This document shows positions 1-64,000 of a stretch of DNA of 64,000 nucleotides, piece after piece. Within the stretch, counting starts at the first letter, position 1. Every line of letters starts with the position of its first letter. The notes under the pieces are model-generated. The model had not been told where the DNA came from. It searched no databases and saw nothing but the letters and a program-made list of their open reading frames with translations. Made by a program: the position numbers and the translations under genes. This stretch comes from Candidatus Obscuribacterales bacterium (GTDB taxonomy: Bacteria; Cyanobacteriota; Vampirovibrionia; Obscuribacterales; Obscuribacteraceae): contig JAGVLS010000018.1 of assembly GCA_020054205.1 (NCBI GenBank), positions 62,001-126,000 on the forward strand. The letters are read 5' to 3'.

Positions 1-3000
1 GTAACAGCGCTTGATTGTTCCATTAAATCCAAAAGAAATTGATCTATTTGTAATTTTTTCATACTTATAGTTATGCTTGATTCTTTTGTCGATGGTATAT
101 ACCTGCCATCCATATGGATTTCGCCACCGGATATAGTGGCATGAGCGTCTTTCAGTAAAATCTGTGGCACTTGTTTATTTTCGAAAATAATATTAGCGTG
201 CATATCTTTGACATTTAGCCCAGCAATCGAACCTGATTGAAAGTCTAACTTGGTTTGCGAAGTGCTATCGGCAGTGAGGAAGCTATTCATGTTAAAGATT
301 GTCCATTGAGGAGTTTCAATTTTGCCATTAAGATCAACAATCTTTAATTCAGGTATAGACACATTTTTGATAGCGAGATCGGCATGTGTTAAAAGGTGAT
401 CTGCTTGTCCAGACATAGCAATTGTGCCTTTAAATGTTCCATTTGTTCCATCGGTGGAAATAGAAGGATCGAGCATGGACAAAACAGTTCTAGTGTCGAT
501 AGCATTAATAGTAGTAATAACAAAATCAAGTTTGTCTTTTTTACTATCCAAAGAATTTGGAATGTATTTGCCTCTAGCTTGAATAACGGATTTGCCTATG
601 GTTAGCTCACACTTTGTGATATCAATGTAATTGCTATTTGCATCTTCATCCTGGTCGTCATCATGTATTCTCATTACTATGTTCAAATTCATGGCTTGTG
701 GAGCGGGTTGGTAAATAGTGCCCCATTTGCCAAATTTGATTTTAAAATTGCTATTAGCAATAATTTTAAGCGTTGACTCAATATTTTTTGTTTGCTTGTC
801 GTTTGTTATGTTAGCTTTGATAAACAAAGGCTTATTAGAAAATATTTCCATTTTATAAACACTGGCAAGTTCTGGCAATAAATTAGTTAAATCCTGAGGA
901 AAGACCTGTCCTTTTATATTTGTTGTTATTGCCTGCTTACCAAATAAGTCACTTATATGACCAGTAATAGCAAATCTGCTTTTGCCAAGAGAAACGCGAG
1001 AATCTTGTATGTCTACGTCCTGATTTTTAAAATTCAATAAAGCCAATGTACGATAAAAAGGCAGCTGATTATTCCCAATTTTACCTGCTAAATTGTAAAC
1101 ACCAAGACTGCCGTCTATAGAAGGATTATGTGTTTTCTTCTGCCATGAAATACTGCCATATAATTTACCGCGTAATAAAGATAAATTGTATTTGTTTAAA
1201 AGATTGGTATAGAAAGAAAATGTTTCTTTTAAATAGGGAGAGCTCAGAACATAATTATTTACTTCAGCAATATCTATTTCATCACAAGAAATTTTTGCCC
1301 ATTTTACTTGGATATTGGAATTGATATTAGTGAAACTTCCATTTGCTATTAATTTGCCAGAATTACCAATTATGTTTACATCTTTTAAAGACATATCATT
1401 ATTTGTGATGGCAATTGTGCCAGCTGATAATTTAAGAGAAGTATTTTTATTTGGTGAATGAGAAACTAGCCGAATGTCTTCTGGAGACAAATTTATAGAA
1501 ATACTAGGTTTATCTAGGTTATTAGTAACATTACAGGTAATGTTAGCTGCTCTACCACTTATCGAATTTGTAATTTTAGGTAATTGGATTTGATAAGAAT
1601 GGGCAATATCTATAAGTTGTTTTAAATCTACATGAGTACCGGTCAAAACTAAATTGCATTTGTTGTGGGTCCCTGTTTGGATAGATCCATTTATACGAAA
1701 ATTGCCTGGCTTACTCTTGGTGGTACCCGGTAATTGTCCTTGTATATTATTGAGGCTAATATAATTGTCTTTGTAGGTTAATCCACCAGAGACATGCTCA
1801 GCAATAATTTTGTTGTCGTTATAAATAAGTGCATCTTTCAATACTGTCTCTATTGTAGTAGTTTCTTTCTTGTCAATTATGTCTAATTGTCCAGTTAGGC
1901 TAGCTTGCCCAGAAAAACGTAATGATTTAAGCGTCATTGATTTGCCAAATAAATTTTGAGGCAACCAATCAGTATTGGTATTTTTTATTTCAAGATCGTT
2001 GGCAAAGAATTTTATATGTGCTTCTTTATCTGTATTTACTAAATAACCGTTGATATTTAAAGAAGTGTTTTGAAAAGGAATTTCTAATTTGTGAATGTCT
2101 ATTTTTCCGGAATTAATTGAGATATTGCTCTTAATATTAGTCTCTTTATCAAAATCAAATAAAGAAGAAAATAGTGCTTTGTTTTTTACGTTGGGTAAAA
2201 AGTCAGAAAATATTGACTGAGCATTGGCAGTTCTTATTTTTAAATCTGACCAAGTCATATTATTGGCATCAATTAAAAAGGAAGCATTAGCATTAACTTG
2301 ATGAGAACTTGGCGGAGCTTTAGCTGTAGCAATATAATCTAATGCATTTATCTGAGATTTGATAATTCCTTTGATACCTTTTTTATAAGTTCCTTCTCCA
2401 GAAGCCTGCATAGTAATTAACTTATTGTCCAAGCGACTTGGAAGATTAACAATAAACGGCTTTAAATATGATGAGCGAATATTTTTTGTCTCTAGAGTAA
2501 ATTTATATTTATTGGTTTGCCACTCCTTAAAATAGCCATATCCCATAACATTCAGACGAACCCATGCATGAGGATCGTGAGTGTTTTTGTTGGGAATTTG
2601 AAAATACAAATAAAAAGGCCATTGAGTCTGTCTTTTCGGCATAACTAGCTTTAAGCTAATTCTTTCAAAATTTGAAATGGGGATAGACTTTCTATAGTGT
2701 GAATCGTATTGGTCTACGTGTAATTTCCCATTTTCTATTTGAATAAATCGAATTTCTGGTCCATCCACTAATAAATCAGAAAAATTCCAATAATTTGGAC
2801 CAATTTTATAAACCCAAAATTGTGGTGAATTTAAATCAATATGTTTAATAATTAGCTTGCCTCTTAAAAGAGGTAAGAAAGCAATGCTTAAATCAACCGG
2901 ACCTGATTTTATAAAAACATTTTTGTTCAAATGATTATCGGACACGGTCATTTTATTTGAAGATAAAGTCAGTCCATTTAAACCCAGGCGGCAAGAAAGA

Positions 3001-3236
3001 GTATCTAGTTTTACTTGCCTATGCAAAGACAATGACAATGAATCTTCTAGATATGGATGAATCAAGTTAATATTGGCCATCAAAAGATAAAAGCTGGCAA
3101 AGCAAACAACAAATAAAGTAGCAAAAATAAACCCAAGTCTTTTAAGGCTAGTTTTAATTTGCTCGCCCAAAAATTTATTGTGTTTATTATTTTCTCCGGT
3201 ATTTTTTGTAATTTTGCCTGGAATTATTGATGGCAT
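1..3236 (-). CDS. AsmA-like envelope protein, 3'-truncated by the window edge
   Basis: The frame reads without a stop from the ATG at 3236 to the left edge, giving at least 1078 residues; I checked the frame at several points along it. The N-terminus is basic, then one membrane helix sits at about residues 35-55, followed by the AsmA pattern of a conserved first domain (motifs near SLSLHRQVKL and LPLLRGKLIIKHIDL). The rest is a long series of repeating beta segments (for example ISINSGKIDI, HANIIFENKQV) typical of AsmA/YhdP/TamB-like bridge proteins. Family knowledge: these proteins span the periplasm and affect lipid transport and outer-membrane homeostasis. The family level is well supported; which subfamily is not resolved because the C-terminus is missing. 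Nothing upstream on the same strand suggests an operon partner inside the window. Confidence 0.85.
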   Translation of the reverse strand, partial: MPSIIPGKITKNTGENNKHNKFLGEQIKTSLKRLGFIFATLFVVCFASFYLLMANINLIHPYLEDSLSLSLHRQVKLDTLSCRLGLNGLTLSSNKMTVSDNHLNKNVFIKSGPVDLSIAFLPLLRGKLIIKHIDLNSPQFWVYKIGPNYWNFSDLLVDGPEIRFIQIENGKLHVDQYDSHYRKSIPISNFERISLKLVMPKRQTQWPFYLYFQIPNKNTHDPHAWVRLNVMGYGYFKEWQTNKYKFTLETKNIRSSYLKPFIVNLPSRLDNKLITMQASGEGTYKKGIKGIIKSQINALDYIATAKAPPSSHQVNANASFLIDANNMTWSDLKIRTANAQSIFSDFLPNVKNKALFSSLFDFDKETNIKSNISINSGKIDIHKLEIPFQNTSLNINGYLVNTDKEAHIKFFANDLEIKNTNTDWLPQNLFGKSMTLKSLRFSGQASLTGQLDIIDKKETTTIETVLKDALIYNDNKIIAEHVSGGLTYKDNYISLNNIQGQLPGTTKSKPGNFRINGSIQTGTHNKCNLVLTGTHVDLKQLIDIAHSYQIQLPKITNSISGRAANITCNVTNNLDKPSISINLSPEDIRLVSHSPNKNTSLKLSAGTIAITNNDMSLKDVNIIGNSGKLIANGSFTNINSNIQVKWAKISCDEIDIAEVNNYVLSSPYLKETFSFYTNLLNKYNLSLLRGKLYGSISWQKKTHNPSIDGSLGVYNLAGKIGNNQLPFYRTLALLNFKNQDVDIQDSRVSLGKSRFAITGHISDLFGKQAITTNIKGQVFPQDLTNLLPELASVYKMEIFSNKPLFIKANITNDKQTKNIESTLKIIANSNFKIKFGKWGTIYQPAPQAMNLNIVMRIHDDDQDEDANSNYIDITKCELTIGKSVIQARGKYIPNSLDSKKDKLDFVITTINAIDTRTVLSMLDPSISTDGTNGTFKGTIAMSGQADHLLTHADLAIKNVSIPELKIVDLNGKIETPQWTIFNMNSFLTADSTSQTKLDFQSGSIAGLNVKDMHANIIFENKQVPQILLKDAHATISGGEIHMDGRYIPSTKESSITISMKKLQIDQFLLDLMEQSSAV

Positions 3237-3279
3237 ATAAAGTAATTAGATATTCCGGAAGATGTAAGTAAATAACATG

Positions 3280-3385
3280 ACTAATATTAATAGACCTCTG
3301 TTCCAATTACTTTGCCGAGATCTAATTAGGTTCAGGCTAGCACAAGCATCACTCCGATGCCAAGCACCAATTTAATGTTAGTAAT
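3280..3385. other. Structured, GC-elevated intergenic stretch of unknown role
   Basis: Between the divergent AsmA-like gene and the DUF5678-like gene lies a stretch visibly richer in G and C than its flanks. It can form two hairpins: CC-AATTA (3303-3309) with TAATT-A-GG (3323-3330), and GCATC (3346-3350) with GATGC (3356-3360) around a 5-base loop. It resembles no RNA family I can name; the SRP apical-loop and tRNA T-loop signatures are absent on both strands. It may be a small RNA or a leader element. Confidence 0.25.
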
Positions 3386-3491
3386 AACAAAAAAATTCAA
3401 TTCTTTGTCTTGGCCGTAAGTTTTGCCTTTTAGCGGGTATATCAAGCAAGGGAACCTTAGCAATGTCTCAAGTAGAGAACTGCTAATTTTA

Positions 3492-3779
3492 ATGGATTAT
3501 ATGTTTGCATCTAACATGGAAAACGAAATTTCTGTTAAAACTGGGAATTATTCGCGCGAAGAACTTGACAATAAATGTTGGCCTGTTTTTGAACGTTTGT
3601 TGACAGAGCTCGGAGAACGTTACCAGAATTGGATCGTTGTCATAGAGCCTGAAACAGAAGAATATTTTATTGGTTTAGATGATTTTGAAGTATTAAGTCG
3701 CGCGCGTAAACGTTATCCGCGTTCGCAGTTTTTTGCTTATCGATTGAGTGAAAATCCTGCTGTAGATGTGCTTTTTTAA
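3492..3779 (+). CDS. DUF5678-like small protein, partner of the protease-like gene
   Basis: About 95 residues from the ATG at 3492. The frame is open further upstream to a TTG at 3423, and ATGs at 3501 and 3516 are alternatives; no clear ribosome site decides between them. The C-terminal half (YQNWIVVIEPETEEYFIG, then a helix ending RARKRYP, then FFAYRL) matches the layout of DUF5678 domains, which are commonly paired with a clan AA aspartic-protease-like gene in cyanobacteria and other phyla. The partner follows 19 bases downstream. Function of this family is unproven; a toxin-antitoxin-like role has been inferred from the pairing only. Confidence 0.6.
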   Translation: MDYMFASNMENEISVKTGNYSREELDNKCWPVFERLLTELGERYQNWIVVIEPETEEYFIGLDDFEVLSRARKRYPRSQFFAYRLSENPAVDVLF

Positions 3780-3798
3780 TAAATAAGTTAAAAAAATC

Positions 3799-4200
3799 AT
3801 GATAGACAAGGACAATAATGACGAATCAACAAAGGTAATACGTGGACGCATAGACGAACACGGTAGAGTGCTGATTCCAGTAATAGTCATAGCTTCCGAT
3901 GGCTTAGAAGTAGAAGTAGAGGCTTCAGTAACTGTTGAATTTGTTGGCTCAATTGCTGTCAGTGATGAATTAGCGCAACAATTGGGATGGAGACGCCTAG
4001 GCAGCAGAAAAGTTATGATTGGCAGTCAATCAGTTGTTTTAGATCATTATTTTGGTACAGTTGCTTTAGGTCACGAACCTAAACAGGTAGTGGTTTTAGG
4101 CGGGATTAATCGCCCAGCTATTATTGGTCAAAAGCTAATGTCTGGACGTGTATTACAACTTGATTTTTCAACCAGTGAAGTAGCTCTAACGCAAGTCTAA
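3799..4200 (+). CDS. Clan AA aspartic-protease-like protein lacking the catalytic DTG
   Basis: 133 residues. The fold signature of bacterial retropepsin-like proteins is visible: a strand-turn segment (VEFVGSIAVSDELAQQLGW), RRLGSRKVMI, a flap-like LDHYFGTVAL and the late IIGQKLMSGRVLQLDF segment. Family members carry D-T/S-G followed by a hydrophobic strand where this protein has VEFVG, so the catalytic aspartate appears to be gone. It most likely forms one operon with the DUF5678-like gene upstream. An inactive binding role is the natural inference. Family assignment is moderate, since it rests on pattern memory without an alignment. Confidence 0.6.
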   Translation: MIDKDNNDESTKVIRGRIDEHGRVLIPVIVIASDGLEVEVEASVTVEFVGSIAVSDELAQQLGWRRLGSRKVMIGSQSVVLDHYFGTVALGHEPKQVVVLGGINRPAIIGQKLMSGRVLQLDFSTSEVALTQV

Positions 4201-4350
4201 GACAAAGTATTCATATATATTTGTGATATAGCTCTTTGAGAAATAAGTCGTTTTGTTACCGATGAATAATTGTCTTGTTGTTAAAATGGCAAAAAAGGGC
4301 AATAAATATGTTAAGAATTAAATGGTAAATCAACAAAACAATCGACATAA

Positions 4351-4381
4351 TTGTCATGGTTTTGAGTCATGTAAAATGACA
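4351..4381 (+). promoter_or_regulatory. Inverted repeat and possible promoter upstream of the ferredoxin gene
   Basis: TGTCAT (4352-4357) is mirrored by ATGACA (4376-4381). TTGTCA at 4351 and TAAAAT at 4372 could be -35 and -10 boxes, but their 15-base spacing is short, so the promoter reading is weak. Confidence 0.25.
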
Positions 4382-4405
4382 GGAAATAATTTAAAGGAGT
4401 AACTC

Positions 4406-4630
4406 ATGTCCTATACCATCGTTGCTGATGTTTGTGAAGGTATTGCTGATTGCATTCCTGTTTGCCCTGTTGAATGCATTCATTGGGCAGAAGGAAAAAC
4501 AAACGTCAAGGGTACAAAATACACATACATTGATGATTCAACTTGTATAGACTGTGGCGCTTGCTTGTCAGTATGTCCAATTGAAGGGGCAATACTTGAA
4601 GAGTGGAAACCTGAACTACAAAAACCTTAG
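4406..4630 (+). CDS. Bacterial-type 4Fe-4S ferredoxin
   Basis: 74 residues, preceded by a strong AAAGGAG site 7 bases before the ATG. Small soluble electron carrier. One complete cluster motif is clear: C47, C50, C53 and C57 followed by proline (CIDCGACLSVCP). The N-terminal motif has C10, C16, C20 and C24 with irregular spacing (CEGIADCIPVCPVEC), the pattern seen in cyanobacterial and actinobacterial ferredoxins that start TIV.DVCEG.ADC. The irregular site could hold a 3Fe-4S or a 4Fe-4S cluster. The gene looks monocistronic and ends in a hairpin shared with the convergent acyltransferase gene. A possible partner is the n-side iron-sulfur domain of the respiratory operon at 42 kb, but that is only a suggestion. 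Confidence 0.92.
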   Translation: MSYTIVADVCEGIADCIPVCPVECIHWAEGKTNVKGTKYTYIDDSTCIDCGACLSVCPIEGAILEEWKPELQKP

Positions 4631-4652
4631 TTCTGGATTCAAAATAATTATC

Positions 4653-4697
4653 AATAAGCATGGCTTTTTCATATGAAAATGCTGTGCTTATTTTTTT
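4653..4697. terminator. Bidirectional terminator between ferredoxin and acyltransferase genes
   Basis: AATAAGCA (4653-4660) pairs with TGCTTATT (4685-4692), with further A/T pairing inside the loop and a T run on the plus strand after 4690. The stop codon of the minus-strand acyltransferase gene lies inside the right arm. Confidence 0.7.
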
Positions 4698-5404
4698 AGT
4701 TTTATTTTCCAAAATTGATCTGCTTTTTCTTTTAATGCTTTCATTTGGTTTTCTAATTCAAGTCTAATATTTTCTTGTTCTATTTCGTTTAGCTCTAAGG
4801 GAACAACAATTGGTTTGCCGTAAACATACACAATTGGACTAGCCCATAATGGACCCATAAATTTATCCCAAGATGGAAACCACCAACATGTGCGAGCCGA
4901 ACAAACAAAAGGAATAATAGGTAAATTAGCCATTTGAGCTAATCTAATAATTCCTGGTTTAACTTTATCTATTGGTCCACGTGGTCCATCTACCATGAAA
5001 GCTAGGCTTTGTCCTTGTTTTACTGCTTGCAATAATTCACGTGTTCCTTGTACTGCTTTATAGCTAGGCGAGCCACGGGCAACAGTAAAACCAAGACCAG
5101 TAACACCACGAGCAATCATTTCGCCATCGCGGCTTTGACTAACTAAAATTGTTAGTTTATGACGCAAATTTACCAGTCCTAAAACACCAACCATACGTCC
5201 ATGAAAAATAGCAAATATGGCCATTTTGTTATTGTTATTGACTAAATAAGGATAAGCTTCTTCTGAAATTATCCTAATCAATCTATAACTTCTATCAAAA
5301 AAACCTATGCCATGTACCATGATGAAACCTAATAGATTCATGCGAATGGTATCCAGCCATGGGAAGCGGGACAATAGGGCACCAGTTTTGAACAATTTGA
5401 CCAA
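4688..5404 (-). CDS. DUF374 lysophospholipid acyltransferase-family protein
   Basis: 238 residues. The DUF374 pattern is recognisable: an N-terminal hydrophobic segment (MNLLGFIMVHGIGFF), IFHGRMVG where relatives have a WHGR-type block, VSQSRDGEMIARGVTGLGF, a RGS segment and the FMVDGPRGPIDKVKPG block, followed by PIIPFVCSA. Family knowledge: DUF374 proteins resemble lipid A and phospholipid acyltransferases of the LPLAT superfamily and sit at the membrane. The presence of lpxB and an MsbA-like gene at 36-39 kb makes an LPS or glycolipid acyl-transfer role possible, but the substrate cannot be read from sequence. It is convergent with the ferredoxin gene and divergent from rpsO. Confidence 0.8.
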   Translation of the reverse strand: MVKLFKTGALLSRFPWLDTIRMNLLGFIMVHGIGFFDRSYRLIRIISEEAYPYLVNNNNKMAIFAIFHGRMVGVLGLVNLRHKLTILVSQSRDGEMIARGVTGLGFTVARGSPSYKAVQGTRELLQAVKQGQSLAFMVDGPRGPIDKVKPGIIRLAQMANLPIIPFVCSARTCWWFPSWDKFMGPLWASPIVYVYGKPIVVPLELNEIEQENIRLELENQMKALKEKADQFWKIKLKK

Positions 5405-5551
5405 TTTGTATACCGAGAATTTATTAGTAGCGGCTCATGTAACTAAATAATTAGTGTACCTGTTTAAAACTAAGGCAAAAGCCAGTGTTTAAAGCATTTG
5501 TGTTATTATTAAACCCGATAATCTGAACAAAAGTAAAATGGATAAAAAAGA

Positions 5552-5821
5552 ATGGCATTAGAGGCATTAAAGAAAAAAGAAATTATTGATTCTCATAAAG
5601 CACACGGCAAAGATACTGGTTGCCCTGAGATACAAATCGGTATTTTGAGTCAAAGAATAAAAGAATTAACTGAGCACCTTAAGACACATAGTAAGGATTA
5701 CCACAGTCGACGTGGATTATTGATGATGGTTGGTAAACGTCGTCGTTTGCTCAAATATTTAAATCGACAAGATCAACAAAGATATCAAAGCCTTATTGAT
5801 AAGCTTGGTTTAAGACGTTAA
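5552..5821 (+). CDS. rpsO: 30S ribosomal protein S15
   Basis: 89 residues, the normal length for S15. Typical features are [13 protein letters not shown]-like text near residues 18-30 (here [12 protein letters not shown]), [19 protein letters not shown] and the ending [14 protein letters not shown]15 binds the central domain of 16S rRNA early in 30S assembly. The gene is followed by an intrinsic terminator and then pnp, the widely conserved rpsO-pnp order, in which S15 commonly autoregulates its own mRNA. No clear ribosome site precedes the ATG. Confidence 0.97.
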
Positions 5822-5828
5822 AACATTA

Positions 5829-5853
5829 GGTCTGGTGTTGCCAGACTTTTTTG
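5829..5853 (+). terminator. Intrinsic terminator or attenuator between rpsO and pnp
   Basis: GTCTGG (5830-5835) and CCAGAC (5841-5846) form a 6-bp stem with a 5-base loop followed by six T residues. Because pnp starts only 60 bases later, partial read-through from the rpsO promoter is likely. Confidence 0.85.
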
Positions 5854-5912
5854 TTTATGTCAAAGCTTTATCCAAGGTATTGGTTTTTACACATATTTTT
5901 TGAAGGACAAGA

Positions 5913-8063
5913 ATGTCTATGGAAACTTTAGCGAAAGCAAGCACAAACAAAATTTCTTTTGAATTGAGTGGAAAAACAATCACTCTTTCTACTGGACGAT
6001 TAGCAAAACAAGCAAATGGCGCTGTTGAAGTTGTGTGTGGTGAGACACATCTTTTAGTTACTTGTACTGAAAGTAAACAGCCACGCGAAGGAATTGATTT
6101 TTTCCCGCTCATGGTTGATTTTGAAGAGAAGTTATATAGCGTAGGACGCGTTCCAGGAAGTTTTGGACGTAGAGAAGCAAAACCAACTGATAAAGCCATA
6201 TTAATTAGCCGATTAATAGATCGTCCAATCAGACCATTGTTTAAAGAAGGCTATCGCCAAGACGTTATGATTGTTGCTCTTTGTTTGAGTGCGGATCAAA
6301 TTAATCCACCTGACACCTTAGCTATGCTTGGCGCATCAGCAGCAATAGAATTAGCTGGGCTACCATTTGCTGGACCAATTGGAGCAGTGAGGGTTGGTCG
6401 TGTAGCAGGAAAATTTATTGCTAACCCAACGTATGAAGAAATTGCCGCTTCTGATATGGATATTGTTGTTGCTGGTACTGAATCATCAATTATGATGGTT
6501 GAGGCTGGATTGGATATTGTTTCTGAAACTGATGTGCTTGCAGCAATTGATTTTGCACACGGTCATATTAAAAAACAAGTAGAAATACAACGAGCGTTTG
6601 TAAAAGAATTAGGCATTGCCAAACGCGAGTTTGAGCCAGCTGCTAAAAATGCTGAATTAACTAATCTTATTTATGAACGTGCTACAGCAAAACTAAAAGA
6701 CTCAATGAATGGTGTTGTTGATAAACATGTAAGATCTAAATTAATTGATGAAGCTAAAGCAGCTATTCTTGAGGCAATAAGTCTGTTGCCTGAAGAGCAT
6801 GAATTAAAAGCTTACCCAGAAAATAAAATTGCTGGCTATATGGAAGAACATGAAGCTAATTTGATGCGCAGCCAAGTTTTAGATAAGGGTGTAAGAGCCG
6901 ATGGGCGACGTTTGGATGAAATAAGACCAATTACTGTAGAGACATCTTTATTGGAACGTGCTCACGGATCTGGTTTATTTACGCGAGGCACAACTCAAGT
7001 TTTATCAGTTGCTACTCTTGGTACTGGTGGGGACGCTCAAAAGCTTGATTCAGTTGATCCACAAAAAGAAAAAACCTATATGCATCATTATAATTTTCCT
7101 GGTTATTCGGTTGGTGAAGTTAAACCAAATCGTGGTCCAGGCAGGCGCGAAATAGGACATGGTGCTTTAGCTGAAAGAGCAATAGTACCTGTTTTACCGG
7201 ATGAAAAAACATTTCCTTATGTTATTCGTGTAGTATCTGAAGTATTAGAATCAAATGGTTCTACTAGTATGGCTTCTACTTGTGGATCTAGTTTAGCTTT
7301 AGCTGATGCTGGTGTACCAATAAAACAAACTGTTGGTGGCATTGCTATGGGACTAATTCTAGAAGGTGATCGTTTTGCAATCCTTTCAGATATCCAAGGG
7401 CTGGAAGACTTTTTAGGCGATATGGACTTTAAAGTTGCTGGTACAAAAGATGGCATTACAGCCTTACAAATGGATATCAAAATTGAAGGTATTTCATTAG
7501 ATATTATGCGTGTAGCTCTTGAACAGGCACGCAAAGGAAGAATGCATATTATTGGTGAGATGGAAAAAGTTCTACCAAAACCAAGAACAGAATTATCACC
7601 ATGGGCTCCACGCATTCTTACAATTCAAATTGATCCAGAAGATATAGGTACAGTAATTGGGCCTGGTGGCAAAGTTATTCGTAAGATCATTGAAGAAACT
7701 GGAGCAACTATTGATATACAAGATGATGGTACTGTATTAATTGCCAGTGTTGAATCAAATGGTGGTGAAGCTGCTCGTGATTGGATTGTAAATATGCTCA
7801 AGCGAGTAGAAGTAAATAAAATTTATCATGGTAAAGTTACACGTATTATTCCAGTGGGTGCTTTTGTGGAAGTATTGCCTGGCAAAGAAGGCATGGTCCA
7901 TATTAGCCAATTAGAAAATCGACGTGTAGAAAAAGTAGAAGATGTTGTTTCGATAGGACAAAAGGTTATTGTTAAAGTACGTGAAATAGATGAAAGAGGC
8001 AGAGTTAATTTAACAATTAAAGGTGTAAGTCCTGAAGAAAAGGCTCAAATAGAACAAGCTTAG
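5913..8063 (+). CDS. pnp: Polyribonucleotide nucleotidyltransferase (PNPase)
   Basis: 716 residues, close to the family norm. Domain order: RNase PH domain 1 (about 15-150), linker helices, RNase PH domain 2 (about 315-545, with RGTTQVLSVATLG and the LGDMDFKVAGTKDGITALQMD active-site block), KH domain (about 560-615, IGPGGKVIRKIIEETG) and S1 domain (about 625-695, YHGKVTRIIPVGAFVEVLPG). It degrades RNA 3'-5' by phosphorolysis as a trimer and takes part in mRNA turnover. GAAGGA stands just ahead of the ATG chosen. All domains are intact. It is followed by a terminator shared with the convergent HU gene. Confidence 0.98.
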   Translation: MSMETLAKASTNKISFELSGKTITLSTGRLAKQANGAVEVVCGETHLLVTCTESKQPREGIDFFPLMVDFEEKLYSVGRVPGSFGRREAKPTDKAILISRLIDRPIRPLFKEGYRQDVMIVALCLSADQINPPDTLAMLGASAAIELAGLPFAGPIGAVRVGRVAGKFIANPTYEEIAASDMDIVVAGTESSIMMVEAGLDIVSETDVLAAIDFAHGHIKKQVEIQRAFVKELGIAKREFEPAAKNAELTNLIYERATAKLKDSMNGVVDKHVRSKLIDEAKAAILEAISLLPEEHELKAYPENKIAGYMEEHEANLMRSQVLDKGVRADGRRLDEIRPITVETSLLERAHGSGLFTRGTTQVLSVATLGTGGDAQKLDSVDPQKEKTYMHHYNFPGYSVGEVKPNRGPGRREIGHGALAERAIVPVLPDEKTFPYVIRVVSEVLESNGSTSMASTCGSSLALADAGVPIKQTVGGIAMGLILEGDRFAILSDIQGLEDFLGDMDFKVAGTKDGITALQMDIKIEGISLDIMRVALEQARKGRMHIIGEMEKVLPKPRTELSPWAPRILTIQIDPEDIGTVIGPGGKVIRKIIEETGATIDIQDDGTVLIASVESNGGEAARDWIVNMLKRVEVNKIYHGKVTRIIPVGAFVEVLPGKEGMVHISQLENRRVEKVEDVVSIGQKVIVKVREIDERGRVNLTIKGVSPEEKAQIEQA

Positions 8064-8097
8064 ATTAAACGAGACTTCTAACATTAAATGGTAAAAA

Positions 8098-8126
8098 AAG
8101 AGAAGCTTTTGGCTTCTCTTTTTTAT
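8098..8126. terminator. Bidirectional terminator between pnp and HU genes
   Basis: AAGAGAAGC (8098-8106) pairs with GCTTCTCTT (8112-8120) around a 5-base loop, with an A run before and a T run after, so it can stop transcription from both convergent genes. Confidence 0.88.
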
Positions 8127-8148
8127 ATACTTTTGAATTTTTGGACCT

Positions 8149-8430
8149 TTATTTATCAGCAACCTTTTCTTTAAATTCTTTACCAGCTGAAAATGCTGGT
8201 ACAACTTTTGCTGGTACTTTAATCTTTTGTCCAGGTTTTTGAGGGTTATTAGTTTCGCGAGCTTTACGCTTACGCGCTTCAAATGTGCCAAATCCAACTA
8301 ATGTTACTCTGTCCCCCTTTGCTACAGACTCGATGATAACATCAGTAAAAGAGCCTAAAATCTCTTCTATATCTTTTTTTGTATTATTTGTGCGTGCGGC
8401 TACTTCAGCGGCAAGTTCTGCTTTATTCAC
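8149..8430 (-). CDS. hup: HU-family DNA-binding protein
   Basis: 93 residues, standard HU/IHF length. Core motifs: MNKAELAAEVA start, VTLVGFGTFEARKRKARE (beta arm base), NPQKPGQKIKVPAKVVPAFSAGKEFK. HU is a dimeric nucleoid protein that bends DNA. The start is a GTG at 8430 with a very strong GGGAGGGG site 7-8 bases upstream. It is transcribed towards pnp and away from rsfS; the 343-base gap upstream presumably carries its promoter. Confidence 0.96.
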   Translation of the reverse strand: MNKAELAAEVAARTNNTKKDIEEILGSFTDVIIESVAKGDRVTLVGFGTFEARKRKARETNNPQKPGQKIKVPAKVVPAFSAGKEFKEKVADK

Positions 8431-8512
8431 TTGAGATTCCCCTCCCAGTCATCTGGTTTAAATCACGTAAGTGGCAAGAATACAGTACCTTTGATGCTTA
8501 GACAAGACATCA

Positions 8513-8529
8513 GATCATAAATTATGGTC
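8513..8529. promoter_or_regulatory. Near-perfect palindrome in the HU/rsfS divergent gap
   Basis: GATCATAA (8513-8520) and TTATGGTC (8522-8529) are inverted repeats with one mismatch around a central A. It lies 83 bases upstream of the HU start and could be an operator for HU; no regulator is suggested by sequence. The rest of the 8431-8773 gap also holds hairpins TTAAGCC/GGCTTAA (8659-8678) and TTTTGC/GCAAAA (8687-8701). Confidence 0.3.
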
Positions 8530-8606
8530 TTTCATCACCTTTTTTATTTGTCTTTGTTTTATCGCTAAATATTGAGACTAGCCAATATTAAACGGGAGAG
8601 TTGTCA

Positions 8607-8678
8607 ATGGAATCTAGGCTAATTTTTAAGATTCGTTGTTATTTTAAGAATAGTGAAATTAAGCCATATACGGCTTAA
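8607..8678 (+). CDS. Possible 23-codon leader peptide upstream of rsfS
   Basis: An ATG at 8607 follows GGGAG by about 9 bases and opens 23 codons (MESRLIFKIRCYFK...) ending in TAA at 8676. Its last codons coincide with a 7-bp hairpin (TTAAGCC/GGCTTAA). It may be a leader peptide or chance; the only support is the ribosome site and position. Confidence 0.2.
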   Translation: MESRLIFKIRCYFKNSEIKPYTA

Positions 8679-8773
8679 AGAGACAATTTTGCTTAGCAAA
8701 ACTTTCTAAAAACTATGTGAAAAGGCAAGCAAACTGGGAACAAATATAATACCCCGACTTAAAAGAGGGTTAT

Positions 8774-9205
8774 TTGAAAAAGACAGTTAAAGTAAGTCCC
8801 AATATGGATTCACGCCAAACTGCTTTTGCTGCTGCAAATATTGCTCATGCAAAAAAAGGACAGGGAACTTTAATACTCGATGTTTCTCATATATCAATTT
8901 TTTGTGACTACTTTGTTATTACGGGAGGTGATACTACAACACAAGTTAGAGCCATTGTAGAGGCTATTGATGAGCAATTGTCAAAATTTGGATACACTTG
9001 CAAGTCAATAGAAGGGAAAAAAGAAGCAAGATGGGTATTAATGGACTATAAAAATGTAGTTGTCCAGGTATTAAAAGAAGAGGAGCGTAATTACTACAAA
9101 CTTGAACAGTGTTGGAATCATGCTCTTGTGGTAGATCGTCGTGAGTGGTTGAAGGACTTTTATATCAATAAGCTAGTAAAAACAAATATGTTAGAGAGTT
9201 TCTAG
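8774..9205 (+). CDS. rsfS: Ribosomal silencing factor RsfS
   Basis: 143 residues. Start is a TTG at 8774 preceded by AGAGGG. The RsfS (Iojap/DUF143) core is clear: LILDVSHISIFCDYFVITGGDTTTQVRAIVEAI, then SIEGKKEARWVLMDYKNVVVQVLKEEERNYYKLE. It binds L14 on the 50S subunit and blocks subunit joining during starvation. About 15 residues after the core (WLKDFYINKLVKTNMLESF) are longer than the minimal family. It is 20 bases upstream of the LSm-like/beta-propeller gene on the same strand, likely co-transcribed. Confidence 0.95.
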   Translation: MKKTVKVSPNMDSRQTAFAAANIAHAKKGQGTLILDVSHISIFCDYFVITGGDTTTQVRAIVEAIDEQLSKFGYTCKSIEGKKEARWVLMDYKNVVVQVLKEEERNYYKLEQCWNHALVVDRREWLKDFYINKLVKTNMLESF

Positions 9206-9225
9206 CTAATTTTTAGGGGTGCAAT

Positions 9226-10368
9226 ATGAGTTTCAGAACAAGACTCCAAACATTTGTGGACAGTCGTCAGAAAATCCAAATATGGTATGGTATGGGCTGT
9301 CACAATACTGTTACTGGGCGCGTTTTGAGCGTGGACCATGATCATATTGATATTGAGTCTTATTCGCACGAAAGCGATGGACAAATTCATATACGTAGAA
9401 TTTTAGTACCAGTACATTTGATCCTTCATATTGATATTACATCAGCGGAAAGCCATGAAGAAACTGATGACGAAAATAATATATTTGATAATGATCGTAT
9501 TGCCGAATTACCGGTTATTGATTTACCAGAACCACCAAAAGGTTATGCTGTCAGAATTTTATCTCAATTGAATTCATCCTTTTCCAATCGATTTGCACGA
9601 ATTAGTGCTGGTCCAGGAGGTATTTATTTTGCAGTTGACGGCAGCGTCTGGTTTGCTGATCATGGCGGACAATTGACAGAATATGCACGTATTCGTGGCA
9701 ATACAACAATATCTGGATTAAGATTTGACCGTAAAGGTGTTTTATACGTTGCTACAATTGCTGGCACAATTTATAAAATTGATCCAAGTAAAAGCGGACG
9801 TGTACTTGCTCAATTAGATGGTAGTTTGACAGGTGGTGGAACTTTCTTGGCTGATATAGTACTCGGACCAGATGATGAAGTTTTTGTATCTAATTTCCCA
9901 TCAAATACAGGTGGTGTATTTAGAGTAGATCGCGTAGGCGAATACAGTGTTTTAACTGGTGGACAAGGAATGGGAACCCAAGGATTGCTTGTTGATCATG
10001 AAGGCTCATTGTGGGGACTTGAACATGCAACAGGTTCACTTGTCAAAAGAACTTTAGAAGGAAAAGAACTTGCTCGTGTGAATGTCGCTGATCCGGAATC
10101 ATTTAATTTTGCTGACGGTTTTGATGGAAATTTAGCTATGGATAGCTTGGGTCGCATTTATGTGACAGCAGGACGCACAGGTATTGTTTATCGAGTAAGC
10201 AGACAAGGTAAATCAGAAGTCTTTTTAAATGGACTTGTTAATCCAACAGGCATTGCCTTTGGTCCAGATGGAACATTGTTTTTATTAGAGGCAGGACGCT
10301 CTAGATTGCTTCGTGTTGTAGCTTTGGATAAAGCTGATAGAACAGCTAATGCTACTGCTTTGAGCTAA
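9226..10368 (+). CDS. Fusion of an LSm-like domain with an SMP-30/NHL-type beta-propeller
   Basis: 380 residues, good GGGGT-like site before the ATG. Residues about 10-72 (RQKIQIWYGMGCHNTVTGRV, SVDHDHIDIE, IRRILVPVHLILHIDI) have the strand pattern of Sm/LSm-like domains. Residues about 75-105 are an acidic linker. Residues about 105-375 contain at least five propeller repeats with the recurrent G-L-x-D-x-x-G/ LYVAT / VFRVDR / LGRIYVTAG / PTGIAFGPDGTLFLLE pattern of SMP-30/gluconolactonase or NHL propellers. No signal peptide, so it is cytosolic. Ligand is unknown; the LSm part could bind RNA or simply mediate assembly. Its last 17 bases overlap the convergent acyl-CoA ligase gene. Confidence 0.75.
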   Translation: MSFRTRLQTFVDSRQKIQIWYGMGCHNTVTGRVLSVDHDHIDIESYSHESDGQIHIRRILVPVHLILHIDITSAESHEETDDENNIFDNDRIAELPVIDLPEPPKGYAVRILSQLNSSFSNRFARISAGPGGIYFAVDGSVWFADHGGQLTEYARIRGNTTISGLRFDRKGVLYVATIAGTIYKIDPSKSGRVLAQLDGSLTGGGTFLADIVLGPDDEVFVSNFPSNTGGVFRVDRVGEYSVLTGGQGMGTQGLLVDHEGSLWGLEHATGSLVKRTLEGKELARVNVADPESFNFADGFDGNLAMDSLGRIYVTAGRTGIVYRVSRQGKSEVFLNGLVNPTGIAFGPDGTLFLLEAGRSRLLRVVALDKADRTANATALS

Positions 10369-12232
10369 CCAATAAAGACTCGTCTTTATACAATTTTTCA
10401 AGAATATCTTTGTATTTGGCTTCCACAATAGATCTTTTTATTTTCATGGTGGCGGTTAATTCGCCATTTTCAACTGACAATTCAGAATTTAGTATATGAA
10501 AATTTCTTACTTGTTCATAATCAGCTAGTTCGTGAGAACGTTTTTCAATTTCAGCTTTTAAATATTTTTTTAAAGCAGGTAATTTTATCAACTCATGATA
10601 ATCAGTAAAAGACCAATTATTTTCATGAGCTAGATCAATAGTGGCTTGTTCATCAAGAGTCAGTATAGAAACAAGTGTTTTTCGTCGATTACCAAAAACA
10701 ATTGCTTGTACAACTAGAGGAATAGTTTTTAGAATTGCTTCGATTTTTTGTGGTGCTATATTCTTGCCAGCCGAATTAACAATAATGTCTTTCTTGCGGT
10801 CGGTAATTTTTAAATAGCCGTCTTGATCAATTTCACCAATATCGCCAGTATGGAACCAAGCGCCAGTAAATACACTCTTGGTTAACTCACTGTCTCTATA
10901 ATAACCTTTGAATACAGTGGGCCCTGAAACCAATATTTCACCATCATCGGCAATTTTTACTGATACACCTGCAAGAGCTGGTCCAACAGAGCCAGGTTTT
11001 ACTTTTTGTACGCGGTTAACATTTGTTGGGGCTGTAGTTTCTGTTAATCCATAACCTTCCATGGCTGTAATACCAATAGCATTGAAAAATTCTATTACTT
11101 CAATTGTGGCAGGGGCCCCACCGCTTATAATCAGCTTTAATCGACTACCAATTCTTTCTCGCAATTTTGAAAGAACAAGCTTTTCTGCTAAATAATGCTT
11201 TGCTTGCAGTCCTAATCGTATTGGTTTATCACTGATTCTGTGTTCAAAAACTTGTTTGCCTTGCTGAAGAGACCAATCAATTAAATTGCGCGCACGTCCA
11301 GAGGCACCATCAATACCGCTTCTTACTTTGCTATATATTTTATCGAGTATTCGAGGTACAACCAACATTACACTTGGTTTTACTTCTTGCATGTTTTTGC
11401 CTACATGCTCAACTCCTTCAGCAAATGCACAGACAGTACCGTTTAATAACCAATAAAATTCTCCACAAATACGTTCAAAAACGTGTGAAAGAGGCAAGAA
11501 TGAAAGAAAAGTATCATCTTCAGTAACTGGAATTGTCTCAGGTAAGTCGTTCAAAACATTTAAAATATTTCCGTGTGTCAGTATTACGCCTTTAGGGGTA
11601 CCTGTTGTACCGGATGTGTAAATGATGGTGGCTATTTCTTCGCTGTTTATACCATTTATACGTTCATCAATTAAATTTGGCTCTTTGTCTTTTAAAGTAC
11701 GTCCTAATTCTTGTAATTCTTCTAGTCCAATAACTAAACTTGCCAAATCTTCTTTTAAATTTAAGTCTGACAGTGATCTGCCTTTTGCAGGAGCAGTTAG
11801 CAATATAATTTTTTTGAGACTAGGTACATTTTCAATTACTGCTAAAAGTTTGTTCAATAGTGATTCAGTTTGTACAAAAATAATTTCAGCTTCTGAATTG
11901 TTCAAAACATGTTGAATATCAGAAATTGAACTAGTTGGATAGATTGGGATAGATACACTGCCATTGGTAATAATAGCTAAATCAGAAGCTATCCATAAAT
12001 GACTTGTATTGGACATGATAGCGCCTGGTGCTTTTGGTTCTAGTCCTAGCGAAGCAAGTCCAAACGCCATTTCCGATACTAAATTACCAAAGTCTTGCCA
12101 AATCATATCCCGGTATAAACTACGGTTTTCTTTATAACGTAAAGCTATTTTGCTTGGCGTTTTTTGTAGGCGTTCAGTAAATAGTGCTGCAAGTGACTGA
12201 TACAAGGACGTTACCTCTTTTAGGTTAATCAA
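10352..12232 (-). CDS. fadD: Long-chain fatty-acid-CoA ligase (AMP-binding)
   Basis: 626 residues. Adenylate-forming enzyme motifs in order: P-loop IIYTSGTTGTPKGVILTH, the LPLSHVFERI block, GYGLTETTAP, HTGDIGEIDQDGYLKITDRKKDIIV and a C-terminal domain with GKNIAPQKIE. Activates free fatty acids with ATP and CoA; length and the long-chain (ACSL-like) L-motif arrangement fit bacterial long-chain ligases. A second paralogue lies at 25420-27258. Upstream by 211 bases is an alpha/beta hydrolase on the same strand, which could release fatty acids. The GTG/ATG start at 12232 is the first residue of a normal family N-terminus. Confidence 0.92.
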   Translation of the reverse strand: MINLKEVTSLYQSLAALFTERLQKTPSKIALRYKENRSLYRDMIWQDFGNLVSEMAFGLASLGLEPKAPGAIMSNTSHLWIASDLAIITNGSVSIPIYPTSSISDIQHVLNNSEAEIIFVQTESLLNKLLAVIENVPSLKKIILLTAPAKGRSLSDLNLKEDLASLVIGLEELQELGRTLKDKEPNLIDERINGINSEEIATIIYTSGTTGTPKGVILTHGNILNVLNDLPETIPVTEDDTFLSFLPLSHVFERICGEFYWLLNGTVCAFAEGVEHVGKNMQEVKPSVMLVVPRILDKIYSKVRSGIDGASGRARNLIDWSLQQGKQVFEHRISDKPIRLGLQAKHYLAEKLVLSKLRERIGSRLKLIISGGAPATIEVIEFFNAIGITAMEGYGLTETTAPTNVNRVQKVKPGSVGPALAGVSVKIADDGEILVSGPTVFKGYYRDSELTKSVFTGAWFHTGDIGEIDQDGYLKITDRKKDIIVNSAGKNIAPQKIEAILKTIPLVVQAIVFGNRRKTLVSILTLDEQATIDLAHENNWSFTDYHELIKLPALKKYLKAEIEKRSHELADYEQVRNFHILNSELSVENGELTATMKIKRSIVEAKYKDILEKLYKDESLLVSSKQ

Positions 12233-12443
12233 TAAACTGTAATTATGCCTAGCTGTCTAAAACTAGTTTCACTGTCTCTCGTCAAAACTGGAAATATTAT
12301 AACGAGAATTAAAATGCCACAAAGGATATTTACTTGTCTTTTAGTTTGTTCTTATCCAAAAATACCTTTATGCTTCGATTTTACTTATGAATAGCGAAAT
12401 AAAGGTCTGATTCTTAAACTTTATACATAACCTTTAACATAAA

Positions 12444-13319
12444 CTATTGGGATATAACATCTTTTAAACATATTTGAGACTGCCAGGAAACAAATGATTT
12501 AGCTACCTCGTCTACCTCTGGATCTAGCACCAAATCATGATAAGCCTGCTCAAAATGTAATAAGTCTTTTTGTGGTGCTTTTAAGCTATTGAAATAAGCA
12601 ATATTTTTTTGATTATCAACAATAAATTCATTGCCTGCTGTCATCATTAAAAGCGGGACAGGAAGGCTTGATAGGTCCTCTACGCGTTTAGTTAGCTTTA
12701 ATAGCTCTAATACCATTTTGCCAGGTATTGAAAAACGTCTATCTGGGTCATTGTCTAACCAAGATCTAATATTTGCGTCTCTTACAACTAAATCCACTGA
12801 ATATGGTAAATCAATAATGCTTTCTGGGTTCAATAAAGCTTTAGTAATTGAAATTGCCTTATATGAAAATGTGAATATTTTAGGGTTTCCATTAAGTCCG
12901 GGCGATAATAAAACTATGCCATTTGGCATGATTGCAGGCTGAATACGCGATAGAGCAGCCAATGAAACCAATGCTCCCATGCTATTGCCCAGGATGTAAA
13001 TAGGTTTTTCAATAAATAAGCTTTTTAGGTAATCATAAGTTGTTAGCAAATCGTCTAACCACTGTGAATATGAAAAAAAATTGTGTTTACGTTTTTTCCC
13101 AAAACCTACTAAGTCATAGCTAACAACAAATATGCCTTCTATTTTTAAGAGCCTGGCGAATGCTTCAAACCAAGCGCTATGAGCTCCCAACCCATGCACT
13201 AATAATGCTATAGCTTTAGATTCATTGGGATTGCCCCAGGTTCTGAGCAAAATTGAATCATTATTATTGGTAATTTCTATATACGAATTGGTAGGTGTAA
13301 GGTTAATTTCGTCCAGCAT
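12444..13319 (-). CDS. Alpha/beta hydrolase, lipase or S33 type
   Basis: 291 residues. Motifs: oxyanion HGLGAHSAWF (about 42-51), nucleophile elbow ILGNSMGALVS (GxSxG, serine about 114) and a late histidine in QAYHDLVLDPE. The acid usually sits in a segment G.xD.; here the text is TAGNEFIVD, so Glu or the following Asp would serve. The layout resembles monoglyceride lipase/serine aminopeptidase S33 hydrolases. No signal peptide. The 211-base gap to the acyl-CoA ligase gene (12233-12443) shows no other gene or clear terminator, so co-transcription is possible. Confidence 0.8.
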   Translation of the reverse strand: MLDEINLTPTNSYIEITNNNDSILLRTWGNPNESKAIALLVHGLGAHSAWFEAFARLLKIEGIFVVSYDLVGFGKKRKHNFFSYSQWLDDLLTTYDYLKSLFIEKPIYILGNSMGALVSLAALSRIQPAIMPNGIVLLSPGLNGNPKIFTFSYKAISITKALLNPESIIDLPYSVDLVVRDANIRSWLDNDPDRRFSIPGKMVLELLKLTKRVEDLSSLPVPLLMMTAGNEFIVDNQKNIAYFNSLKAPQKDLLHFEQAYHDLVLDPEVDEVAKSFVSWQSQICLKDVISQ

Positions 13320-13404
13320 AAAAGTATATTATAAGAGAAGACAATAAATTTTACTTTTATTTGCTAAAGTTGAACAATTATTTGGAGACCATACTAGTTT
13401 AGAA

Positions 13405-14901
13405 ATGTCAAACAGTACCAAGGGCAGTGGTAGGACGATAAAACTTGTAATTATTTTTTTGGGGATTCTCATAGGCATCTCGCTTACCCTTTATTGTTTA
13501 ATGCCACGAGAAACTCAACTTGATAAAGCAATTGTTCTCATTAAGGCTAATAAAGCAGCTAAAGCACTAGTAATTCTTGAACAATTAGCAAAAATACAAC
13601 CAGAAAATCCTGATGTTTTTCCATGGCTTGCACAGGGTTATTTAAATTGTGACCGGTTGGCAGAAGGTAGAATAGCGCTTGACACTGCTTTGAAGTTAAA
13701 TTTGCCGTGCAAGGTTACAGTACCAGTAGTGCTTTCTTATGCTCAATATTATGCTGAAAGAAATGATTTTGTTGAAGCCGATAAGCTCTTTAACTCAGCA
13801 AAAATAAATTGTAATGGTGCTGATTTACAGCAAGGACAAGCTAGTTTGTATATGGCTTGGTCTAATTATGATCAAAATAATAATAAGCTTGATGATGCGG
13901 TAATGCATTTGGAAAAAGCTTATGAAATTGCAGCGAACCTTGATAAAAAACTCAAAGACTCTATTACCAATGATATATGTGAACTGTATAGACAATTAGC
14001 TGGACGGGCAGAAATAAATGGTGATAAAGCAAAAGCAATTTTGCTTTTGGAGAAAAGTCTTTATCTAGCTGAAGAGCCAGTTACTCGTATGCAATTAGGT
14101 AATTTGTACAACGAAATTGGTGAAATCAATAAAGCTACTGAACATTATCGTCATGTTTGTGTAGCAGATCCTAATAATCTTGAGGCGAGACATCGCTTAA
14201 TAGAACTATTTTTGAAAAAAGACAATTTATTTAGTGCGCGCGAAGCATTATTGGAATTAATAGAAAAAGAAAAGAGTGTAGAAAATTATCAACTTTTAGC
14301 GACTGTTGCTCTCAAAACACATAGTTACGCACTCAGTGTTAGGGCTTTAGAAGAGGCATCAGCATTAAGTCCAAAAGAAATAAGTCTTCTGGAGGCTCTA
14401 CAAAAAGCTTTACTGGACTGGAGTAATGTTTTAAGCAAACAAGGAAAAACAGATGAGTCAATTTCTGTGAAAGGCAAAGCACAGCGGGTTTTTGAACTAA
14501 TTAAAGAAATTCAAAAAGAAGAGAATAAAGATTTAGCAAATAAAACAGATGCTGAATCGTCTCTTCCTCCTGGTGTTTTACCTGTTTCTTTATTTGCTTC
14601 TCGTATATGGTTGGCAAAGGGAAGTTTAACTCCAGAAGGAGAAATTCAAGTAAAAAATATTGCCAATCGTCTTGTTAATGATTTATCGCTGACTGTTGTC
14701 TTTTATGATAATACAGTACACAGAGCAAAAGGTTCTGTGACGGTGTCTGCTGCTAGTCTCAATCATCCAATGCCACCACATTCCATACGTAATCTTTATT
14801 TTTCTTGTCCTAATATTGTTAATCCAGAACATCAATTAGCAGTGATAATTTATTGGAAAGGACAATTAATAAAAGAGTTGCCAGTGGTCAAAGTTAGGTG
14901 A
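13405..14901 (+). CDS. Membrane-anchored TPR protein
   Basis: 498 residues. One membrane helix at about 12-32 (KLVIIFLGILIGISLTLYCL) follows a short polar N-terminus; the rest is presumably periplasmic or outside. Residues 40-330 consist of TPR-like helix pairs (for example AKALVILEQLAKIQPENPDVFPWLAQGYLN, HYRHVCVADPNNLEARHRLIELF). The last 100 residues (LPVSLFASRIWLAKGSLTPEG onward) look like a beta-rich domain. TPR proteins act as scaffolds; no specific partner is evident. First gene of a five-gene same-strand cluster to 18497, with only 13 bases to the next gene. Confidence 0.75.
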   Translation: MSNSTKGSGRTIKLVIIFLGILIGISLTLYCLMPRETQLDKAIVLIKANKAAKALVILEQLAKIQPENPDVFPWLAQGYLNCDRLAEGRIALDTALKLNLPCKVTVPVVLSYAQYYAERNDFVEADKLFNSAKINCNGADLQQGQASLYMAWSNYDQNNNKLDDAVMHLEKAYEIAANLDKKLKDSITNDICELYRQLAGRAEINGDKAKAILLLEKSLYLAEEPVTRMQLGNLYNEIGEINKATEHYRHVCVADPNNLEARHRLIELFLKKDNLFSAREALLELIEKEKSVENYQLLATVALKTHSYALSVRALEEASALSPKEISLLEALQKALLDWSNVLSKQGKTDESISVKGKAQRVFELIKEIQKEENKDLANKTDAESSLPPGVLPVSLFASRIWLAKGSLTPEGEIQVKNIANRLVNDLSLTVVFYDNTVHRAKGSVTVSAASLNHPMPPHSIRNLYFSCPNIVNPEHQLAVIIYWKGQLIKELPVVKVR

Positions 14902-14914
14902 GATAATCTTATTT

Positions 14915-15349
14915 ATGGATAGCACTGAAAATAATCTTGGCTCTATAGCTCCTGTTTGTCGTCATGAATTTGTAAGAATTTTTCAGCGGAAAATAAAAGG
15001 ACTAGAGCGCAGGCTGGTGTCCACAAAAGCTTATTTACCAGTGGGCTTCAAAATGACTGATTTTTCACATTTGGGAGAAGGCAGTTATTGTTTTTGCAAC
15101 AAATGTCGCATGCGTTTATTTCCTAAAAGAACTAATGCAGATAAAGCACAAGCACGCTTGTTGCTTGCCAAGAAGATGGCGGCACCAGATTTAGATCTAA
15201 GAGTAGAAGTTGTGCCAGAAGAAAAAGAGGTATCTGTTAGTGTGGAAGAATTAGAGTTAGAATCTGTGGAATTGGAAGATTTGGTGGATGAGCATGCTGT
15301 GAATTTAGATGAATCTGCTAACACATGTTTAAATGATGATGAAGCATAA
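14915..15349 (+). CDS. Small protein with a cysteine cluster and acidic tail
   Basis: 144 residues, not recognised. C15 and H17 near the N-terminus and CFCNKC (C59, C61, C64) could bind zinc in a ribbon-like fold. Residues 75-85 are basic helix, and after residue 95 the chain is strongly acidic (about 20 Glu/Asp in 50). No membrane segment. It lies between the TPR gene (13-base gap) and a small membrane protein gene (12-base gap), so it likely works with them. Confidence 0.6.
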   Translation: MDSTENNLGSIAPVCRHEFVRIFQRKIKGLERRLVSTKAYLPVGFKMTDFSHLGEGSYCFCNKCRMRLFPKRTNADKAQARLLLAKKMAAPDLDLRVEVVPEEKEVSVSVEELELESVELEDLVDEHAVNLDESANTCLNDDEA

Positions 15350-15361
15350 AGAGGTCTGTAT

Positions 15362-15496
15362 ATGTTTGGTGTTTTAGAAAAAATATTGGCTTTTGTTATT
15401 TTATTTCCGCCAGTATATTTGCTTTTCCGTTATTTGCGTTGGTATGCACGTCAAGATCAAGATCATAGCCAAGATCATAGTAAGGATCAAGATTAG
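15362..15496 (+). CDS. 44-residue single-pass membrane protein with a QDQDH-type tail
   Basis: ATG at 15362 follows AAAGAGG by 7 bases. The 44 codons encode one hydrophobic helix (LEKILAFVILFPPVYLLF), an RYLRWYAR basic hinge and a hydrophilic tail of near repeats (QDQDHSQDHSKDQD), coded by imperfect repeats of AAGATCATAG. The stop is one base before the ATG of the next gene, so translation is probably coupled. The size and spacing suggest a real micro-protein. Function unknown. Confidence 0.6.
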   Translation: MFGVLEKILAFVILFPPVYLLFRYLRWYARQDQDHSQDHSKDQD

Positions 15497-15497
15497 T

Positions 15498-16049
15498 ATG
15501 GCAAGATATTTTGCCAGAATTGTTAGAGCAGTAATTGTTAGCGCCTTGGGCTTTGGTGGTGGTATTGGCTTACTTGCTTTTATAATTATTTTGGTACTTA
15601 CTGGTCATCAGGCGGCTTTAAGTTATGGCTTGCATGCTGCCATTGGTATTGGAATTGTATTTGGCATTATTGTTGCTTTTTTTCTTTTGCTTTTAGACTT
15701 AACGCCGCGCTTATTTAGTGTGCACGGACATGAAAAAGAAGTTTGGGATTTAGAACAAATAAGGATTTTTGAATTTAAAGGTAATGTCAAAGAACTTAAA
15801 CAAGTGACTAGGCAAGCATTGCTTGCTGTTCCTAATGTAAAAGTTGTATCTGACGATGGTAGTGAATTAACGATGACAGCCTCAGTTGGTCCAAGCTGGC
15901 GTTCTCCCGGCGAACATATGCGAGTAAGTGTGAAGCCGGTTAACGATAGTAATTGGCAAATCACGTGTCAAAGCAGATCTTTATCTGACAATATTGCTTT
16001 TGATTATGCAAAAAATTTCGATAATGTAGAAATATGGCTAAAAAAATGA
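15498..16049 (+). CDS. Membrane protein with two helices and a soluble C-terminal domain
   Basis: 183 residues from the ATG at 15498, which follows the upstream micro-protein stop by one base; the frame is open further upstream, but that part overlaps the micro-protein and is not needed. Two membrane helices at about 12-35 and 42-65, then a 110-residue soluble domain (KGNVKELKQVTRQALLAVPNV, TMTASVGPSWRSPGEHMRVSV) of alpha/beta appearance. Not assigned to a family. Part of the 13405-18497 cluster. Confidence 0.65.
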   Translation: MARYFARIVRAVIVSALGFGGGIGLLAFIIILVLTGHQAALSYGLHAAIGIGIVFGIIVAFFLLLLDLTPRLFSVHGHEKEVWDLEQIRIFEFKGNVKELKQVTRQALLAVPNVKVVSDDGSELTMTASVGPSWRSPGEHMRVSVKPVNDSNWQITCQSRSLSDNIAFDYAKNFDNVEIWLKK

Positions 16050-16115
16050 ATATTTATGCTAATGAATTGAGTGAATTGAAGGCGCAAAAATAATTGTGCA
16101 GAAAGGGCAATATTA

Positions 16116-18497
16116 ATGAAAGCAAATCCAGCAATTTTTATAGGACTATTTTTTACTACTTTAGCCACGTTACTTTATGAATTACTGTTAGTGCGTGTGT
16201 TTAGTGTAACACTCTGGTATCACTTTGCTTTCATGGCAGTATCCATTGCTATGTTTGGCATGACAGTTGGTGCTCTTCTAGTCTATTTGTCTAAAGCTTT
16301 TACAGAAGGAAAAGTAAGCAAACATATTACTAATGCTTCTTTTTTATTTGCTCTTACCATGCTTGTTAGTTTTTGGGTGCATTTGCAACTACGTGTTATT
16401 CCTTATCCATCGTTAATTGGTTTTTTAACGATGTTTGTTACTTATGTATTAATCAGTGTGCCGTTTATTTTCGGTGGAATTACTGTCTGTTTATGTTTGA
16501 CACGATTTAAAGAACAAGTGGGTAAACTGTATGCTATCGATTTAATTGGTGCTGCTGGTGGCTGCTTGTTATTAGCTCCTGTTTTAGAAACTTTTGGGGT
16601 GACAAGTTCGGTAATTCTTTTGTCTTTAATAGCTATGATTGGTGCTTTATCATTTTCATTAGCTGATAAAGCCAATAAAACAACTACTTTATGTGCAGTA
16701 GCCGTGATAGCTTTTATAGCTTTATTAGGGCTAGATTCCCAAAATCATTTTATGAAATTGAATTGGGTAAAAGGTTTTCCTGATCCGCCAGCAGCCTATG
16801 AAAAATGGAATGTATTATCAAGATTGCGTGTTTTTGGTGATAAAAATAAAGATGCTTGGCCAAGAGCATGGGGTCTTAGCCACACATTGCCTGAAGATTT
16901 TAGAGTAAAAGAATTAGGGCTTAATATCGATAATAGTGCTTTTACTGTTTTGACTGCATATGATGGAGACGCAGAAAAAGTAAAACATTTAAAATACGAC
17001 ATCATTAATTTAGGACATTATTTGCGCCACAATGCAGACGTAGCTGTAATAGGTGTTGGTGGTGGAAGAGATGTTTTATCGGCTTTGATTTTTAATCAAA
17101 AATCAGTCACTGGTATGGAAATTAATCAAGGCATAATTGATGTATTGTCTCGTCAATTCAATGATTTTACTGGCAATATACATGCCGATCCAAAAGTCAA
17201 AATAGTAAATAGCGAAGCAAGAAGTTATTTAGCTAGCAACAAACAATTATATGATCTAATTCAAATATCGCTAATAGATACTTGGGCAGCAACAACTATT
17301 GGTGCACATGTACTTACAGAAAATAATTTGTACACAGCTGAAGCTTGGAAAATATTTTTTAATAGGTTGAAACCAAATGGAATTATTACATGTTCTAGAT
17401 GGTCTGCACCTAAATCGCCAGCAGAAGTTTATCGCTTACTAAATATTGCTGCCCACACTTTAAGAGAAGAAAAAGTCAAAGATCCTTTGGCTCATATAAT
17501 TTTAGCTGAGAGCTTACCAGACATAAAAAATCCAGAACTTGAACGTGTTGGTACTTTAATTGTTTCCAAAGCTCCATTTAATAAAGATGAGCTCGCTCAG
17601 TTTGAAGCTATATGTAAGTCTATGCAATTTCAAGTTTTGCTTGATAATAATATTTGTCAGAGTCCTATACTTAAAGCAATTGTTGAACAGGGCAATGATC
17701 AATCATTTTTAGACTCGCTGCCATATAATATTGCTCCACCAACTGATGATAGTCCATTTTTCTTTCAAATGGTACGCATGAAAGATTGGTTGAAATGGTC
17801 CAATTTTACTGAAGTTGGTCATTTCAATATGATTGGTACTTTTACTTTAGTATTTTTGTTGATTATAGTTAGTTTGCTTACTCTTTCGTGCATTATATTG
17901 CCTTTGTTTTGGAAAGGAAAAATTGAAAGCAAAGGAGCCGTATGGCCATACTTTATATTTTTTAGTTGTATTGGTATGGGCTTTATGTTTATTGAAGTTT
18001 CACAATTACAAAGATTTTCTGTTTTGTTAGGACATCCTAGTTATAGCCTTTCAGTAGTTTTATTTACTTTGTTATTAGCGACCGGTATTGGTAGTTATAT
18101 AGCCGATAAATTACAGAAACAAGAAAAGCTTTGGATTTGGATGATTACTTTAATTGTTGTTTTAAGTACTTTTGGTTTATTGTCGGCTTATATTGCTCAG
18201 GCTTTTCAGGAACAATCACTTACATACAGAATACTGATGGCGGTAGCTGTATTATTTCCACTTGGGCTAGTATTAGGTACAGCTTTTCCTTTAGGCATGC
18301 GCCTTGCTTTAAGACAATGTAGCTCAATTACACCCTGGTTATGGGGGTTAAATGGGGCAACTTCTGTATTTGCATCTGTCTTAGAAGTAATTATTGCTCA
18401 AACAGCGGGCATATCATTTGCTTATTGGCTGGGCGTTTTATTCTACTTTGTGGGGGCTTTGGTACTAGCTACAACTTATAAGAGCGAAGCTGGATAA
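16116..18497 (+). CDS. Spermidine-synthase-like membrane protein
   Basis: 793 residues. About seven membrane helices at the N-terminus (residues 1-215), a soluble Rossmann domain at about 290-500 and about seven more helices to the end. The Rossmann part has the glycine-rich VIGVGGGRDVLSALI (about residue 308) and an acidic TGMEINQGIIDVLSR segment, as in spermidine/spermine synthases, plus LIQISLIDTWAATTIG where the synthase active-site block lies. Such multi-pass synthase-like proteins are widespread but their substrates are largely unknown; a true aminopropyltransferase role is unproven. GAAAGGG precedes the start. Last gene of the cluster that begins with the TPR protein. Confidence 0.8.
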   Translation: MKANPAIFIGLFFTTLATLLYELLLVRVFSVTLWYHFAFMAVSIAMFGMTVGALLVYLSKAFTEGKVSKHITNASFLFALTMLVSFWVHLQLRVIPYPSLIGFLTMFVTYVLISVPFIFGGITVCLCLTRFKEQVGKLYAIDLIGAAGGCLLLAPVLETFGVTSSVILLSLIAMIGALSFSLADKANKTTTLCAVAVIAFIALLGLDSQNHFMKLNWVKGFPDPPAAYEKWNVLSRLRVFGDKNKDAWPRAWGLSHTLPEDFRVKELGLNIDNSAFTVLTAYDGDAEKVKHLKYDIINLGHYLRHNADVAVIGVGGGRDVLSALIFNQKSVTGMEINQGIIDVLSRQFNDFTGNIHADPKVKIVNSEARSYLASNKQLYDLIQISLIDTWAATTIGAHVLTENNLYTAEAWKIFFNRLKPNGIITCSRWSAPKSPAEVYRLLNIAAHTLREEKVKDPLAHIILAESLPDIKNPELERVGTLIVSKAPFNKDELAQFEAICKSMQFQVLLDNNICQSPILKAIVEQGNDQSFLDSLPYNIAPPTDDSPFFFQMVRMKDWLKWSNFTEVGHFNMIGTFTLVFLLIIVSLLTLSCIILPLFWKGKIESKGAVWPYFIFFSCIGMGFMFIEVSQLQRFSVLLGHPSYSLSVVLFTLLLATGIGSYIADKLQKQEKLWIWMITLIVVLSTFGLLSAYIAQAFQEQSLTYRILMAVAVLFPLGLVLGTAFPLGMRLALRQCSSITPWLWGLNGATSVFASVLEVIIAQTAGISFAYWLGVLFYFVGALVLATTYKSEAG

Positions 18498-18708
18498 ATA
18501 CCGGTCATATCTGGCGGTTGTTATCAAGGGGGCTTATTTCATTTGACACTGTAAATAAGTGCTGGCAGTATCATAATTGGCTATTAACTAGAAATGAGTC
18601 TTTATGCACTTATTGCCCCGATTAAGAGCATGCGGAACTAATTCAAGAGCGTGGCGTCGACTTAATTATCTGGTATCTTTGAAATTAATAAACGAAAAGG
18701 GCAAATTT

Positions 18709-19473
18709 ATGGTTAAATTTGTTGGCATATTTTTGTATTTGTGTCTAACTTTTTGCATTGGTAGTGAAGTTGCTGCAAAAGCACCACAAATTATTCATGC
18801 TTATGAAGGTGAATATACTGAGGCGATTTTTGATGGTTCTCAAAAGTTGTGGAAAAAATGGCGTGTTATTTCTAATGCCAAAATTTTCTATTCGGAAAGC
18901 AAAGATGGTAGCAATTGGACTCAAACATCAGAGCCAGCTTTTGAAAAGTCAAATGATGCAAGTGATTGGGATCATTCAGTTGTAAATCATCCAGTTATTG
19001 TATTTAACGAAAAAGCTCCTAAATCAAAACGGTATATGCTTTTTTACTCAGCCTATAACGATAGTGGTAAATATCCATTTGGTGGTATTGGACTGGCAAC
19101 ATCTAGCGATGGCAAAAATTTTACTAGATTGAATGAAAGCCTATCTGCATATAAGAAACAAGGATTGGTTGTATCAACCGAATCACAAGAAAAAGATAAC
19201 GAAGATAAAGATAATGCAGGAGCAATATTATTCGAGCCACAAATCATCTGGAAAGACGGTAATTATCATATGTGGTGTTCCAAGATTTATTTTGATGATA
19301 GTGGTGATCCAAGTTCAGCTGGAATTTCTCATGCCATTTCAAAAAATGCTATCAGTTGGAAGGTTTCATCAAATGATTTACTCAAATTTTGTTTTGGTAA
19401 AAAGACAGTCGACAAACAGTATTTAAAAAACAAATTGCATAATATATCAACAGTGTACAGAGAAGTAATGTAA
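18709..19473 (+). CDS. Secreted GH43/GH32-like five-bladed propeller protein
   Basis: 254 residues from the ATG at 18709, chosen because AAAAGGG precedes it and it begins a clear Sec signal peptide (FVGIFLYLCLTFCIG, cleavage near AAA-KAP). The frame is open to 18604, but that upstream text is basic and unlike a signal. The mature chain has blade-like repeats: AKIFYSESKDGSNWTQ, HPVIVFN, RYMLFYSAYND, GIGLATSSDGKNFTRL, LFEPQIIWKDGNYHMWCS, GISHAISKNAISWK, typical of GH43/GH32-like glycosidase propellers. It stops rather early; only about three or four blades are visible, and the C-terminus is basic and atypical, so a 3' truncation is possible. An out-of-frame coding-like segment follows (19484-19603). 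Confidence 0.65.
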   Translation: MVKFVGIFLYLCLTFCIGSEVAAKAPQIIHAYEGEYTEAIFDGSQKLWKKWRVISNAKIFYSESKDGSNWTQTSEPAFEKSNDASDWDHSVVNHPVIVFNEKAPKSKRYMLFYSAYNDSGKYPFGGIGLATSSDGKNFTRLNESLSAYKKQGLVVSTESQEKDNEDKDNAGAILFEPQIIWKDGNYHMWCSKIYFDDSGDPSSAGISHAISKNAISWKVSSNDLLKFCFGKKTVDKQYLKNKLHNISTVYREVM

Positions 19474-19483
19474 AAATGGATAA

Positions 19484-19603
19484 TTTGAGCTAGAAAAGGC
19501 TTGTCATGCTGTTTATAATAAATATCATAATTTTATTTTGGATAAAAAACTAGAAAGCAGCATTCATTGGTCTCGTTTATTGGTCGCGAATTGTTTTTCT
19601 TAA
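19484..19603 (+). other. Coding-like open segment without a start between two genes
   Basis: In the third frame, 39 codons are open (ending HAVYNKYHNFILD, KKLESSIHWSRLLVANCFS, stop TAA 19601). The composition looks protein-like, but there is no plausible start codon. It may be the displaced C-terminus of the upstream gene, a displaced N-terminus of the helicase, or chance. Confidence 0.2.
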
Positions 19604-22600
19604 GTAATAAGCCAGAGGCTGCTCAATCGCCAGCATCGTCAATATTAACTGGTGGCGATGAAAATGCTCTTTCCAATTTAAACTTCAAATATCCTTTACG
19701 GCGTTATCAAAAAGAAATATTGGAGCTGATTAAATTAAAACTCTCAAGAGGAGAACAACAGCTTCACGTAGTAGCACCACCTGGTGCTGGTAAAACAATT
19801 ATTGGTTTGCAATTAGTTAGCGAATTAAAATATCCAGCGCTTATAGTTTCGCCTACTACTACTATTCAAGCTCAATGGGCACAAAAACTAGATTTATTTT
19901 TGGGAGAAAATACTGAATTTGAATCAATTGATATTATTGGTACTCATGAGCATAAGCCGTTAAAACCAATTACACTTCTTACCTATCAAGTCTTATCTAC
20001 TCCTGGTGGTGAGCAAGAGTATTTAGAAAAATTAGCTCATAAAGCTTGGATTCAAGAACTAATCTCTGGTAAAGCATCTTTTGGGCAAGCGGAAGTACGC
20101 ATTCTTGAGCTCATGCAAAATAACCGTCGTGCTTATAACAAAGAATTATCTAGGCATATCAGTCGCATTCGACGTAAATTAACGGAAGTGATTGATTTAA
20201 GAGAAATATTGCATCCAAATGCCCTGGAATTATTACAAGCATTAAGACGGCAAAGATTTAAAGTTGTAATTTTTGATGAATGTCATCACTTAACTGATTA
20301 TTGGGCAGCAGTAATGACTCATGTGATAAAACAATTGGATGATCCAATTGTAATTGGGCTGACTGGTACTCCCCCAGAAGGCAAATCTTCTAAACAAGAA
20401 AATCGTTATTTATCATTAGTTGGTGATATAGATTATCAAGTTCCAACACCAGCTTTAGTCAAAGAAGCAGGGCTAGCTCCATTTCAAGATTTAGTTTGTT
20501 TTACTGAGCCGACAGAAGCAGAAGATAAATTTCTTGAAGAACAACATGAAGATTTCCACAAGCTAATTGAGGAATTACAAGTAAGTAGTCCTAATCTTTT
20601 GAGTGAGTGGATCAATCAAAGAATAAATGAAATTACATCCAAAAGACAGTTTGAACATTTTGCTTTGGCTAATCCTTTATTAGCACAGGCTATGATGCGT
20701 TTTATTTGGCATAGCAAAATTGCTTTGCCAGAACATTTAGAATTTAGTCAAGCTTATCGTCAGCCACCTTTTATAGATGATTGGATGGTATTGCTGGAAG
20801 ATTTTGCTCTTAATTATTTAAAACTTAGTGCTTCTTCTGATAATCATCAAATTTATGATCGGATTAAATCAGCAGTAGGAAAATTGGGTTATGGCATAAC
20901 TGAACAAGGTTTGCGTAAACAAGCATCGCCAGTAGATAGGGTTTTAGCTTTTAGTCGTAGTAAATCACAAGCAGTATCAAAAATTTTAGAAATTGAATAT
21001 AGAAGTTTAGATGACAAATTAAAATCTGTAGTTGTTACTGATTTTGAAACTATGTCAGCTACAGCGGTAGGCGCAGCCCGTGGTGTATTAACTGAAGAAT
21101 CAGGGGGTGCAATTGCAGTATTGAGAGATCTCTTAGCTAGTGAGATAAGTAATGATTTAAATCCATGCCTTGTGACAGGTTCTTTGTTCTTTGTTGATAC
21201 ACGTATTGCAAAAACAGTTATTGATATTGGACGCAGATATCTAAAAGAAAATGGTATAGATATTCAGCTACAATGCATAGAGCATGAAAATGATTTATTT
21301 CAAGGCATAAGAGCTCAATCTGGGTTGTGGGAGTCAAAATTATATGTTGGTTTGGCTACTTATTTGTTGGAAACAGGGGTAACCAAATGTTTAATTGGTA
21401 CTCGTGGTTTATTTGGTGAGGGTTGGGACTGTCAGTCTTTAAATACTCTTATTGATTTAACAACTACTACAACTGCTATGTCGGTTAAACAATTGCGTGG
21501 ACGATCAATTCGCTTAAATGTGAACGATCCCCTTGGTGCCCGCAAAGTAGCAAATAACTGGGATGTTGTTTGTATTGCTCCTGATTTAGAAAAGGGCTTG
21601 AATGACTATTATCGTTTTGTGCGCAAACATGATGGTTATTTTGGTATATCTGATGATGGGCAAGTTGAATGTGGTGTAGGACATGTACATCCTTCATTCT
21701 CAGAACTTACACCAGCTGAAGTTTTTTCCCAACTAGAATCATTTAACGAGGAAATGTTCAATCGTGCTCTCGTTCGCGACAAAATTTATGATTTATGGAA
21801 AGTAGGTAAGCCTTATCATAATCGTTTGTTGGGTTGTGTAGAAATAGGCGGGCTGAGAAAGTTGAATCTAACGCCGCCAGCTTTAAAACGTAATTTAGAC
21901 TATAAAGAACATGCTAAATTATTACGCGCGTATCTTAATGGACTATCTTTTGAATATGGCAGCATGGCTGTTATTAGTTCAGGTATAACATATGCTGCTT
22001 TAATTAATATGGCTATGCCTTATTATGCTTTCATACCTTTTGTACCCTTTTGCTTATTTGCATATTTAGGTTGGAAACAATATAGAAGATTGTTTTTTAG
22101 ACTGAAAGAAGAAACTTTAGAGCCAAATTCGCAAGAATCATCTTTGTATGATATTAGCGCTGCCATTCTTTCTGCTCTCAAACAAACTAAATTTTTACCA
22201 AAACATATTACCAATGAAGCTATTTATATAAATAAGCGACTTGATGGCAGTTATCGCGTATTTTTAGATGGTGTAGAAGAAGAACATTCCCAATATTTTG
22301 TTAGATCTCTTTCGGAGGCTATGGCACCAATAAGCAAACAACCTTTTGTTATTGGTAAGTATGAATATGTTTTTGCTGAAACATATAAAGAAAAAAATAA
22401 ATTCTTCAAACAATATTTAAAAGGTGAGAAAGCGCCAGAGCTTGTGGCATATCATGCTGTACCGGGATTATTGGCTCGTTCTGAAAAAGGTAGACAAGCT
22501 TTTGAGTCTGCCTGGAATAAATACGTAAGCCCAGGCTTTATTGAACAAATAGAAAATAGCCCAGAAAAACTAAGTGAATATTTTGGTATTGGACCAAGCC

Positions 22601-22626
22601 TTGCTCAGCGTTTGTTGTGGGAATAA
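19567..22626 (+). CDS. SF2 DECH-box helicase with two apparent membrane helices
   Basis: 1019 residues. Helicase motifs: Q-like LRRYQKEILELI, motif I APPGAGKTIIG (70-80), Ia/TIQAQWAQK, motif II DECHH (237-241), motif III LTGTPP, motif V region GTRGLFGEGWDCQSL and motif VI QLRGRSIRLN (about 642-651), an XPB/type III restriction-like arrangement. A long helical insert sits at about 155-225 between motifs Ia and II. Uniquely, residues about 800-840 (MAVISSGITYAALINMAM, YYAFIPFVPFCLFAYLGW) form two hydrophobic helices flanked by KQYRR, followed by 180 soluble residues ending in a helix-hairpin-helix-like FGIGPSLAQRLLW. Start is a TTG at 19567 with a weak ribosome site; no in-frame ATG is nearby. 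No restriction or defence partners adjoin. Nucleic-acid role inferred, localisation to the membrane inferred. Confidence 0.8.
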   Translation: MVSFIGRELFFLSNKPEAAQSPASSILTGGDENALSNLNFKYPLRRYQKEILELIKLKLSRGEQQLHVVAPPGAGKTIIGLQLVSELKYPALIVSPTTTIQAQWAQKLDLFLGENTEFESIDIIGTHEHKPLKPITLLTYQVLSTPGGEQEYLEKLAHKAWIQELISGKASFGQAEVRILELMQNNRRAYNKELSRHISRIRRKLTEVIDLREILHPNALELLQALRRQRFKVVIFDECHHLTDYWAAVMTHVIKQLDDPIVIGLTGTPPEGKSSKQENRYLSLVGDIDYQVPTPALVKEAGLAPFQDLVCFTEPTEAEDKFLEEQHEDFHKLIEELQVSSPNLLSEWINQRINEITSKRQFEHFALANPLLAQAMMRFIWHSKIALPEHLEFSQAYRQPPFIDDWMVLLEDFALNYLKLSASSDNHQIYDRIKSAVGKLGYGITEQGLRKQASPVDRVLAFSRSKSQAVSKILEIEYRSLDDKLKSVVVTDFETMSATAVGAARGVLTEESGGAIAVLRDLLASEISNDLNPCLVTGSLFFVDTRIAKTVIDIGRRYLKENGIDIQLQCIEHENDLFQGIRAQSGLWESKLYVGLATYLLETGVTKCLIGTRGLFGEGWDCQSLNTLIDLTTTTTAMSVKQLRGRSIRLNVNDPLGARKVANNWDVVCIAPDLEKGLNDYYRFVRKHDGYFGISDDGQVECGVGHVHPSFSELTPAEVFSQLESFNEEMFNRALVRDKIYDLWKVGKPYHNRLLGCVEIGGLRKLNLTPPALKRNLDYKEHAKLLRAYLNGLSFEYGSMAVISSGITYAALINMAMPYYAFIPFVPFCLFAYLGWKQYRRLFFRLKEETLEPNSQESSLYDISAAILSALKQTKFLPKHITNEAIYINKRLDGSYRVFLDGVEEEHSQYFVRSLSEAMAPISKQPFVIGKYEYVFAETYKEKNKFFKQYLKGEKAPELVAYHAVPGLLARSEKGRQAFESAWNKYVSPGFIEQIENSPEKLSEYFGIGPSLAQRLLWE

Positions 22627-22644
22627 ATAAATAGGGATAAATAA

Positions 22645-23124
22645 TTAGTCTAGATTTGCCAAAATAGCAAGTGATTCGTCTATGTGTTTTTGAGCATTGA
22701 ATTGAGAATTAAAAATGTGGCGAATAATGCCTTTTTTATCAATTACATATGTGACACGTCCAGGGATAATTCCTAAAGTAGCTTTGATGCCATATAACTT
22801 ACGTACACGATCATTTAAATCGCTAAGCAAAATATATGGTAAGTGATGATTTTGAGCAAAATTGTTTTGCGCTTCTTTAGAGTCAGAGCTAATGCCAATA
22901 ACTTGAGCTTGAGCATCTAAAAAAGATTGATAATTATCTCTAAAACTACAAGCTTCAGCAGTACATATAGCAGTGCCTACTTTAGGAAAGAAAAATAAGA
23001 CTAAATTTTTGCCTTTAAAATCTGATAAAGAAAATTCAGTTCCATCTTGTAAAGGAAGTTTAAAATCTGGTGATAAATCACCAATAGAGGGAGACTTTGT
23101 CAATTTCAAAATTCTATTTAGCAA
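22645..23124 (-). CDS. bcp: Thiol peroxidase, BCP/PrxQ type
   Basis: 159 residues. Thioredoxin fold with LVLFFFPKVGTAICTAEACSFRDN: peroxidatic C54 and resolving C59 five residues later, as in atypical PrxQ/BCP peroxiredoxins. The usual T-P-G-C is T-A-I-C here, so two of the loop residues differ. Reduces peroxides using thioredoxin. It overlaps the upstream TerB-like gene by 7 bases and is convergent with the helicase gene. Confidence 0.92.
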   Translation of the reverse strand: MLNRILKLTKSPSIGDLSPDFKLPLQDGTEFSLSDFKGKNLVLFFFPKVGTAICTAEACSFRDNYQSFLDAQAQVIGISSDSKEAQNNFAQNHHLPYILLSDLNDRVRKLYGIKATLGIIPGRVTYVIDKKGIIRHIFNSQFNAQKHIDESLAILANLD

Positions 23125-23348
23125 TAATTCATTTCATCGCGCAAGAGCAATTTTTTCAACATATCGAGAGCTTTATCATCAAATACGTTATCATTCAAAG
23201 CTCTTTCTAAAAATAATTTTTCTTCTGTGGAAACACGTCCATCAGCTACGATCAATTCTTTAATAGCATGGGCATCATATTTTGATATTTTGCCATCGTC
23301 ATGCAATATATCTTTAAGGGCTTGTTCTAATGTTTTGATGCTGACCAC
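23118..23348 (-). CDS. Small TerB-like helical protein
   Basis: 76 residues. A DGKISKYDAHAIKELI and DGRVSTEEKLFLERALNDNVFDDKALDML repeat: two acidic EF-hand-like helix turns, as in TerB/DUF533-like proteins. Overlaps the peroxiredoxin gene by 7 bases, so the two are translationally coupled and probably form a stress operon. Function unknown. Confidence 0.6.
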   Translation of the reverse strand: MVSIKTLEQALKDILHDDGKISKYDAHAIKELIVADGRVSTEEKLFLERALNDNVFDDKALDMLKKLLLRDEMNYC

Positions 23349-23415
23349 GGCAAATCTCCTCTTACAAAATTAGTATGGCAGATTATACTTAATTGTAAGC
23401 AAATAGGTAATATTA

Positions 23416-23757
23416 ATGACTTCTTTTTGTGATGGCGCTGAAATTACAGTTCTGGAATTGAAAAATCAGTTGGACACTGGTTTAAATGCCTTGTTATTGG
23501 ATGTCAGAGAGGCACATGAACTAAATATTTGTTCGTTAAAAAATGACTTTCATATACCCCTTGGTGACCTGGCAGACAGAATACAAGAGCTTATGGACCA
23601 CAAAGAAAAAACAATTATTGTTTATTGCCGCTCAGGTCGGCGCAGTCAAATAGCAACCAATTATTTAAGAGCAAATGGATTTAGCTCAGCCTTTAATTTG
23701 CAGGGTGGCATTCTTGCCTGGGCAGATAATATTGATAATAAAATTACTAAATATTGA
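23416..23757 (+). CDS. Rhodanese-domain protein
   Basis: 113 residues, single rhodanese domain. LLLDVREAHELNICSL (CH2A-like), IPLGDL and the active loop VYCRSGRRSQIATNYLRANGF with C71, followed by LQGGILAWAD. Single-domain rhodaneses move sulfane sulfur between thiols. GGTAAT precedes the ATG; a better ribosome site is not visible. Divergent from the TerB-like gene. Confidence 0.9.
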   Translation: MTSFCDGAEITVLELKNQLDTGLNALLLDVREAHELNICSLKNDFHIPLGDLADRIQELMDHKEKTIIVYCRSGRRSQIATNYLRANGFSSAFNLQGGILAWADNIDNKITKY

Positions 23758-23765
23758 AGCCTAAA

Positions 23766-24095
23766 TTACATAGGGAAAATTTCAGCGCCGCCTAAAATAT
23801 AGACTTTGTTCAATTTATGTTTTGATTTAAAGCTTACTGGATTTTCTGGCTTGCTTTGTTTTTTATATCGATCAATTGTTGGTTCAACTGGAGTTTTGAT
23901 CAATTCATTTGATGTTTTAGCCAACATTTCTTTAATTACATTGCTCACTAAAGAACTGCCTAAAAATCCTGAATAATTTTGATTGGCAAAACCATTATTA
24001 GCTAAACATTGAGAAGTGTTTAGAGAGATACTTAGCGCTATAGCTAATAATATTGCACAGGTATATATGTTGATTTTATTAATGTGTTTATTCAT
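23766..24095 (-). CDS. Small secreted protein of unknown function
   Basis: 109 residues with a signal peptide (YTCAILLAIALSISLN, probable cleavage after CLA). The mature part is short and polar (KTPVEPTIDRYKKQSKPENP, KSKHKLNKVYILGG) with no family I know. It is convergent with the rhodanese gene, 8 bases apart. A 161-base gap separates it from the next minus-strand gene. Confidence 0.5.
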   Translation of the reverse strand: MNKHINKINIYTCAILLAIALSISLNTSQCLANNGFANQNYSGFLGSSLVSNVIKEMLAKTSNELIKTPVEPTIDRYKKQSKPENPVSFKSKHKLNKVYILGGAEIFPM

Positions 24096-24256
24096 AACTG
24101 TACGTCAGTATAATTGGGCTTTTTAGTAAAAGAAAGTGTATTAGTCATTCCTTAATGTTAATGCGTAAATTATGTATCAAATAGATACGTAAAAAAGCCT
24201 TCCCATATATTGATAGAATTGCCAAGGGATAATTAGTTCCCGGCATTAAAATGAGA

Positions 24257-25285
24257 TTATGCTAATGCAGCTGCTAATGGTTCTGGTGGTTTAACACGAA
24301 TACGTTCAGCTTCTTCAACAGCTTCTGACTCAATAGCCCAAACATATAAACATGAATAAAAGGCAGATCTTACATAAATAGATAAGGCCGTCACTATTAC
24401 TACTGCTATTACCCAAAGTAAGCTTGAAGCAATAACTGGCAATGACGTAGGACTGATATGAGTGTAATAGACAGCACCAAAGCCAGCTAAACCACCTAAA
24501 TAAACAAGTCCAGAAGTAATGCGACAGATAAGGTCTACACCTACTTCACCTACACCTATAGTTAGTAAATTACCTTGAGCAATTTTATCTGCTCGCTTTA
24601 ATCCACCCCAGAATGATGAACCTTCAATGACAATGGCAGGTAAAATTAAGTGTCCAGCTAATGTCCAAAATATTTCTACTATGCCGGCTAAGAAATTAAA
24701 GCCCATGCCTAAAAAGCCAGAATTACGTTTATTGCGCATCCAACCAGCAATGCGTTTAGCAATTAATGTAACTAAGCCAAGCATAATAATGGCTGGTAAT
24801 GATTGAAATACAGCTGAACAAGCAAGGGAAAATTTGCCAGAGCCTTTTCCTTCAGTGAGGTGACTATAAACAAGGGCTGTAGTTACACCTTCTAAAAAGC
24901 GATTAGCTAACCACCAAATCATCATTAAACTTGTAACTAAAATAACATTATCATATGAAAACAAATTACCCATGGCAGCAAAACCACTTTGATCACCAGG
25001 ACCATTTAAGGTAGTTAGATTAAGCATTTGGTTTAAACCCCCAGCTTGTGGGTGATTTAATAAACCATGTGTAGGTGGTCCACTCACATGTTGGCTAGCC
25101 ATAGATGAAATAGCCTTGGAGCCTTGTTCCCCAATCTTTTGGCTGCCTAACCATAAGAGCAAAATACCAAAGAATATATTGCTTAATACAGTTAAAATTG
25201 ATGGTAAAAGAAGCCGCTTGTCCTGAAAGCCCATTTTTAGGCTGGCAGCAATCATTCGGAAACCCCGAGAAAACGACTCAAACAT
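24257..25285 (-). CDS. DUF6159-like multi-pass membrane protein
   Basis: 342 residues. Starts MFESFSRGFRMIAASLKMGFQDKRLLL, then about six membrane helices (for example LSNIFFGILLLWLG, MMIWWLANRFLEGVTTALVY, FLAGIVEIFWTLAGHLILPAIVIE, SSLLWVIAVVIVTALSIYV) and a short tail RIRVKPPEPLAAALA. The initial segment and the PAIVIEGSSFWGGLKRADKI block match the DUF6159 family, known only as integral membrane proteins. Upstream of the acyl-CoA ligase gene it is in the same direction but 135 bases away. Confidence 0.65.
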   Translation of the reverse strand: MFESFSRGFRMIAASLKMGFQDKRLLLPSILTVLSNIFFGILLLWLGSQKIGEQGSKAISSMASQHVSGPPTHGLLNHPQAGGLNQMLNLTTLNGPGDQSGFAAMGNLFSYDNVILVTSLMMIWWLANRFLEGVTTALVYSHLTEGKGSGKFSLACSAVFQSLPAIIMLGLVTLIAKRIAGWMRNKRNSGFLGMGFNFLAGIVEIFWTLAGHLILPAIVIEGSSFWGGLKRADKIAQGNLLTIGVGEVGVDLICRITSGLVYLGGLAGFGAVYYTHISPTSLPVIASSLLWVIAVVIVTALSIYVRSAFYSCLYVWAIESEAVEEAERIRVKPPEPLAAALA

Positions 25286-25419
25286 TTTGTAAAAACCCTC
25301 ACAAATAGGGCAAACTAATTAGTAAGAAACAGTCAAAATTAAAAGCTATATTTCAGAATCATTAAGAATGTGGACTCGCCTACATTGTAAGCGGCTGTCA
25401 AGGCAAAGTAAAGCATATT

Positions 25420-27258
25420 TTAGCTTTCTACTCTTACTTCTTCTGCTTCATATAAGCCATCTAACTGATTTTTATATTTCTCAGTAATAGAACGCCTTTT
25501 TAGCTTTAATGTAGGAGTTAATTCATTAGCTTCAATACTAAAATCATTCTCTAAAATAATGAATTGTTTGATTTGTTCAAAAGAAGCCAAACGCTTATTT
25601 TTTTCATTGACTGTATTTTGTACTTCTTGAATTATTTTAGGATGATGAACAAGTTCTTCCGGGCTTGAATACGAAATTTGATGAGCTTTAGCATAAGCAC
25701 TTAGTCCCTCTTGGCTAAGAGTAAGCAAAGCAGTAATATATTTTCGCCTATCACCATAAGCTAAAACCCGGCTGATTAGCTTATCGCCAACAAATAAATT
25801 TTCAATATATTGTGGAGCAATATGTTTTCCACCAGCGGTAATAATGATGTCTTTTTTACGGTCTTTAATAGTTAAATAACCATCTTTATCAATTTCACCA
25901 ATATCTCCAGTTAAAAACCAACCATCTTTAAATGCTTCTGTTGTAGCAGCATCATTTTTGTAATAACCAATAAATACACTTGGTCCTTTGACCATAATTT
26001 CACCATCTTCAGCTATTTTTACATCAAGACCTGGTAAAGGACGACCAACAGTGCCACGTTTATTATCATTTGGTTTGTTGCAAGCAACAGGGGCAGTGGT
26101 CTCAGTTAGTCCATAACCTTCTAAAATTGGCATACCAATAGTTTCAAAAAATTGACTTACTTCTAAAGATAATGGAGCTGCTCCAGAAACAAGAAATCTT
26201 AAGCGTCCACCAAATCGATTTCTTATTTTTGAAAATACAATACGGTCTGCTACTCTTAATTCAGTTTTGTAGATATTTTCTACCAAGTCTGAACCATTTT
26301 CTTGAGCTTCTTTTAGTTTATGTGCTCTGCGACTCAGTGATAATGCCCAACGAATGAGATATTGTTGGGGTTTTGGCATTTTGCGAATTTCAGCGATAAT
26401 TCTATGATATGCCTTTTCATAAAAACGTGGTACAGCATTCATTATCGTAGGTTTAATTTCAACCATGTTTTGTGGCACTGTTTCCATTGATTCAGCAAAA
26501 GCCATTACTAAGCCTTCGTAAATCGACAAAAATTGACCACCTATGCGTTCAAAAATATGTGATAAAGGCAAAAATGATAATGAAATATCATCAGGATGAA
26601 AACCAACATTTAGACTTAAGGTCTGGCAAACATAATGCAAATTGCTATGTATTAACATAGCTCCTTTCGGAATACCTGTAGTGCCAGATGTATAAACAAT
26701 AGTAGCTAATGTATTTCCATCTAGCTCTTTTATACGATCGGACAATTCATTAGGATGATTAGGTAAATAAACTTCTCCATCTTTCAATAAATCTTCCCAT
26801 TTTAAAATATCAACATTATTGTATTTAGAGGTAGTTGGTTCACCATCAAATACAACAATAAAACGTAAATTTTTTGGTAGCTCATCGGCTTGCAAAATTT
26901 TGTCTAATTGTCTCACGTTTTCAATAAATGCACCTACAGCTTCTGAATGTTTTAGTAAATAAACAATTTCTTGTCCATTTAAAGTTGGATAAATAGGAAC
27001 ACTTACTGCTGCGGTTGACAAAATTGCTATATCTGCCCAGGTCCAATGAGGGCGACTTTGAGAAACAATTGCTATTTTGTCTAAATTTTTGATATTACGT
27101 TTTAATAGTCCATGAGCAGCCATCTCTACAGCTTTACCGTGTTCGCGCCAGATTACTGGTAAATAACGCTCATTTATTTTATGCAAAATAGCTGGTCTAT
27201 CAGGAGTGTTTTTTACTCTTTCCCAGAAAACATGTACTAATGTCTCTTGATTTTGCAA
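25420..27258 (-). CDS. fadD: Long-chain fatty-acid-CoA ligase, second copy
   Basis: 612 residues, paralogue of the enzyme at 10352-12232. Motifs: IVYTSGTTGIPKGAMLIH, LPLSHIFERI, GYGLTETTAP, LTGDIGEIDKDGYLTIKDRKKDIIIT, GGKHIAPQYIE and a C-terminal helix with LKLKRRSI. Activates long-chain fatty acids. It starts 16 bases after the cutA gene, on the same strand. The two copies may differ in chain-length preference; that cannot be told here. Confidence 0.92.
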   Translation of the reverse strand: MQNQETLVHVFWERVKNTPDRPAILHKINERYLPVIWREHGKAVEMAAHGLLKRNIKNLDKIAIVSQSRPHWTWADIAILSTAAVSVPIYPTLNGQEIVYLLKHSEAVGAFIENVRQLDKILQADELPKNLRFIVVFDGEPTTSKYNNVDILKWEDLLKDGEVYLPNHPNELSDRIKELDGNTLATIVYTSGTTGIPKGAMLIHSNLHYVCQTLSLNVGFHPDDISLSFLPLSHIFERIGGQFLSIYEGLVMAFAESMETVPQNMVEIKPTIMNAVPRFYEKAYHRIIAEIRKMPKPQQYLIRWALSLSRRAHKLKEAQENGSDLVENIYKTELRVADRIVFSKIRNRFGGRLRFLVSGAAPLSLEVSQFFETIGMPILEGYGLTETTAPVACNKPNDNKRGTVGRPLPGLDVKIAEDGEIMVKGPSVFIGYYKNDAATTEAFKDGWFLTGDIGEIDKDGYLTIKDRKKDIIITAGGKHIAPQYIENLFVGDKLISRVLAYGDRRKYITALLTLSQEGLSAYAKAHQISYSSPEELVHHPKIIQEVQNTVNEKNKRLASFEQIKQFIILENDFSIEANELTPTLKLKRRSITEKYKNQLDGLYEAEEVRVES

Positions 27259-27273
27259 TGTAATAAAGATCCT

Positions 27274-27600
27274 TTATTTAGGTAAAGTTTTACAGGAAGA
27301 ATGAATCCAATTTAGATAAGGATTATAACCATTTTCTATAGGTAATGAAATTATTTCTGGAATTTCATAAGGATGCAATTCTTTTATTAGCTCGGTCAAT
27401 TTAATTAAACAACTACTGGTAGTTTTGATAATTAAAAGGCACTCGTTATCTTCACAAAGTTTTCCTTCCCAAAAATAAATTGATTCAACTTTAGGAATAA
27501 TATTTACGCATGCAGCTAATTGGGCATTTATAACGCTAGTAGCTATAGATTTAGAATTTGTGTCTGGACAGCTAACTAGAACAATTTTTTCTTCAGCCAT
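27274..27600 (-). CDS. cutA: CutA-family divalent cation tolerance protein
   Basis: 108 residues, usual CutA length. Core: VLVSCPDTNSKSIATSVI, LAACVNIIPKVESIYFWEGKL, CLLIIKTTSSCLIKLTELIKELHPYEIPEIISLPIENGYNPYLNWI. CutA is a trimer linked to divalent metal tolerance, with PII-like fold. It leads directly into the acyl-CoA ligase gene, 16 bases apart. Confidence 0.95.
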   Translation of the reverse strand: MAEEKIVLVSCPDTNSKSIATSVINAQLAACVNIIPKVESIYFWEGKLCEDNECLLIIKTTSSCLIKLTELIKELHPYEIPEIISLPIENGYNPYLNWIHSSCKTLPK

Positions 27601-27640
27601 TTACGATCGATCCCTTTTTATTTTTTCCCTTGTTTTACAA

Positions 27641-28708
27641 TCACATACTGCGTAGAAATTCTAAACCACGTTCATTTATAAACCTGCTTAGAACTTGTAA
27701 TAATCGCAAAAATGTTTCAGGTTGTAATCTAGGCATTCTATAATGTTTATGGGTTCTCAAAACAATTGTTGGTACTTTTAAACCATAAGCAAGATAATCA
27801 ACTAATGGTTTTACTATTTCATTACTCATATCTTCAGCTGGTGGCTCTAGCGGTGCTAAAGCTTGTTTTAAATGATTGCCATAATCTAAAAAGCTACTAT
27901 CTTCGGGACCATAAGTATTAACCAATAAGCCAGGGGTGTCATGCATTGGTGTTCCTAATAGCATAATAACTAATTGAATATTTGCTACTTTTACAATATC
28001 GGCAATTGTTCTTACCATTGGTGTTTCTATATGCCAGCAAGGATCTGCTACCGAACAATATGTGCTAGTTAAAGCATGGCAATTAGATGCTTTTTGTAGG
28101 CAAGCAGCTAAACTACCAGTAAAAGTTTCTACTTCTTGAAATTTTCCTTCGCGAAAGTATGCAGTTGCATGTGGACTTATAACTAGTATAGGCAATTCGC
28201 CACCATTGAATTGATAATCAGCTTCACCTGCAGGTGGTAATTGTTCATAACGTTGTGATAATAAAGATTCATACTGAATTGCCCAATGATATATATCTGG
28301 TTTAGGATTTTCACCAATTAAAAAATCTAAGGCATGTTCAATATTTTCAAAGCGCGCTTGTGAATGTAAAAGTATCCAGGGGCTATAGGGTGATTGCCCA
28401 ACAACAGTTACCATTTTGCCGTGTCTGTGAGCGTAAAATAATTCCATAGCAGTGCCATAGCTAGGTGTTTGCAAATTAGCTAATAACACATCACATTGAT
28501 CGATTAAATCTAAAGCACGTCTTACACGTCGTTCTATATTGAGCTCTTCATCGGGACCCGTTAAAGCCCACTCGATAGGATTTACAACTTTTAGTCCATG
28601 ACGTTGTAATTTTGTTACTGCTAATGTACGCCAATCTGGTTCGATGTTTAGTCCTTGTAAGGCTGAACTATTGAAAGTATTACCAGTTAGATATATTGAA
28701 GAAATCAT
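27641..28708 (-). CDS. Fusion: nucleoside 2-deoxyribosyltransferase-like plus N-formylglutamate amidohydrolase-like
   Basis: 355 residues. Residues 1-130 look like a nucleoside 2-deoxyribosyltransferase/YtoQ fold: IYLTGNTFN start, LQRHGLKVVNPIEWAL, LIDQCDVLLANLQTPSYGTAMELFYAH (catalytic-type glutamate in GTAMELF) and KMVTVVG. Residues about 170-340 resemble N-formylglutamate amidohydrolase-like proteins: LPILVISPHATAYFREG, SLAACLQKASNCHALT, SVADPCWHIETPMVRTI, VIMLLGTPMHD, LKVPTIVLRTHKHYRM. I do not recognise this architecture as a standard enzyme. The two activities would be unrelated, so one half may be a sensor or binding module. Confidence 0.6.
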   Translation of the reverse strand: MISSIYLTGNTFNSSALQGLNIEPDWRTLAVTKLQRHGLKVVNPIEWALTGPDEELNIERRVRRALDLIDQCDVLLANLQTPSYGTAMELFYAHRHGKMVTVVGQSPYSPWILLHSQARFENIEHALDFLIGENPKPDIYHWAIQYESLLSQRYEQLPPAGEADYQFNGGELPILVISPHATAYFREGKFQEVETFTGSLAACLQKASNCHALTSTYCSVADPCWHIETPMVRTIADIVKVANIQLVIMLLGTPMHDTPGLLVNTYGPEDSSFLDYGNHLKQALAPLEPPAEDMSNEIVKPLVDYLAYGLKVPTIVLRTHKHYRMPRLQPETFLRLLQVLSRFINERGLEFLRSM

Positions 28709-28859
28709 TACAAAAGCAGACCTTTTATGGGTGCTATTTGACCACTATATACCACGTAATTGCCAAATGGGCTAGTTTTTCGGCATTTCGCTGGATTTTG
28801 TTGCCCAGGCATGAAATATTATATGCTTTCATGGTTATATTAAATGCAATAATTTGAAA

Positions 28860-29348
28860 ATGAGTGAAATTTTGGTTTCTAATATAGGGAAAATTAAGCT
28901 GTTTTGGCAGAAAAATCTAATTCTGTCTGTAATTTTATTGTCATTTTTTGCTTGTTCTGACATCAAACAAAGTCAAAATGAAGTATTTGGTAAGCCTTAT
29001 GAAACCTCTATTTCAGCTCAACAGAAAGAAATTATTGAAGCACAAGCTAATAAAGTAAGACGAAAACAAGTTACTGTTTCAGCCCATGTATTTCGCTTAT
29101 TACCTGATGATTTACAAGGTATACCGCATCAAAAATTTCTTATTAGGCTAACAAATAATACAACTGTGCTTATTGCCCACGATACAAAATTAGCTCCTCG
29201 TGTTCCTCTACAGGAAGGAGATTTTGTGACCATACATGGTGAATATATATATAACGAAAAAGGTGGAGTCTTACATTTTACCCATAGAAGTTTCAATGGT
29301 CGCCATGAAGGCGGCTGGATAGATTTAAATGGCATGAGATATCAATAG
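28860..29348 (+). CDS. DUF3465-like lipoprotein
   Basis: 162 residues from the ATG at 28860; a TTG two codons earlier is possible. A hydrophobic helix ends in a lipobox-like SFFAC, so it is probably a lipoprotein or single-pass protein. The rest (VSAHVFRLLPDDLQGIPHQKFLIRL, PLQEGDFVTIHGEYIYNEKGGVLHFTHR, GGWIDLNGMRYQ) matches DUF3465, a periplasmic OB-like domain of unknown function. Convergent with sixA, 4 bases between stops. Confidence 0.7.
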   Translation: MSEILVSNIGKIKLFWQKNLILSVILLSFFACSDIKQSQNEVFGKPYETSISAQQKEIIEAQANKVRRKQVTVSAHVFRLLPDDLQGIPHQKFLIRLTNNTTVLIAHDTKLAPRVPLQEGDFVTIHGEYIYNEKGGVLHFTHRSFNGRHEGGWIDLNGMRYQ

Positions 29349-29352
29349 ATAT

Positions 29353-29859
29353 TTATTTGCCACCAATGGCACTGGCTATGCGAGGAGTAATAAACCATTT
29401 TAAAGTGCCAGGACTAGTAGGTGGTAGATCATAGATATCAATACGACATACTCCTGATTTTTTAAATGGTATGTCAAGATCTGGTCCACCCCAGAGTAAT
29501 GATTGAGCTAGTCTAGTCATATCTGGTTGATGTCCAAATAGACATACTTCATTGGCATTTTTTAAATCATCAATAACTTTGTATAAATCACTTACTAATC
29601 CGCCAGGAGCTAATGCTTCAGAAAAGACTATTTGTTCTTTGTAATTAAATACTTTGGCAAATATTTCTGCTGTTTGTTTTGCTCTCACAAGCGGACTAGT
29701 CACCAAATAATTTGGTTTGACGCCAATAAATTTAAGACCGGTAGCAACGTCGGCAACTTCTTCTTTTCCTTCACTTGTTAACGGTCTTTTAAAGTCAGAG
29801 GTGATTTCTCCGCTTAACCTATCAACTGCTATGCCATGTCTAACTAGATAAAGTTTCAT
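29353..29859 (-). CDS. sixA: Phosphohistidine phosphatase SixA
   Basis: 168 residues from the ATG at 29859 (the frame continues upstream but MKLYLVRHG is the conserved start). RHG motif (LVRHGIAVD), LVTSPLVRAKQTAEIF and VCLFGHQPDMTRL with the second catalytic histidine. Histidine-phosphatase superfamily; SixA removes phosphate from HPt-type phosphohistidines. Divergently adjacent to ruvX with about 60 bases between, a shared promoter region. Confidence 0.93.
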   Translation of the reverse strand: MKLYLVRHGIAVDRLSGEITSDFKRPLTSEGKEEVADVATGLKFIGVKPNYLVTSPLVRAKQTAEIFAKVFNYKEQIVFSEALAPGGLVSDLYKVIDDLKNANEVCLFGHQPDMTRLAQSLLWGGPDLDIPFKKSGVCRIDIYDLPPTSPGTLKWFITPRIASAIGGK

Positions 29860-29928
29860 CACTTGTTTCTCAAATAAAAGGTAGCATATAGAGTACACCA
29901 TAAAGATAAATAAGGATATTTGACTTCT

Positions 29929-30366
29929 ATGTCGGCAAAACCACGAATAATTGGATTGGATATTGGTGATAGACGCATTGGCATTGCCATATCGGATCCT
30001 CTTGGAATTACGGCTGCTGGACTTGAGACCATTGAAAGAACAAATACTGAAAAAGATGTAAATAAAATTGCAGATATTGCTAAAAGAATAAATGCAGTTG
30101 AAATTGTAATTGGCTTACCAAAAAATATGGATGGCACAGAAGGTGAGCAAGCACAAAAATCTCAATCATTTGGCAAAAAGTTAGCGCGCGTTACAGGTTT
30201 ACCAATAATATACGAAGATGAAAGACTAACGACTATATCTGCTATTCGTACTTTAACCTTACAAGGTGTAAAAACAGGTAAACGAAAAGATTTAGTTGAT
30301 ATGCAAGCAGCAGCTATTATTTTGCAAAAATATTTAGATCGAACAACTCCACCACCAGCTGGTTAG
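29929..30366 (+). CDS. ruvX: Holliday-junction resolvase-like protein RuvX/YqgF
   Basis: 145 residues from the ATG at 29929; a TTG at 29920 is three codons earlier and an AAGGA at 29912 fits either start poorly. RNase H-like motifs: IIGLDIGDRRIGIAISDPLG (first Asp), VIGLPKNMDGTEGEQA, DERLTTISA and DLVDMQAAAIILQKYLD. Functions in 16S pre-rRNA end processing and possibly recombination. Confidence 0.93.
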   Translation: MSAKPRIIGLDIGDRRIGIAISDPLGITAAGLETIERTNTEKDVNKIADIAKRINAVEIVIGLPKNMDGTEGEQAQKSQSFGKKLARVTGLPIIYEDERLTTISAIRTLTLQGVKTGKRKDLVDMQAAAIILQKYLDRTTPPPAG

Positions 30367-30434
30367 TAGTGATTTTTGTTGTTATTTTTTTTACTAAAAC
30401 GTAAGGATTTTGTTTTCAGATATTCCAGTTTTTG

Positions 30435-30450
30435 AGCATATTCATATGCT
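30435..30450. other. Small hairpin over the toxin-like gene stop
   Basis: AGCATA (30435-30440) and TATGCT (30445-30450) pair around TTCA. No T run follows in the minus-strand direction, so this is a weak terminator candidate at best. Confidence 0.25.
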
Positions 30451-30923
30451 TATCCGATTACGTCACCTAATGTAGGTACCTCATCTTCTGCTAATTCAAA
30501 TGGTGAATTGCGTATCTGTTTGTTGGGTGGATTAAAAACATGATAGTGATGAGGTCCTTTATGTCCTTTATGTGGGTGATCTCCATGGAAATTATCGTAT
30601 CGAAAAATTTCGGAGCGAGGAATTCCATCATAGTTAACGTTATAACTATAGTGAGTTGTTTTTATAAAGGGATGTCCTCTCCCACTGTTAAATATGCGAA
30701 GAAATTTTTTGACGCTTATGCAAATACCATTGCCAACGAAGATTTTTCCATGTACTGATACAATCGGGTTTTCGTTAAAATTCCAAACTAGTGTATCATC
30801 GAGGACAATTCCATTTTTGTAATAATACTCCATGTGTTCTTCATGAACATCCAAATATTTTTCTGGCGAAATACGATTACGCCGTAACTTTTTTTTGTTG
30901 GGAAATATTTTGCTCATGAGCAC
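30450..30923 (-). CDS. TumE/DUF6516-like putative toxin
   Basis: 157 residues. Segments MEYYYKNGIVLDDTLVWNF, FVGNGICISVKKFLRIFNS, HYSYNVNYDG, EIFRYDNFHGDHPHKG, HHYHVFNPPNKQ and VPTLGDVI fit the DUF6516 family, which includes the TumE toxin of a toxin-antitoxin pair; the His-rich segment near the C-terminus is characteristic. A smaller HTH-like gene overlaps its start by 47 bases, the usual toxin-antitoxin order (antitoxin first). Assigned from motif memory, moderate confidence. Confidence 0.5.
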   Translation of the reverse strand: MLMSKIFPNKKKLRRNRISPEKYLDVHEEHMEYYYKNGIVLDDTLVWNFNENPIVSVHGKIFVGNGICISVKKFLRIFNSGRGHPFIKTTHYSYNVNYDGIPRSEIFRYDNFHGDHPHKGHKGPHHYHVFNPPNKQIRNSPFELAEDEVPTLGDVIG

Positions 30924-31176
30924 ATAATGCCATATGTTTTAAACTCCATTTTTCAATCTCTTTTGTTTCCTGCAGTTTGCCAGAGCATAGTTGAGAAAGC
31001 ATTTTAGAGGTAGACATTTTGTACTTTTGTTCGTATTTGAATATTTGGCTACGCAGTATTTTTATTCGTTGTATAGAATTTACAGGTTTTGCACTATTAA
31101 GCAAAGCCCGGAAAACTTTAGACTTTTCAGCAGCAGTCAAACCACGCAGATCTGATGATTTCAAAACCTTGGGCAT
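30877..31176 (-). CDS. Putative antitoxin of the TumE-like pair
   Basis: 99 residues, basic and helical: SSDLRGLTAAEKSKVFRALL, NSIQRIKILRSQIFKYEQKY and TSKMLSQLCSGKLQETKEIEKW. It shares a 47-base overlap with the downstream toxin-like gene and so is probably co-translated. The TumA-type antitoxin family is the nearest fit; direct similarity is not established here. The 209-base gap upstream (31177-31385) carries no other gene I can see. Confidence 0.45.
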   Translation of the reverse strand: MPKVLKSSDLRGLTAAEKSKVFRALLNSAKPVNSIQRIKILRSQIFKYEQKYKMSTSKMLSQLCSGKLQETKEIEKWSLKHMALCAHEQNISQQKKVTA

Positions 31177-31385
31177 ACTTACCTCTTAACTCTAATCTGC
31201 CTATATATTAACCATATATCTTCTATCTTTCAAATTATAATATCCCACAATTAACAGTTAGATAACTATAATTAACTCATTATTTCAGGACTTATCTTTC
31301 CAAGCGTATGTCTTGGGATGATTTTAGCTTATGAAATCAGATGTAAGAATTTTAGATTTGTAAATATTAAAAGGAACAATTTTTT

Positions 31386-33983
31386 CTATTGTTTAATAGC
31401 AGTACTTGCAGCGCTCAATACAGTGACTAATTCTTGTTGAACCAATATAGCAGTTGCTCGCCATAAAAGATGTGTTGGTATTCCATCAATTTGTCTAAAT
31501 ATATTACCAACTGTAATTTTGCCATCAGCACGTTGAACAATTTCCGACATAGCAGTAAATTCTTCCTGAGATGGTGGAGGAGATAATTTAGCTAATGCTT
31601 GCCAGCCACGAGCAAATTCATCCTGTGCAATTGGTCTTATATAAATATCTTCAGAGGTAATAATGCTTTTAGCAGCATTGAAATTATCTTGGGCTAAAGC
31701 AGCATCCATAAGACAGCGCTCAAGAGTTTTTTCCACATTAAAGCTTGGATCTAATTTTGGCAATCTAGCCATTGATTCTTTACCAGACATAAGTTTTTCT
31801 TGGAAATTAAAATTACCTTCTTCAAAAGTAGATATAAATTCTACAATGGCATTGCCTCCTGAGAATTTGCCAAGCCGGGCTTGAATTGGTCTGCCACTTT
31901 CAAATAACATCCACATTTGTTTACCATCACGTGACTGCACTGTGAGTACACCAGTTTTTTGTGCAGTAGCAAGTGATTGTAATAATGCACCTGGATCAAA
32001 TACGCCTAATTCACCACCAATAGCAGCAGCCTGGCTAGCGGATTTAAATGTTTTAGGTACTTGTGAGGCATGATATGTTTTGTTGCGGCCCAACATTTCT
32101 TTGACATAATACAAAGCTGTATCAGCTCGCAATAGTAATTCATCAGCATTTTTACCGTCAGCTGGATAAGTAGCAACACCAATGGATATTGTCCATCTGG
32201 CAATACCACCTGGCCAATCGTGTTTATTCTCTACAGCCAATCTAATACGTTCGCCAATATCCATTGCTCGTTTGGCAGGAGTATTTTCCATGATAATTAA
32301 AAATTCTTCTCCACCATAACGGATTAAGAAATCACCCTGTGAACCAGTGCGAACCGGACCATCATGGGCGCGAACACATTGACGTAATGTTTTAGCTAAT
32401 TCTTGCAACATTTGATCGCCTACTTGGTGACCATATGTATCGTTTATCTCTTTAAAATGATCACCATCCATCATAATAATCGAAATAGGATTACTTTCTG
32501 GATCAAGAGAGGCTCGCTCAAATACTTGAGGCATAATTTCGTAGAAGAATTTTTTATTACCAAGACCAGTAAGAGGATCTGTACGAGCAGCTGCCAACTC
32601 TTCCTCGTAAATAATAACTTGATATAAAGATCTGGATGCTAATTCCACAACATTTCTCAGCACTCTTACACGTTCTTGTACGGTTTGACCTTCTGTGTTG
32701 AAATAAATACCAAGCATGCCTAATGTTCTATTTTGGAATGTTAGTGGTAGATAAATAATGCTCTTCAATCTATTTACTTGAGCAATTTGTTGGAATCCGT
32801 ATTCTTTAATACCTTCTTCCAGTCCTAAAGATAAATATTTTCCGCTACCAGCTACTTCGCGGGCAATGCGATTATGATCAAATTTTCTAAGCATTTGTAC
32901 GGAGCGATCATCAAAGCCAAGATAAGCTTCTAAGCTATAACGTTGACTTTTATCGCATTTGAAAAATGCACCATAAATAATACTATTTGGAAATTTATCG
33001 TTAAGTTTATCAAGAATTCTTTGGCAAACTTGATGACTGGATTTCAGTTGGTCAATTTCACGGCTAAGAGCATTGATAAATTCTTCTTCTGCTTCTTTTT
33101 TGAACAGTTCTGAAATTTTATGCTTAGACTGAATAAGCTGTTCTTCGTATTCTTTGGCAATTGATTGTCGTTCTTGTTCGTATTGAGTGCGTTGTTTTTT
33201 TAATTCATCTTCTTTGGATACACGTGCGGCTACTTGTTCGTCATATTGTCTACGTATATCTTTAAGTCCTGATGCCACCCGTTTTACTTCCGTAACAGAG
33301 CCAGATACATCTAAACCACCACCTGTGACTGCTGAATAAGCATCACGAGCAAGCAATAGTGAATAACAAGCTCGGGACAAGTGTGATAAGGGCTTGCTCA
33401 CAAATAATTGCATAGCTAATATGACAAATAACAAAATACCAACAACTACTAAAATGAAATAAGCAATTGGGATACTCTGTCCAGCAAATAAATTACCATT
33501 GGATATAGCTGGACCCATGATAGGACCAGTATAAAAACCAATATGCAATAAATTACCATTACCAATTGGAGCTACTGCTTCGTAATAATGTTCATCTTTC
33601 CATTCAATATTTCTAGATAATGCTTGATAAACAATATCTGGTGCGTATGGTTTTGTTGCTAAATTGAGTTTGTTGTCTGTTGAGGTTATGTAATACCAAG
33701 ATAGGCTGTGCGTATTAATTGCTTGGATAATTTTTGATGATGAGGGAATTTTGTTTTTTGCTTCACTAGCTAAGCTCAAAGTGATCTCATTATATGTAGA
33801 AGTCATTATTGGTGGATAAACAAAATCAACAATTAAAGGTATGACAATAGCCGCTATTGCAAAAATAATTACTAGTCTTACAACGAGATTGTTTATCAAG
33901 TCAGAAATTAAAGTAATGACTTTTTCAGCAATAGAAATTTTGTTGACTTTGTTTTCGTCAGCCAGCTTGTCATCATTAATCAT
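31386..33983 (-). CDS. Membrane-bound GAF-GGDEF diguanylate cyclase with C-terminal DUF4388
   Basis: 865 residues. N-terminal membrane helix (about 33-50), an extracytoplasmic sensor loop, a second helix (about 175-200), a coiled coil (about 250-305), a GAF-like domain (about 310-460), a GGDEF domain (about 470-640; LTGLGNKKFF, MMDGDHFKEINDTYGHQVGD, IRYGGEEFLII with an intact GGEEF) and a C-terminal DUF4388 domain (about 655-740, PGALLQSLATAQKTGVLTV). It should make c-di-GMP in response to a periplasmic and a cytosolic signal. It overlaps the upstream TonB-like gene by 4 bases (ATGA), so the two are co-translated. Confidence 0.88.
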   Translation of the reverse strand: MINDDKLADENKVNKISIAEKVITLISDLINNLVVRLVIIFAIAAIVIPLIVDFVYPPIMTSTYNEITLSLASEAKNKIPSSSKIIQAINTHSLSWYYITSTDNKLNLATKPYAPDIVYQALSRNIEWKDEHYYEAVAPIGNGNLLHIGFYTGPIMGPAISNGNLFAGQSIPIAYFILVVVGILLFVILAMQLFVSKPLSHLSRACYSLLLARDAYSAVTGGGLDVSGSVTEVKRVASGLKDIRRQYDEQVAARVSKEDELKKQRTQYEQERQSIAKEYEEQLIQSKHKISELFKKEAEEEFINALSREIDQLKSSHQVCQRILDKLNDKFPNSIIYGAFFKCDKSQRYSLEAYLGFDDRSVQMLRKFDHNRIAREVAGSGKYLSLGLEEGIKEYGFQQIAQVNRLKSIIYLPLTFQNRTLGMLGIYFNTEGQTVQERVRVLRNVVELASRSLYQVIIYEEELAAARTDPLTGLGNKKFFYEIMPQVFERASLDPESNPISIIMMDGDHFKEINDTYGHQVGDQMLQELAKTLRQCVRAHDGPVRTGSQGDFLIRYGGEEFLIIMENTPAKRAMDIGERIRLAVENKHDWPGGIARWTISIGVATYPADGKNADELLLRADTALYYVKEMLGRNKTYHASQVPKTFKSASQAAAIGGELGVFDPGALLQSLATAQKTGVLTVQSRDGKQMWMLFESGRPIQARLGKFSGGNAIVEFISTFEEGNFNFQEKLMSGKESMARLPKLDPSFNVEKTLERCLMDAALAQDNFNAAKSIITSEDIYIRPIAQDEFARGWQALAKLSPPPSQEEFTAMSEIVQRADGKITVGNIFRQIDGIPTHLLWRATAILVQQELVTVLSAASTAIKQ

Positions 33984-34957
33984 TGCAATATAGCCTCTAC
34001 CTTAGCTAGCTCAATTTTAAACATCATTTGATTACCTTTGTACCAGTCTGGCAAGGGGGCAAAGGCTGTTTTTTCAATAGCGGCTATTGCTTCTTTATCT
34101 GATTTTTTATTGCCAGAACTCTCAAGAACTTCAGAAGATAATAGATTACCACTATGGTCAAGTAAAATTGCAACTACTAAAGACTCATTTTTTCTTTTGG
34201 GATGCCAATTCTGTGCAATACGTATCAATAATTCTTTTCTATAGGGGGCGATATTACCTAAAATTCGAGGGGTAGCACTAGCAATTAAAGGACCCCCACC
34301 GCCACCGGCATTGCCTGATTGTCCGGAGCTGCTGCCATTACCATCTGTACCAGTACCGCGTGTGCCTACTCCCACGCCGCCCTCTACTCCACTTGCTGTT
34401 CCACCAGCAATAGGTGTACCAGATGGGTTTTGTTCAGAACTTACACCAGCTGTTTCTGATGGTTTGGTAGCCAAATCAGCAGTTGGTTGAGTATTAACAG
34501 CAGCTGTTGTAGCCACAGCCACCGGTGGAGCAACGGTAGTATATCTAGATGGTATTGGTTTTGCTCTTACTGGTGTTGGTGGTCTGGTTAAAGTTTGAGC
34601 TTGTGGGGAAGGTAAACTTGGGCTTTGTGAGGAAGCAGCACTTGGTGAGCCAGAAGTGCCTGGTGGATTAATAAATTCGCCAGCAGTAATATTTTGACCA
34701 GGTTTAGCGGTTCTAAATTCAGGTTCTGATGGTGGGGCGCTTAATTCAAAACTAACATCCACATCACTAATGATTCTTGGATGTCTACGTTCCATCTCTT
34801 CCAATTTGACAAATGCAATACCTAGAATTACGTAGAAAATTACTACTAAAACAGTGATATTGCCTAAGCGTCCTTGCCTATCTATAGAATAAGGATCTGA
34901 GCGGCTCATAAACCGATCAGATATTCTTACTACTTCTTGCGTTAACGTATAGGACAT
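33980..34957 (-). CDS. TonB-like energy-transducer protein
   Basis: 325 residues. A single membrane helix at about 33-50, a long low-complexity Pro/Ala/Thr then Gly/Ser linker (about 75-250, the most GC-rich part locally), and a TonB C-terminal-like domain (about 230-320: ILGNIAPYRKELLIRIAQNWHP, SLVVAILLDHSGNLLSSEVLESSGN, AIAAIEKTAFAPLPDWYKG). No ExbB/ExbD or TonB receptor genes are nearby; instead it is co-translated with a diguanylate cyclase. It could span the periplasm and transmit a signal to that cyclase rather than energise a receptor, which is inference. Confidence 0.7.
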   Translation of the reverse strand: MSYTLTQEVVRISDRFMSRSDPYSIDRQGRLGNITVLVVIFYVILGIAFVKLEEMERRHPRIISDVDVSFELSAPPSEPEFRTAKPGQNITAGEFINPPGTSGSPSAASSQSPSLPSPQAQTLTRPPTPVRAKPIPSRYTTVAPPVAVATTAAVNTQPTADLATKPSETAGVSSEQNPSGTPIAGGTASGVEGGVGVGTRGTGTDGNGSSSGQSGNAGGGGGPLIASATPRILGNIAPYRKELLIRIAQNWHPKRKNESLVVAILLDHSGNLLSSEVLESSGNKKSDKEAIAAIEKTAFAPLPDWYKGNQMMFKIELAKVEAILQ

Positions 34958-35207
34958 TTAAAAAAGTGCCTTTTAGTAAGCCGTTAAATGCTTTCCTGAT
35001 TTTCTATTTGACGATCTTTGGAATTCTTAAACCTGATAAGCAAAAATAATGAAAAAAAGTTTGCAAATCTAAGACAAGCCCCCATCGAACTAGCCAAAAT
35101 TAAGTATTTAGAGCTGTTCAGTGACAATATGCCCACAATTGACAACTATCATCGTTTTTCTCTAATTTGTTGAGATCTCTTTTACCTAAAAAGAGTTATT
35201 AATATGT

Positions 35208-35255
35208 CTTAGATTAGTAATCTGTTTTTGTCCGCCATTTAATCTAAGTTATAAT
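35208..35255 (+). promoter_or_regulatory. secG promoter overlapped by a 9-bp inverted repeat
   Basis: TTGTCC (35228-35233) and TATAAT (35250-35255) are spaced 16 bases apart. Straddling the -35 box, CTTAGATTA (35208-35216) is matched by TAATCTAAG (35240-35248). A nested 13-base palindrome AGATTAGTAATCT lies at 35211-35223. This looks like an operator controlling the secG-menG-lpxB-msbA operon. Confidence 0.5.
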
Positions 35256-35309
35256 AGCAACCGTATATGCATCTTAATGCCATGTTTTAGGCATTTTCGA
35301 GGGGCTGAA

Positions 35310-35546
35310 ATGAATCCTGTTTATTTAGTTTGTCTAATTGCTGTAGTAATAGTAGCTATATTTCTAATTCTTTTAATAATATTGCATGCTCCTAAAGCTG
35401 AAGGTATGGGTGGCATTGGTGGGTCAGCAGTAATGTTTTCTGGTAAAAGAGATGCTGATGCTGGGCTAGATAGAGTAACTTGGATAGTAACTACCGTTTT
35501 TATGTTGCTTTGTCTTGTGCTTGGATTTGGATTTGTTAGACCATAA
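35310..35546 (+). CDS. secG: Protein translocase subunit SecG
   Basis: 78 residues from the ATG at 35310, preceded by GAGGGG; the frame continues 33 bases upstream, not needed. Two membrane helices flanking a glycine-rich loop (APKAEGMGGIGGSAVMFSG, DRVTWIVTTVFMLLC), the SecG signature. Accessory subunit of SecYEG that aids export. First gene of the secG-menG-lpxB-msbA run. Confidence 0.92.
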   Translation: MNPVYLVCLIAVVIVAIFLILLIILHAPKAEGMGGIGGSAVMFSGKRDADAGLDRVTWIVTTVFMLLCLVLGFGFVRP

Positions 35547-35556
35547 CGTATTTTAG

Positions 35557-36294
35557 ATGTCTTTTAAATTACCTACACATGAAGAAAAGCATGATTTTGT
35601 TCAAGCTCAGTTTGAACGCATAGCTAGCAAATATGATTTAACCAATGATGTTATCAGCCTTGGTATGCATCGATTTTGGAAAAAAGAAGCAGTTTCAGCT
35701 TTAACACTTAAAGAAAATGGGCATTATTTGGACGTTTGTACTGGTACAGGGGATTTAGCTTTAGCTATTGGCGAACATTTAAGCAATAAAGGTTCAGTTT
35801 CAGGTGTGGATTTTTCAGCAAATATGCTCAATATTGCTAAAAGTCGTGTGAGTAAAGCAAGAAGAAATAATTCAATATCTTGTGAGATGCTATTTAAAGA
35901 AGCTGATGCTCAAATTTTGCCATTTGAAGATCAAACATTTGATGGAGCAGTGATTAGTTTTGGTTTGAGAAATTTATCTGATTTCAAACAAGGCTTAAGA
36001 GAAATGGTTAGGGTTGTAAAGAGGGGCGGTAAGATTGTTAATTTGGACCTTGGCTCCTCGAATATGCCTGTTTTTTCTAATTTGTTCAATATGTATTTTG
36101 AAAATATAGTGCCTTTAATAGGGCAAATATTGCAAAAAGATAGAAGTGCTTATACTTATTTACCGCAATCTCGTTCATTATATTTAAAGCCACGTGAACT
36201 TGAATTGTTATTTCAAGAAATTGGACTTGAGCAAGTAACTTATATGCCACTTGCCTTAGGTTCTGTAGCGTTGCATGTTGGTGTTGTTCAATAA
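35557..36294 (+). CDS. menG: Demethylmenaquinone/2-methoxy-6-polyprenyl benzoquinol methyltransferase
   Basis: 245 residues. UbiE/MenG motifs: VQAQFERIASKYDLTNDVISLGMHRFWKK, CTGTGDLALAIG (SAM site), GVDFSANMLNIAKSR, FDGAVISFGLRNLSDFKQGLREMVRVVKRGGKIV, and SSNMPVFSNLFNMYFENIVPLIGQ. Methylates the quinone ring in menaquinone or ubiquinone synthesis; which quinone is made is not decided by sequence here. It starts 10 bases after secG and lpxB follows 4 bases after its stop. Confidence 0.94.
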   Translation: MSFKLPTHEEKHDFVQAQFERIASKYDLTNDVISLGMHRFWKKEAVSALTLKENGHYLDVCTGTGDLALAIGEHLSNKGSVSGVDFSANMLNIAKSRVSKARRNNSISCEMLFKEADAQILPFEDQTFDGAVISFGLRNLSDFKQGLREMVRVVKRGGKIVNLDLGSSNMPVFSNLFNMYFENIVPLIGQILQKDRSAYTYLPQSRSLYLKPRELELLFQEIGLEQVTYMPLALGSVALHVGVVQ

Positions 36295-36298
36295 ATTT

Positions 36299-37513
36299 AT
36301 GAATGCCAATTTAAATCAAACAAAATCAATTTTTGTAAGTGTTGGTGATGTGTCGGCAGATATACATTTAGCTAGTGTTTTGAAAACGCTTAAAACAAAT
36401 AATGCTAATTTGTCATTTTTTGGATTGGGCGGTTCTTATATGAATGCTCAAGGTGTGGAGCTTTTATATAATTTAGAAAAATTGACTTCTTTTGGTATTT
36501 TTGAAGTAATGAAACATTATCCAAAGCTATTAAAGTTAAAACAAACTCTTTTAGCATCAATTGAAGAACGCAAGCCAGAGCTAGTCTTACTCGTAGATTA
36601 TGGTGGCTTCAATTTGATTTTAGCGAAAAGCATAAGAAAACGTTTTGCTGATTTACCAATAGTTTATTTGATTTCGCCACAAGTCTGGGGTTCACGTCCT
36701 TGGCGAATTAATACAATTGCAAAAACAGTATCAAAAATGTTGGTTATTTTTCCCTTTGAAGAAACCTTATATAAAAAGCACAATGTGAATGTCAAATTTG
36801 TTGGACATCCGTTAACAGAAAAAATAAATAATGACAGTAAAATTGATCTATCTAATTTTTTTGAAAAATATTTTTTAGACAAAGCAAATCCAATTATTGG
36901 TATTTTTCCAGGCTCTCGTAAGCAAGAAATAAAAGACTTTATTCCAGTTTTAATTCAAGCAATAAATTGGCTTCATCAAACACGCCCTAATGTTCAATTT
37001 GTATTATCTTGTGCATCACATTTGAAAGACGAAATTCACCGGTCAATAGAAAAATGCAAAATGACTCATATTGTGGGTAATTATCTAAAACTGGCTGATA
37101 ACAATGATAATTATGCTTTAATGCAGGCAAGCAATATTTTATGGGTTAAATCAGGTACAACCACACTTGAAGCAACTTTAATGGAGACGCCAATGCTCAT
37201 TTATTATCGGGCTATGTGGCTTTCATACGTTATATTTTTGCTATTCAAGAGGGTGAAATATGTTGGCTGGCCTAATCTTTTGGCTGGATCTTCAATTATT
37301 CCTGAATTAATTCAACTAGATTGTCGGGCTGAACTTCTCGTAAGATATACGCAAGACTGGCTAGATGTGCCGGCTTACCTAGCGGAAACGAAGAATAAGC
37401 TTAAGCTTGTTCGGCAACATTTAGCCAATAGAGAATTTGCTAATTCGGTAGCTAACGAAATTTTAGAAATAATAAATAGTCCTAAACTAGACCTTAAGGA
37501 AACACCTGTTTGA
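36299..37513 (+). CDS. lpxB: Lipid-A-disaccharide synthase
   Basis: 404 residues from the ATG at 36299, 4 bases after menG's stop; 8 codons upstream remain open but lie within menG. Motifs: FVSVGDVSADIHLASVLK (where most relatives have GE-SGD-H), FFGLGGSYMNAQGVELL, VDYGGFNL, SPQVWGSRPWRINTI, VGHPLTEK, GIFPGSRKQEI and ILWVKSGTTTLEATLMETPM. Joins UDP-diacylglucosamine and lipid X in lipid A synthesis, on the inner-membrane face. The N-terminal variation is in glycine/acid residues but the overall family match is strong. Implies LPS in this organism. Confidence 0.92.
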   Translation: MNANLNQTKSIFVSVGDVSADIHLASVLKTLKTNNANLSFFGLGGSYMNAQGVELLYNLEKLTSFGIFEVMKHYPKLLKLKQTLLASIEERKPELVLLVDYGGFNLILAKSIRKRFADLPIVYLISPQVWGSRPWRINTIAKTVSKMLVIFPFEETLYKKHNVNVKFVGHPLTEKINNDSKIDLSNFFEKYFLDKANPIIGIFPGSRKQEIKDFIPVLIQAINWLHQTRPNVQFVLSCASHLKDEIHRSIEKCKMTHIVGNYLKLADNNDNYALMQASNILWVKSGTTTLEATLMETPMLIYYRAMWLSYVIFLLFKRVKYVGWPNLLAGSSIIPELIQLDCRAELLVRYTQDWLDVPAYLAETKNKLKLVRQHLANREFANSVANEILEIINSPKLDLKETPV

Positions 37514-39327
37514 CTACAGCCATATCAAAAGAAGAAAGACAAAAGGATTTGCGTGAAACTAAAGATGGAAGCTCGCAAATGCAGGTGTATTTACGATTAT
37601 TAGGCTATGTCCGTCCATATACAATTCCTTTTGTCTTAGGTTTATTGGTCGCTATTCCATCTGGTTCTATGGATGGTGCAATTGCCTGGTTGGCTGGGCA
37701 AGGTTTACAGAAAATTTTTGTTGAAAAACGAGAATATCTTATTTACTATTTACCGATTGCTGTATTAGTTATTGCAGCCTTACAAGGAATATTTCGCTTT
37801 TTTGAATCGTACACCATACGTTTTGTGGGTGGATCGGCAATTCGTGATTTGCGCAATGAATTATTTTGCCATATAGAAAGCCAACCTTTGCTTTATTTCC
37901 AAGGACAATCATCAGGTGTCTTAATTGGACGCATGATTAACGATATTGCCATTATCGAAAATGCTATTGCTCAAACTTTTCAATCTATGATTAGCCGAAC
38001 GATTACATTGATTTCTTTAGTAATAGTGCTTTTGCTTCAAAGTTGGCAATTAAGCTTAATTGCTTTATCGATTTTGTCTCTTATTGTAGTGCCTGTAGGT
38101 ATATTAGGACGTAAAATTCGTAAGTCTAGTCGTGGTGGACAGGAAGCTATAGGGGACTTGGTTTCTGTTATTTCTGAGTCTATTCAAGGTGCTAAGGTTG
38201 TCCAATCATTTAATTTGGAAAATTTCCAAATTTCTCGTTTTATGACAACAAATCATAATTTTTTCAACAACACAATGAAAGCAGTACGAGCAGAATCTAT
38301 GATGTCGCCAATTTTAGCCATGATTGGCGCTATTGGCATAGCTGTTGTTATGTGGGTGGCTGGCTATCAAGTTATTCATCAACATATGACATTAGGAGCT
38401 TTAACTTCATTTGTTATTGCATTGCTTTTGCTTTATTCTCCAATTAAAAATATTGGGCGTATCAATGGAGTGGTTCAACCAGCACTGGCTGCTGCTCATC
38501 GCGTATTTGAAGTGTTAGATAGAAAACCAGAACTTTCTGATATGGAAAATGCGCAAAATTTACCTTTAAAGCCACATGTAATTAAATTTGATCATGTTTA
38601 TTTCCAATATCCAAATAACGAATCTAGTGTGCCAGCTAATATGGTTTTACGCGATATTAATTTAGAAATTCCATATGGGCAAATGGTAGCCCTGGTAGGA
38701 GCTTCTGGTTCTGGTAAAACTACAATGGCTAATTTAGTTCCTAGATTTTTTGATGTTACATCCGGTACTTTATATATAGATAGTCTAGCAATTCAAAACT
38801 ATACTTTGCGATCGCTTAGAGATCAAATTGCAATAGTTACTCAAGATAATTTCTTATTCAATACTACTATTGAAGAAAATATTAGGCTTGGTAATTTAGA
38901 ATCTACGCAAGAAGAAGTTTACGAGGCTGCAAAAGCAGCTTATTGTCAGGACTTTATTGAGGATTTACCTCATGGCTATAAAACCGTAATTGGTGAACGT
39001 GGTATACGCTTATCTGGTGGGCAACAACAAAGACTAGCTATAGCAAGAGCATTTTTAAAAAATGCCCCTATACTCATTTTAGATGAAGCAACTAGCTCAT
39101 TAGATAATGAATCGGAAGCTATGGTACAAGCTGCTTTGAATAATCTTACGCGTGGAAGAACAGTGATTGTAATAGCGCATAGACTTTCAACAGTAAAACA
39201 TGCTGATGTAATTGTTGTTTTAGAAAATGGCAATATTATTGAAACTGGTAATCATAAAACATTATCGGTTGCTGGTGGTGCTTATGCACGTTTGCTCTCA
39301 GCTCAATTTGAAAGACCCAGCTCATAA
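37510..39327 (+). CDS. msbA: MsbA-type ABC lipid flippase/exporter
   Basis: 605 residues, TTG start at 37510 overlapping the lpxB stop (TTGA). ABC half-transporter with about six helices (residues about 30-340) and an ATPase domain: GASGSGKTTMANL (Walker A), VTQDNFLFNTTIEENIRLG (Q-loop), LSGGQQQRLAIARAF (signature) and ILILDEATSSLD (Walker B), IAHRLSTV (H-loop). Translationally coupled to lpxB, it probably flips lipid A-core. Other multidrug exporters look similar, so the substrate comes from context. Confidence 0.9.
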   Translation: MTTAISKEERQKDLRETKDGSSQMQVYLRLLGYVRPYTIPFVLGLLVAIPSGSMDGAIAWLAGQGLQKIFVEKREYLIYYLPIAVLVIAALQGIFRFFESYTIRFVGGSAIRDLRNELFCHIESQPLLYFQGQSSGVLIGRMINDIAIIENAIAQTFQSMISRTITLISLVIVLLLQSWQLSLIALSILSLIVVPVGILGRKIRKSSRGGQEAIGDLVSVISESIQGAKVVQSFNLENFQISRFMTTNHNFFNNTMKAVRAESMMSPILAMIGAIGIAVVMWVAGYQVIHQHMTLGALTSFVIALLLLYSPIKNIGRINGVVQPALAAAHRVFEVLDRKPELSDMENAQNLPLKPHVIKFDHVYFQYPNNESSVPANMVLRDINLEIPYGQMVALVGASGSGKTTMANLVPRFFDVTSGTLYIDSLAIQNYTLRSLRDQIAIVTQDNFLFNTTIEENIRLGNLESTQEEVYEAAKAAYCQDFIEDLPHGYKTVIGERGIRLSGGQQQRLAIARAFLKNAPILILDEATSSLDNESEAMVQAALNNLTRGRTVIVIAHRLSTVKHADVIVVLENGNIIETGNHKTLSVAGGAYARLLSAQFERPSS

Positions 39328-39414
39328 CATTTATAAATTTCATAATAATCAGGAACCCTCTTTTTTACTTAAGAGTCTCTTCTTTATGCGCATAAATATA
39401 TAAAGGAGAAAATT

Positions 39415-39483
39415 ATGGCGAAAAATCTGGTTCTGGTAAAAGAAAGTCTGCTAAATATAAAAAAAGAAAATCTAAGTAGTTAA
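39415..39483 (+). pseudogene. Small basic peptide gene with an apparent one-base frame shift
   Basis: AAAGGAG (39402-39408) precedes the ATG at 39415. Read straight, 22 residues follow with little sense (MAKNLVLVKES...). If one A is added to the A5 run at 39421-39425, the text becomes MAKK then SGSGKRKSAKYKKRKSK and stops at 39477-39479, a very basic small protein like small ribosomal proteins. Either the run has lost a base (mutation or sequencing error) or slippage occurs. The intergenic space on both sides (39328-39414, 39484-39628) shows no other gene. Confidence 0.4.
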
Positions 39484-39628
39484 AAATGCCCATATATGTG
39501 TATATACATCTAGGGTTATTAAAATAAAGTATTCAGATTTTTAACCATGCAACACACTAAACTGAAGGAAAAATTTTTGCATTATCGTGTATACAGGACT
39601 AAGGATCTATTACTAAAAGGACAAAGTA

Positions 39629-41407
39629 ATGGTTGAGGGACCAGCGCACAAAGATGAAAGGACAAATGAAGAAGTTTTAGATAACTCCACCAATGGAGAG
39701 AATTCTAATTCTTCTGATAATTTGTATGAAGAAGGACGATCAAACTCTAGTGAACATAATAATAAAAACCAGGATCAAATCTTTGTACAGACGGGGTTGC
39801 CTACTAATGATCAATTGTTCCAACAATTGAATGACAATAGCTCTACGTCCTATTTAATAGGGGCAGGTTTGACAGCTGGTGGAGCTAGTTTGGGCTATGC
39901 TATCTATAGAATGTATCAAGCATTAGATTCTGATACAAAACCTTCTGTAGTAAACAACAGCGACGAAATTTTATCCACCGAGATAAATAATGACGCATAT
40001 TTATTGAAGCCTATTCAGGATACTCAGCCACTAAATTTGCAATTACCAGATTCTCCTGGTGTAACCTGGACTGCTAAAGGGGAAATTTCCGAACATAATC
40101 TAGTTGTATTGAAAAATGAAAACTATTCTCATGGACTGACCTTCCATGGCGAATTACCACCGGAGGGATTTAATCCGAAACAAGGTGAATATGGTAATTA
40201 TCTTCCATTTCAGATTGGAAAAACAACTTATTACTTAAACAAAGATAGCCATAAGGTGTATAGTTATTTTGAATTTGGTAATATGCAGGCTTGGACGGAA
40301 GTTCCCTCTTTGAGAGCAATATCGCGGGCCCAATTTGTTTTTAATAACGGCAGTGTCAACAATGAATACCTGAATGCCTTAAAACAAGCTGGTTATATCA
40401 ACTATGATAAACGCACAGACGCTTATGAATTTAACGATCATCCGACAATAACTGATATCTATAACAATACAACAATTAGAGAACCGTTTACTACAAAATT
40501 TTCCTGGGCCGTGCCAACTCCTGAAGCATTATCAGCAATAGCTGAGTTTGCTAAAGGTGAAGGAATTGTTGAAATTGGAGCTGGTACAGGTTATTGGGCA
40601 TCTCTTTTGCAACAAGGTGGTGTATCAGTAGATCCTTATGATAGAACGCCAGTGGAGACCGGAGAAAATACTTATCATCCCCCGAAGGGTGAAAGTGGGT
40701 CAACAAATCAGCTAGATAAGCCAACAAGCTGGACGCAAGTAAAACAGGGAAGTGTAGAGGCTATTGCACCAAATGCGAGCAAAACTCTTTTGTTATGTTG
40801 GCCTCCATGTTTAGACAGTATGGCTGCCCAGGCTCTAAAAGCATATAATGAAGCTGGTGGTCAGCAATTGATTTATATAGGTGATCTGCCTGATAGAGCA
40901 TTTGATGGTGTACTTGGTCACTCTGTAACGGCCGATAGAGAATTTCATCAAATGTTACATGATTCGTGGCAAGTGGAAAGAACTATAGATATTCCTCAGT
41001 GGTATGCTGGTACTGAGCAAATGCAAGATAAAGTGTATTTACTCACTCGCAAAGATACATCTAGTCAAATGCCTCAGACTATTACAGAAATTCCTCCTCA
41101 ATCTTTAATTACTGATTCACTGCCAGAAATAGAAATTATTGAAAGTCCACCAAATGTTGAAAGAAATATAGAATTGGCAAGACAATCTGTTTTGTCTGAT
41201 GGAAAACCAGTTGTGCCCACAGAAAATAAAAGAGCAATTGAAGAAAAACCCAAAGCAGAGTCTGAGGCAAAAGGACGTCGAATAAATGCCAGTGGTAAAG
41301 GAATGATGTTTCTTTTATTAGCTTCTGCTGCTATGAGATTTTGGAGAAATGAAGAAGATCAAATGCAACAAAATGATTTGTCTGACAATTTAAAATTCAG
41401 CGACTAA
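39629..41407 (+). CDS. Large protein with a SAM-methyltransferase-like domain between two membrane helices
   Basis: 592 residues. Residues 1-70 are acidic and Asn/Ser-rich; a first hydrophobic helix at about 73-95 (SYLIGAGLTAGGASLGYAIY); a region of about 100-290 that is soluble and unassigned; a methyltransferase-like domain at about 300-470 (PEALSAIAEFAKGEGIVEIGAGTGYWASLLQQGGVSVDPYD, then KTLLLCWPPCLDSMAAQALKAY, YIGDL, and WQVERTIDIPQWYAG); a linker rich in Pro and Glu; and a second hydrophobic helix near the end (GMMFLLLASAAMRFW). This kind of methyltransferase, with EIGAGTGYWA and LLCWPP, is known in eukaryotes and phages. Substrate unknown. Its 3' end overlaps the minus-strand micro-gene by 18 bases. 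Confidence 0.65.
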   Translation: MVEGPAHKDERTNEEVLDNSTNGENSNSSDNLYEEGRSNSSEHNNKNQDQIFVQTGLPTNDQLFQQLNDNSSTSYLIGAGLTAGGASLGYAIYRMYQALDSDTKPSVVNNSDEILSTEINNDAYLLKPIQDTQPLNLQLPDSPGVTWTAKGEISEHNLVVLKNENYSHGLTFHGELPPEGFNPKQGEYGNYLPFQIGKTTYYLNKDSHKVYSYFEFGNMQAWTEVPSLRAISRAQFVFNNGSVNNEYLNALKQAGYINYDKRTDAYEFNDHPTITDIYNNTTIREPFTTKFSWAVPTPEALSAIAEFAKGEGIVEIGAGTGYWASLLQQGGVSVDPYDRTPVETGENTYHPPKGESGSTNQLDKPTSWTQVKQGSVEAIAPNASKTLLLCWPPCLDSMAAQALKAYNEAGGQQLIYIGDLPDRAFDGVLGHSVTADREFHQMLHDSWQVERTIDIPQWYAGTEQMQDKVYLLTRKDTSSQMPQTITEIPPQSLITDSLPEIEIIESPPNVERNIELARQSVLSDGKPVVPTENKRAIEEKPKAESEAKGRRINASGKGMMFLLLASAAMRFWRNEEDQMQQNDLSDNLKFSD

Positions 41408-41512
41408 ACCAAAGCTGGCAATAAGCAATAAGCAAGCAAAATAAAGAGCAAAGAACCAAACCCAACGGTTAATTAGGTCAATATCACTTAATTTATTTGT
41501 TTCTTTAGCCAT
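41390..41512 (-). CDS. 40-residue membrane protein at the 3' end of the respiratory operon
   Basis: Minus-strand ATG at 41512: MAKETNKLSDIDLINRWVW, then a hydrophobic helix (FFALYFACLLLIASFGLVAEF). TAA at 41390. It follows frhD by 29 bases in the same direction and its weak AGAGAG ribosome site lies upstream of the ATG. The last 18 bases overlap the end of the opposite-strand gene. A likely tiny subunit of the respiratory complex. Confidence 0.5.
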   Translation of the reverse strand: MAKETNKLSDIDLINRWVWFFALYFACLLLIASFGLVAEF

Positions 41513-41541
41513 AGTTTTATTCTCTCTAAATTTCTTTGTAA

Positions 41542-41949
41542 TTATTTTTTTGCTTCTGCCTGAATAGGTTCAAGTTTATCTATATGAGCAATAAATTCTT
41601 TTACGTCATTAATAAAGCGAGCTGGTTGAACTTTAGACAACCATACGCCTAATACACGTCTTCTATCAACAGTCTTTTTCAAACCGGGTGGTCTTTCACC
41701 TAAAAGTCTTTCGCGAATCATTTTATTGCCTTCACGATAATAACAATCACCAATTTGACAGCCAGTAACAATTACTCCTTCTGCTCCAGATTTTAAAGCT
41801 GCCTCAACCATTAAAGGTTGAATCATGCCGGAACAAGGAAATTTCACTATATAAACGCCATTAACATCTTTAAGCTGTCCTTTTTCATCGACATGCTCGC
41901 TTAAATCGCAAGATCGTTCACACATTAGGCTAATTACTTTTGCAGACAT
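41542..41949 (-). CDS. FrhD/MvhD-like iron-sulfur electron-transfer protein
   Basis: 135 residues. Hydrogenase delta-subunit domain (FrhD/MvhD, PF02662): C10 and C14 (CERSC), FPCSGMIQPLMVEAALKSGAEGVIVTGCQIGDCYYREGN with C39, C64 and C69. In methanogens MvhD carries a [2Fe-2S] cluster and passes electrons to heterodisulfide reductase; here it sits in a complex III/IV operon, right after the cytochrome b-ferredoxin gene. It probably takes or delivers electrons from that ferredoxin domain. Confidence 0.85.
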   Translation of the reverse strand: MSAKVISLMCERSCDLSEHVDEKGQLKDVNGVYIVKFPCSGMIQPLMVEAALKSGAEGVIVTGCQIGDCYYREGNKMIRERLLGERPPGLKKTVDRRRVLGVWLSKVQPARFINDVKEFIAHIDKLEPIQAEAKK

Positions 41950-41966
41950 TTTTGAATTTCCTTTAA

Positions 41967-43112
41967 TTATCCCTGTTGGGCTAAAGCCTTAATTTTGTTA
42001 GTGACATCAGTATCTAATAGATCTGGTAAATCAATAGCGTCAAATGCACAAGCACCAACGCATACACCACAACCAGAACAACGATATGGTTTTACAGTAG
42101 CTAAAAGTTTAAATCTAGAACCAGCAGGTGCTGGCACCATTTCAATTGCTGCATATGGGTAATCGTTGGCACATAATGAACAACCAGTACATTTGTTCAA
42201 AACAACTTCCGCTGCTTCTACTTCTTTTGTTCTGACAAAATATGGTAAATAGCAAAGTAATGCTGTGCCGCCAATCATAACAGCCCAGAATGCCCACATA
42301 GGAGCATTAGCCATAATGTAATAGGGCCATAAGAAAAACCAGTCCATTTCAAACGAATTGGGTTGATCAGTTAAATGAGCCATACCGCCTGGTTCCATAT
42401 GAATAGGAAAGGCAAAAACAACAAGCATAATTGTTGCCATCAATATGTAATTGATAGCAGGTGGCGGAGTAACAACTGGTCTTTGCATACGAATATAGTG
42501 AATCCAAAGACCAAATAATAATGAGAATGAAAGTCCAATATGAATAAACAAGAAATTGGACATGGTGAAATTAGAGATAGTTTGTCCATTTAAAAACCAT
42601 GCTCTCAAACCATTACCAATAAAAGGTAGAGCCTCAAGTGCTGCTACTGTCATCCGAGTCAATACCAATGATCTTTGATCCCAGACTAAATAATAACCAG
42701 TTTGTCCAATGACAAGTACTAAAAGTAAAAGGACAACACCGCTTAACCACTGAACAATGCGATATTGACGATATCTATCAGTAAACCATACCCGTGCCAT
42801 GTGCAATAAAATTGTAATTACCATCGCATCCCCAGCGTATCGGTGTATGCCGCGAATTACTACACCAAATGGAATAGTATTAGTAATATAGTCAACGGAG
42901 CTGTATGCATTTATAAGTTGAGTAGATGCGTAAGCATTGTCGATGGTTGGAATGTAATAAGCAAATAATAAAAGTCCAGATAAAAACAGAACCCATAAAT
43001 AAAACTGAGGCAGAGCGCCGTGATAATAAAATGGATTGTATTTACTGGAGAAAATTTTATTAGTCCAGTTTTCAAAATTTTGAGTAGCTGTTGTTAATGG
43101 TTCAGTGTACAT
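41967..43112 (-). CDS. Cytochrome b fused to a C-terminal ferredoxin domain
   Basis: 381 residues. Membrane part resembles cytochrome b/b6 N-terminal domain: about seven helices with all four heme ligands by position, H90 and H104 in one helix (14 apart), H191 and H205 in another (14 apart). The Qo-like text is EMDWFF where canonical proteins have PEWY. The C-terminal 80 residues carry two cluster motifs: C308, C311, C314 with Y318 in place of the fourth cysteine before Pro319, and a complete C345, C348, C351, C355. The ferredoxin part faces the cytosolic side if the topology is standard. The frhD gene follows 17 bases downstream. Confidence 0.85.
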   Translation of the reverse strand: MYTEPLTTATQNFENWTNKIFSSKYNPFYYHGALPQFYLWVLFLSGLLLFAYYIPTIDNAYASTQLINAYSSVDYITNTIPFGVVIRGIHRYAGDAMVITILLHMARVWFTDRYRQYRIVQWLSGVVLLLLVLVIGQTGYYLVWDQRSLVLTRMTVAALEALPFIGNGLRAWFLNGQTISNFTMSNFLFIHIGLSFSLLFGLWIHYIRMQRPVVTPPPAINYILMATIMLVVFAFPIHMEPGGMAHLTDQPNSFEMDWFFLWPYYIMANAPMWAFWAVMIGGTALLCYLPYFVRTKEVEAAEVVLNKCTGCSLCANDYPYAAIEMVPAPAGSRFKLLATVKPYRCSGCGVCVGACAFDAIDLPDLLDTDVTNKIKALAQQG

Positions 43113-43122
43113 ATTCTATGGC

Positions 43123-43512
43123 TCATTTTTTTACGGGAATAACTGTTTCTTCTTCGGCATCTAAACGTCCAACGGCACAGATAGCAATTGCACTTGCTAT
43201 TAAGGCTGCACCTAAGAAAAATGAATATAAATAATATGGATAATTTGGATCTTCGGCAATTAGTTTACTTAGATCAGCGGCATGCACAGAATCAAATTTG
43301 CCAGCAATTTTTAAACCAATTTTTGCTAGCTCTTCGAATTTTTGCATTATTTCTTTGCTGCGTATTGGTGAGTCGCCAGAAATTGGCTTTACTTCATGTA
43401 CTTGAGCAGGAATAAGCTCAGCAGCTGGCATAAATACAGTCATTATGAAAGTAGATGCAGCAAATGCAAGTACAACACATATAACAGTTATTGTTAGTTT
43501 ATGAGCTTTCAT
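43123..43512 (-). CDS. Small two-helix membrane protein of the respiratory operon
   Basis: 129 residues. One helix at the N-terminus (LTITVICVVLAFAASTFIM), a soluble middle (ISGDSPIRSKEIMQKFEELAKIGLKIAGKF), then a second helix (LYSFFLGAALIASAIAICAVG) and a charged tail. No metal-binding motifs. Unknown family. Its ATG overlaps the previous gene's stop by one base (TAATG). Possibly a structural subunit of the bc-like complex. Confidence 0.55.
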   Translation of the reverse strand: MKAHKLTITVICVVLAFAASTFIMTVFMPAAELIPAQVHEVKPISGDSPIRSKEIMQKFEELAKIGLKIAGKFDSVHAADLSKLIAEDPNYPYYLYSFFLGAALIASAIAICAVGRLDAEEETVIPVKK

Positions 43513-43796
43513 TACTTGCTCTCCTTTTCTCTCATTGATTGAAGTTTAGCGTGAATATACTCATAGAAGGTAATATGCTTTTTTAGACTACCTTTTGCTT
43601 TTTCATCAAAATAAATCCAATATCCTTGTAATAAAAGCAAAATAATAGTCGACAATGTGCCAGCCGCTAGTAGCGCCCAGTCCATAAAAGTACCAGATTC
43701 ACATACTTGGCGCCAACCAGCAAAAAACCAAGACAAAGTAATTACTGAGGCGATGAAAGCAGATAATTTATATGACCAGTGAATACTCATTATCAT
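43512..43796 (-). CDS. Small two-helix membrane protein of the respiratory operon
   Basis: 94 residues. Two helices (SAFIASVITLSWFFAGW, WALLAAGTLSTIILLLLQGYWIYF) and a basic tail. No recognised family, no cysteine pairs. Stop overlaps the next gene's start by one base. Placed between the larger cytochrome b and the second two-helix protein, it is likely a small structural subunit. Confidence 0.55.
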   Translation of the reverse strand: MIMSIHWSYKLSAFIASVITLSWFFAGWRQVCESGTFMDWALLAAGTLSTIILLLLQGYWIYFDEKAKGSLKKHITFYEYIHAKLQSMREKESK

Positions 43797-43802
43797 AACC
43801 CT

Positions 43803-45599
43803 TTATTTAACACCTGCTTCTTGAGCAACTTTGGGAGATGGAGGAGTTTGAGCTTGTTTGCTTTCCGCTTTAAATTTGTAAGCGGCAAAGAAACATATTA
43901 TTGCTACAACTGGACCAGCTATCATCCAATACCAATCTAAATCAGGAACTGGCAATGGATATTTTGTGGTTTCGTTAGCTGCTATTAGTCCTGGTGTTAG
44001 TCTATCCACAAGTTTTACATAATCAAAACAGAAACAATTGGATATCATGAAATCAATCATGCCATGATATTTAACTGCTACATGATTGGCTGTGTACTGA
44101 AATGTTGGAATTAGTTGGAAAAGAATATCAAATGGTGTTGATTGCTGACAAACAGATTGTATTTTTAAAAGCAAATCTTTGTTAGCAGGATTAGCACTAT
44201 CAGCTAATATTGTTGCCCAATTAGAAGGTTCCCAGAAGGTTGATAATTTTATTGAACTTCTTACTAATCCTTCAGCAGTTTCAGCGTTATTGCCCATAAA
44301 TGGTCTCATTACGCCATATACAGCTGCATGCCATAGTGGGTCGATAAACATTTCTGTTTTAGCCATGAAATAGTAAGCAATAGCTAAAACTGTTTGAATT
44401 ATAGCTACCCAACCCATAATAATGGCGCCTTTTGCCATTTTTAGTTTTTGTTTTACATCTGGGTTATTCCAAAAAACCATTAATTGCAAAATAATACCAA
44501 TATCAATTGGTAAGAATAAAAAGTCGCGCCAATAAGGTGGATCGTTATGAATATTGGCAATATTTACAATGATGAGTCCTGAAAATATTATCCAAGTCAA
44601 AAATCCCATAATTGTAACTAATAAAACTAATGGGCGTTTTGTTATGTCTTTTTCTGGTCCAGTTATCTCAACATCAATAAATGGCAGGAGAATAACGCTT
44701 AGTGGAATAACAAGAGTAATGTATGTGGCAACAACTGGCTCTAGATATTTATACATTTGATATAAGCCTAAGAAATACCAGTCGGATAATATAGGTAATG
44801 GTGTGACATCAGGATTGCTGCGATGTCCCAAAGCTGCCGGCATAATAATTGATACAACAACAAGCATAGCGATAATTACTGAACGTTTTAACCAACTAAG
44901 TGGCACACGTTTGTAGCCTGTTTTTAAGAAATATAGCTCTACAAAAATTAGTGGTATTAAAGAAAATGCTAAATGAAGAGAAAAGAATCTTGTAATTGTC
45001 TCTTGTGTAATAGCGCCACCAGCACCTAATAAAAATTCTGCTGTGTTCCAACCCATGTGTAATGATTTTACAAGTGGTTGATAGAAATCTCCTATGCCAA
45101 TGAATTGATCCATATAAGTTGGGAATGTGGCAAATACTTTTGTAGCCCAAAAAGCACGTTGGTTCCAAATCAAAAGATAGCCAGTCAATCCAGAATACAT
45201 TGATAGAAGAAGTGTAATTAAGCCAATTGCTATATTGAATTCCTTACCAGGCTTATAATCAGCCGCTAAGAACATACGATAAACACGCATGGTGGCAGCA
45301 ATGATCATAGCGTCAGCACCATATTTGTGAATGCCACGGATTATGTTGCCAAAAGGAATATGATGTTGAATATATAAAATGGAATCAAAGGCACTAGTTT
45401 TGGTTGGGATATACCACATGATAAGTAGCAATCCACTTGCCATGACTAAGAACCAAACTAAATAAAATATTGCGCCTAGCGAGTAAAAAGGATTGGTTTT
45501 TGCTTCATTGGCATAATGCTCATCGAATATATCGATGTTGGCAAGTCTTAGTTTTAGCCAATCTGTTGCACGATTTATAGAGCCAAGTATATTTTCCAT
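43803..45599 (-). CDS. Cytochrome b/b6-type protein lacking the n-side heme ligands
   Basis: 598 residues from the ATG at 45599, chosen because AAAGGA precedes it; the frame is open 8 codons further, over the Rieske gene. Residues about 40-425 resemble cytochrome b (helices with NIIRGIHKYG and RFFSLHLAF). By position the p-side heme ligands H91 and H209 are present. The n-side partners (14 residues after H91; 14-15 after H209) are R105 and Y223/F224. The Qo motif is SDWY (272-275) in place of PEWY. Beyond residue 425 a further 170 residues carry two or more helices and a soluble segment without CxxCH. The Rieske gene is 16 bases upstream. Confidence 0.85.
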   Translation of the reverse strand: MENILGSINRATDWLKLRLANIDIFDEHYANEAKTNPFYSLGAIFYLVWFLVMASGLLLIMWYIPTKTSAFDSILYIQHHIPFGNIIRGIHKYGADAMIIAATMRVYRMFLAADYKPGKEFNIAIGLITLLLSMYSGLTGYLLIWNQRAFWATKVFATFPTYMDQFIGIGDFYQPLVKSLHMGWNTAEFLLGAGGAITQETITRFFSLHLAFSLIPLIFVELYFLKTGYKRVPLSWLKRSVIIAMLVVVSIIMPAALGHRSNPDVTPLPILSDWYFLGLYQMYKYLEPVVATYITLVIPLSVILLPFIDVEITGPEKDITKRPLVLLVTIMGFLTWIIFSGLIIVNIANIHNDPPYWRDFLFLPIDIGIILQLMVFWNNPDVKQKLKMAKGAIIMGWVAIIQTVLAIAYYFMAKTEMFIDPLWHAAVYGVMRPFMGNNAETAEGLVRSSIKLSTFWEPSNWATILADSANPANKDLLLKIQSVCQQSTPFDILFQLIPTFQYTANHVAVKYHGMIDFMISNCFCFDYVKLVDRLTPGLIAANETTKYPLPVPDLDWYWMIAGPVVAIICFFAAYKFKAESKQAQTPPSPKVAQEAGVK

Positions 45600-45615
45600 A
45601 TGTCCTTTTCTTATA

Positions 45616-46182
45616 TTAGGCAATACCGCCAGCTTCTAACGATAGGATACTAATTTTTTCTCCCTCTTTTTTAACATCAAACTTCCTTGGTGGTCTAGGT
45701 GCTGGACCACTGACAACTTTGCCACCTTGAGCAATATCATAAACACTCAAATGACACGGACAAGCAAATACAGGACCATTTGGTTTGTAATTGTAGCCTT
45801 TCAAACATTCATCTGGGTCTTTGACAAAGTTGAAAATGCAGCCTAAGTGAGGACAGATACGGCTATAAGCGACCACATCACCTGAAGGTAATTTGACTGC
45901 AAAACCTGGAATTTTTCTCACTTCCATACCTTCTGGATTGTATTCTTTATATGATTGATTGAACATAAATGGAATACATGTCCAGGTATCAGGAAAATCT
46001 TTATCTGTAAATTCAACTGGTTTTAAAGGTTTTGGTTGATCTGATGGGCCTAAAAGATCAAGCGGTTGAATTGTTGGACGTAAAAATCTCAATAGCGGTG
46101 AAGCTACTAAACCGAAGGTAGCAGCTAACGGAATTGCTGCTAACACTTTTACTAATGTTCTGCGTGATGTGCCTTCTGTCAT
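45616..46182 (-). CDS. petC: Rieske iron-sulfur protein with a Tat-like signal
   Basis: 188 residues. The N-terminus has a twin-arginine SRRTLVKVL motif and one helix (about 15-32), as in Rieske proteins exported by Tat and held by their signal anchor. Cluster motifs C110, H112, C115 and C141, C143, H144 (CPHLGC and CPCH) give ligands C110, H112, C141 and H144 with a C115-C143 disulfide. It is the [2Fe-2S] partner of the cytochrome b proteins downstream, taking electrons from quinol at the p-side site. Confidence 0.96.
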   Translation of the reverse strand: MTEGTSRRTLVKVLAAIPLAATFGLVASPLLRFLRPTIQPLDLLGPSDQPKPLKPVEFTDKDFPDTWTCIPFMFNQSYKEYNPEGMEVRKIPGFAVKLPSGDVVAYSRICPHLGCIFNFVKDPDECLKGYNYKPNGPVFACPCHLSVYDIAQGGKVVSGPAPRPPRKFDVKKEGEKISILSLEAGGIA

Positions 46183-46190
46183 AACTTCCC

Positions 46191-46955
46191 CTACTGTTTT
46201 TTAGTATTTTGGTCTTTGCTGGCCTCAGCTATAGTTGAAGCATTGCTTATGTGGAATTTGCGGACATACTGGACTAATTTGTGTATATAAGCTTCATCAA
46301 ACTTGATATTTTTTGTTTTATCCTGCTTACCTAGGAAATTAGGCATACCCTCCCAAGCAATACCATTTGCTATATGATCAAATAGTACTGCATCTGTTCT
46401 ATCATAAAATCTGTTGAAACGTTGGAAATTAGCTGGTGATGGTTCTAAATTATGTGCCAATGGTCCATCGCCATCTCCTTTTGTACCGTGACAAACAGCA
46501 CAATTAGAACCAAATACAGGATCAATTGCCTCAATTTCTTTATCTGTCAAAGCTGGGGCTGAAAATGATCTTGTATAAACAACTAAATCCCAAATTTTGT
46601 TGTCGCTAATTTTGCTACGTAAACTCTTATGATTAGCGTCTCCTTTAGCAAGCATTTCATATATTTCAATTGGTTTTTTGCTTGCTCCCCAAAGTGGATT
46701 TGTTAAATCAACTATTTTTCCATTTTCATATTTTGCAGTGCCAACGCCGGCTGTTGAATGGCATTGTGCACAATTCATTTGGTTGTAAACCAATTTGCCA
46801 TCAGGAATTGAAGGAGCAACATCTGGATAAACAATTTCCGATAATGGAGCGGCAGTAGTTTGTTTCTCAGCCAAATTTGTTGTTACTGGCTTTTCAGAAC
46901 AAGCTGTTAAAAGCAGTATAGCGGGTAATAAAAGTAATAGTTTTTTGTCTTTCAT
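46191..46955 (-). CDS. Di-heme cytochrome c lipoprotein
   Basis: 254 residues. Lipoprotein signal (LLLLLPAILLLTAC, lipid on C19). Two c-heme sites: CAQCH (C62, C65, H66) and CAVCH (C152, C155, H156), each followed by a cytochrome c-like helix and a distal Met candidate (WEGMPNF for the second). Likely the periplasmic electron carrier between the Rieske protein and CcoN/CcoO; it may stand in for CcoP, which is otherwise missing. Confidence 0.9.
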   Translation of the reverse strand: MKDKKLLLLLPAILLLTACSEKPVTTNLAEKQTTAAPLSEIVYPDVAPSIPDGKLVYNQMNCAQCHSTAGVGTAKYENGKIVDLTNPLWGASKKPIEIYEMLAKGDANHKSLRSKISDNKIWDLVVYTRSFSAPALTDKEIEAIDPVFGSNCAVCHGTKGDGDGPLAHNLEPSPANFQRFNRFYDRTDAVLFDHIANGIAWEGMPNFLGKQDKTKNIKFDEAYIHKLVQYVRKFHISNASTIAEASKDQNTKKQ

Positions 46956-46973
46956 TTGAATTATCTGATTTCT

Positions 46974-47183
46974 CTAGTAATGGAAAAATGGTATCCAGGA
47001 AAATAAAGCCCACGTGACGATAAGCAAAAACATAATAATAAGAGGTAATGGCGGTGGACCTTCACCAATTCTGTATTCCGAAACTTCTTCGAAAATCTCA
47101 TTGTCTACAGCTGCTTTAGTAATATTGTCTGCGTTGGGAGTTACTATTTTTGCTGTCGACTCATTTTCAGGGTTCTCAGGCAC
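46974..47183 (-). CDS. Small single-helix protein of the oxidase operon
   Basis: 69 residues. A polar acidic N-terminus (about 45 residues) and one C-terminal helix (PLIIMFLLIVTWALFSWIPFF). Unassigned; in size and topology similar to small accessory subunits such as CcoH/CcoQ, but there is no matching motif. Confidence 0.45.
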   Translation of the reverse strand: MPENPENESTAKIVTPNADNITKAAVDNEIFEEVSEYRIGEGPPPLPLIIMFLLIVTWALFSWIPFFHY

Positions 47184-47195
47184 CTTTCCTTCTCC

Positions 47196-47435
47196 TTATG
47201 ACTTAGTTTGTGTTCTTAATTTTTCAATTTTGGATCTGGCAGCTTGAGACAAGCTTGTATCATCGCCATCATCCAGCATTTCAAATTTAGAACCTTCAAT
47301 GTCTTCAAACTCACCACTTTTGAAAGCCCATCCCATTGCAACAACAGCAGCAATGAAAAACAAGAGACATACTCCAAAAGCTACATAAACACCTGTTTGC
47401 AATCCAGCTTGATTTAAGATGCAATTTGGACACAT
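47196..47435 (-). CDS. ccoS: CcoS-like protein with an N-terminal cysteine pair
   Basis: 79 residues. Starts MCPNCILNQ, then one helix (GVYVAFGVCLLFFIAAVVAMGWAF) and KSGEFEDIEGSKFEMLDD, the CcoS-type motif (W-A-x-x-S-G-x-x-x-D-x-E-G). CcoS is needed for cofactor insertion in cbb3 oxidases. The CPNC pair is unusual and could bind metal. Followed by the small helix gene. Confidence 0.6.
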   Translation of the reverse strand: MCPNCILNQAGLQTGVYVAFGVCLLFFIAAVVAMGWAFKSGEFEDIEGSKFEMLDDGDDTSLSQAARSKIEKLRTQTKS

Positions 47436-47438
47436 AAA

Positions 47439-48386
47439 CTATTCTCCTCCTGAAGCTGGTTCCCATTGTTGATGGGATAACTTAGGTAATTTTATTTGTT
47501 GAACTGGATTTAGTTGATCGACATTGTCTATTACTTCTTCTTTTTCTTTTGGTAGTGTTTTGAGATAAGCAACTAAATACCATCTTTGTTCTTCTGTTAA
47601 CACTTCGCCAAAACGTGGCATTCTTGTACCAACTACTCCTTCGGTTACGCGATAAAACCAAAATTCGTCAGAATATTGTTTGTAGAATGGTCTTGTAAAA
47701 TTAGCTGGTTTTTTCTCCAGCGATAAAGCGTTTGGTCCGTTGCCATATCCTTGCAGTCCGTGACAAGCAGCACAATTTTGCGTGTAAATTCCACGACCAG
47801 CATTAGCTGAGGCATCAGCTTTTGTATCTACGTGTTTGCGAGCCAAAAGCTCTTTACCATAAGTGCTTTTGTTTGTGTATTCATCAGGAGCTTCAACAAG
47901 TTCAGTAACTTTGCGTCTATTGCCAAGTGTTTGTATATAAGCAACCAAATCATTCATATCTCGATCGGACAAATAACTAAAACTTGGCATTATAGAACCT
48001 GGCTTTAATGCTCTTGGATTAATCAAATGTGCTTTTTGCCATTCAGAAGGGAAACGACCACCTTCATTAGTTAGATCAGGACCAGTACGTGCTGTACCTA
48101 ATACGTGTGGTGTTTCATCAACATAATCGCCAGCTTGAACAAGAGGTCCATAACCACGATCTTGCAAGCGAGTAAATTGAGTATGACAATAAAAACAACC
48201 TTCTCTTACATATATTTGTCTACCTCTGGCTGGATCGGTTTGAGCTAGTTTATTCTTTTCATACTGATTGCCATGTCCAGAGGGTGATGGGTTGAATATA
48301 ACCATTGGCAGCAAAACTGTAGAGCCGATTATGGCAAAGAAAGTAATGATGACAGCATTTGCACCTTGGCGGAAATTGCTTTTCAT
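47439..48386 (-). CDS. ccoO: CcoO-type cytochrome c fused to a second cytochrome c domain
   Basis: 315 residues. One membrane helix near the N-terminus; CcoO-like heme site CFYCH (C64, C67, H68) with HTQFTRLQDRGYGPLV; the text MPSFSYLSDRDMNDLVAYIQTLGN is typical CcoO. A second cytochrome c module carries CAACH (C205, C208, H209) with RMPRFGEVLTEEQRWYLVAYLKTLP, more like a stand-alone cytochrome c or CcoP domain. So one chain carries two hemes, possibly replacing part of CcoP. Overlaps ccoN by 1 base. Confidence 0.9.
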   Translation of the reverse strand: MKSNFRQGANAVIITFFAIIGSTVLLPMVIFNPSPSGHGNQYEKNKLAQTDPARGRQIYVREGCFYCHTQFTRLQDRGYGPLVQAGDYVDETPHVLGTARTGPDLTNEGGRFPSEWQKAHLINPRALKPGSIMPSFSYLSDRDMNDLVAYIQTLGNRRKVTELVEAPDEYTNKSTYGKELLARKHVDTKADASANAGRGIYTQNCAACHGLQGYGNGPNALSLEKKPANFTRPFYKQYSDEFWFYRVTEGVVGTRMPRFGEVLTEEQRWYLVAYLKTLPKEKEEVIDNVDQLNPVQQIKLPKLSHQQWEPASGGE

Positions 48387-49771
48387 TAAGCTTTTACCTC
48401 CTGAGCTAATTTGCTTTCTTTTTCGGCAACAGGAGTATAGAAACTTCTATAGGCGTTGTAGGCAAATAAAACTTGACCTAAAAGAATCATTATTCCGCTA
48501 AATGCTCTGATTGCCCAATAAGGTCTGATTTGTAGTCCCCATTGATCAACAGGAATGCCCATCGCCCAACCGGCAGCTTGTACTAAACCAGCAGTAGTGA
48601 GAGATAACATCATAATTGTAAAACCAAGTGTTTTTAGCCAATAATGCGCTCTGATTAAACCGTGTGAATACCATTTACGTCCAGTTAACCTTGGCAATCC
48701 ATAATATAAAGCAGCAGTCAATATAAAAGAGAAAGTACCTAATAAAGCTAAGTGAGCATGTCCGACTACCCATTGCGTAAAGTGGATATACCAATTAATC
48801 CAACGTGTAGCTTGGAATGGACCTTGGATACAAGTGATGTAATAAAAAATTGCCGATGTAACAGCAAAACGCAATGGTAAGTCAGTAACTACTAATTGCC
48901 ATTTACCTTTCATAGTCATAAAGAAATTGGTTAGTACTGTAAATACTGGTACTAATAAAAATATAGACGATATTATTGCAATTGCTTTTAGCCATTCAGG
49001 TACTGGCGATTGCAATATATGGTGAGTACCAGTTGGAGCATAAAATAAAGCAATACCCCAAAATCCAATTAAAGATAAACCGTGGCTATATAAAGGACTA
49101 TTGGCAAGCCTGGGTAATAAGTAATACATCATGCCAACGCCAACTGTGGTAAACCACATACCTAATATATTGTGTCCATAAAACCAGCCAACAATTGCAT
49201 CGTTTAAACCAGGCAATTGCACAAATGTTCTTTGTCCAATTACATATACGAGTGGAAACCAGAACAATGCACCAAGAAAATACCAAAGACTGACGTATAG
49301 CTTTCTTACTTTTCTATTTACTACAGTTTGCCAAACATTTAGTCCAACTAATACAAGTAAGACAACTGCAATTACATCAAGTACTGCACCTAATTCTGCA
49401 TATTCTCTTCCTTCGGTATATCCATTTAGTAAAGTGCAGAAAGCACCGACCATTAATAAATTCCATCCCCACATGGCAGTATTGCCAAGGCGTTCACTCC
49501 ATAAAGGAGATTTAGTTAATGAAGGGATCATATAAAACATGGCGCCAATGTATCCCATAGATAGCCAACCTATAGCGACAACATTGACATGCATCATTCT
49601 CAAATGTGGCATCGATAGCTGGGGCACATTATGGACTAAGTCTGGCATTGAAAATTCCAGTCCGGCAAATAGCCCAGAGCCCATGCCAATTACTGACCAA
49701 AACAAAGCTGATAGCATGAAATTGCGACTGGCACTGCCTTCCTTGTCGCTTATAAGCCTGTCAATAAACAT
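48386..49771 (-). CDS. ccoN: cbb3-type cytochrome c oxidase subunit I
   Basis: 461 residues, twelve or so helices. Ligands visible: LRMMHVNVVAIGWL (heme b H61), FYGHNILG (H200, CuB), GTHH (H250, H251, CuB), VVGHAHLALLG (H338 heme b3, H340 heme b), and Y244 in ALFYAPTGTHH placed like the cross-linked tyrosine of C-family oxidases. Reduces oxygen to water with proton pumping, usually at high oxygen affinity. It is the first gene of the operon, which runs to 41390; the 359-base gap upstream should hold the promoter. Confidence 0.95.
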   Translation of the reverse strand: MFIDRLISDKEGSASRNFMLSALFWSVIGMGSGLFAGLEFSMPDLVHNVPQLSMPHLRMMHVNVVAIGWLSMGYIGAMFYMIPSLTKSPLWSERLGNTAMWGWNLLMVGAFCTLLNGYTEGREYAELGAVLDVIAVVLLVLVGLNVWQTVVNRKVRKLYVSLWYFLGALFWFPLVYVIGQRTFVQLPGLNDAIVGWFYGHNILGMWFTTVGVGMMYYLLPRLANSPLYSHGLSLIGFWGIALFYAPTGTHHILQSPVPEWLKAIAIISSIFLLVPVFTVLTNFFMTMKGKWQLVVTDLPLRFAVTSAIFYYITCIQGPFQATRWINWYIHFTQWVVGHAHLALLGTFSFILTAALYYGLPRLTGRKWYSHGLIRAHYWLKTLGFTIMMLSLTTAGLVQAAGWAMGIPVDQWGLQIRPYWAIRAFSGIMILLGQVLFAYNAYRSFYTPVAEKESKLAQEVKA

Positions 49772-50130
49772 ATTTTTGTTCCTGTTTTTACTTCGCTTGC
49801 CAAACTTAAATTATCAATATCAATTTTGCTGACATCGATTGATTGCAGATGTTAAGAGATTGATAGCAATTTGTTTTGAAGTTTGCAAAAAAAATTTGGG
49901 ACACCATGTGTTTTTACTAAGTAGAAATTGTCAAAAGTTTGTTCTTGAAAATTCCATTGTTTGAGAGAACCTCAATGGAGAGAATTATGGCAGTGATAAT
50001 AAGCTTATGGCCAGTATAAATATTTTATCTGAAACAAAGTGTAACTCTTTAAGAGCCAAGCTTTGTGGCTTTTATGGGCAATTTTCAATGTCATGAGAAT
50101 ACAAGCTAAAATATTTTTTGTTTAACGTAT
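49772..50130. other. Gap between ccoN and pth with hairpins
   Basis: No long gene. On the plus strand CCATTG (49954-49959)/CAATGG (49973-49978) forms a hairpin just before GGAGAG and an ATG at 49987 that opens only 10 codons. AGCCA (50054-50058)/TGGCT (50066-50070) with a short TTTTA tail could be a weak terminator for a small plus-strand transcript. The operon promoter for ccoN is expected here, but I find no certain boxes. Confidence 0.3.
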
Positions 50131-50790
50131 TCAATTTTGATTATCTTTGTTACTTCCATCTTCGTTGTTGGAGGGCATTTTAGTACTTTCTGGTAATTGC
50201 AAATTGATGCCGTTAAATTTATTCATAGAAAAATCAATTCCATTCTCAACCCAATTTGTCAGAGCGTCTGTGCAGAGTTCAATCACTTTGTTGTAAAGAT
50301 CGATATCTTCATTTGGTATTTTTGCCAAAACGTACTGAGCACGTTTTTCGCCACCAGGATCTGGACCAACACCGATTTTTAAACGATCAAAACTATTTGA
50401 TTCATTGTCAGCTAATAAATAACTAATTTCACTTAAAATAGATTCAATGCCGTGTTGTCCACCAGCACCGCCACCTTTTTGCATTCTGATTTTGCCAAGC
50501 GGTAATGATGAATCATCATGAACAACAATCAATGAGTTAACTGAAATTTTGTACCAAGATAATAGCGCTTGTACAGCTTTGCCAGAGAGATTCATATATG
50601 TACTTGGCTTAGCAAATAATATATCTTCGCTGCCAATTTTGCTTTTTGCAATGTCAGCAAATAAATTATTTTTGCTTACAAAATCAGCACTATATTTAGT
50701 GGCAATATGCTCAATGGCGAGAAAGCCAGAATTATGTCTTGTTAAACGGTATTCAATGCCTGGATTGCCAAGCCCTACTATTAGCTTCAT
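50131..50790 (-). CDS. pth: Peptidyl-tRNA hydrolase
   Basis: 219 residues. MKLIVGLGNPGIEYRLTRHNSGF start, the catalytic His of TRHN, LFAKPSTYMNLSGKAVQALLSWYK, LIVVHDDSSLPLGKIRMQKGGGAGGQHGIESI and RLKIGVGPDPGG. Releases tRNA from stalled peptidyl-tRNA. About 25 residues longer than minimal Pth because of a polar C-terminal tail (LQLPESTKMPSNNEDG). It stands alone on this strand, with gcvPA divergent. Confidence 0.96.
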   Translation of the reverse strand: MKLIVGLGNPGIEYRLTRHNSGFLAIEHIATKYSADFVSKNNLFADIAKSKIGSEDILFAKPSTYMNLSGKAVQALLSWYKISVNSLIVVHDDSSLPLGKIRMQKGGGAGGQHGIESILSEISYLLADNESNSFDRLKIGVGPDPGGEKRAQYVLAKIPNEDIDLYNKVIELCTDALTNWVENGIDFSMNKFNGINLQLPESTKMPSNNEDGSNKDNQN

Positions 50791-50959
50791 AATTTACACT
50801 TTAGTTTTTAGCATTTTAGCTTCAGTTAATATCACATAGCTAATAAGCTAGATTTTATTAAAGGACTTATCGTTACAACGTGATAAATTTCCAGGCATAT
50901 AGTTGAAACTTATAATTAGTACTTGAGAGATGACTAAATAGCCAAGAGAGTTTACTTAA

Positions 50960-52399
50960 ATGTCTGACCATAAAGAAGAACAAATTCATTTTCCATATCT
51001 TCCGCATACTAAGGAAGATAGAATTAAAATGTTGGAGGCGATCGGAGTCAAAAGTTTTGAAGAACTTATTGCTCAGATACCTAAAGACATTAGAATTTCC
51101 AATCTCTCTATAGCTAGTGGACTAAGTGAATTAGAACTTAGTCAAAAGATAAATCAACTTGCTCAGAAAAATAAGCCGCTATCTGAACAAATTTCATTTG
51201 TTGGTGGTGGAGTATATAGAAGGTTTGTACCAGCGGTGGTACCAAGCATAGTTTCAAGATCTGAATTTGCCACAAGCTACACTCCTTATCAACCAGAAGT
51301 GAGCCAAGGGACTTTGCAAGCAATTTATGAGTTTCAAACTGTTATATGCTTGCTCACTAATATGGATGTAGCTAATGCTTCTATGTATGACGGACCAACA
51401 GCAGCGGCTGAAGCTTGTGCTATGGCTACTCGTATTACCCAACGTAATAAAGTCCTTGTTGCTCACAATATAAATCCAGAATATTTTTCTGTTGTAAAAA
51501 CATATACCAAAACATGTGGGTTAGCCTTTGAAACAATTGATTTTAGTGCTAAAGAAGGAGCAATAGATAGCAATAAACTCAATATTGACGAAAGTACAGC
51601 CTGCGTTTTAGTACAATATCCAAATTTCTTTGGTTGTTTAGAAGACTTAGATGTTCTTGCTCAAAAAGTTCATGCAGCAAAAGCATTATTAATTGTTGCT
51701 TGTGATCCCATTAGCTTAGGATTATTAGAAGCACCAGGAAGTTTTGGTGCCGACATTGTGGTAGGGGATGCACAGCAATGTGGAAATAATTTATCATTTG
51801 GTGGTCCAACAGCAGGTTTTATGGCTTGTCGCAATCAATTTGTTCGACAATTGCCTGGACGTTTAGTTGGTGTTACTCAAGATAATAGAGGGCAACGTGC
51901 TTTTACTCTTACTTTGCAGACACGTGAACAACATATACGCAGAGCAAAAGCTACTTCTAATATTTGTACCAATCAAGCATTGAACGCACTCACTATGCTT
52001 GTTTATTTGTCACTCTTAGGTCCTAATGGACTAAAAGAAGTAGCTGAGCTTAGCTTACAATCTGCACATTATTTGAAAGAAGAATTATCTCGTATCCCTA
52101 ATATAACCATTTATTTTACAAAGCCATTTTTTAACGAATTTGTTATAGAAACCCCATATGAAGCCAAGCAAGTATTAACTTTATTGAGAGAACAAAATAT
52201 ATTAGGAGGTTTAAATCTAGATAGATTCTATCCAGATAACGTGCATTTCAAGAAATGTATTCTTATTGCTACAACCGAGATGAATTCAAAAGACGACATA
52301 GATAAGTATATTGAAGTAATGAAGCAAGTTATTAGTAACTTAAATGGCAAAGCTCATAGCGGTAATTGCATTTCCCCCCTTGTCAGTAAGTGCTTATAA
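50960..52399 (+). CDS. gcvPA: Glycine dehydrogenase (decarboxylating) subunit 1
   Basis: 479 residues, typical for the split P-protein's subunit 1. The family text is evident: FPYLPHTKEDRIKMLEAIGV, FVGGGVYRRFVPAVV, YTPYQPEVSQGTLQAIYEFQT, MDVANASMYDGPTAAAEA, DAQQCGNNLSFGGPTAGFMA and GRLVGVTQDNRGQRAFTLTLQTREQHIRRAKATSNICTNQAL. Works with subunit 2, which carries the PLP lysine, in the glycine cleavage system; that subunit is not in this window. Likely single gene with its own promoter. Confidence 0.96.
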   Translation: MSDHKEEQIHFPYLPHTKEDRIKMLEAIGVKSFEELIAQIPKDIRISNLSIASGLSELELSQKINQLAQKNKPLSEQISFVGGGVYRRFVPAVVPSIVSRSEFATSYTPYQPEVSQGTLQAIYEFQTVICLLTNMDVANASMYDGPTAAAEACAMATRITQRNKVLVAHNINPEYFSVVKTYTKTCGLAFETIDFSAKEGAIDSNKLNIDESTACVLVQYPNFFGCLEDLDVLAQKVHAAKALLIVACDPISLGLLEAPGSFGADIVVGDAQQCGNNLSFGGPTAGFMACRNQFVRQLPGRLVGVTQDNRGQRAFTLTLQTREQHIRRAKATSNICTNQALNALTMLVYLSLLGPNGLKEVAELSLQSAHYLKEELSRIPNITIYFTKPFFNEFVIETPYEAKQVLTLLREQNILGGLNLDRFYPDNVHFKKCILIATTEMNSKDDIDKYIEVMKQVISNLNGKAHSGNCISPLVSKCL

Positions 52400-52483
52400 G
52401 ATTTACTGAACATACTCACAATATACTTATGTATAATGAATTCTTTGACTGCAATTAAATTTAGGCAATAAGACAAAGCGATT

Positions 52484-53290
52484 ATGGAATCAAGAGATTC
52501 AATTACTTCTCAAAAATTACCTGGTGAGGAATCTGTTTTAAAAACGGGTGATTTGCCACCGGAAAACAACAATAAAATGGATAACGAAAATAAAAAGTCA
52601 GCACAGGGTGGCGTTTTTGGTTTCATTAAAGAAATTGTTGAGCTTGTTTTTGTTACTTTAATACTATTGATTATTATTCGTTGGGCATTGGCTGAAGCTC
52701 GTTATATTCCAAGCAGTTCAATGGAACCAACATTACAAATTGATGATCGTTTATTGGTAGAGAAAGTATCTGGGCATTTTGGCTTACCCATTAAACGAGG
52801 CGATATTTTAGTTTTTTATCCACCACCTTGTGAAATGGGCGGTAAAGACTTAAGCAATGATCCTTTAACTGTTTTAGGACGTTTAACCGGACTACCATTT
52901 TTTCCTAATGAACCAGCTTATATAAAAAGAGTAATTGGTTTACCTGGTGACAAAATTTCTGTAAAACGTGGCTTAGGCGTTTTCATTAATGATGAGCGTT
53001 TGGAAGAACCTTATATTAAAGAAGCACCCAATTACAGTTTAGAAATGCTAGGTGATATTGGTGGACGTTCTAGTTCTGGTGTTTTAATTCGTCCTTATGG
53101 TGAGTCAGAAGAGCCAATTATTGTCCCAGCTGGCCAATTATTTATGATGGGAGATAATCGCAATAATAGTGAAGATTCCCATGTTTGGGGTTGTTTGGAC
53201 CAAAAACGAGTTATAGGTAGAGCTTGGTTGTTATTTTGGCGTCGCCTTGGTGCTCCACAATACCCAGGATTTTTGCAACTCGATAAATAA
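52484..53290 (+). CDS. lepB: Signal peptidase I
   Basis: 268 residues. An extended polar N-terminus of about 45 residues, one membrane helix (about 50-70), then IPSSSMEPTL (catalytic S79), YIKRVIGLPGD (catalytic K148) and MMGDNRNNSEDSHVWG. Cleaves signal peptides on the outer face of the inner membrane. Matches the many secreted proteins in this window. Starts 84 bases after gcvPA and probably has its own promoter. Confidence 0.96.
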   Translation: MESRDSITSQKLPGEESVLKTGDLPPENNNKMDNENKKSAQGGVFGFIKEIVELVFVTLILLIIIRWALAEARYIPSSSMEPTLQIDDRLLVEKVSGHFGLPIKRGDILVFYPPPCEMGGKDLSNDPLTVLGRLTGLPFFPNEPAYIKRVIGLPGDKISVKRGLGVFINDERLEEPYIKEAPNYSLEMLGDIGGRSSSGVLIRPYGESEEPIIVPAGQLFMMGDNRNNSEDSHVWGCLDQKRVIGRAWLLFWRRLGAPQYPGFLQLDK

Positions 53291-53334
53291 TCTAATTATT
53301 GTTTTTAATTGGCAAAATAGCTATTTTGAGTTAG

Positions 53335-53499
53335 CTAACAATTTGTAACAGTTAAATGAGCTAATGAAAGCAATAAGGCAAATGTGCCAATAGTTGCCCA
53401 TTTCTCATGTTGCCAAGCTGATTTCTCTATGATTTTATGTTGGTCAAAGAGAATTCTTATTGTTCTGGGTATAAATAACTGGGCAGGTAAATATGCCAC
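53335..53499 (-). CDS. Possible 54-residue membrane protein in the lepB/HD-GYP gap
   Basis: A GTG-started minus-strand frame (start 53499) encodes MAYLPAQLFIPRTIRILFDQ, a polar middle (KIIEKSAWQHEKW) and one hydrophobic helix (ATIGTFALLLSLAHLTV). Composition and hydrophobicity look gene-like, but there is no ribosome site upstream, and TAA precedes it closely. The gap has no other gene candidate. Confidence 0.3.
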   Translation of the reverse strand: MAYLPAQLFIPRTIRILFDQHKIIEKSAWQHEKWATIGTFALLLSLAHLTVTNC

Positions 53500-53517
53500 G
53501 GTTGCGGGGGAACATTA

Positions 53518-54975
53518 ATGGCCAGAGGCTATAACTCCAGGGCTTATAGAAAAACATCTTCTGATGATGGAACTACTAATATAGTAGGTCAAGAAAAGAT
53601 GAATGTTCTGACAACAGAAAAGATTCATCAACTTGAATCTGAAATAGCCAATAGAGAAGTTTCACTAATTGAAAAAGAAATTAAATTGGTTGGTTTGCAA
53701 CAAGAAATAGAGGCGTTGAGACCACTTTCTGGTTTGTACCGTGTAGTGCAAGCAATGACTACAGAAAGAAAACTTGAGTCATTATTGGAAGTAATTACAC
53801 GTGAAACAACAGCCATGTTGCATTGTGATCGTTTAAGTGTTTTTGTTTTAGATAAACATCATAGTGAATTATGGACACAAGTAGCCCAAGGTTTAGAAGG
53901 AATTCGCACTTTGCGTATGCCTTTATCTGGTACAAGTATTGTTAGTTTATGTGCTCGTACTGGTCGTGTAATTAACATAGCAGATGCTTATAGTGATCCA
54001 CGTTTTGATTTAGAAGTGGATAAAATTACTGGTTATCAGACAAAAAATATTCTTTGTGTGCCGATGCTTAATCGCAATGGCGACATAATTGGTGCTTTTG
54101 AAGTATTAAATAAGAATCAAGGCACATTTACGCAAGAAGATGAAGAATGGCTGAAAGCATTATCAGCTGTGGCTGGTGGACTGATTGAACAAGCTCAAGC
54201 ATATTCTGAAATTGAAAATTTTGTTGATAGAACATTAGAAACGTTAGCACAAACTATCGATAAGCGGGATCCACTTACTGCAGGACATTCAGTGCGGGTA
54301 ACACGTTATAGCTTGTTAATAGGCGATAGTTTGACCATCTCAAATGATGAGAAAGATGTTTTGCGTTATGCAGCTATGATGCATGATTATGGAAAGATTG
54401 GTGTGCCTGAGTCAATATTATGGAAAAATGGCAGACTAACTCCAGAAGAATATGCATGTGTGCAAACACACGCCAAAATTACATATGATTTGTTATCTAA
54501 TTTGCCTTTTACTGGGCGTTTAGCACAAGTACCTTTTGTTGCATCGTGCCATCATGAAAAGCTTGATGGAACAGGTTATTATCGTGGGCTAAAAGGAAGT
54601 GAAATTCCTTTTTTAGCAAGATTAATTACAGTAGCTGATGTTTTTGATGCATTAACATCTGTACGTCATTATCGTAATCGCATGTCTATAACTAAAGTAT
54701 TTGAAATTATGGAATCTGGACGTGAAAATCATTTTGAACCAGAAGTAGTGGATGTATTTTATGGTTTACCATGTGATCGTGTTCTTAAAGTCATGGAATC
54801 AGAAAGAGGACAAGTAGTACCAGCTGAGCTTGATTTGTTTCAAAATATAAGCTGGTTGAGATTGATAGAACTATGTCAGGGAGCAAGACCTAAAGTTCAC
54901 GAAGAAGGATTGAAAGATTTGTTTTATCGAATTTACAATGCTAATCTTCCTGCTGACTATCAAGAACTCGACTAA
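53518..54975 (+). CDS. GAF-HD-GYP domain protein (c-di-GMP phosphodiesterase candidate)
   Basis: 485 residues. A coiled region at about 30-70, a GAF domain (about 75-225; TAMLHCDRLSVFVLDKHHSELWTQVA), a linker and an HD-GYP domain (about 230-425): ALAQTIDKRDPLTAGHSVRV-like start, MMHDYGKIGVPESIL and HHEKLDGTGYYRGLKGSEIPFLARLITVADVFDALTS. The GYP motif is GYY here. Hydrolyses c-di-GMP in the family; the change may reduce that or alter specificity. A ribosome site (GGGGGAAC) precedes the ATG. Confidence 0.88.
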   Translation: MARGYNSRAYRKTSSDDGTTNIVGQEKMNVLTTEKIHQLESEIANREVSLIEKEIKLVGLQQEIEALRPLSGLYRVVQAMTTERKLESLLEVITRETTAMLHCDRLSVFVLDKHHSELWTQVAQGLEGIRTLRMPLSGTSIVSLCARTGRVINIADAYSDPRFDLEVDKITGYQTKNILCVPMLNRNGDIIGAFEVLNKNQGTFTQEDEEWLKALSAVAGGLIEQAQAYSEIENFVDRTLETLAQTIDKRDPLTAGHSVRVTRYSLLIGDSLTISNDEKDVLRYAAMMHDYGKIGVPESILWKNGRLTPEEYACVQTHAKITYDLLSNLPFTGRLAQVPFVASCHHEKLDGTGYYRGLKGSEIPFLARLITVADVFDALTSVRHYRNRMSITKVFEIMESGRENHFEPEVVDVFYGLPCDRVLKVMESERGQVVPAELDLFQNISWLRLIELCQGARPKVHEEGLKDLFYRIYNANLPADYQELD

Positions 54976-54999
54976 TAGTGATTTCATTGCGTGATTTAA

Positions 55000-55359
55000 T
55001 TGAATGATTATCAAAGTCAATTTAAGTCGATAGAAGAGTTTCTCAAAGAAACTAGCGCAAAGATTTTTTCAAAAATTGACCAATTAACCTTTAAAATGTT
55101 AGTTAATTGCTTAAAAAGCAATGATTATTATGTAGTAGCTGATGCTATTGATCAATTAGTAAAAGAAAAAAAACCATTAGCAATAGCACCTTTATACTTA
55201 GTATATTCTCGTCATCCAAATGAAAATATCAGGGCTAAGGCTAAACAAGCTTTAGACAAATTAGACCCAAATGGGCAAGTGCTTGAATTAACAAAAGATA
55301 AGTCAACCGAACAAGCTGTGGCTGACCTAGTTAAAGAATATGGACATTTTGCTCGGTAA
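55000..55359 (+). CDS. Small HEAT-repeat-like protein
   Basis: 119 residues from a TTG start at 55000. Helical repeats (NDYYVVADAIDQLVKEKKPLAIAPLYLVYSRHPNENIRAKAKQALDKL) resemble HEAT/ARM-type proteins of the PBS-lyase kind. It begins 24 bases after the HD-GYP gene, so the two are probably in one operon. Role unknown, perhaps a protein-protein adaptor. Confidence 0.6.
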   Translation: MNDYQSQFKSIEEFLKETSAKIFSKIDQLTFKMLVNCLKSNDYYVVADAIDQLVKEKKPLAIAPLYLVYSRHPNENIRAKAKQALDKLDPNGQVLELTKDKSTEQAVADLVKEYGHFAR

Positions 55360-55399
55360 CGTTAATTTTGCTAATTTTAGGACAAAGCTTTAATTCTGT

Positions 55400-55413
55400 T
55401 GTATCATGATACA
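55400..55413. promoter_or_regulatory. Perfect 14-base palindrome upstream of a secreted-protein gene
   Basis: TGTATCATGATACA at 55400-55413 is an exact palindrome, about 34 bases before the ATG at 55447. It could be an operator overlapping that gene's promoter. Confidence 0.4.
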
Positions 55414-55446
55414 CTTTAAAACCATCCTTTATTTGATAAAAGCCTG

Positions 55447-56307
55447 ATGTTATATAAGTTTTTGAATAGATTTTCATCTAAGCCAGATTTTTTCATGGCG
55501 ACTACATTACTAGTTTTAGTATTAGTTGTATCGAGCAATTTTGCTTACGCTCAGGAAGTTAAAGAGACAAAAGAATTAGTAAGTTCTGCTCAAATTCCAG
55601 CTAAAACAAATAGCGATATAATTCTAAAAAAAAGCAATGGTTTTATTGAATTAGATCAAAGACAGCCAGAGCTCACTGCTAAAGTTTCGGCATTTATTTC
55701 AGTGCCTCATAATATTAGTCCAGTCAATACTTTTGTTTGTTATCCATATCCTGTTAAGCCACCACGTTTTATACCATTAGAAAAATTACCTACTAATCCA
55801 AAAATGTTAGAGGGGTATTTACTTAATTCTGGCTATATAAATCGGATTGATAAAGACAAGCCATATCCTCAATTTGGTTGGCGCTGGCAATATGCATATA
55901 ATGCAGCTCTAAAACGAAGTAAAATGGGCGTTCCGCACACTATGTTTACTATGTATTCTTGGTCAAAAGAGATGGTACGTTATGCTTTACCAGAAGTAAA
56001 AAAATGTAATGACAAAGAAGATGAAAGAGCCAAAAATTATTCTATTATGCTCGATCAATACGAGCGTAATCATGTTGATCTAGAAACAGAATCAATTAGA
56101 TTTGGACTTTATCCAGTGGTAATGAAACGCAAAAATAGTGCTGTTGCTGAGGCAAAAGTACCAGTTGGTAATTGGTGGTTGACTGCTATGCATAAAGTGC
56201 CAGGCTTAACTTATTATTGGCAAATACCATTTACGGCAAAAATAAATGACACTGTGAATATAAGACTTACTGAAGATAATGCCTTAGTTATTCATGGTGG
56301 CTGGTAA
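55447..56307 (+). CDS. Secreted protein of unknown function
   Basis: 286 residues. N-terminal signal (FFMATTLLVLVLVVSSNFAYA, cleavage near AYA-QEV). The mature part starts polar, then has aromatic-rich blocks (PVNTFVCYPYPVKPPRFIPL, WRWQYAYNAALKR, HTMFTMYSWSKEMVRYALPE) and ends with beta-like KINDTVNIRLTEDNALVIHGGW. I do not recognise a family. The 3' end overlaps the convergent RNase J-like gene by 20 bases. No obvious operon partner. Confidence 0.6.
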   Translation: MLYKFLNRFSSKPDFFMATTLLVLVLVVSSNFAYAQEVKETKELVSSAQIPAKTNSDIILKKSNGFIELDQRQPELTAKVSAFISVPHNISPVNTFVCYPYPVKPPRFIPLEKLPTNPKMLEGYLLNSGYINRIDKDKPYPQFGWRWQYAYNAALKRSKMGVPHTMFTMYSWSKEMVRYALPEVKKCNDKEDERAKNYSIMLDQYERNHVDLETESIRFGLYPVVMKRKNSAVAEAKVPVGNWWLTAMHKVPGLTYYWQIPFTAKINDTVNIRLTEDNALVIHGGW

Positions 56308-58009
56308 AAGGTTCATGTATAACTATTTGTACGGCAGGCTTGGCTTGGAGTTTTTGGCGAATTGCTTTTACTACCACTTCACGTATGCTAGCCTTTAAAT
56401 CTTCCAGGCTGTTTTTGCTCATATTTTCTTTTTGATTTGCCACCATTTCTTCAATTGTGACAAGAAGTTCTTCTTTGATCTTAAGCCAATCTTCGCTCTT
56501 TATAAAGCCGAGTGCTGAGCCTTCTATGGTTGGTTTTTGCAAAAGGGTAAAATCATTAGATATAACAATGCCAATATTTAGCACTCCTTCCATACTGAGT
56601 ACGCGTCTTTCATGAACTGAAAATGTTGTGACGCTTTCTGCTTGGTCACGATTGAACAAAACAGCCTCTGCCTCCACGGAGCCGATAACACGAGCACTAG
56701 AGGCAGCAATTTCTAATATTTCGCCATTTTTAAGAGGGAAAACTGAATCTTCAGCAATACCAAAATCACATGCTAGTTTTGCATGATGCATAATATGACG
56801 TCCTTCACCAAGAAAAGGCACAAAGAATTTTGGTTTTGTAATTGAAAGCATTAGTTTTAGTTCTTCTTGGCTGGCATGATTAGGAACATGTACGCTATCT
56901 TTTGCACCATTTATTGTTTTTACTCCCAAGGACAATAATTGATCCAATATCTTGGCTAATTTGCGTGAACGTCCTGGATAAATTTCTGAGCTGAATATTA
57001 CAGTATCGCCTCGTAATATGCTTATATCTTTGTGTAAGCCATAAGCAATATCATTTAAGAATCCTAAAGCATCACCATCATCTCCTGTGCCGACAATCAA
57101 TACTTCTTGGGCAGATAGTTTTTTTAAATCATGAGGTGTCCCTTCAACACTGCGATCATAAATCAAATTACTAGTAATTGCAGCTGAAACAGCAGTTTGT
57201 ATCAGGTTTTCACCCAATAAAATTATTTTTCTGCCACATGTTTTAGCTAAGTCAAATAATAATTGCAAGCGGTGGGTATTAGTTCCTTCCATAACGACAA
57301 TTACTCTATCGCTACTGGTTTTTACGTGGTGATAGAGAGTAGCGCTAATGGTTCTTTCTGAAGGAGTGTAGCCACGTTGTTCTACTCCGGCAGAATCGCT
57401 TAATAAGAGAAGCACGCCAGTATCACCAATTTGGGCTAATCTTGCTATATCCATCTGGCGATTATCAATTGGTGTTTGGTCTAGCTTAAAACTAGATGTG
57501 TATATTATTGGGCCATAACTAGTATTTATTCTTAGAGCGCAGGCGTCAGCAATAGCGTCGTTGACTTGAATCCATTCTAATTCAAATGGTCCTATCTGAT
57601 AAGATTCTCGTACTTCGATGGTATCAATTATGGTATCACTAGTATTGCCGTCATGTCCCATTAATGTCTGTGAAATAAGAGCGGAGACAAATCGAGGAGC
57701 CATAATGCGGGGTATTTTTACATGTCGAAGTAAATAAGATACGGCTCCGCAATGTTCTTCGTGCCCGTTTGTGAGTATTAGCGCTAAGATTTTGTCTTGA
57801 TTAATCTCCAAAAAATTTGTATTAGGTAATAATAAATCTACGCCTGGTAAATCAGTGCCAGCATAAGCTGCGCCAGCATCGATAAGTAATATTTGTCCAG
57901 CACAACTGATAGCCCACAAAACTTGTCCAATTTGATTTTGTCCGCCAAGCGGAATCACCGATATATTGTCGTATGAAAGTTCTGTGCTACCAGCAATAAT
58001 TATGGACAT
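56288..58009 (-). CDS. RNase J-like protein missing most metal-binding residues
   Basis: 573 residues, RNase J length. The beta-lactamase/beta-CASP/C-terminal order is kept: N-terminal PLGGQNQIGQV, LLIDAG, the LTNGHEEHCGAVSYLL block, VHVPNHASQEELKLMLSITKPKFFVPFLGEGRH and a C-terminal helical end. But canonical residues are changed: HGHEDH is NGHEEH (N81, E85); the NH-I-D histidine is D151; the aspartate of TGDFK is S172 (TSSFK); and PVHGEYRH is PFLGEGRH, losing that His. Hydrolysis of RNA is therefore doubtful. It probably acts as a binding or regulatory paralogue. No ribosome site is distinct. Confidence 0.85.
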   Translation of the reverse strand: MSIIIAGSTELSYDNISVIPLGGQNQIGQVLWAISCAGQILLIDAGAAYAGTDLPGVDLLLPNTNFLEINQDKILALILTNGHEEHCGAVSYLLRHVKIPRIMAPRFVSALISQTLMGHDGNTSDTIIDTIEVRESYQIGPFELEWIQVNDAIADACALRINTSYGPIIYTSSFKLDQTPIDNRQMDIARLAQIGDTGVLLLLSDSAGVEQRGYTPSERTISATLYHHVKTSSDRVIVVMEGTNTHRLQLLFDLAKTCGRKIILLGENLIQTAVSAAITSNLIYDRSVEGTPHDLKKLSAQEVLIVGTGDDGDALGFLNDIAYGLHKDISILRGDTVIFSSEIYPGRSRKLAKILDQLLSLGVKTINGAKDSVHVPNHASQEELKLMLSITKPKFFVPFLGEGRHIMHHAKLACDFGIAEDSVFPLKNGEILEIAASSARVIGSVEAEAVLFNRDQAESVTTFSVHERRVLSMEGVLNIGIVISNDFTLLQKPTIEGSALGFIKSEDWLKIKEELLVTIEEMVANQKENMSKNSLEDLKASIREVVVKAIRQKLQAKPAVQIVIHEPFTSHHE

Positions 58010-58010
58010 T

Positions 58011-58769
58011 TTAAGGTATTCTCGTATCTACTTTGCTTTTTAAGTAATTAATAGTTTCTTTTATGGATTGAGCACTCTCATGCTTTTCGTTTATGTGTAG
58101 TACCAACTCATATTCTTTAATTGCCGCTGGATCTTTAAAGCGTGCTTTTAAAATATTAGCAAGCAATAAATGCGTTTCTGTACTATTTGGTTCTAATCTC
58201 ACTGCCTCTCTAGCAAAATTCTCAGCTTCTTGCATTTTATTTTCATCTTTTAGTATTTCTACCAATAAAATAACAGTGGCTGTATCTTTTTTGTTGGCTT
58301 TAAAAAAGTTTTTCAAATGTAATTCAGCTTCTAGAAGTCGTTTTTGATCAACAAGGCATAAAGCTAAATTACGTCTATATAAACTATTTTGAGGGGAGTG
58401 ATTTATTGCTAATCGATAATATTTCTCGGCATTAAAATAATTCTTTTGTGTGTAATACAGGGTGCCTATATTGTCATAATATTTACTGTAACGAGGTCTA
58501 TATTTTGCTGCTAATTTAAATTCGCTAATAGCTTCTGTGAATTTATTTTGTGCTTTATATATTGTAGCTAAATTGCTATGGTAATCAGAGTTAGAAGGAT
58601 CAAGGGCTGCTGCTTTACGAAATTCTGATGTAGCTTCATCTAACTTACCTTGTTTATAAAAAAAGATGCCTTTTTCTGTGTGTGCACGTGATTCAGCAGT
58701 AATAGCTAAAGCACCCTTGCTTGAGCCTATAAGCAGGAAGGTTAAACAAATGAATACAATCATTCTCAT
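58011..58769 (-). CDS. TPR protein with a signal peptide
   Basis: 252 residues. Signal peptide (MIVFICLTFLLIGSSKGALA), then at least five TPR units (GIFFYKQGKLDEATSEFRKAAALDPSN, YHSNLATIYKAQNKFTEAISEF, YYDNIGTLYYTQKNYFNAEKYYRLAI, YRRNLALCLVDQKRLLEAELHL, TAVILLVEILKDENKMQEAENFAREA). Periplasmic scaffold by inference. Its ATG overlaps the mutase gene's stop (ATGA), and the RNase J-like gene starts one base after its stop, so the three form an operon. Confidence 0.8.
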   Translation of the reverse strand: MRMIVFICLTFLLIGSSKGALAITAESRAHTEKGIFFYKQGKLDEATSEFRKAAALDPSNSDYHSNLATIYKAQNKFTEAISEFKLAAKYRPRYSKYYDNIGTLYYTQKNYFNAEKYYRLAINHSPQNSLYRRNLALCLVDQKRLLEAELHLKNFFKANKKDTATVILLVEILKDENKMQEAENFAREAVRLEPNSTETHLLLANILKARFKDPAAIKEYELVLHINEKHESAQSIKETINYLKSKVDTRIP

Positions 58770-60385
58770 AAAATAGCAGGTTCTCTATATGTACCCCAAA
58801 CTTTACGCATTACATTTGATATTTCACCGACTGTAGCATAATTTTTTGTGGCCTCTAATATTAATGGAAAAGTATTTTTACCATTTTGCATGCCATGTTC
58901 AAGTGCTAATAAAGAATTTGCAACTGATTCACTATTGCGTCTTTGTCTTAACTTTGTCAGTCTTTCATTTTGTCTTTCTTGATATTCCATGCCTATTTTC
59001 AAAATATCAATTTTGGAGCCGGGAGCTTCTTCTCTGTATCCATTTAAGCCAACAAATATGAATTCATTATTGTCTAATTTTTGTTGAAAACGATAGGCAG
59101 CGTCAGCAATTTCTTTAATAAAAAATCCTTTTTCAATACCATGCATTACACCACCAATTTCATCTATTTTTTTGAAATATTCATTGGCGCCTTCTTCCAT
59201 TTTGTTGGTTAACCATTCAACATAATAAGAACCAGCCAAAGGATCAACTACATTTGCTACCCCTGTTTCGTGAGCAATTATTTGTTGTGTGCGAAGAGCA
59301 ATATGAGCTGCTTTTTGCGTAGGCAGCCCTAATACTTCATCCATAGAATTAGTATGCAATGATTGTGTTCCACCAAGCACACCAGCTAATGCTTCAATGG
59401 CGGTGCGAACAATATTATTTTCTGGTTGCTGGGCTGTTAAGCTACAACCAGCTGTTTGAGTATGAAAACGTAATTTCCAAGAACGTTCATCTTTAGCTTT
59501 GTAATAATCACGCATACGTTTTGCCCAAATGCGACGAGCGGCTCTATATTTTGCAATTTCTTCAAAGAAGTCTATATGCGCATTAAAGAAAAATGACAAG
59601 CGCGGAACAAAGTCATCTATTTTTAAACCAGCTTCAATTCCAGCATCTACATAAGCAAAACCATCAGCTAATGTAAAAGCTAATTCTTGAATGGCGGTAG
59701 CGCCAGCTTCTCTTATATGATAGCCGCTAACTGAAATTGTATTCCAACGAGGAACATTTTCAGTGCAGAAAACCATCAAATCTTGGATGAGTTTTAGTGC
59801 TGGTCTTGGTGGTAATAAATAAGTTTTTTGTGCAATGTATTCTTTAAAAATATCATTTTGCAGCGTACCATCCAATTTTTTTAAATCAAAACCACGGTTC
59901 ATAGCATTAGCTAAAAACATAGCAAATACAATTACAGCGGGGCCATTAATAGTCATCGATGTAGAAATTTTGTCTAAAGGAAGATCTTTATATAAGATTT
60001 CAATATCTTCTAAACTATCAATCGCTACACCACAAACACCTACTTCACCATACGATTTAGGATCATCAGAGTCATAACCCATAAGTGTTGGCAAGTCAAA
60101 AGCTGTTGACAGCCCTGTTTGCCCTTGACTCAATAAATATTTAAAACGAGCATTTGTTTCTTCAGCAGCACCATAACCTGCAAATTGGCGCATTGTCCAA
60201 AGTTTGCCAAGGTACATATTATTATGAATGCCACGTGTATATGGAAATTGACCAGGATCATTTAGGTCGCGTTTATAGTCCCAGTTTTTTAAATCTTCTT
60301 TTGAGTAACAAGATTTAAGTTCAATGTCAGAAAGACTCAGTCTAAATTTATTTTTTTCAGCCGATTTTGTCATTTCCTGAACCAT
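58766..60385 (-). CDS. Methylmalonyl-CoA mutase-family large subunit (catalytic TIM barrel)
   Basis: 539 residues, the catalytic barrel without the cobalamin-binding domain, as in two-part archaeal or acyl-CoA mutases. FPYTRGIHNNMYLGKLWTMRQFAGYGAAEETN, GLSTAFDLPTLMGYDSD, LQNDIFKEYIAQKTYLLPP, WNTISVSGYHIREAGATAIQELAF, and AGCSLTAQQPENNIVRTAIEALAGVLGG are family blocks. Y57 (NMY) is present; Q186 (IAQKT) replaces the arginine most methylmalonyl-CoA mutases have there, so isobutyryl-CoA-type substrate use is possible. The small subunit is not in this window. Translation is coupled to the TPR gene. Confidence 0.85.
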   Translation of the reverse strand: MVQEMTKSAEKNKFRLSLSDIELKSCYSKEDLKNWDYKRDLNDPGQFPYTRGIHNNMYLGKLWTMRQFAGYGAAEETNARFKYLLSQGQTGLSTAFDLPTLMGYDSDDPKSYGEVGVCGVAIDSLEDIEILYKDLPLDKISTSMTINGPAVIVFAMFLANAMNRGFDLKKLDGTLQNDIFKEYIAQKTYLLPPRPALKLIQDLMVFCTENVPRWNTISVSGYHIREAGATAIQELAFTLADGFAYVDAGIEAGLKIDDFVPRLSFFFNAHIDFFEEIAKYRAARRIWAKRMRDYYKAKDERSWKLRFHTQTAGCSLTAQQPENNIVRTAIEALAGVLGGTQSLHTNSMDEVLGLPTQKAAHIALRTQQIIAHETGVANVVDPLAGSYYVEWLTNKMEEGANEYFKKIDEIGGVMHGIEKGFFIKEIADAAYRFQQKLDNNEFIFVGLNGYREEAPGSKIDILKIGMEYQERQNERLTKLRQRRNSESVANSLLALEHGMQNGKNTFPLILEATKNYATVGEISNVMRKVWGTYREPAIL

Positions 60386-60536
60386 GTCATTCCCTTATCT
60401 TATGTGATGAATAGTCTACAATTATTAGTTTATAACACTTAAAGTATCATCTTACGTGTGAAAATATATCGTCTATAAGCCTATTCTAAAATAATCATTG
60501 GGCGAGTATATCCTTAAATACTAATTGGAGATTATC

Positions 60537-62252
60537 ATGACAACGGCTCAGCGTACAGTACGTATAAAAGACCTTGTAAAGGAAATTTTCGCTAGCTCTG
60601 AGCCAATTACCGTAAAAGCTCCTCATGGTAGTGATTTGATTTGCAAAGGATGGATACAAGAAGCTGCTTTACGTATGCTTTTAAATAATCTTGATCCAGA
60701 TGTAGCAGAAAATCCTAATGAATTAGTAGTATATGGTGGCTCGGGTAAAGCCTGTCGTAATTGGCAATCTTTTAAAGCAATAGTCAAAGCTTTAATAAAT
60801 TTAGAATCCGATGAAACTTTGCTTGTCGCTTCTGGTAAACCAGTTGGCATATTTAAGACTCATACAGATGCACCCCGCGTTTTGATTGCAAATTCAAATT
60901 TGGTTGGTGCATGGGCTAATTGGCAGCATTTTAGAGAATTAGAACAAAAAGGTCTAATTATGTTTGGACAAATGACTGCTGGCTCTTGGATTTATATTGG
61001 TACTCAAGGCATATTGCAAGGAACATATGAAACTTTTGCTCATTTGGCTAACAAACATTTTGGCAGTAGCTTAAAAGGAAAAGTAGTACTGACGGCAGGT
61101 TTAGGTGGTATGGGCGGAGCTCAGCCATTAGCTATTACTATGAACGAAGGTATTGCTTTATGTATTGAAGTTGATCAAACTCGCATTGATAGACGTCTTG
61201 CTACACAATATTGTGATCGACAAGCACAAGATATTAATCATGCAATTAAACTTATTGCCGAGGCTAAACAAAACAAACAAGCTGTCTCAATTGCTTTGTT
61301 GGGAAATGCTGCTGAAATATTACCTAAACTAGCTGAAAGTGGTTTTGCTCCCGATGTAGTGACAGATCAAACTTCAGCTCATGATCCTTTAAATGGTTAT
61401 ATTCCTCATGGTTATTCACTAGAGGCTGCAGCTGACTTGAGGAAAAAAGATCCTGCACATTACATTCAATTAGCTACTGAATCAATAGTTAATCATGTGA
61501 AAGCTATGTTAAGCTTTAAAAAAAATGGTGCAGTTGTATTTGATTACGGCAACAATATTAGACAAGTAGCACTCGATGGTGGCGTACTTGATGCTTTTAA
61601 TTTTCCTGGTTTTGTACCAGCTTTTATCAGACCATTATTTTGTGAAGGTAAAGGTCCATTTAGATGGGCTGCATTATCAGGAGATCCTCAAGATATTGCT
61701 ATTATCGATCAAGCTATTTTAGATAATTTTGCAGATAACAAATTGCTTTGTCGTTGGATTCAAATGGCTAAAGAAAAAGTAAAATTCCAAGGATTGCCAG
61801 CTCGTATATGTTGGCTTGGTTATGGAGAAAGAGCAAAACTAGGGTTAATTATAAATGAATTAGTGGCAGGGAATAAATTGAAAGCGCCAATTGTAATTGG
61901 TCGAGATCATTTAGATGCTGGTTCAGTAGCTTCTCCAAATCGTGAAACGGAAGCAATGAAAGATGGATCGGATGCAATTGCTGATTGGGTATATTTAAAT
62001 GCTTTGATTAATGCAGTCGGTGGTGCTTCTTGGGTTTCTGTACATCATGGTGGTGGTGTTGGTATGGGATATTCATTGCATGCTGGACAAGTAATTGTAG
62101 CCGATGGTACCGTGGAAGCAGATAGGCGACTGAATAGAGTTTTAACAACTGATCCAGGCTTGGGTGTAATTCGCCATGTTGATGCTGGATATGAAGAAGC
62201 AATTAAATTTGCTAAGAAAAATCAAGTTAGAATTCCAATGGATGAGGTCTAG
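60537..62252 (+). CDS. hutU: Urocanate hydratase
   Basis: 571 residues from the ATG at 60537 (GGAG at 60527 decides it; four codons upstream are open). Urocanase text: [151 protein letters not shown] and [13 protein letters not shown]. Hydrates urocanate in histidine degradation with NAD+ as cofactor. No hutH, hutI or formimidoyl genes are in the window. A carbonic anhydrase gene follows 6 bases later. Confidence 0.97.
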
Positions 62253-62258
62253 GACAAT

Positions 62259-62969
62259 ATGCGCAAGCTTTTAAAAGGATTACATCAATTTCGTTCAGAA
62301 ATATTTGTACCACAACAAAAATTATTTGAACGTTTAGTAGGTGGACAAAATCCAGATGCTTTATTTATCACTTGTTCGGATTCTCGTATTAATCCTAATT
62401 TGCTTACACAAACCGAACCAGGTGATTTGTTTATTTTGCGAAATGCAGGCAATATTATTCCACCTTATGGACCATATATATCTGGAGAAGTGGCGACAAT
62501 TGAATTTGCTATAAATGGACTTGGTATTAAAGAAATTGTTGTTTGTGGACATACTCATTGTGGAGCAGTAAAAGGTTTGTTAAACAAAGACAGTTTAAAA
62601 GATTTGCCTGCTATGAGTGCTTGGTTAGCTCATGCAGAAGCTTGTCGACGTATTATGACTGAAAACTATAAAGACTTAGAGACAGAGTCCTTACTGAATG
62701 TAGCAGTGCAAGAAAATGTATTGGTGCAATTGGAAAATTTAAAAACTCATCCTTCAGTAGCGTCCCACCTTAATGCTGGCAAACTTAATTTGCATGCTTG
62801 GGTTTATAAATTTGAAACAGGTGAAGTATTTGCTTATAATCCAGACGAAGGACAATTTTTGCCAATTACAGAATTTTCCACTGAACATAGTTTAGTTACT
62901 ACTAGTGTATTAGGAAGACGCAAACAAGATAAACGATTACGTAATCTTGTGTCAGATTCTATTATTTGA
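62259..62969 (+). CDS. Beta-class carbonic anhydrase
   Basis: 236 residues. Zinc ligands by position: C39, D41 and R43 (FITCSDSRINP) and H98, C101 (CGHTHCGAVKG). Interconverts CO2 and bicarbonate in the cytosol. Length and the VCGHTHCGAV site fit the beta class (plant-type beta-CA). Adjacent to hutU with 6 bases between, probably one transcript; the histidine pathway link is probably accidental. Confidence 0.95.
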   Translation: MRKLLKGLHQFRSEIFVPQQKLFERLVGGQNPDALFITCSDSRINPNLLTQTEPGDLFILRNAGNIIPPYGPYISGEVATIEFAINGLGIKEIVVCGHTHCGAVKGLLNKDSLKDLPAMSAWLAHAEACRRIMTENYKDLETESLLNVAVQENVLVQLENLKTHPSVASHLNAGKLNLHAWVYKFETGEVFAYNPDEGQFLPITEFSTEHSLVTTSVLGRRKQDKRLRNLVSDSII

Positions 62970-63052
62970 TAATACCTATTTTGAGGTAGCAGTAATGCTA
63001 ACTAAATGAGGTGATAAACCAATGGAATTTATAGTATAAAATCTTAAAAGAA

Positions 63053-63089
63053 AAAAGCCGTAAAACATTGCTGCCCAAGGCTTTTGATC
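63053..63089 (+). terminator. Weak terminator after the carbonic anhydrase gene
   Basis: AAAAGCC (63053-63059) pairs with GGCTTTT (63079-63085) over a 19-base loop. The following bases are not a strong T run, so termination is moderate. The 62970-63194 gap also holds the leader codons upstream of the pilin genes. Confidence 0.4.
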
Positions 63090-63168
63090 TGGGTGTTTTC
63101 TATCACAAAACTTCATTATCAGTTTATCTCTATATTTATATGTGAATAAAACAGAAAGGGATCAAACT

Positions 63169-63195
63169 ATGATCGTGTTCATTGGGGGCTGCTAA
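63169..63195 (+). CDS. Eight-codon leader upstream of the pilin-like gene
   Basis: AAAGGG (63155-63160) leads an ATG at 63169 that opens eight codons (MIVFIGGC) and stops with TAA (63193-63195). That TAA shares its last A with the next gene's ATG, and a run of G inside the leader (63184-63188) would serve as ribosome site for the next gene. It suggests translational coupling, and possibly attenuation, of the pilin operon. Confidence 0.35.
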   Translation: MIVFIGGC

Positions 63196-63767
63196 TGAAT
63201 CGATTTGAAACATTTGCTCATTGCCGTACTAAACGTAAACGACTGACTAGAGATGAGTCGGGTAATTTTTTAGTTGAAGCTATGGTAGCTGTTTTAGTAT
63301 CTAGCATTATTGCTACTGGCTTAGTGCAAATGTATTGCCAAGTTCGCCGCGTTGGCAATATGAGCCAAGGACATTTGTTAGCAACTGCAGTTGCGCAAGA
63401 ATGTTTGGATCAATTGCGTGGGCTCCCATTTACTATGGTTAGCGCTAATACTGGCGTACATTATGCTCAAGTTAATGGCACTGGTATTGCCGATGTTTTA
63501 TTCCCAAGACCTTTGTTGAAAGACACTAACCTGGATTATACAGCTGGTGGAGACACTTTAGTTAGCAAAGGTGCTAATTACATGTTTCATACAGTGAATC
63601 TTGATACAGGACAAAATGACGACACAGTCAAAGTAACAGTTACAAATTCTGCTGGAGCTATTCCTGGATTAACTATTAGTGTTAGCATTCGCTATTACGA
63701 TACAAGTGGAAAGTTGAAAACATATACAGCTACTTCGTTTATTACACAAAACGGGGTAAATAGCTAG
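63195..63767 (+). CDS. PilV-like minor pseudopilin
   Basis: 190 residues. A basic leader (KRKRLTRDESG) with the prepilin cleavage after G23, then N24-F-L-V-E28 (glutamate at +5 as needed for assembly) and a hydrophobic helix (AMVAVLVSSIIATGLVQMY), followed by a beta-rich globular domain (VNGTGIADVLFPRP, SIRYYDTSGKLKTYTATSF). Type IV pili or type II secretion minor pilin. Followed by a second prepilin-like gene two bases later, so a pilin operon begins here. Confidence 0.8.
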   Translation: MNRFETFAHCRTKRKRLTRDESGNFLVEAMVAVLVSSIIATGLVQMYCQVRRVGNMSQGHLLATAVAQECLDQLRGLPFTMVSANTGVHYAQVNGTGIADVLFPRPLLKDTNLDYTAGGDTLVSKGANYMFHTVNLDTGQNDDTVKVTVTNSAGAIPGLTISVSIRYYDTSGKLKTYTATSFITQNGVNS

Positions 63768-63769
63768 TA

Positions 63770-64000
63770 ATGCATATCAAAAAAGCTAAATCTAGTATTC
63801 GTAAATGTCGTGGTGAAACCATGATATCGCTTTTGGTATCAACCAGTATTTCTGCTTTTGTAGCAGCAGCTATGTTAGGACTTATGTCCATGAATGTTTC
63901 TGAAAGTCATAAATTATATAACAGAGCAGATAATTTAGTTGCTGGTGTAACTGCATTGGATAAAATGGGGCGTTTAGTTAGAATGGCGCGCAATATTGGT
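63770..64000 (+). CDS. Second prepilin-like protein (PilW-like), truncated by the window edge
   Basis: At least 77 residues from the ATG at 63770, two bases after the previous stop. A basic leader (MHIKKAKSSIRKCRG) with cleavage probably after G15, then ETMIS and a hydrophobic helix (LLVSTSISAFVAAAMLGLMSM). The +5 residue is Ser20 instead of glutamate, and Glu sits at +1 (E16), a change from standard prepilins. Continues beyond the right edge. Confidence 0.75.
   Translation, partial: MHIKKAKSSIRKCRGETMISLLVSTSISAFVAAAMLGLMSMNVSESHKLYNRADNLVAGVTALDKMGRLVRMARNIG

Follow-up and report, generated by a model that had tools for sequence, protein, structure and literature searches.

A conserved operon joins two cytochromes b with complementary residue losses to a cbb3-type oxidase and a ferredoxin/FrhD module

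Two cytochromes b encoded in one respiratory operon are, judged by their conserved residues, complementary: each is without the half that the other retains. This main finding was missed by the initial annotation of the window (the whole stretch of 64,000 nucleotides that was analysed). On balance we favour reading the gene products as a Rieske/cytochrome b complex, heterodimeric and asymmetric, that would be wired to a cbb3 oxidase and equipped with a cytoplasmic Fe–S port, that is, a putative menaquinol:O2 oxidoreductase.

The operon is a run of twelve genes on one strand (49771 to 41390, minus strand; Table 1), and neighbouring genes overlap or sit a few bases apart. The initial annotation had listed at least twelve tightly spaced genes on the same strand, and Pfam searches together with the spacing uphold its gene list; its small helix gene is real, but the ORF assigned to it (46961–47101) was wrong, as that frame is not conserved and the conserved frame is 46974–47183. 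The product of the latter ends in FSWIPFFHY and had no match in a Pfam search; its counterparts in relatives from other phyla lie at the same place and end in SWIPFFGY or WIRPSGT. A homologous ORF is also found in Acidobacteriota, Deinococcota and Symbiobacterium, besides the relatives in the class, and the motif is present at 55 of 63 class loci and at seven of nine other loci (the latter from the best 80 of 547 relatives). Pfam and TIGR profile searches assigned no family to sm2; the gap between sm2 and cytbFd is ∼360 bp in relatives. For the oxidase, both CcoN and CcoO are present, with COX1 and FixO matches above cut-off. CcoN is divergent, as its TIGR00780 score falls below the equivalog cut-off of 583 bits, and a search for a separate CcoP gave only a weak match of the di-heme lipoprotein to TIGR00782 (40 bits, cut-off 180).

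Table 1. Genes of the operon and the two substituted codons of cytbL, by position in the window
Feature	Position	Strand	Evidence
ccoN, catalytic subunit of C-family (cbb3-type) oxygen reductase, 461 aa	48386..49771	-	PF00115 272 bits; TIGR00780 272 bits; heads conserved block
ccoO with an additional, fused cytochrome c domain, 315 aa	47439..48386	-	PF02433 100.7 bits; Cytochrom_C
ccoS/fixS-like assembly protein, 79 aa	47196..47435	-	PF03597 33.2 bits, above cut-off
Small single-helix subunit, conserved, 69 aa, GTG, exact start uncertain	46974..47183	-	homologous ORF in same gap of relatives
Lipoprotein cytochrome c with two hemes, 254 aa, standing in for cytochrome c1/CcoP	46191..46955	-	PF13442, PF00034; two CxxCH; lipobox LLTAC
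Rieske [2Fe-2S] protein, 188 aa	45616..46182	-	PF00355 35.6 bits; CPHLGC...CPCH ligands conserved
cytbL, cytochrome b that retains its Qo site but has no n-side heme ligands	43803..45623	-	PF00033 81 bits; ligand columns, n=68 sequences
cytbL codon 231 (Tyr; column of b6 bH ligand H202)	44931..44933	-	Y in 68/68 in class
cytbL codon 113 (Arg; partner change)	45285-45287	-	R/K in 68/68 in class
sm2, small membrane protein, 94 aa	43512..43796	-	position conserved in all phyla with the block
sm1, small membrane protein, 129 aa, fast-evolving	43123..43512	-	relatives have a gene at this place
cytbFd, cytochrome b with C-terminal dicluster ferredoxin (residues ~300-379), 381 aa	41967..43112	-	PF00033 95 bits; Fer4
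frhD, FlpD/MvhD-type [2Fe-2S] protein, 135 aa	41542..41949	-	PF02662 71 bits, cut-off 22
Single-helix membrane protein, 40 aa, last in operon	41390..41512	-	position shared with relatives

Both cytochromes b have the four-helix heme core, according to PF00033 and to an alignment to solved b6, by which the ligand columns were set (H86/H100/H187/H202). In cytbL (residues are numbered from the TTG start, although the ATG at 45599 is the likelier true start) the p-side ligands of heme bL, H99 and H217, are histidines in all 68 class sequences, and both n-side histidines are replaced, by R/K at position 113 and Y at position 231, again in 68 out of 68. The Qo site of cytbL is intact, with an invariant SDWY and an invariant cd1 helix (WNQRAFWATKV). 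The opposite is found in cytbFd: all four heme histidines (H90, H104, H191 and H205) are present in 71 out of 71 sequences, and the Qo site is degenerate, having lost the W/A/K of cd1 and the PEWY motif. Two marks of Rieske/cytochrome b complexes, four histidines and a Qo motif in each cytochrome b, are thus each confined to one of the two proteins, cytbL being without both bH histidines and the Qo motif being degenerate in cytbFd. The Cys35 of b6f (heme c_n) is absent (Y/F in cytbFd, variable in cytbL), and so is the b6/subunit IV split of b6f, cytbL and cytbFd being unsplit proteins. The predicted fold of cytbFd matches a full-length cytochrome b in a model of moderate confidence; the predicted structure of cytbL (pLDDT 61) was too poor for use. 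H31 of cytbFd was considered as a universal n-side residue but is not one, since some phyla have T or L there.

It is very unlikely, in our judgement, that cytbL holds a heme bH by unusual ligands, which would leave a normal, symmetrical bc complex to which one more cytochrome b had been added. Within the class the ligand positions always hold Arg/Lys and Tyr, and Symbiobacterium retains one histidine, at the position of Y231 (the sole such case among the matches listed); against this, H99 and H217 are the sole invariant histidines of cytbL, and the residues at the ligand positions vary by phylum (Y, R or H; R or K; among the best 80 of 547 relatives, position 231 is R or Y in Acidobacteriota, Armatimonadota and Deinococcota), so they do not resemble a pair of ligands that has been preserved. 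The n-side glycine of helix C in cytbL is relaxed (Gly in four out of 17, otherwise mostly Ala, Ser or Cys) rather than exchanged for bulky residues, so that closure of the bH pocket is not evident; a bulky residue at position 131, once thought to plug this pocket, was dismissed by the b6 alignment, which puts the glycine position at 134, with small residues.

The initial annotation had suggested a search for the same gene order in other genomes, and this order was found in all 60 untruncated relatives examined in the class Melainabacteria/Vampirovibrionia. With small rearrangements the block is also found in Acidobacteriota, Symbiobacterium (Bacillota), Armatimonadota and Deinococcota; this rests on the best 80 of 547 relatives, so the spread beyond the class is a minimum, giving at least five phyla. 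The complementary losses of Qo site and bH ligands recur in all four other phyla within the same sample. Chance or a local accident is excluded because the whole block recurs in dozens of genera and at least five phyla. The gene frhD is found in 78 out of 382 class genomes, one copy per genome, always directly behind cytbFd; apparent absences of FrhD are not true losses where they were followed up, as in each such case in the class the contig ends inside the operon. That frhD and the ferredoxin-fused cytochrome b belong with the oxidase genes, as first proposed, is borne out by this invariable linkage, and the outcome named as fatal to that proposal, that the two are never found with the oxidase genes in relatives, is decisively contradicted. 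No untruncated operon examined has cytbL or cytbFd alone, and rearranged gene orders keep the two together. In a phylogenetic tree they form two clades (support 100/99 each), both spanning at least five phyla, and their p-distances correlate at 0.94 within the class. Other cytochrome b loci in members of the phylum (L034–L041 and L170–L172) belong to different complexes and were set aside.

The ferredoxin tail of cytbFd has seven cysteines conserved in 71 out of 71 sequences and an eighth in 70 out of 71; the missing fourth cysteine in the window (Y318, codon TAC) is not a family trait. In FrhD, Cys10, Cys39, Cys64 and Cys69 are invariant (69 out of 69), and the cysteines of both parts are conserved across at least five phyla. 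The best solved relative of FrhD is MvhD (5odc_D, E-value 3e-30). FrhD aligns to residues 649–776 of HdrA2 and the ferredoxin of cytbFd to residues 571–642, collinearly; only these ferredoxin and MvhD segments match, and the FAD/thioredoxin-reductase domain of HdrA2 has no counterpart. On a plasmid of the alphaproteobacterium Defluviimonas, cytochrome b, ferredoxin and FrhD form one chain, encoded beside a heme-copper subunit I in a cluster without Rieske protein and without cytbL; therefore cytbL is not needed by this chain everywhere. The collinearity with HdrA2 and this natural fusion back, at the level of sequence, the low-potential n-side connection put forward in the initial annotation. 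The genome that carries the operon has no NiFe hydrogenase, no NuoF and, a weak match aside, no other HdrA-like gene that we could find, so the reading that FrhD serves a hydrogenase or Hdr here was rejected. It encodes one protein with two CCG domains (an ORF of 443 aa), which judging from its length is probably more like GlcF. No electron donor of FrhD is encoded within the operon.

That the ferredoxin and FrhD are mere passengers in an ordinary III/IV operon is scarcely credible. The close linkage of complexes III and IV in Melainabacteria, noted in the initial annotation as adjacency of bc and C-family oxidase genes, has indeed been published, as far as the accessible text goes (PMC6349859, citing Soo et al.), and the ‘combination’ described there, annotated as petB/petC near a C-family oxidase, is almost certainly the same operon; but the cysteine conservation across at least five phyla, the perfect linkage and the fusion protein contradict a passenger role.

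In the arrangement that we favour, cytbL and cytbFd would pair as a heterodimer that replaces the usual cytochrome b homodimer, as their complementarity suggests. Quinol would be oxidized at the Qo site of cytbL only, and the first electron would pass from there via the Rieske protein, the di-heme cytochrome c, CcoO and CcoN to O2. As cytbL is apparently without bH, the second electron would have to cross from its heme bL to heme bL of cytbFd, and would continue via bH of cytbFd to the n-side (Qi) quinone; in engineered bc1 dimers such bL–bL transfer is fast enough (PMC4330944). FrhD and the ferredoxin tail would form an n-side Fe–S wire ending at bH of cytbFd. We lean slightly towards the port being an input from a cytoplasmic donor: Qo and the port would then each supply one electron to Qi, and the net effect would be respiration of a cytoplasmic reductant to O2 with the full proton yield of a Q-cycle. 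We infer the heterodimer assembly, the bL-to-bL transfer, the presence or absence of each heme, the identity of the donor and the direction of the port.

The same heterodimer, with identical anatomy, could have its port as an exit, in that quinol oxidation would bifurcate and the low-potential electron would run via bL, bL, bH, ferredoxin and FrhD to a cytoplasmic acceptor, with the reduction of O2 as the driving force. We regard this as rather doubtful. The pull would come from strict coupling to a high-affinity oxidase, and Rieske/cytochrome b complexes of Kuenenia with n-side NAD(P) modules are, in the accessible text, proposed to make NAD(P)H by such a route (PMC12954380); however, the HdrA tail is an input arm in its known complexes, the Defluviimonas chain, beside a heme-copper reductase and without a Qo cytochrome b or Rieske protein, fits input better, and the electrons would have to travel against the membrane potential, toward the negative side. 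It is also unlikely that the operon encodes two separate enzymes, a quinol oxidase without Q-cycle (cytbL, Rieske protein, cytochrome c and cbb3) and an independent n-side quinone reductase/oxidase (cytbFd and FrhD). Operon membership alone does not prove contact, and Defluviimonas has the cytbFd–ferredoxin–FrhD chain without cytbL; but the losses are complementary, a Qo-only cytochrome b without bH would have no outlet for the second electron, and cytbL and cytbFd were always together in the untruncated operons examined, even when rearranged.

The physiological need for electron transfer between the halves of the bc dimer has so far been argued from engineered mutants. If the heterodimer is real, one half has lost Qo and the other bH, and the inter-subunit bridge would be indispensable and directly testable in nature. 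A methanogen-type Fe–S relay would be part of a complex for aerobic respiration in Cyanobacteria relatives, in Acidobacteriota and in others, possibly giving cytoplasmic electrons an extra entry where complex I has no NADH module, and the complex would offer comparison material for ferredoxin–quinone cycling at b6f. We tentatively extend this, with more doubt than belief, to a natural bc complex, obligately asymmetric and present in at least five phyla, whose low-potential chain would have to send each electron over the bL–bL bridge and which would respire a cytoplasmic ferredoxin-level donor directly to O2 by way of an HdrA/MvhD-type port set on a cytochrome b. What seems new here is the pair of complementary cytochromes b and the HdrA-type port, the adjacency of III and IV in Melainabacteria being known; we found no prior report of either in the searchable literature, where matches for heterodimeric cytochrome b concerned engineered bc1 or cytochrome bd.

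Several known systems share parts of this organization. The accessible text of the Melainabacteria account (PMC6349859) does not mention FrhD, the ferredoxin tail or the ligand losses. In Kuenenia stuttgartiensis, a Rieske/cytochrome b complex with NAD(P) oxidoreductase likewise has an n-side Fe–S electron route, but these complexes have a b6-like cytochrome b with subunit IV, multiheme c and a flavin module, and the accessible text reports neither loss of bH nor complementary cytochromes b (PMC12954380). As in bc1 and b6f, there are a cytochrome b fold, a Rieske protein, a p-side cytochrome c and a Qo site of the PDWY/PEWY kind; unlike in those homodimers, there are two dissimilar cytochromes b with complementary losses of Qo and bH, a fused ferredoxin and FrhD. 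The bc–cbb3 and bcc–aa3 III–IV supercomplexes also have membrane-bound cytochromes c that carry quinol electrons to a heme-copper oxidase, as would the products of this one operon if they form a single supercomplex, as the initial annotation proposed, but have no asymmetric cytochrome b pair or n-side ferredoxin/FrhD. With HdrA2 and HdrABC–MvhAGD the operon shares the collinear order of a ferredoxin domain at the C terminus and then an MvhD domain; here, however, a cytochrome b replaces the flavin-bifurcating part, and no HdrBC, hydrogenase or HdrA was found with it in the genome. A further parallel is given by the B–B and BS–B fusions of Rhodobacter capsulatus, in which Qo is usable in one half, the n-side path in the other and the bL–bL bridge is the sole link (PMC4330944); those cross-inactivated bc1 dimers were built in the laboratory, whereas the complex predicted here would be a natural one of ancient origin, coupled to an oxidase and to an Fe–S port.

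The respiratory operon of the window lies in a genome of 3.3 Mb (93.7% complete), on a 338-kb contig of which the window is positions 62001-126000 (G000:C15); the relatives of this genome among named records are Candidatus Obscuribacterales and Melainabacteria bacteria. Its features are collected in the table. A Pfam search with the 592-residue protein encoded beside the operon returned no match. The second COX1-family gene of the genome belongs to an open frame of 763 aa, about as long as a quinol NO reductase, and similar frames are present in most relatives of the order.

Coordinates of the operon and of related features (window positions unless a record, contig or locus is named)
Feature	Position	Strand	Remarks
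Respiratory operon	49771 -> 41390	minus	twelve genes
Operon genes, first half (5' to 3')		minus	ccoN, ccoO with fused second cytochrome c, ccoS, small single-helix protein, di-heme lipoprotein cytochrome c, Rieske
Operon genes, second half (5' to 3')		minus	cytbL, small membrane proteins sm2 and sm1, cytbFd, frhD, 40-residue membrane protein (membr40)
Small single-helix gene	46974-47183	minus	relatives in several phyla have, in this gap, ORFs with C-terminus ...SWIPFFGY or ...WIRPSGT
Operon flanks	50131-55000		pth on same strand as operon, gcvPA and lepB divergent; kept across much of the order
592-aa protein	39629-41407	plus	methyltransferase-like VEIGAGTGYWA motif; 3' end overlaps last operon gene over 18 bases
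Tyr codon (TAC) in cytbFd	42159-42161		fourth cysteine, first ferredoxin motif
Second COX1-family gene	G000:C22:213951-215285
Symbiobacterium cytbL	L243, 7810-9306
Cytochrome b-ferredoxin-FrhD fusion	NZ_CP156080.1 18082-19662 (L263:8845-10425)		Defluviimonas plasmid
Different complex III	L036:5862-10650; L037:1091-6065		two genomes from another class of the phylum

The initial annotation proposed looking in relatives for the same gene order and for co-occurrence of frhD with cytbFd (the cytochrome b with a C-terminal dicluster ferredoxin), and the block is indeed shared. Among 72 loci compared in the class, the window included, the order ccoN-ccoO-ccoS-diheme-Rieske-cytbL-sm2-cytbFd-frhD-membr40 is found in 60 out of 60 that are not cut by a contig border (sm2, a small membrane protein, is below detection in one of them); the others are ended by such borders. 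FrhD (PF02662) is present in 47 of the order's 53 genomes and in 78 of the 382 class genomes, in exactly one copy each time, and cytbFd is detected in almost all genomes of the order. In four genomes with an operon-type ccoN and no FrhD match (G227, G233, G237 and G285), the contigs stop within the operon. Beyond the class, a scan of named genomes found relatives at 37-42% identity in Acidobacteriota (mainly Holophagaceae), one Symbiobacterium genome (Bacillota), Armatimonadota and Deinococcales, a lower bound drawn from the best 80 of 547 relatives, with the same block on every contig of sufficient length. The ccoS gene of Acidobacteriota has been shifted to the opposite end of the block, and the Armatimonadota record places the oxidase genes after, not before, the rest: the genes are rearranged between phyla yet remain together.

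Linkage of complexes III and IV in Melainabacteria is already published: PMC6349859 labels the genes petB/petC and credits Soo et al. for the linkage. FrhD, the ferredoxin tail and the lost heme ligands described below found no mention in the portions of the prior literature searched, PMC6349859 among them. The different complex III listed in the table comprises genes for Rieske, a b6-like cytochrome b, a subunit IV-like protein, a six-CxxCH cytochrome c and a separate dicluster ferredoxin.

The two cytochromes b of the operon have kept complementary sites. Aligned to a b6 of known structure, whose ligands are H86, H100, H187 and H202, cytbL (the large cytochrome b with the Qo site) has H99, R113, H217 and Y231. 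The p-side (heme bL) ligands H99 and H217 never vary among 68 class sequences, in which Arg (57) or Lys (11) fills position 113 and Tyr fills position 231 throughout; a 19-sequence alignment shows no other invariant histidine. SDWY forms the Qo loop in all 68, and the cd1 helix WNQRAFWATK shows a single departure, one F-to-Y change. Outside the class, position 231 is R (Acidobacteriota) or Y, with H in Symbiobacterium alone; there this helix D position of the lost bH ligand faces an Arg, and its His is possibly a remnant of the old ligand. In cytbFd all four heme histidines are kept in 71/71 sequences, the counterpart of PEWY is variable (usually xDWF) and the cd1 helix has lost W, A and K. 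The same complementary pattern is found in the other phyla. Structure prediction gave a poor model for cytbL and a moderate one for cytbFd, which matches full-length cytochrome b. The Tyr codon in the window's cytbFd occurs in this genome only, 70/71 relatives having Cys at the position; it reflects either an assembly error or a mutation private to the genome.

In a maximum-likelihood tree, cytbL and cytbFd form two separate clades (100/99 each), each across five phyla, and their pairwise distances within the class correlate at 0.94; most simply, therefore, the pair would have arisen once and travelled together since. That the clades are sisters is not secure, as branches are long and the outgroup narrow.

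HdrA2 is a natural HdrA-MvhD fusion. Positions 571-642 of its NCBIfam model match cytbFd 300-379 and positions 649-776 match FrhD 4-131, thus the HdrA2 tail of ferredoxin and MvhD is collinear with the last part of the cytochrome b plus the gene behind it. Among solved structures, FrhD is closest to the MvhD subunit in the Mvh-Hdr complex (5odc_D, E 3e-30). Elsewhere in the window genome the HdrA2 search gave one weak ferredoxin match only, and neither NiFe hydrogenase nor NuoF was detectable there. Because in the established topology the N-terminus of cytochrome b is cytoplasmic and an even number of helices precedes the ferredoxin, the latter probably faces the cytoplasm.

In the alphaproteobacterial isolate Defluviimonas sp. 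SAOS-178_SWC, a plasmid gene specifies a single 526-residue chain made up of cytochrome b, dicluster ferredoxin and FlpD/FrhD. This chain aligns over the whole length of cytbFd (32%, E 1e-60), retains every heme and ferredoxin ligand and has a tail aligning with FrhD. Its gene neighbors encode a heme-copper subunit I (NO-reductase- or oxidase-like), a COX2-like protein, heme o synthase (cyoE) and SCO; neither Rieske nor cytbL is in this cluster. The one-chain fusion argues strongly that cytbFd and FrhD act as one functional unit, and likewise that a unit of this kind can work with a heme-copper reductase where no Qo-type cytochrome b is present.

If cytbL has only Qo and bL, whereas bL, bH and an n-side site (Qi) all belong to cytbFd, neither would run a Q-cycle by itself. 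As two halves of one dimer they could do so if electrons cross between both bL hemes, a transfer that is fast enough where it is the sole route in engineered bc1 dimers (PMC4330944). The bH of cytbFd would have a second connection, the ferredoxin/FrhD wire. Were this port an entry, quinone at Qi would be reduced by one port electron and one Qo electron; on balance O2 would oxidise a cytoplasmic donor, and each electron would release two protons on the p-side. We lean, only slightly, towards input on two grounds, the HdrA tail being an input arm in its known complexes and the Defluviimonas arrangement, both of which weigh against an exit, the slightly less favoured reading that quinol electrons are bifurcated and some leave via ferredoxin/FrhD. 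In its proposed bL-bL bridge the putative cytbL-cytbFd dimer resembles the engineered dimers; for the Rieske/cytochrome b complexes of anammox bacteria, quinol bifurcation of the kind that an exit would entail has been put forward (PMC12954380), which speaks for that direction.

Follow-up and report, generated by a model that had tools for sequence, protein, structure and literature searches.

A Rieske-linked cytochrome b without n-side heme ligands is encoded beside a complementary cytochrome b in Vampirovibrionia and other bacteria

The analysed window, a stretch of 64,000 nucleotides from a 3.3 Mb genome in 48 contigs (94% complete), contains nine consecutive genes on the minus strand. In order of transcription, they encode a CcoN-like protein, a fusion of CcoO with a cytochrome c, a diheme cytochrome c, a Rieske protein, a large cytochrome b, two small membrane proteins, a small cytochrome b with a ferredoxin domain, and FlpD (Table 1). 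The order is identical in the whole genomes of nine relatives of the class Vampirovibrionia and is likewise found, within the limits set by contig ends, in loci from named genomes. The operon is present in Vampirovibrio chlorellavorus too, and the loci nearest to that of the window are labelled Melainabacteria/Obscuribacterales, which places the host in the class Vampirovibrionia of the Cyanobacteriota. Three loci titled Actinobacteria, Proteobacteria and Chloroflexi (L060, L074 and L098) nevertheless carry operons of the Vampirovibrionia type, and these taxon labels are probably wrong. The open reading frame of the large b spans 43803-45623 (minus strand) and has a TTG start; we numbered its residues from the inner ATG at 45599 because the starts of its relatives align there.

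Table 1. Coordinates of the operon genes and of the sites discussed in the text (positions in the window).
Feature	Position	Strand	Remarks
CcoN-like C-type oxygen reductase subunit I	48386..49771	-	COX1 272 bits; ccoN 273 bits, under the ccoN cut-off
CcoO-like subunit fused to cytochrome c domain	47439..48386	-	FixO and Cytochrom_C
Diheme cytochrome c	46191..46955	-	Two CxxCH; two cytochrome c matches
Rieske iron-sulfur protein	45616..46182	-	Pfam Rieske; cluster ligands 74/74; Ser/Tyr pair
Large cytochrome b	43803..45599	-	Qo half retained together with the p-side heme site, no n-side heme site; Pfam Cytochrome_B 81 bits
R105 codon, at the place of the helix-B n-side heme ligand	45285..45287	-	R 70/K 10 in 80 homologs; on b6 H100
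E221-L222-Y223 codons	44931..44939	-	Y223 at the place of the helix-D n-side ligand; E221 invariant
SDWY, Qo motif (PEWY in bc1)	44775..44786	-	SDWY 80/80
Small membrane protein	43512..43796	-	Same place in most loci; no family match
Second small membrane protein of the operon	43123..43512	-	Open reading frame and position; no Pfam match
Small cytochrome b	41967..43112	-	H90, H104, H191, H205; shortened C-terminal half; ferredoxin domain
Two-cluster 4Fe-4S domain of the small b	42048..42191	-	Fer4_7; seven Cys invariant 73/73
FlpD/MvhD-like 2Fe-2S protein	41542..41949	-	Pfam FlpD 71 bits; matches MvhD of 5odc; four Cys 71/71

The large b has the p-side heme ligands of a cytochrome b and lacks the n-side ones. 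Its H91 is followed by R105 in helix B (H+14) and its H209 by E221, Y223 and F224 in helix D, with SDWY at residues 272-275. When a profile of 50 homologs is compared with solved cytochrome b6, the p-side ligands H86 and H187 of b6 are matched by H91 and H209, and the n-side ligand H100 by R105; in a combined alignment, the other n-side ligand, H202, shares its column with Y223. We drew 80 distinct homologs from Vampirovibrionia, Armatimonadota and other uncultured lineages. All have the p-side histidine pair and none has the n-side pair, although these are the proteins that bear the Qo site: the helix-B position is either Arg or Lys (70 and 10 sequences), and the helix-D position is Tyr in 74, Phe in five and Leu in one. 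The Glu two residues before the latter (D+12) is invariant, and so is the Qo motif, in which Ser replaces the first Pro of PEWY while the carboxylate, Trp and Tyr are kept. The preliminary description had read the same residues at the n-side places and SDWY in place of PEWY, and both readings are borne out by the homologs and by the alignment with b6.

Conservation across all 80 homologs rules out a sequencing error or a pseudogene. No further histidine is conserved in at least 95% of the large b sequences (the next columns have His in 47, 60 and 51 of the 80), which excludes another histidine at the n-side site. Nor is ligand loss the norm for cytochromes b of these lineages: the same profile retrieved 27 other cytochromes b from Armatimonadota, and every one of them has four histidines, as do the 43 canonical controls. 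In the divergent Armatimonadota member L126 (large b at 1480-3135), the helix-B and helix-D n-side positions are Lys and His, possibly a half-way state of ligand loss.

The rest of the n-side pocket has largely decayed together with the ligands: W118 of helix C (b6 numbering) is retained in 15% of the large b sequences, the packing glycine G121 in 30% and R114 in 29%. The AlphaFold2 model of the large b (pLDDT 85.1, pTM 0.85) aligns over residues 35-392 with the cytochrome b of bovine bc1, at Z 17.2 and with an rmsd of 3.4 for 323 residues; such models hold no cofactors, and the n-side pocket was judged empty from the sequence. With both n-side ligands gone, G121, W118 and R114 missing from most sequences and the p-side pocket preserved, the prediction that the large b binds the p-side heme alone, as initially proposed, is well supported.

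The small b shows the converse pattern. It has all four heme-ligand histidines in 73 of 73 sequences, p-side pair included, in agreement with the four histidines first read in the companion gene, and it occurs together with the large b and FlpD in all 67 loci that extend at least 3 kb beyond the large b. We compared the two families at b6 positions whose roles we take from solved structures. The n-side pocket (H100, R114, W118, G121 and H202) is retained in 100% of small b and in 0-30% of large b sequences, whereas the p-side pocket (G51, R83, H86, G135, Y136 and H187) is retained in at least 97% of both. Conversely, the residues of the Qo cd-region (Q142, W146, A147, G171 and R182) are present in 100% of large b sequences and in 16, 0, 0, 19 and 26% of small b sequences, respectively. 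Over all conserved columns, the asymmetry between n and p sides is marginal (permutation p 0.05), with exceptions at D141 (Asn in the large b) and at K111 and E115 (kept in the large b only). The distances within the two b families are correlated (r 0.94), which is weak evidence because any co-inherited operon would show such a correlation. The pattern of loss at the functional sites is the one expected of divided labour between the two proteins. The Rieske protein encoded alongside has its two Cys and two His cluster ligands in 74 of 74 sequences.

For the small b, the AlphaFold2 model has a pLDDT of 79.6 and renders the ferredoxin domain poorly; it superposes on the cytochrome b of an actinobacterial bcc complex (9gy6) with Z 26.7 and an rmsd of 2.9 for 272 residues. 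Most members keep an xDWF motif, so a residual Qo site is possible. The ferredoxin domain of this companion b and the neighbouring FlpD gene, on which the preliminary description was silent, change the likely function of the complex. In addition to the seven invariant cysteines of the domain, the eighth is Cys in 72 of 73 sequences. The FlpD score lies well above the Pfam cut-off of 22.3 bits, and the C-terminal portion of HdrA2 is matched in succession by the ferredoxin domain and by FlpD; FlpD also matches MvhD of solved HdrABC-type complexes. HdrA itself was not found in the 94% complete genome, where the HdrA2 model picked up nothing above its cut-off and, below it, just the ferredoxin domain, FlpD and a single weak ferredoxin match. 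The same genome has no match to NuoF (PF01512), and complex I probably lacks its NADH module.

The module was found in Vampirovibrionia, in Armatimonadota and in lineages labelled ANGP1, i.e., in at least two phyla, with a clear large b in 3 of the 201 Armatimonadota genomes drawn. In the genome of the window, the only matches to PF00033 (Pfam Cytochrome_B) are the two b genes of the operon, and the genome of Vampirovibrio chlorellavorus has just two matches to the large b profile. The module thus seems to be the sole b-type complex III of both genomes. In the phylogenetic tree, each b protein forms a single clade and the two clades show similar broad splits. Large and small b are grouped together against canonical b (support 100/94), but we do not claim an origin by duplication because both are on long branches.

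We propose that the Rieske/cytochrome b complex of this operon has an obligate heterodimeric b core with divided labour, a reading to which we assign a probability of about two in three. The large b would provide the Qo site and heme bL only, with Arg or Lys, Glu and Tyr in the place of bH. The small b would hold bL, bH and two Fe-S clusters and, together with FlpD, would make up an arm on the cytoplasmic face. The large b would oxidise menaquinol and hand one electron to the Rieske protein, from which it would reach the C-type oxidase by way of the diheme cytochrome c. If the Qo-bearing subunit has no bH, the one exit for the low-potential electron is the bL of its neighbour, and the other electron would therefore pass from the bL of the large b to the bL and then the bH of the small b. 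From there it would reduce quinone on the n side and/or take part in an exchange with the cytoplasm, for which the ferredoxin domain and FlpD would be the route. It had been suggested from the start that the companion b could supply the missing path; strict linkage in the 67 loci, reciprocal loss and the single clades favour this indirectly, and from them we infer the physical heterodimer. The debate on whether electrons cross from one bL heme to the other in a functioning complex III has drawn on engineered asymmetric mutants. In an engineered bc1 with one half devoid of bH (H212N) and the other devoid of Qo activity, bL-to-bL transfer took place on the millisecond scale (PMC4330944).

The quinone used is likely to be menaquinone, because MqnC of the futalosine pathway is present in the genome and MenD was not detected there. 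The Rieske protein is predicted from its residues to be of the high-potential type: of the Ser/Tyr pair that raises the potential (PMC12954380), the Ser is found in 74 of 74 sequences and the Tyr in 62. The use of a low-potential quinone by a high-potential Rieske protein points to a very low potential of bL, the reasoning that was applied to anammox complexes bearing an NAD(P) module (PMC12954380). Because the predicted high-potential Rieske protein works with menaquinone, we lean slightly towards an arm that delivers electrons into the cytoplasm, i.e., quinone-based bifurcation, with input through FlpD nearly as likely. The most specific form of the proposal, which we hold to be less likely than not, is a natural obligate heterodimer in which every turnover would pass from bL to bL between unlike b proteins, and in which the oxidation of quinol by oxygen would push low-potential electrons along the ferredoxin domain and FlpD into the cytoplasm.

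The direction of the arm separates this form from another heterodimer, in which a soluble donor would feed electrons through FlpD and the clusters to the bH of the small b and on to menaquinone, merging complex III with a low-potential quinone reductase. In HdrABC-type complexes, MvhD/FlpD receives electrons from a donor enzyme and passes them to the ferredoxin domain of HdrA, the very direction that such an entry would use, and other entry points would be useful in a genome where NuoF was not found. Entry through the arm gives no reason, however, for the loss of bH from the large b, and the high-potential type of the Rieske protein favours output; we regard it as a genuine contender, at odds of roughly one to two. 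A structure without any heterodimer seems unlikely. It would consist of two homodimers in one supercomplex: a one-heme homodimer of the large b that runs no Q cycle and sends both quinol electrons to the Rieske protein, and one of the small b, which together with its ferredoxin arm would act independently as a quinone reductase (or quinol oxidase). What speaks for it is a histidine of the small b, His31, at b6 position 36, close to the attachment site of heme c-n; it is conserved in 65 of 73 sequences, the others having Thr. In AlphaFold3 models of anammox complexes, an additional heme b sits at His43, in between two equal b subunits (PMC12954380), and if the two histidines correspond, an interface heme of this kind would need a pair of small b subunits. 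Complementary loss and strict linkage nevertheless suit a pair of unlike proteins better, and the large b would not be expected to keep its p-side heme site and whole bL pocket invariant in 80 of 80 sequences if that heme had no exit.

Much less probable than any of these is a second heme in the large b held by unusual ligands (Lys, Tyr or Glu). The invariant Glu at D+12, the nearly invariant Tyr/Phe at D+14 and the Lys (B+14) and His (D+14) of L126 could be read in this way, but Arg occupies the helix-B position in 70 of 80 homologs, the glycine and tryptophan of helix C are mostly lost from the n-side pocket, and there is no additional conserved histidine.

The divided heterodimer that we favour shares with bc1 and b6f the cytochrome b fold, the p-side heme site, the Rieske protein, a c-type cytochrome and the carboxylate-Trp-Tyr core of the Qo motif. 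Unlike them, its operon encodes two dissimilar b proteins, one without an n-side heme site, together with an n-side ferredoxin domain and FlpD. A parallel is the cross-inactivated Rhodobacter bc1, a b-b fusion with H212N and G158W halves (PMC4330944), which has a half without bH, a half without Qo activity and the bL-to-bL passage that we infer here; those are man-made point mutants, whereas the present proteins are separate, diverged and conserved genes. The Rieske/cytochrome b complexes of the anammox bacterium Kuenenia (PMC12954380) likewise have an n-side redox module on a b core and a high-potential Rieske protein, and quinol-based bifurcation to a low-potential acceptor has been proposed for them. 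However, they are treated as symmetric b dimers with bP and bN hemes, and their module is of the flavin/NAD(P) type instead of ferredoxin and FlpD. The pairing of a ferredoxin domain with FlpD is that of the C-terminal part of HdrA2 and of HdrABC-MvhD, but here it is attached to a membrane cytochrome b in a genome without a detected HdrA flavoprotein. Finally, a combination of complexes III and IV reported in Melainabacteria (PMC6349859), with petB/petC-like genes beside a C-type oxidase in the same class, is very likely the same operon; the passages found in that source are silent on the second b, on heme ligands and on an arm of ferredoxin and FlpD.

Searches of the open-access literature yielded no account of any Rieske-linked cytochrome b that naturally lacks the n-side heme site, nor of two b proteins with reciprocal losses or an Fe-S/FlpD arm of this kind, and there the divided b layout is otherwise found only in engineered mutants. 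Evolution has apparently fixed a cross-inactivated b pair in at least two phyla, in which bL-to-bL transfer would be obligatory and directly testable. The Fe-S/FlpD arm would join complex III to soluble low-potential carriers, in a bacterium that is non-photosynthetic and whose class is a sister group of the photosynthetic Cyanobacteria.

Two features vary among the b proteins. The small b of the window has Tyr at residue 318, the fourth Cys of the first 4Fe-4S motif, where the other 72 of the 73 sequences have Cys; this can be either a real variant or an assembly error. The large b of the window has an extra C-terminal part of about 200 residues (43803-44444) with more predicted helices. Total lengths are alike in most members of the Obscuribacterales, and the extra part is absent from the large b of L108 and L115-L121, which have 380-390 residues.

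Follow-up and report, generated by a model that had tools for sequence, protein, structure and literature searches.

A pseudo-RNase J of Melainabacteria that has lost its metal site and probably serves as a non-cutting partner of RNase J

We identified an RNase J homologue of the Melainabacteria in which the metal site is destroyed and which, across the class, accompanies a normal RNase J. The gene was found in a stretch of 64,000 nucleotides of DNA from Candidatus Obscuribacterales bacterium (assembly GCA_020054205.1, contig JAGVLS010000018.1, positions 62,001 to 126,000), referred to here as the window. It is an open reading frame of 573 aa (56288..58009, minus strand), assigned by family match and predicted structure, and we call it pseudo-RNase J or the dead copy. 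Sequence comparisons lead us to consider the protein a probable pseudonuclease, acting as the non-cutting subunit in a heteromer with true RNase J. We regard this as the best explanation of our results, and the partner role as the most likely one, because the protein has been retained class-wide as the companion of a normal RNase J.

In a profile search the protein matched TIGR00649 over residues 16-564. It shares with RNase J/J1 of this family the fold, the domain order, the length and the 5'-phosphate motif, and differs in that the two-metal site is destroyed and the score of 376 bits is below the family's own cut-off of 400 bits. The beta-CASP domain was matched at residues 234-358 (56936..57310, minus strand; PF22505, RNase_J_b_CASP, 4.7e-22) and the C-terminal domain at residues 465-566 (56312..56617, minus strand; PF17770, RNase_J_C, 3.8e-8), while the MBL domain was matched weakly (22.3 bits, cut-off 22.7). 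All three domains are present and arranged as in RNase J. The best solved relative was B. subtilis RNase J1 (3zq4, E 1.9e-83), and the match to J2 was weaker (E ~1e-63). The predicted structure (mean pLDDT 80, with low confidence in loops 50-60 and 176-183) matched RNase J chains over the full length, and its top-ranked structural match was the RNJ2-RNJ1 heteromer model 9a5v. The rmsd was 7-9 Å for the whole chain and ~3 Å against structures that do not contain the C-terminal domain; the whole-chain value is taken to reflect domain orientation. The initial annotation had described an RNase J-like protein of preserved length and domain order, and the full-length TIGR00649, Pfam and 3zq4 matches agree with this description.

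We aligned the protein to B. subtilis RNase J1 and inspected the columns of the seven metal ligands, as named in PMC7864078. Five of the seven were replaced (H74 by N81, D78 by E85, H142 by D151, D164 by S173 and H390 by L400), and H76 and H79 alone were kept, as H83 and H86. The initial annotation had quoted four altered motifs and concluded that most ligands were lost, and all four were located in this alignment, on the minus strand. The former HxHxDH motif is now N81-G-H83-E-E85-H86 (NGHEEH, residues 81-86, 57752..57769), and the former HSIPD motif with the H142 ligand is now V149-N-D151-A-I-A-D155 (VNDAIAD, residues 149-155, 57545..57565). The former GDFK motif with the D164 ligand reads T171-S-S173-F-K175 (TSSFK, residues 171-175, 57485..57499), and the former PxHGEYR motif with the H390 ligand reads P398-F-L400-G-E-G-R-H405 (PFLGEGRH, residues 398-405, 56795..56818). 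Column-wise alignment ruled out that the ligands were shifted and preserved elsewhere.

Further, we counted the residues in these columns in 34 same-family sequences (Obscuribacterales, Melainabacteria; family f1), the window included. The H74, H76, D78 and H79 columns of the dead copies contained N in 33/34, H in 29/34 (N or Y in 5/34), E in 34/34 and H in 33/34, respectively. The H142 column contained D in 23 and N in 11 sequences, the D164 column S in 32 and G in 2, and the H390 column I, L, F, M or V in 34/34. All ligands were intact in the 22 paralogues of the same genomes. The replacements seen in the window protein are found again and again in the 34 same-family sequences, which excludes chance or a sequencing error as their cause. 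As judged by alignment, neither catalytic metal site can form, site 1 consisting of N, H, D/N and S and site 2 of E, H, S and L. The protein is almost certainly devoid of canonical two-metal activity, and this ligand table upholds the earlier proposal of a pseudoenzyme. The other families of the dead clade carry different residue sets at the ligand positions, and therefore the later changes at these positions are family-specific.

We analysed how the dead copy is distributed. Two RNase J genes were present in 22/23 same-family relatives. The first copy of the relatives was 45-64% identical to the window protein and the second 32-36%; the second copy was always ligand-intact and was located behind dapA, which is itself preceded by asd and dapB. 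In the genomes examined, the dead gene was not linked to the active one, which lies in dapB-asd-dapA-rnj. The class-wide sample comprised 289 genomes, 78 of which contained a clear RNase J. Two copies were observed in 68 of these 78 (some second copies were fragments, probably cut at contig ends) and a single copy in 10, namely in the window's own genome (94% complete) and in nine genomes at ≤88%. We conclude that single copies come from incomplete assemblies and that the pattern is both copies or neither. Listed genomes lacking any RNase J belonged to families f3, f5 and f8, an assignment that covers the listed genomes, 190 more genomes that gave no match lying outside them. These three families seem to have lost both copies jointly. 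Their listed genomes (e.g. G027, G029, G032) are mostly 93-99% complete and carry neither kind of RNase J. The sampled cyanobacterial genomes have, as a rule, one intact-length RNase J. One orthologue of the dead gene (G064:C365:13306-14988) contained an in-frame TAA, possibly an assembly error, or else a recent loss.

In relatives a second RNase J paralogue occurs in the same genome as an intact one, and the intact copy is missing in the window's assembly (G000; 3.3 Mb, 48 contigs). A complete RNase J, which the initial annotation had expected elsewhere in this genome, was not found with three queries (the window protein, TIGR00649 and an active paralogue). Searches of the same genome for dapA, asd and dapB did not detect any of them, while dapF, a later step of the same pathway, was present; control searches detected dapA in 12/12 and dapB in 10/10 other genomes. 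Because dapB, asd, dapA and rnj are jointly absent while dapF is present, the block most likely fell into an assembly gap, with true loss as the alternative. We compared the contig ends of this genome (1.35 Mb, 79 pieces) with the genes that flank rnj in relatives and did not observe any convincing break point; the few matches, e.g. TadE-like genes on C15, mark none. A parallel is G003 (65% complete), in which a contig has dapA at its base 181 and rnj was therefore probably cut off. A weak match on C8 of the window's genome (G000 C8:40879-41028, L003; ORF of 532 aa) was rejected as a second RNase J. It belongs to a different beta-CASP/MBL-like protein, in which the SHAHIDH motif is intact, and the genome thus encodes at least one further candidate nuclease of this superfamily.

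A maximum-likelihood tree was constructed for 53 proteins, the Firmicute J2 sequence being left out. Dead copies from five families formed one clade (100/100 support), which was still supported at 100 after eight motif stretches were removed from the alignment. The dead and active Melainabacteria clades together exclude cyanobacterial RNase J (99/92), and the dead clade groups with the active RNase J of Melainabacteria to the exclusion of B. subtilis J1 too. Both clades share the family split (f1,f2) and (f7,(f6,f4)), with the exception that the f2 dead copies fall inside f1; support was weak (83/44) for the exact position of the dead clade with respect to the active one. Since the dead copies found in the class belong to a single clade, the pair goes back to one early duplication. 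The simplest history is that the gene was duplicated once at the root of the class and that the two copies were afterwards either retained or lost together. The branch of the f2 dead copies (L084, L085, L089) is very long, at 2.3 changes per site, and these copies have an additional deletion at the former HSIPD motif; an intact copy still co-occurs with them.

We assessed the constraint acting on the dead gene. Between close pairs dN/dS was ≤0.07, which is to be read as an order of magnitude only, dS being saturated; by this measure the gene is under purifying selection. Variation in the former catalytic motifs was 4 times lower than elsewhere in the protein (0.30 vs 1.34 bits, Mann-Whitney p 3e-8), and therefore the cleft is under selection as it now stands, devoid of metal. 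This selection may act on folding, subunit contact or ligand binding. The dead copy evolves faster than the active one (mean distance 0.70 vs 0.48) and has long branches.

Further, we compared the distance matrices of the two copies in a mirror-tree analysis of 22 genomes. The dead-active correlation was r = 0.83, with a partial value of 0.78 given dapA, as against partial values of 0.11 for dead-dapA and 0.23 for active-dapA; dapA, used here as the control, is an operon neighbour of the active gene and may have followed a history of its own. When asd was included (17 genomes), the dead-active partial correlation was 0.60 vs ≤0.36 for controls. It was 0.73 with an HD-GYP gene located near the dead copy (8 genomes) and 0.72 with the convergent gene of the locus (12 genomes), controls being ≤0.30 in both. 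The order of the correlations was unchanged in bootstraps with 280 columns per gene. In these sets, which are small (8-22 genomes), contain few control genes and are not phylogenetically independent, the evolution of the dead copy appears to be coupled to that of the active copy (partial r 0.6-0.8), and more closely than that of either copy is to control genes.

RNase J enzymes work as dimers and tetramers. In S. aureus the active site of RNase J2 is dispensable, yet the J1+J2 exonuclease requires the protein itself (PMC3937233). All of our results fit an arrangement of this kind, in which the active site has been lost more thoroughly. The sequences show that the dead copy of Melainabacteria originated once, before the families of the class split, and was kept alongside its active paralogue, having retained the fold and all domains and lost both catalytic metal sites. 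The two proteins might pair as a dimer or tetramer through the surfaces commonly used in RNase J. In such a complex the active subunit would cut and the dead subunit would stabilise it; more tentatively, the latter may still grip RNA 5' ends via the retained 5'-phosphate motif and so assist their capture. The heteromer itself is what we infer, and we think it likely that the dead copy physically partners RNase J. Against this reading, the dead and active genes are unlinked; moreover, two proteins of one pathway that do not touch each other would also be expected to co-evolve and to be lost together. The suggestion of the initial annotation, that the protein may be a dimer partner or RNA-binding regulator of a true RNase J, is supported by the presence of an intact paralogue in most relatives, by the both-or-neither pattern and by the co-evolution. 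In this organism itself the partner is not demonstrable, as the active copy is absent from the assembly. We also consider, as a tentative idea, that the emptied cleft was rebuilt as a conserved metal-free pocket, whose ligand would be RNA 5' ends or else a signal, and through which the protein would control its active twin. If true, it would be a bacterial parallel of INTS9/INTS11 and CPSF100/CPSF73, reached independently.

The protein might instead be a free-standing RNA-binding regulator, whose homodimer would shield 5'-monophosphorylated ends from true RNase J and form no heteromer. The residues H364/S366/H368 of RNase J1, for which a role in 5'-phosphate recognition was proposed (PMC7864078), correspond to the motif H374-V-P-N-H378 (56876..56890, minus strand), in which both histidines are kept and S366 is replaced by P376. 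Dead copies kept H364 in 33/34 and H368 in 32/34 and had S at the S366 position in 26/34, and N-T-H-R of the beta-CASP domain was mostly kept. These residues favour a regulator, as does the low variation of the former catalytic motifs, which looks as if the cleft still binds something; the co-variation with RNase J could stem from common substrates. However, RNase Js are dimers or tetramers, the best-studied partner-type paralogue acts in complex with J1, and in some other families of the dead clade the 5'-phosphate motif has decayed, yet the pair is kept. A regulator of this kind is unlikely in our view.

An even less likely explanation is a hidden enzyme, a nuclease or other hydrolase in which the pocket was rebuilt as a new active site with one metal or none. 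It is suggested by staphylococcal RNase J2, which, like the window protein, is a paralogue of true RNase J with degenerate ligands and with the RNase J fold and domains. The duplication described here lies in the Melainabacteria lineage, J2 itself not being in the tree. RNase J2 of S. epidermidis has lost ligands, yet it is reported to cleave RNA with one Mn. Unlike the window protein, in which H74, D78, H142, D164 and H390 are all replaced, it keeps the equivalents of H74, H76 and H142 and binds one Mn (PMC7864078). Its one-metal site consists of H76, H78, H80, H144 and E166 (PMC7864078), and the equivalents are N, H, E, D and S in the window protein and N, H (N or Y in 5/34), E, D/N and S in its family. 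Therefore at most 2-3 possible ligands are left, and some of them are not conserved. The new set N-x-H-x-E-H, (D/N), S is near-invariant in family f1; however, other families of the clade have different residue sets, which means that the clade did not inherit a new active site in common. A decaying duplicate that has no function, which the faster evolution and long branches of the dead copy might suggest, is hardly credible given the full-length open frames in same-family orthologues, the low dN/dS, the retention since before the family split and motif positions more conserved than average.

A non-cutting partner of RNase J would belong to a kind that is already known, the dead partner of a beta-CASP nuclease. 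INTS9 and CPSF100 are likewise dead MBL/beta-CASP paralogues, and they dimerise with the active nucleases INTS11 and CPSF73. INTS9 has NYHC in place of the HxHxDH ligands and was termed a pseudoenzyme (PMC7980224), and INTS9/INTS11 shows, by analogy, that the beta-CASP fold accepts a division of labour between an active and a dead subunit (PMC7980224). Unlike the window protein, these proteins belong to the eukaryotic 3'-end processing machinery, and the model of the window protein is only ~13% identical to CPSF73; the likeness is a parallel and not membership. In the literature searched, which was covered in part, we did not find any description of this family, its age, the depth of its ligand loss or its strict pairing. 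The same literature contained no paper on RNase J of Melainabacteria, only general papers on the group, and the term pseudoenzyme occurred together with RNase J in the Integrator paper only. Whether the RNase J2 of Firmicutes is a weakly active enzyme or serves as a structural partner is a matter of dispute. The Melainabacteria offer a case that is separate from it, old and more clear-cut: two-metal catalysis is ruled out by sequence, and yet the copy has been kept alongside the active one since the class began, so that the role of a non-cutting RNase J subunit becomes directly testable. The pair would be a further instance of an active-dead beta-CASP pair, after RNase J1/J2 and CPSF73/100-INTS11/9.

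We also examined the neighbours of the dead gene. Upstream lie a TPR-repeat protein gene (58011..58769, minus strand), separated from it by a 1-base gap, and a methylmalonyl-CoA mutase large-chain gene (58766..60385, minus strand), which overlaps the TPR gene by 4 bases. The tight packing suggests that the three genes are probably co-transcribed in the window. The clustering with TPR and acyl-CoA mutase genes reported in the initial annotation is correct for the window and is not general, as the three genes were directly adjacent only in the window and 7/25 fetched relatives, and the TPR gene stood beside the dead RNase J in the nearest relatives only. This adjacency is therefore no general clue to function, and we rejected a functional tie to the TPR and mutase genes as the main clue. 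The most conserved neighbour was a gene of 286 aa (55447..56307, plus strand), which overlaps the dead gene by 20 bases; it was found beside it in 24/25 loci, and convergent in 23. No family was assigned to its product by searches of Pfam and NCBIfam, and its N-terminus is signal-like.
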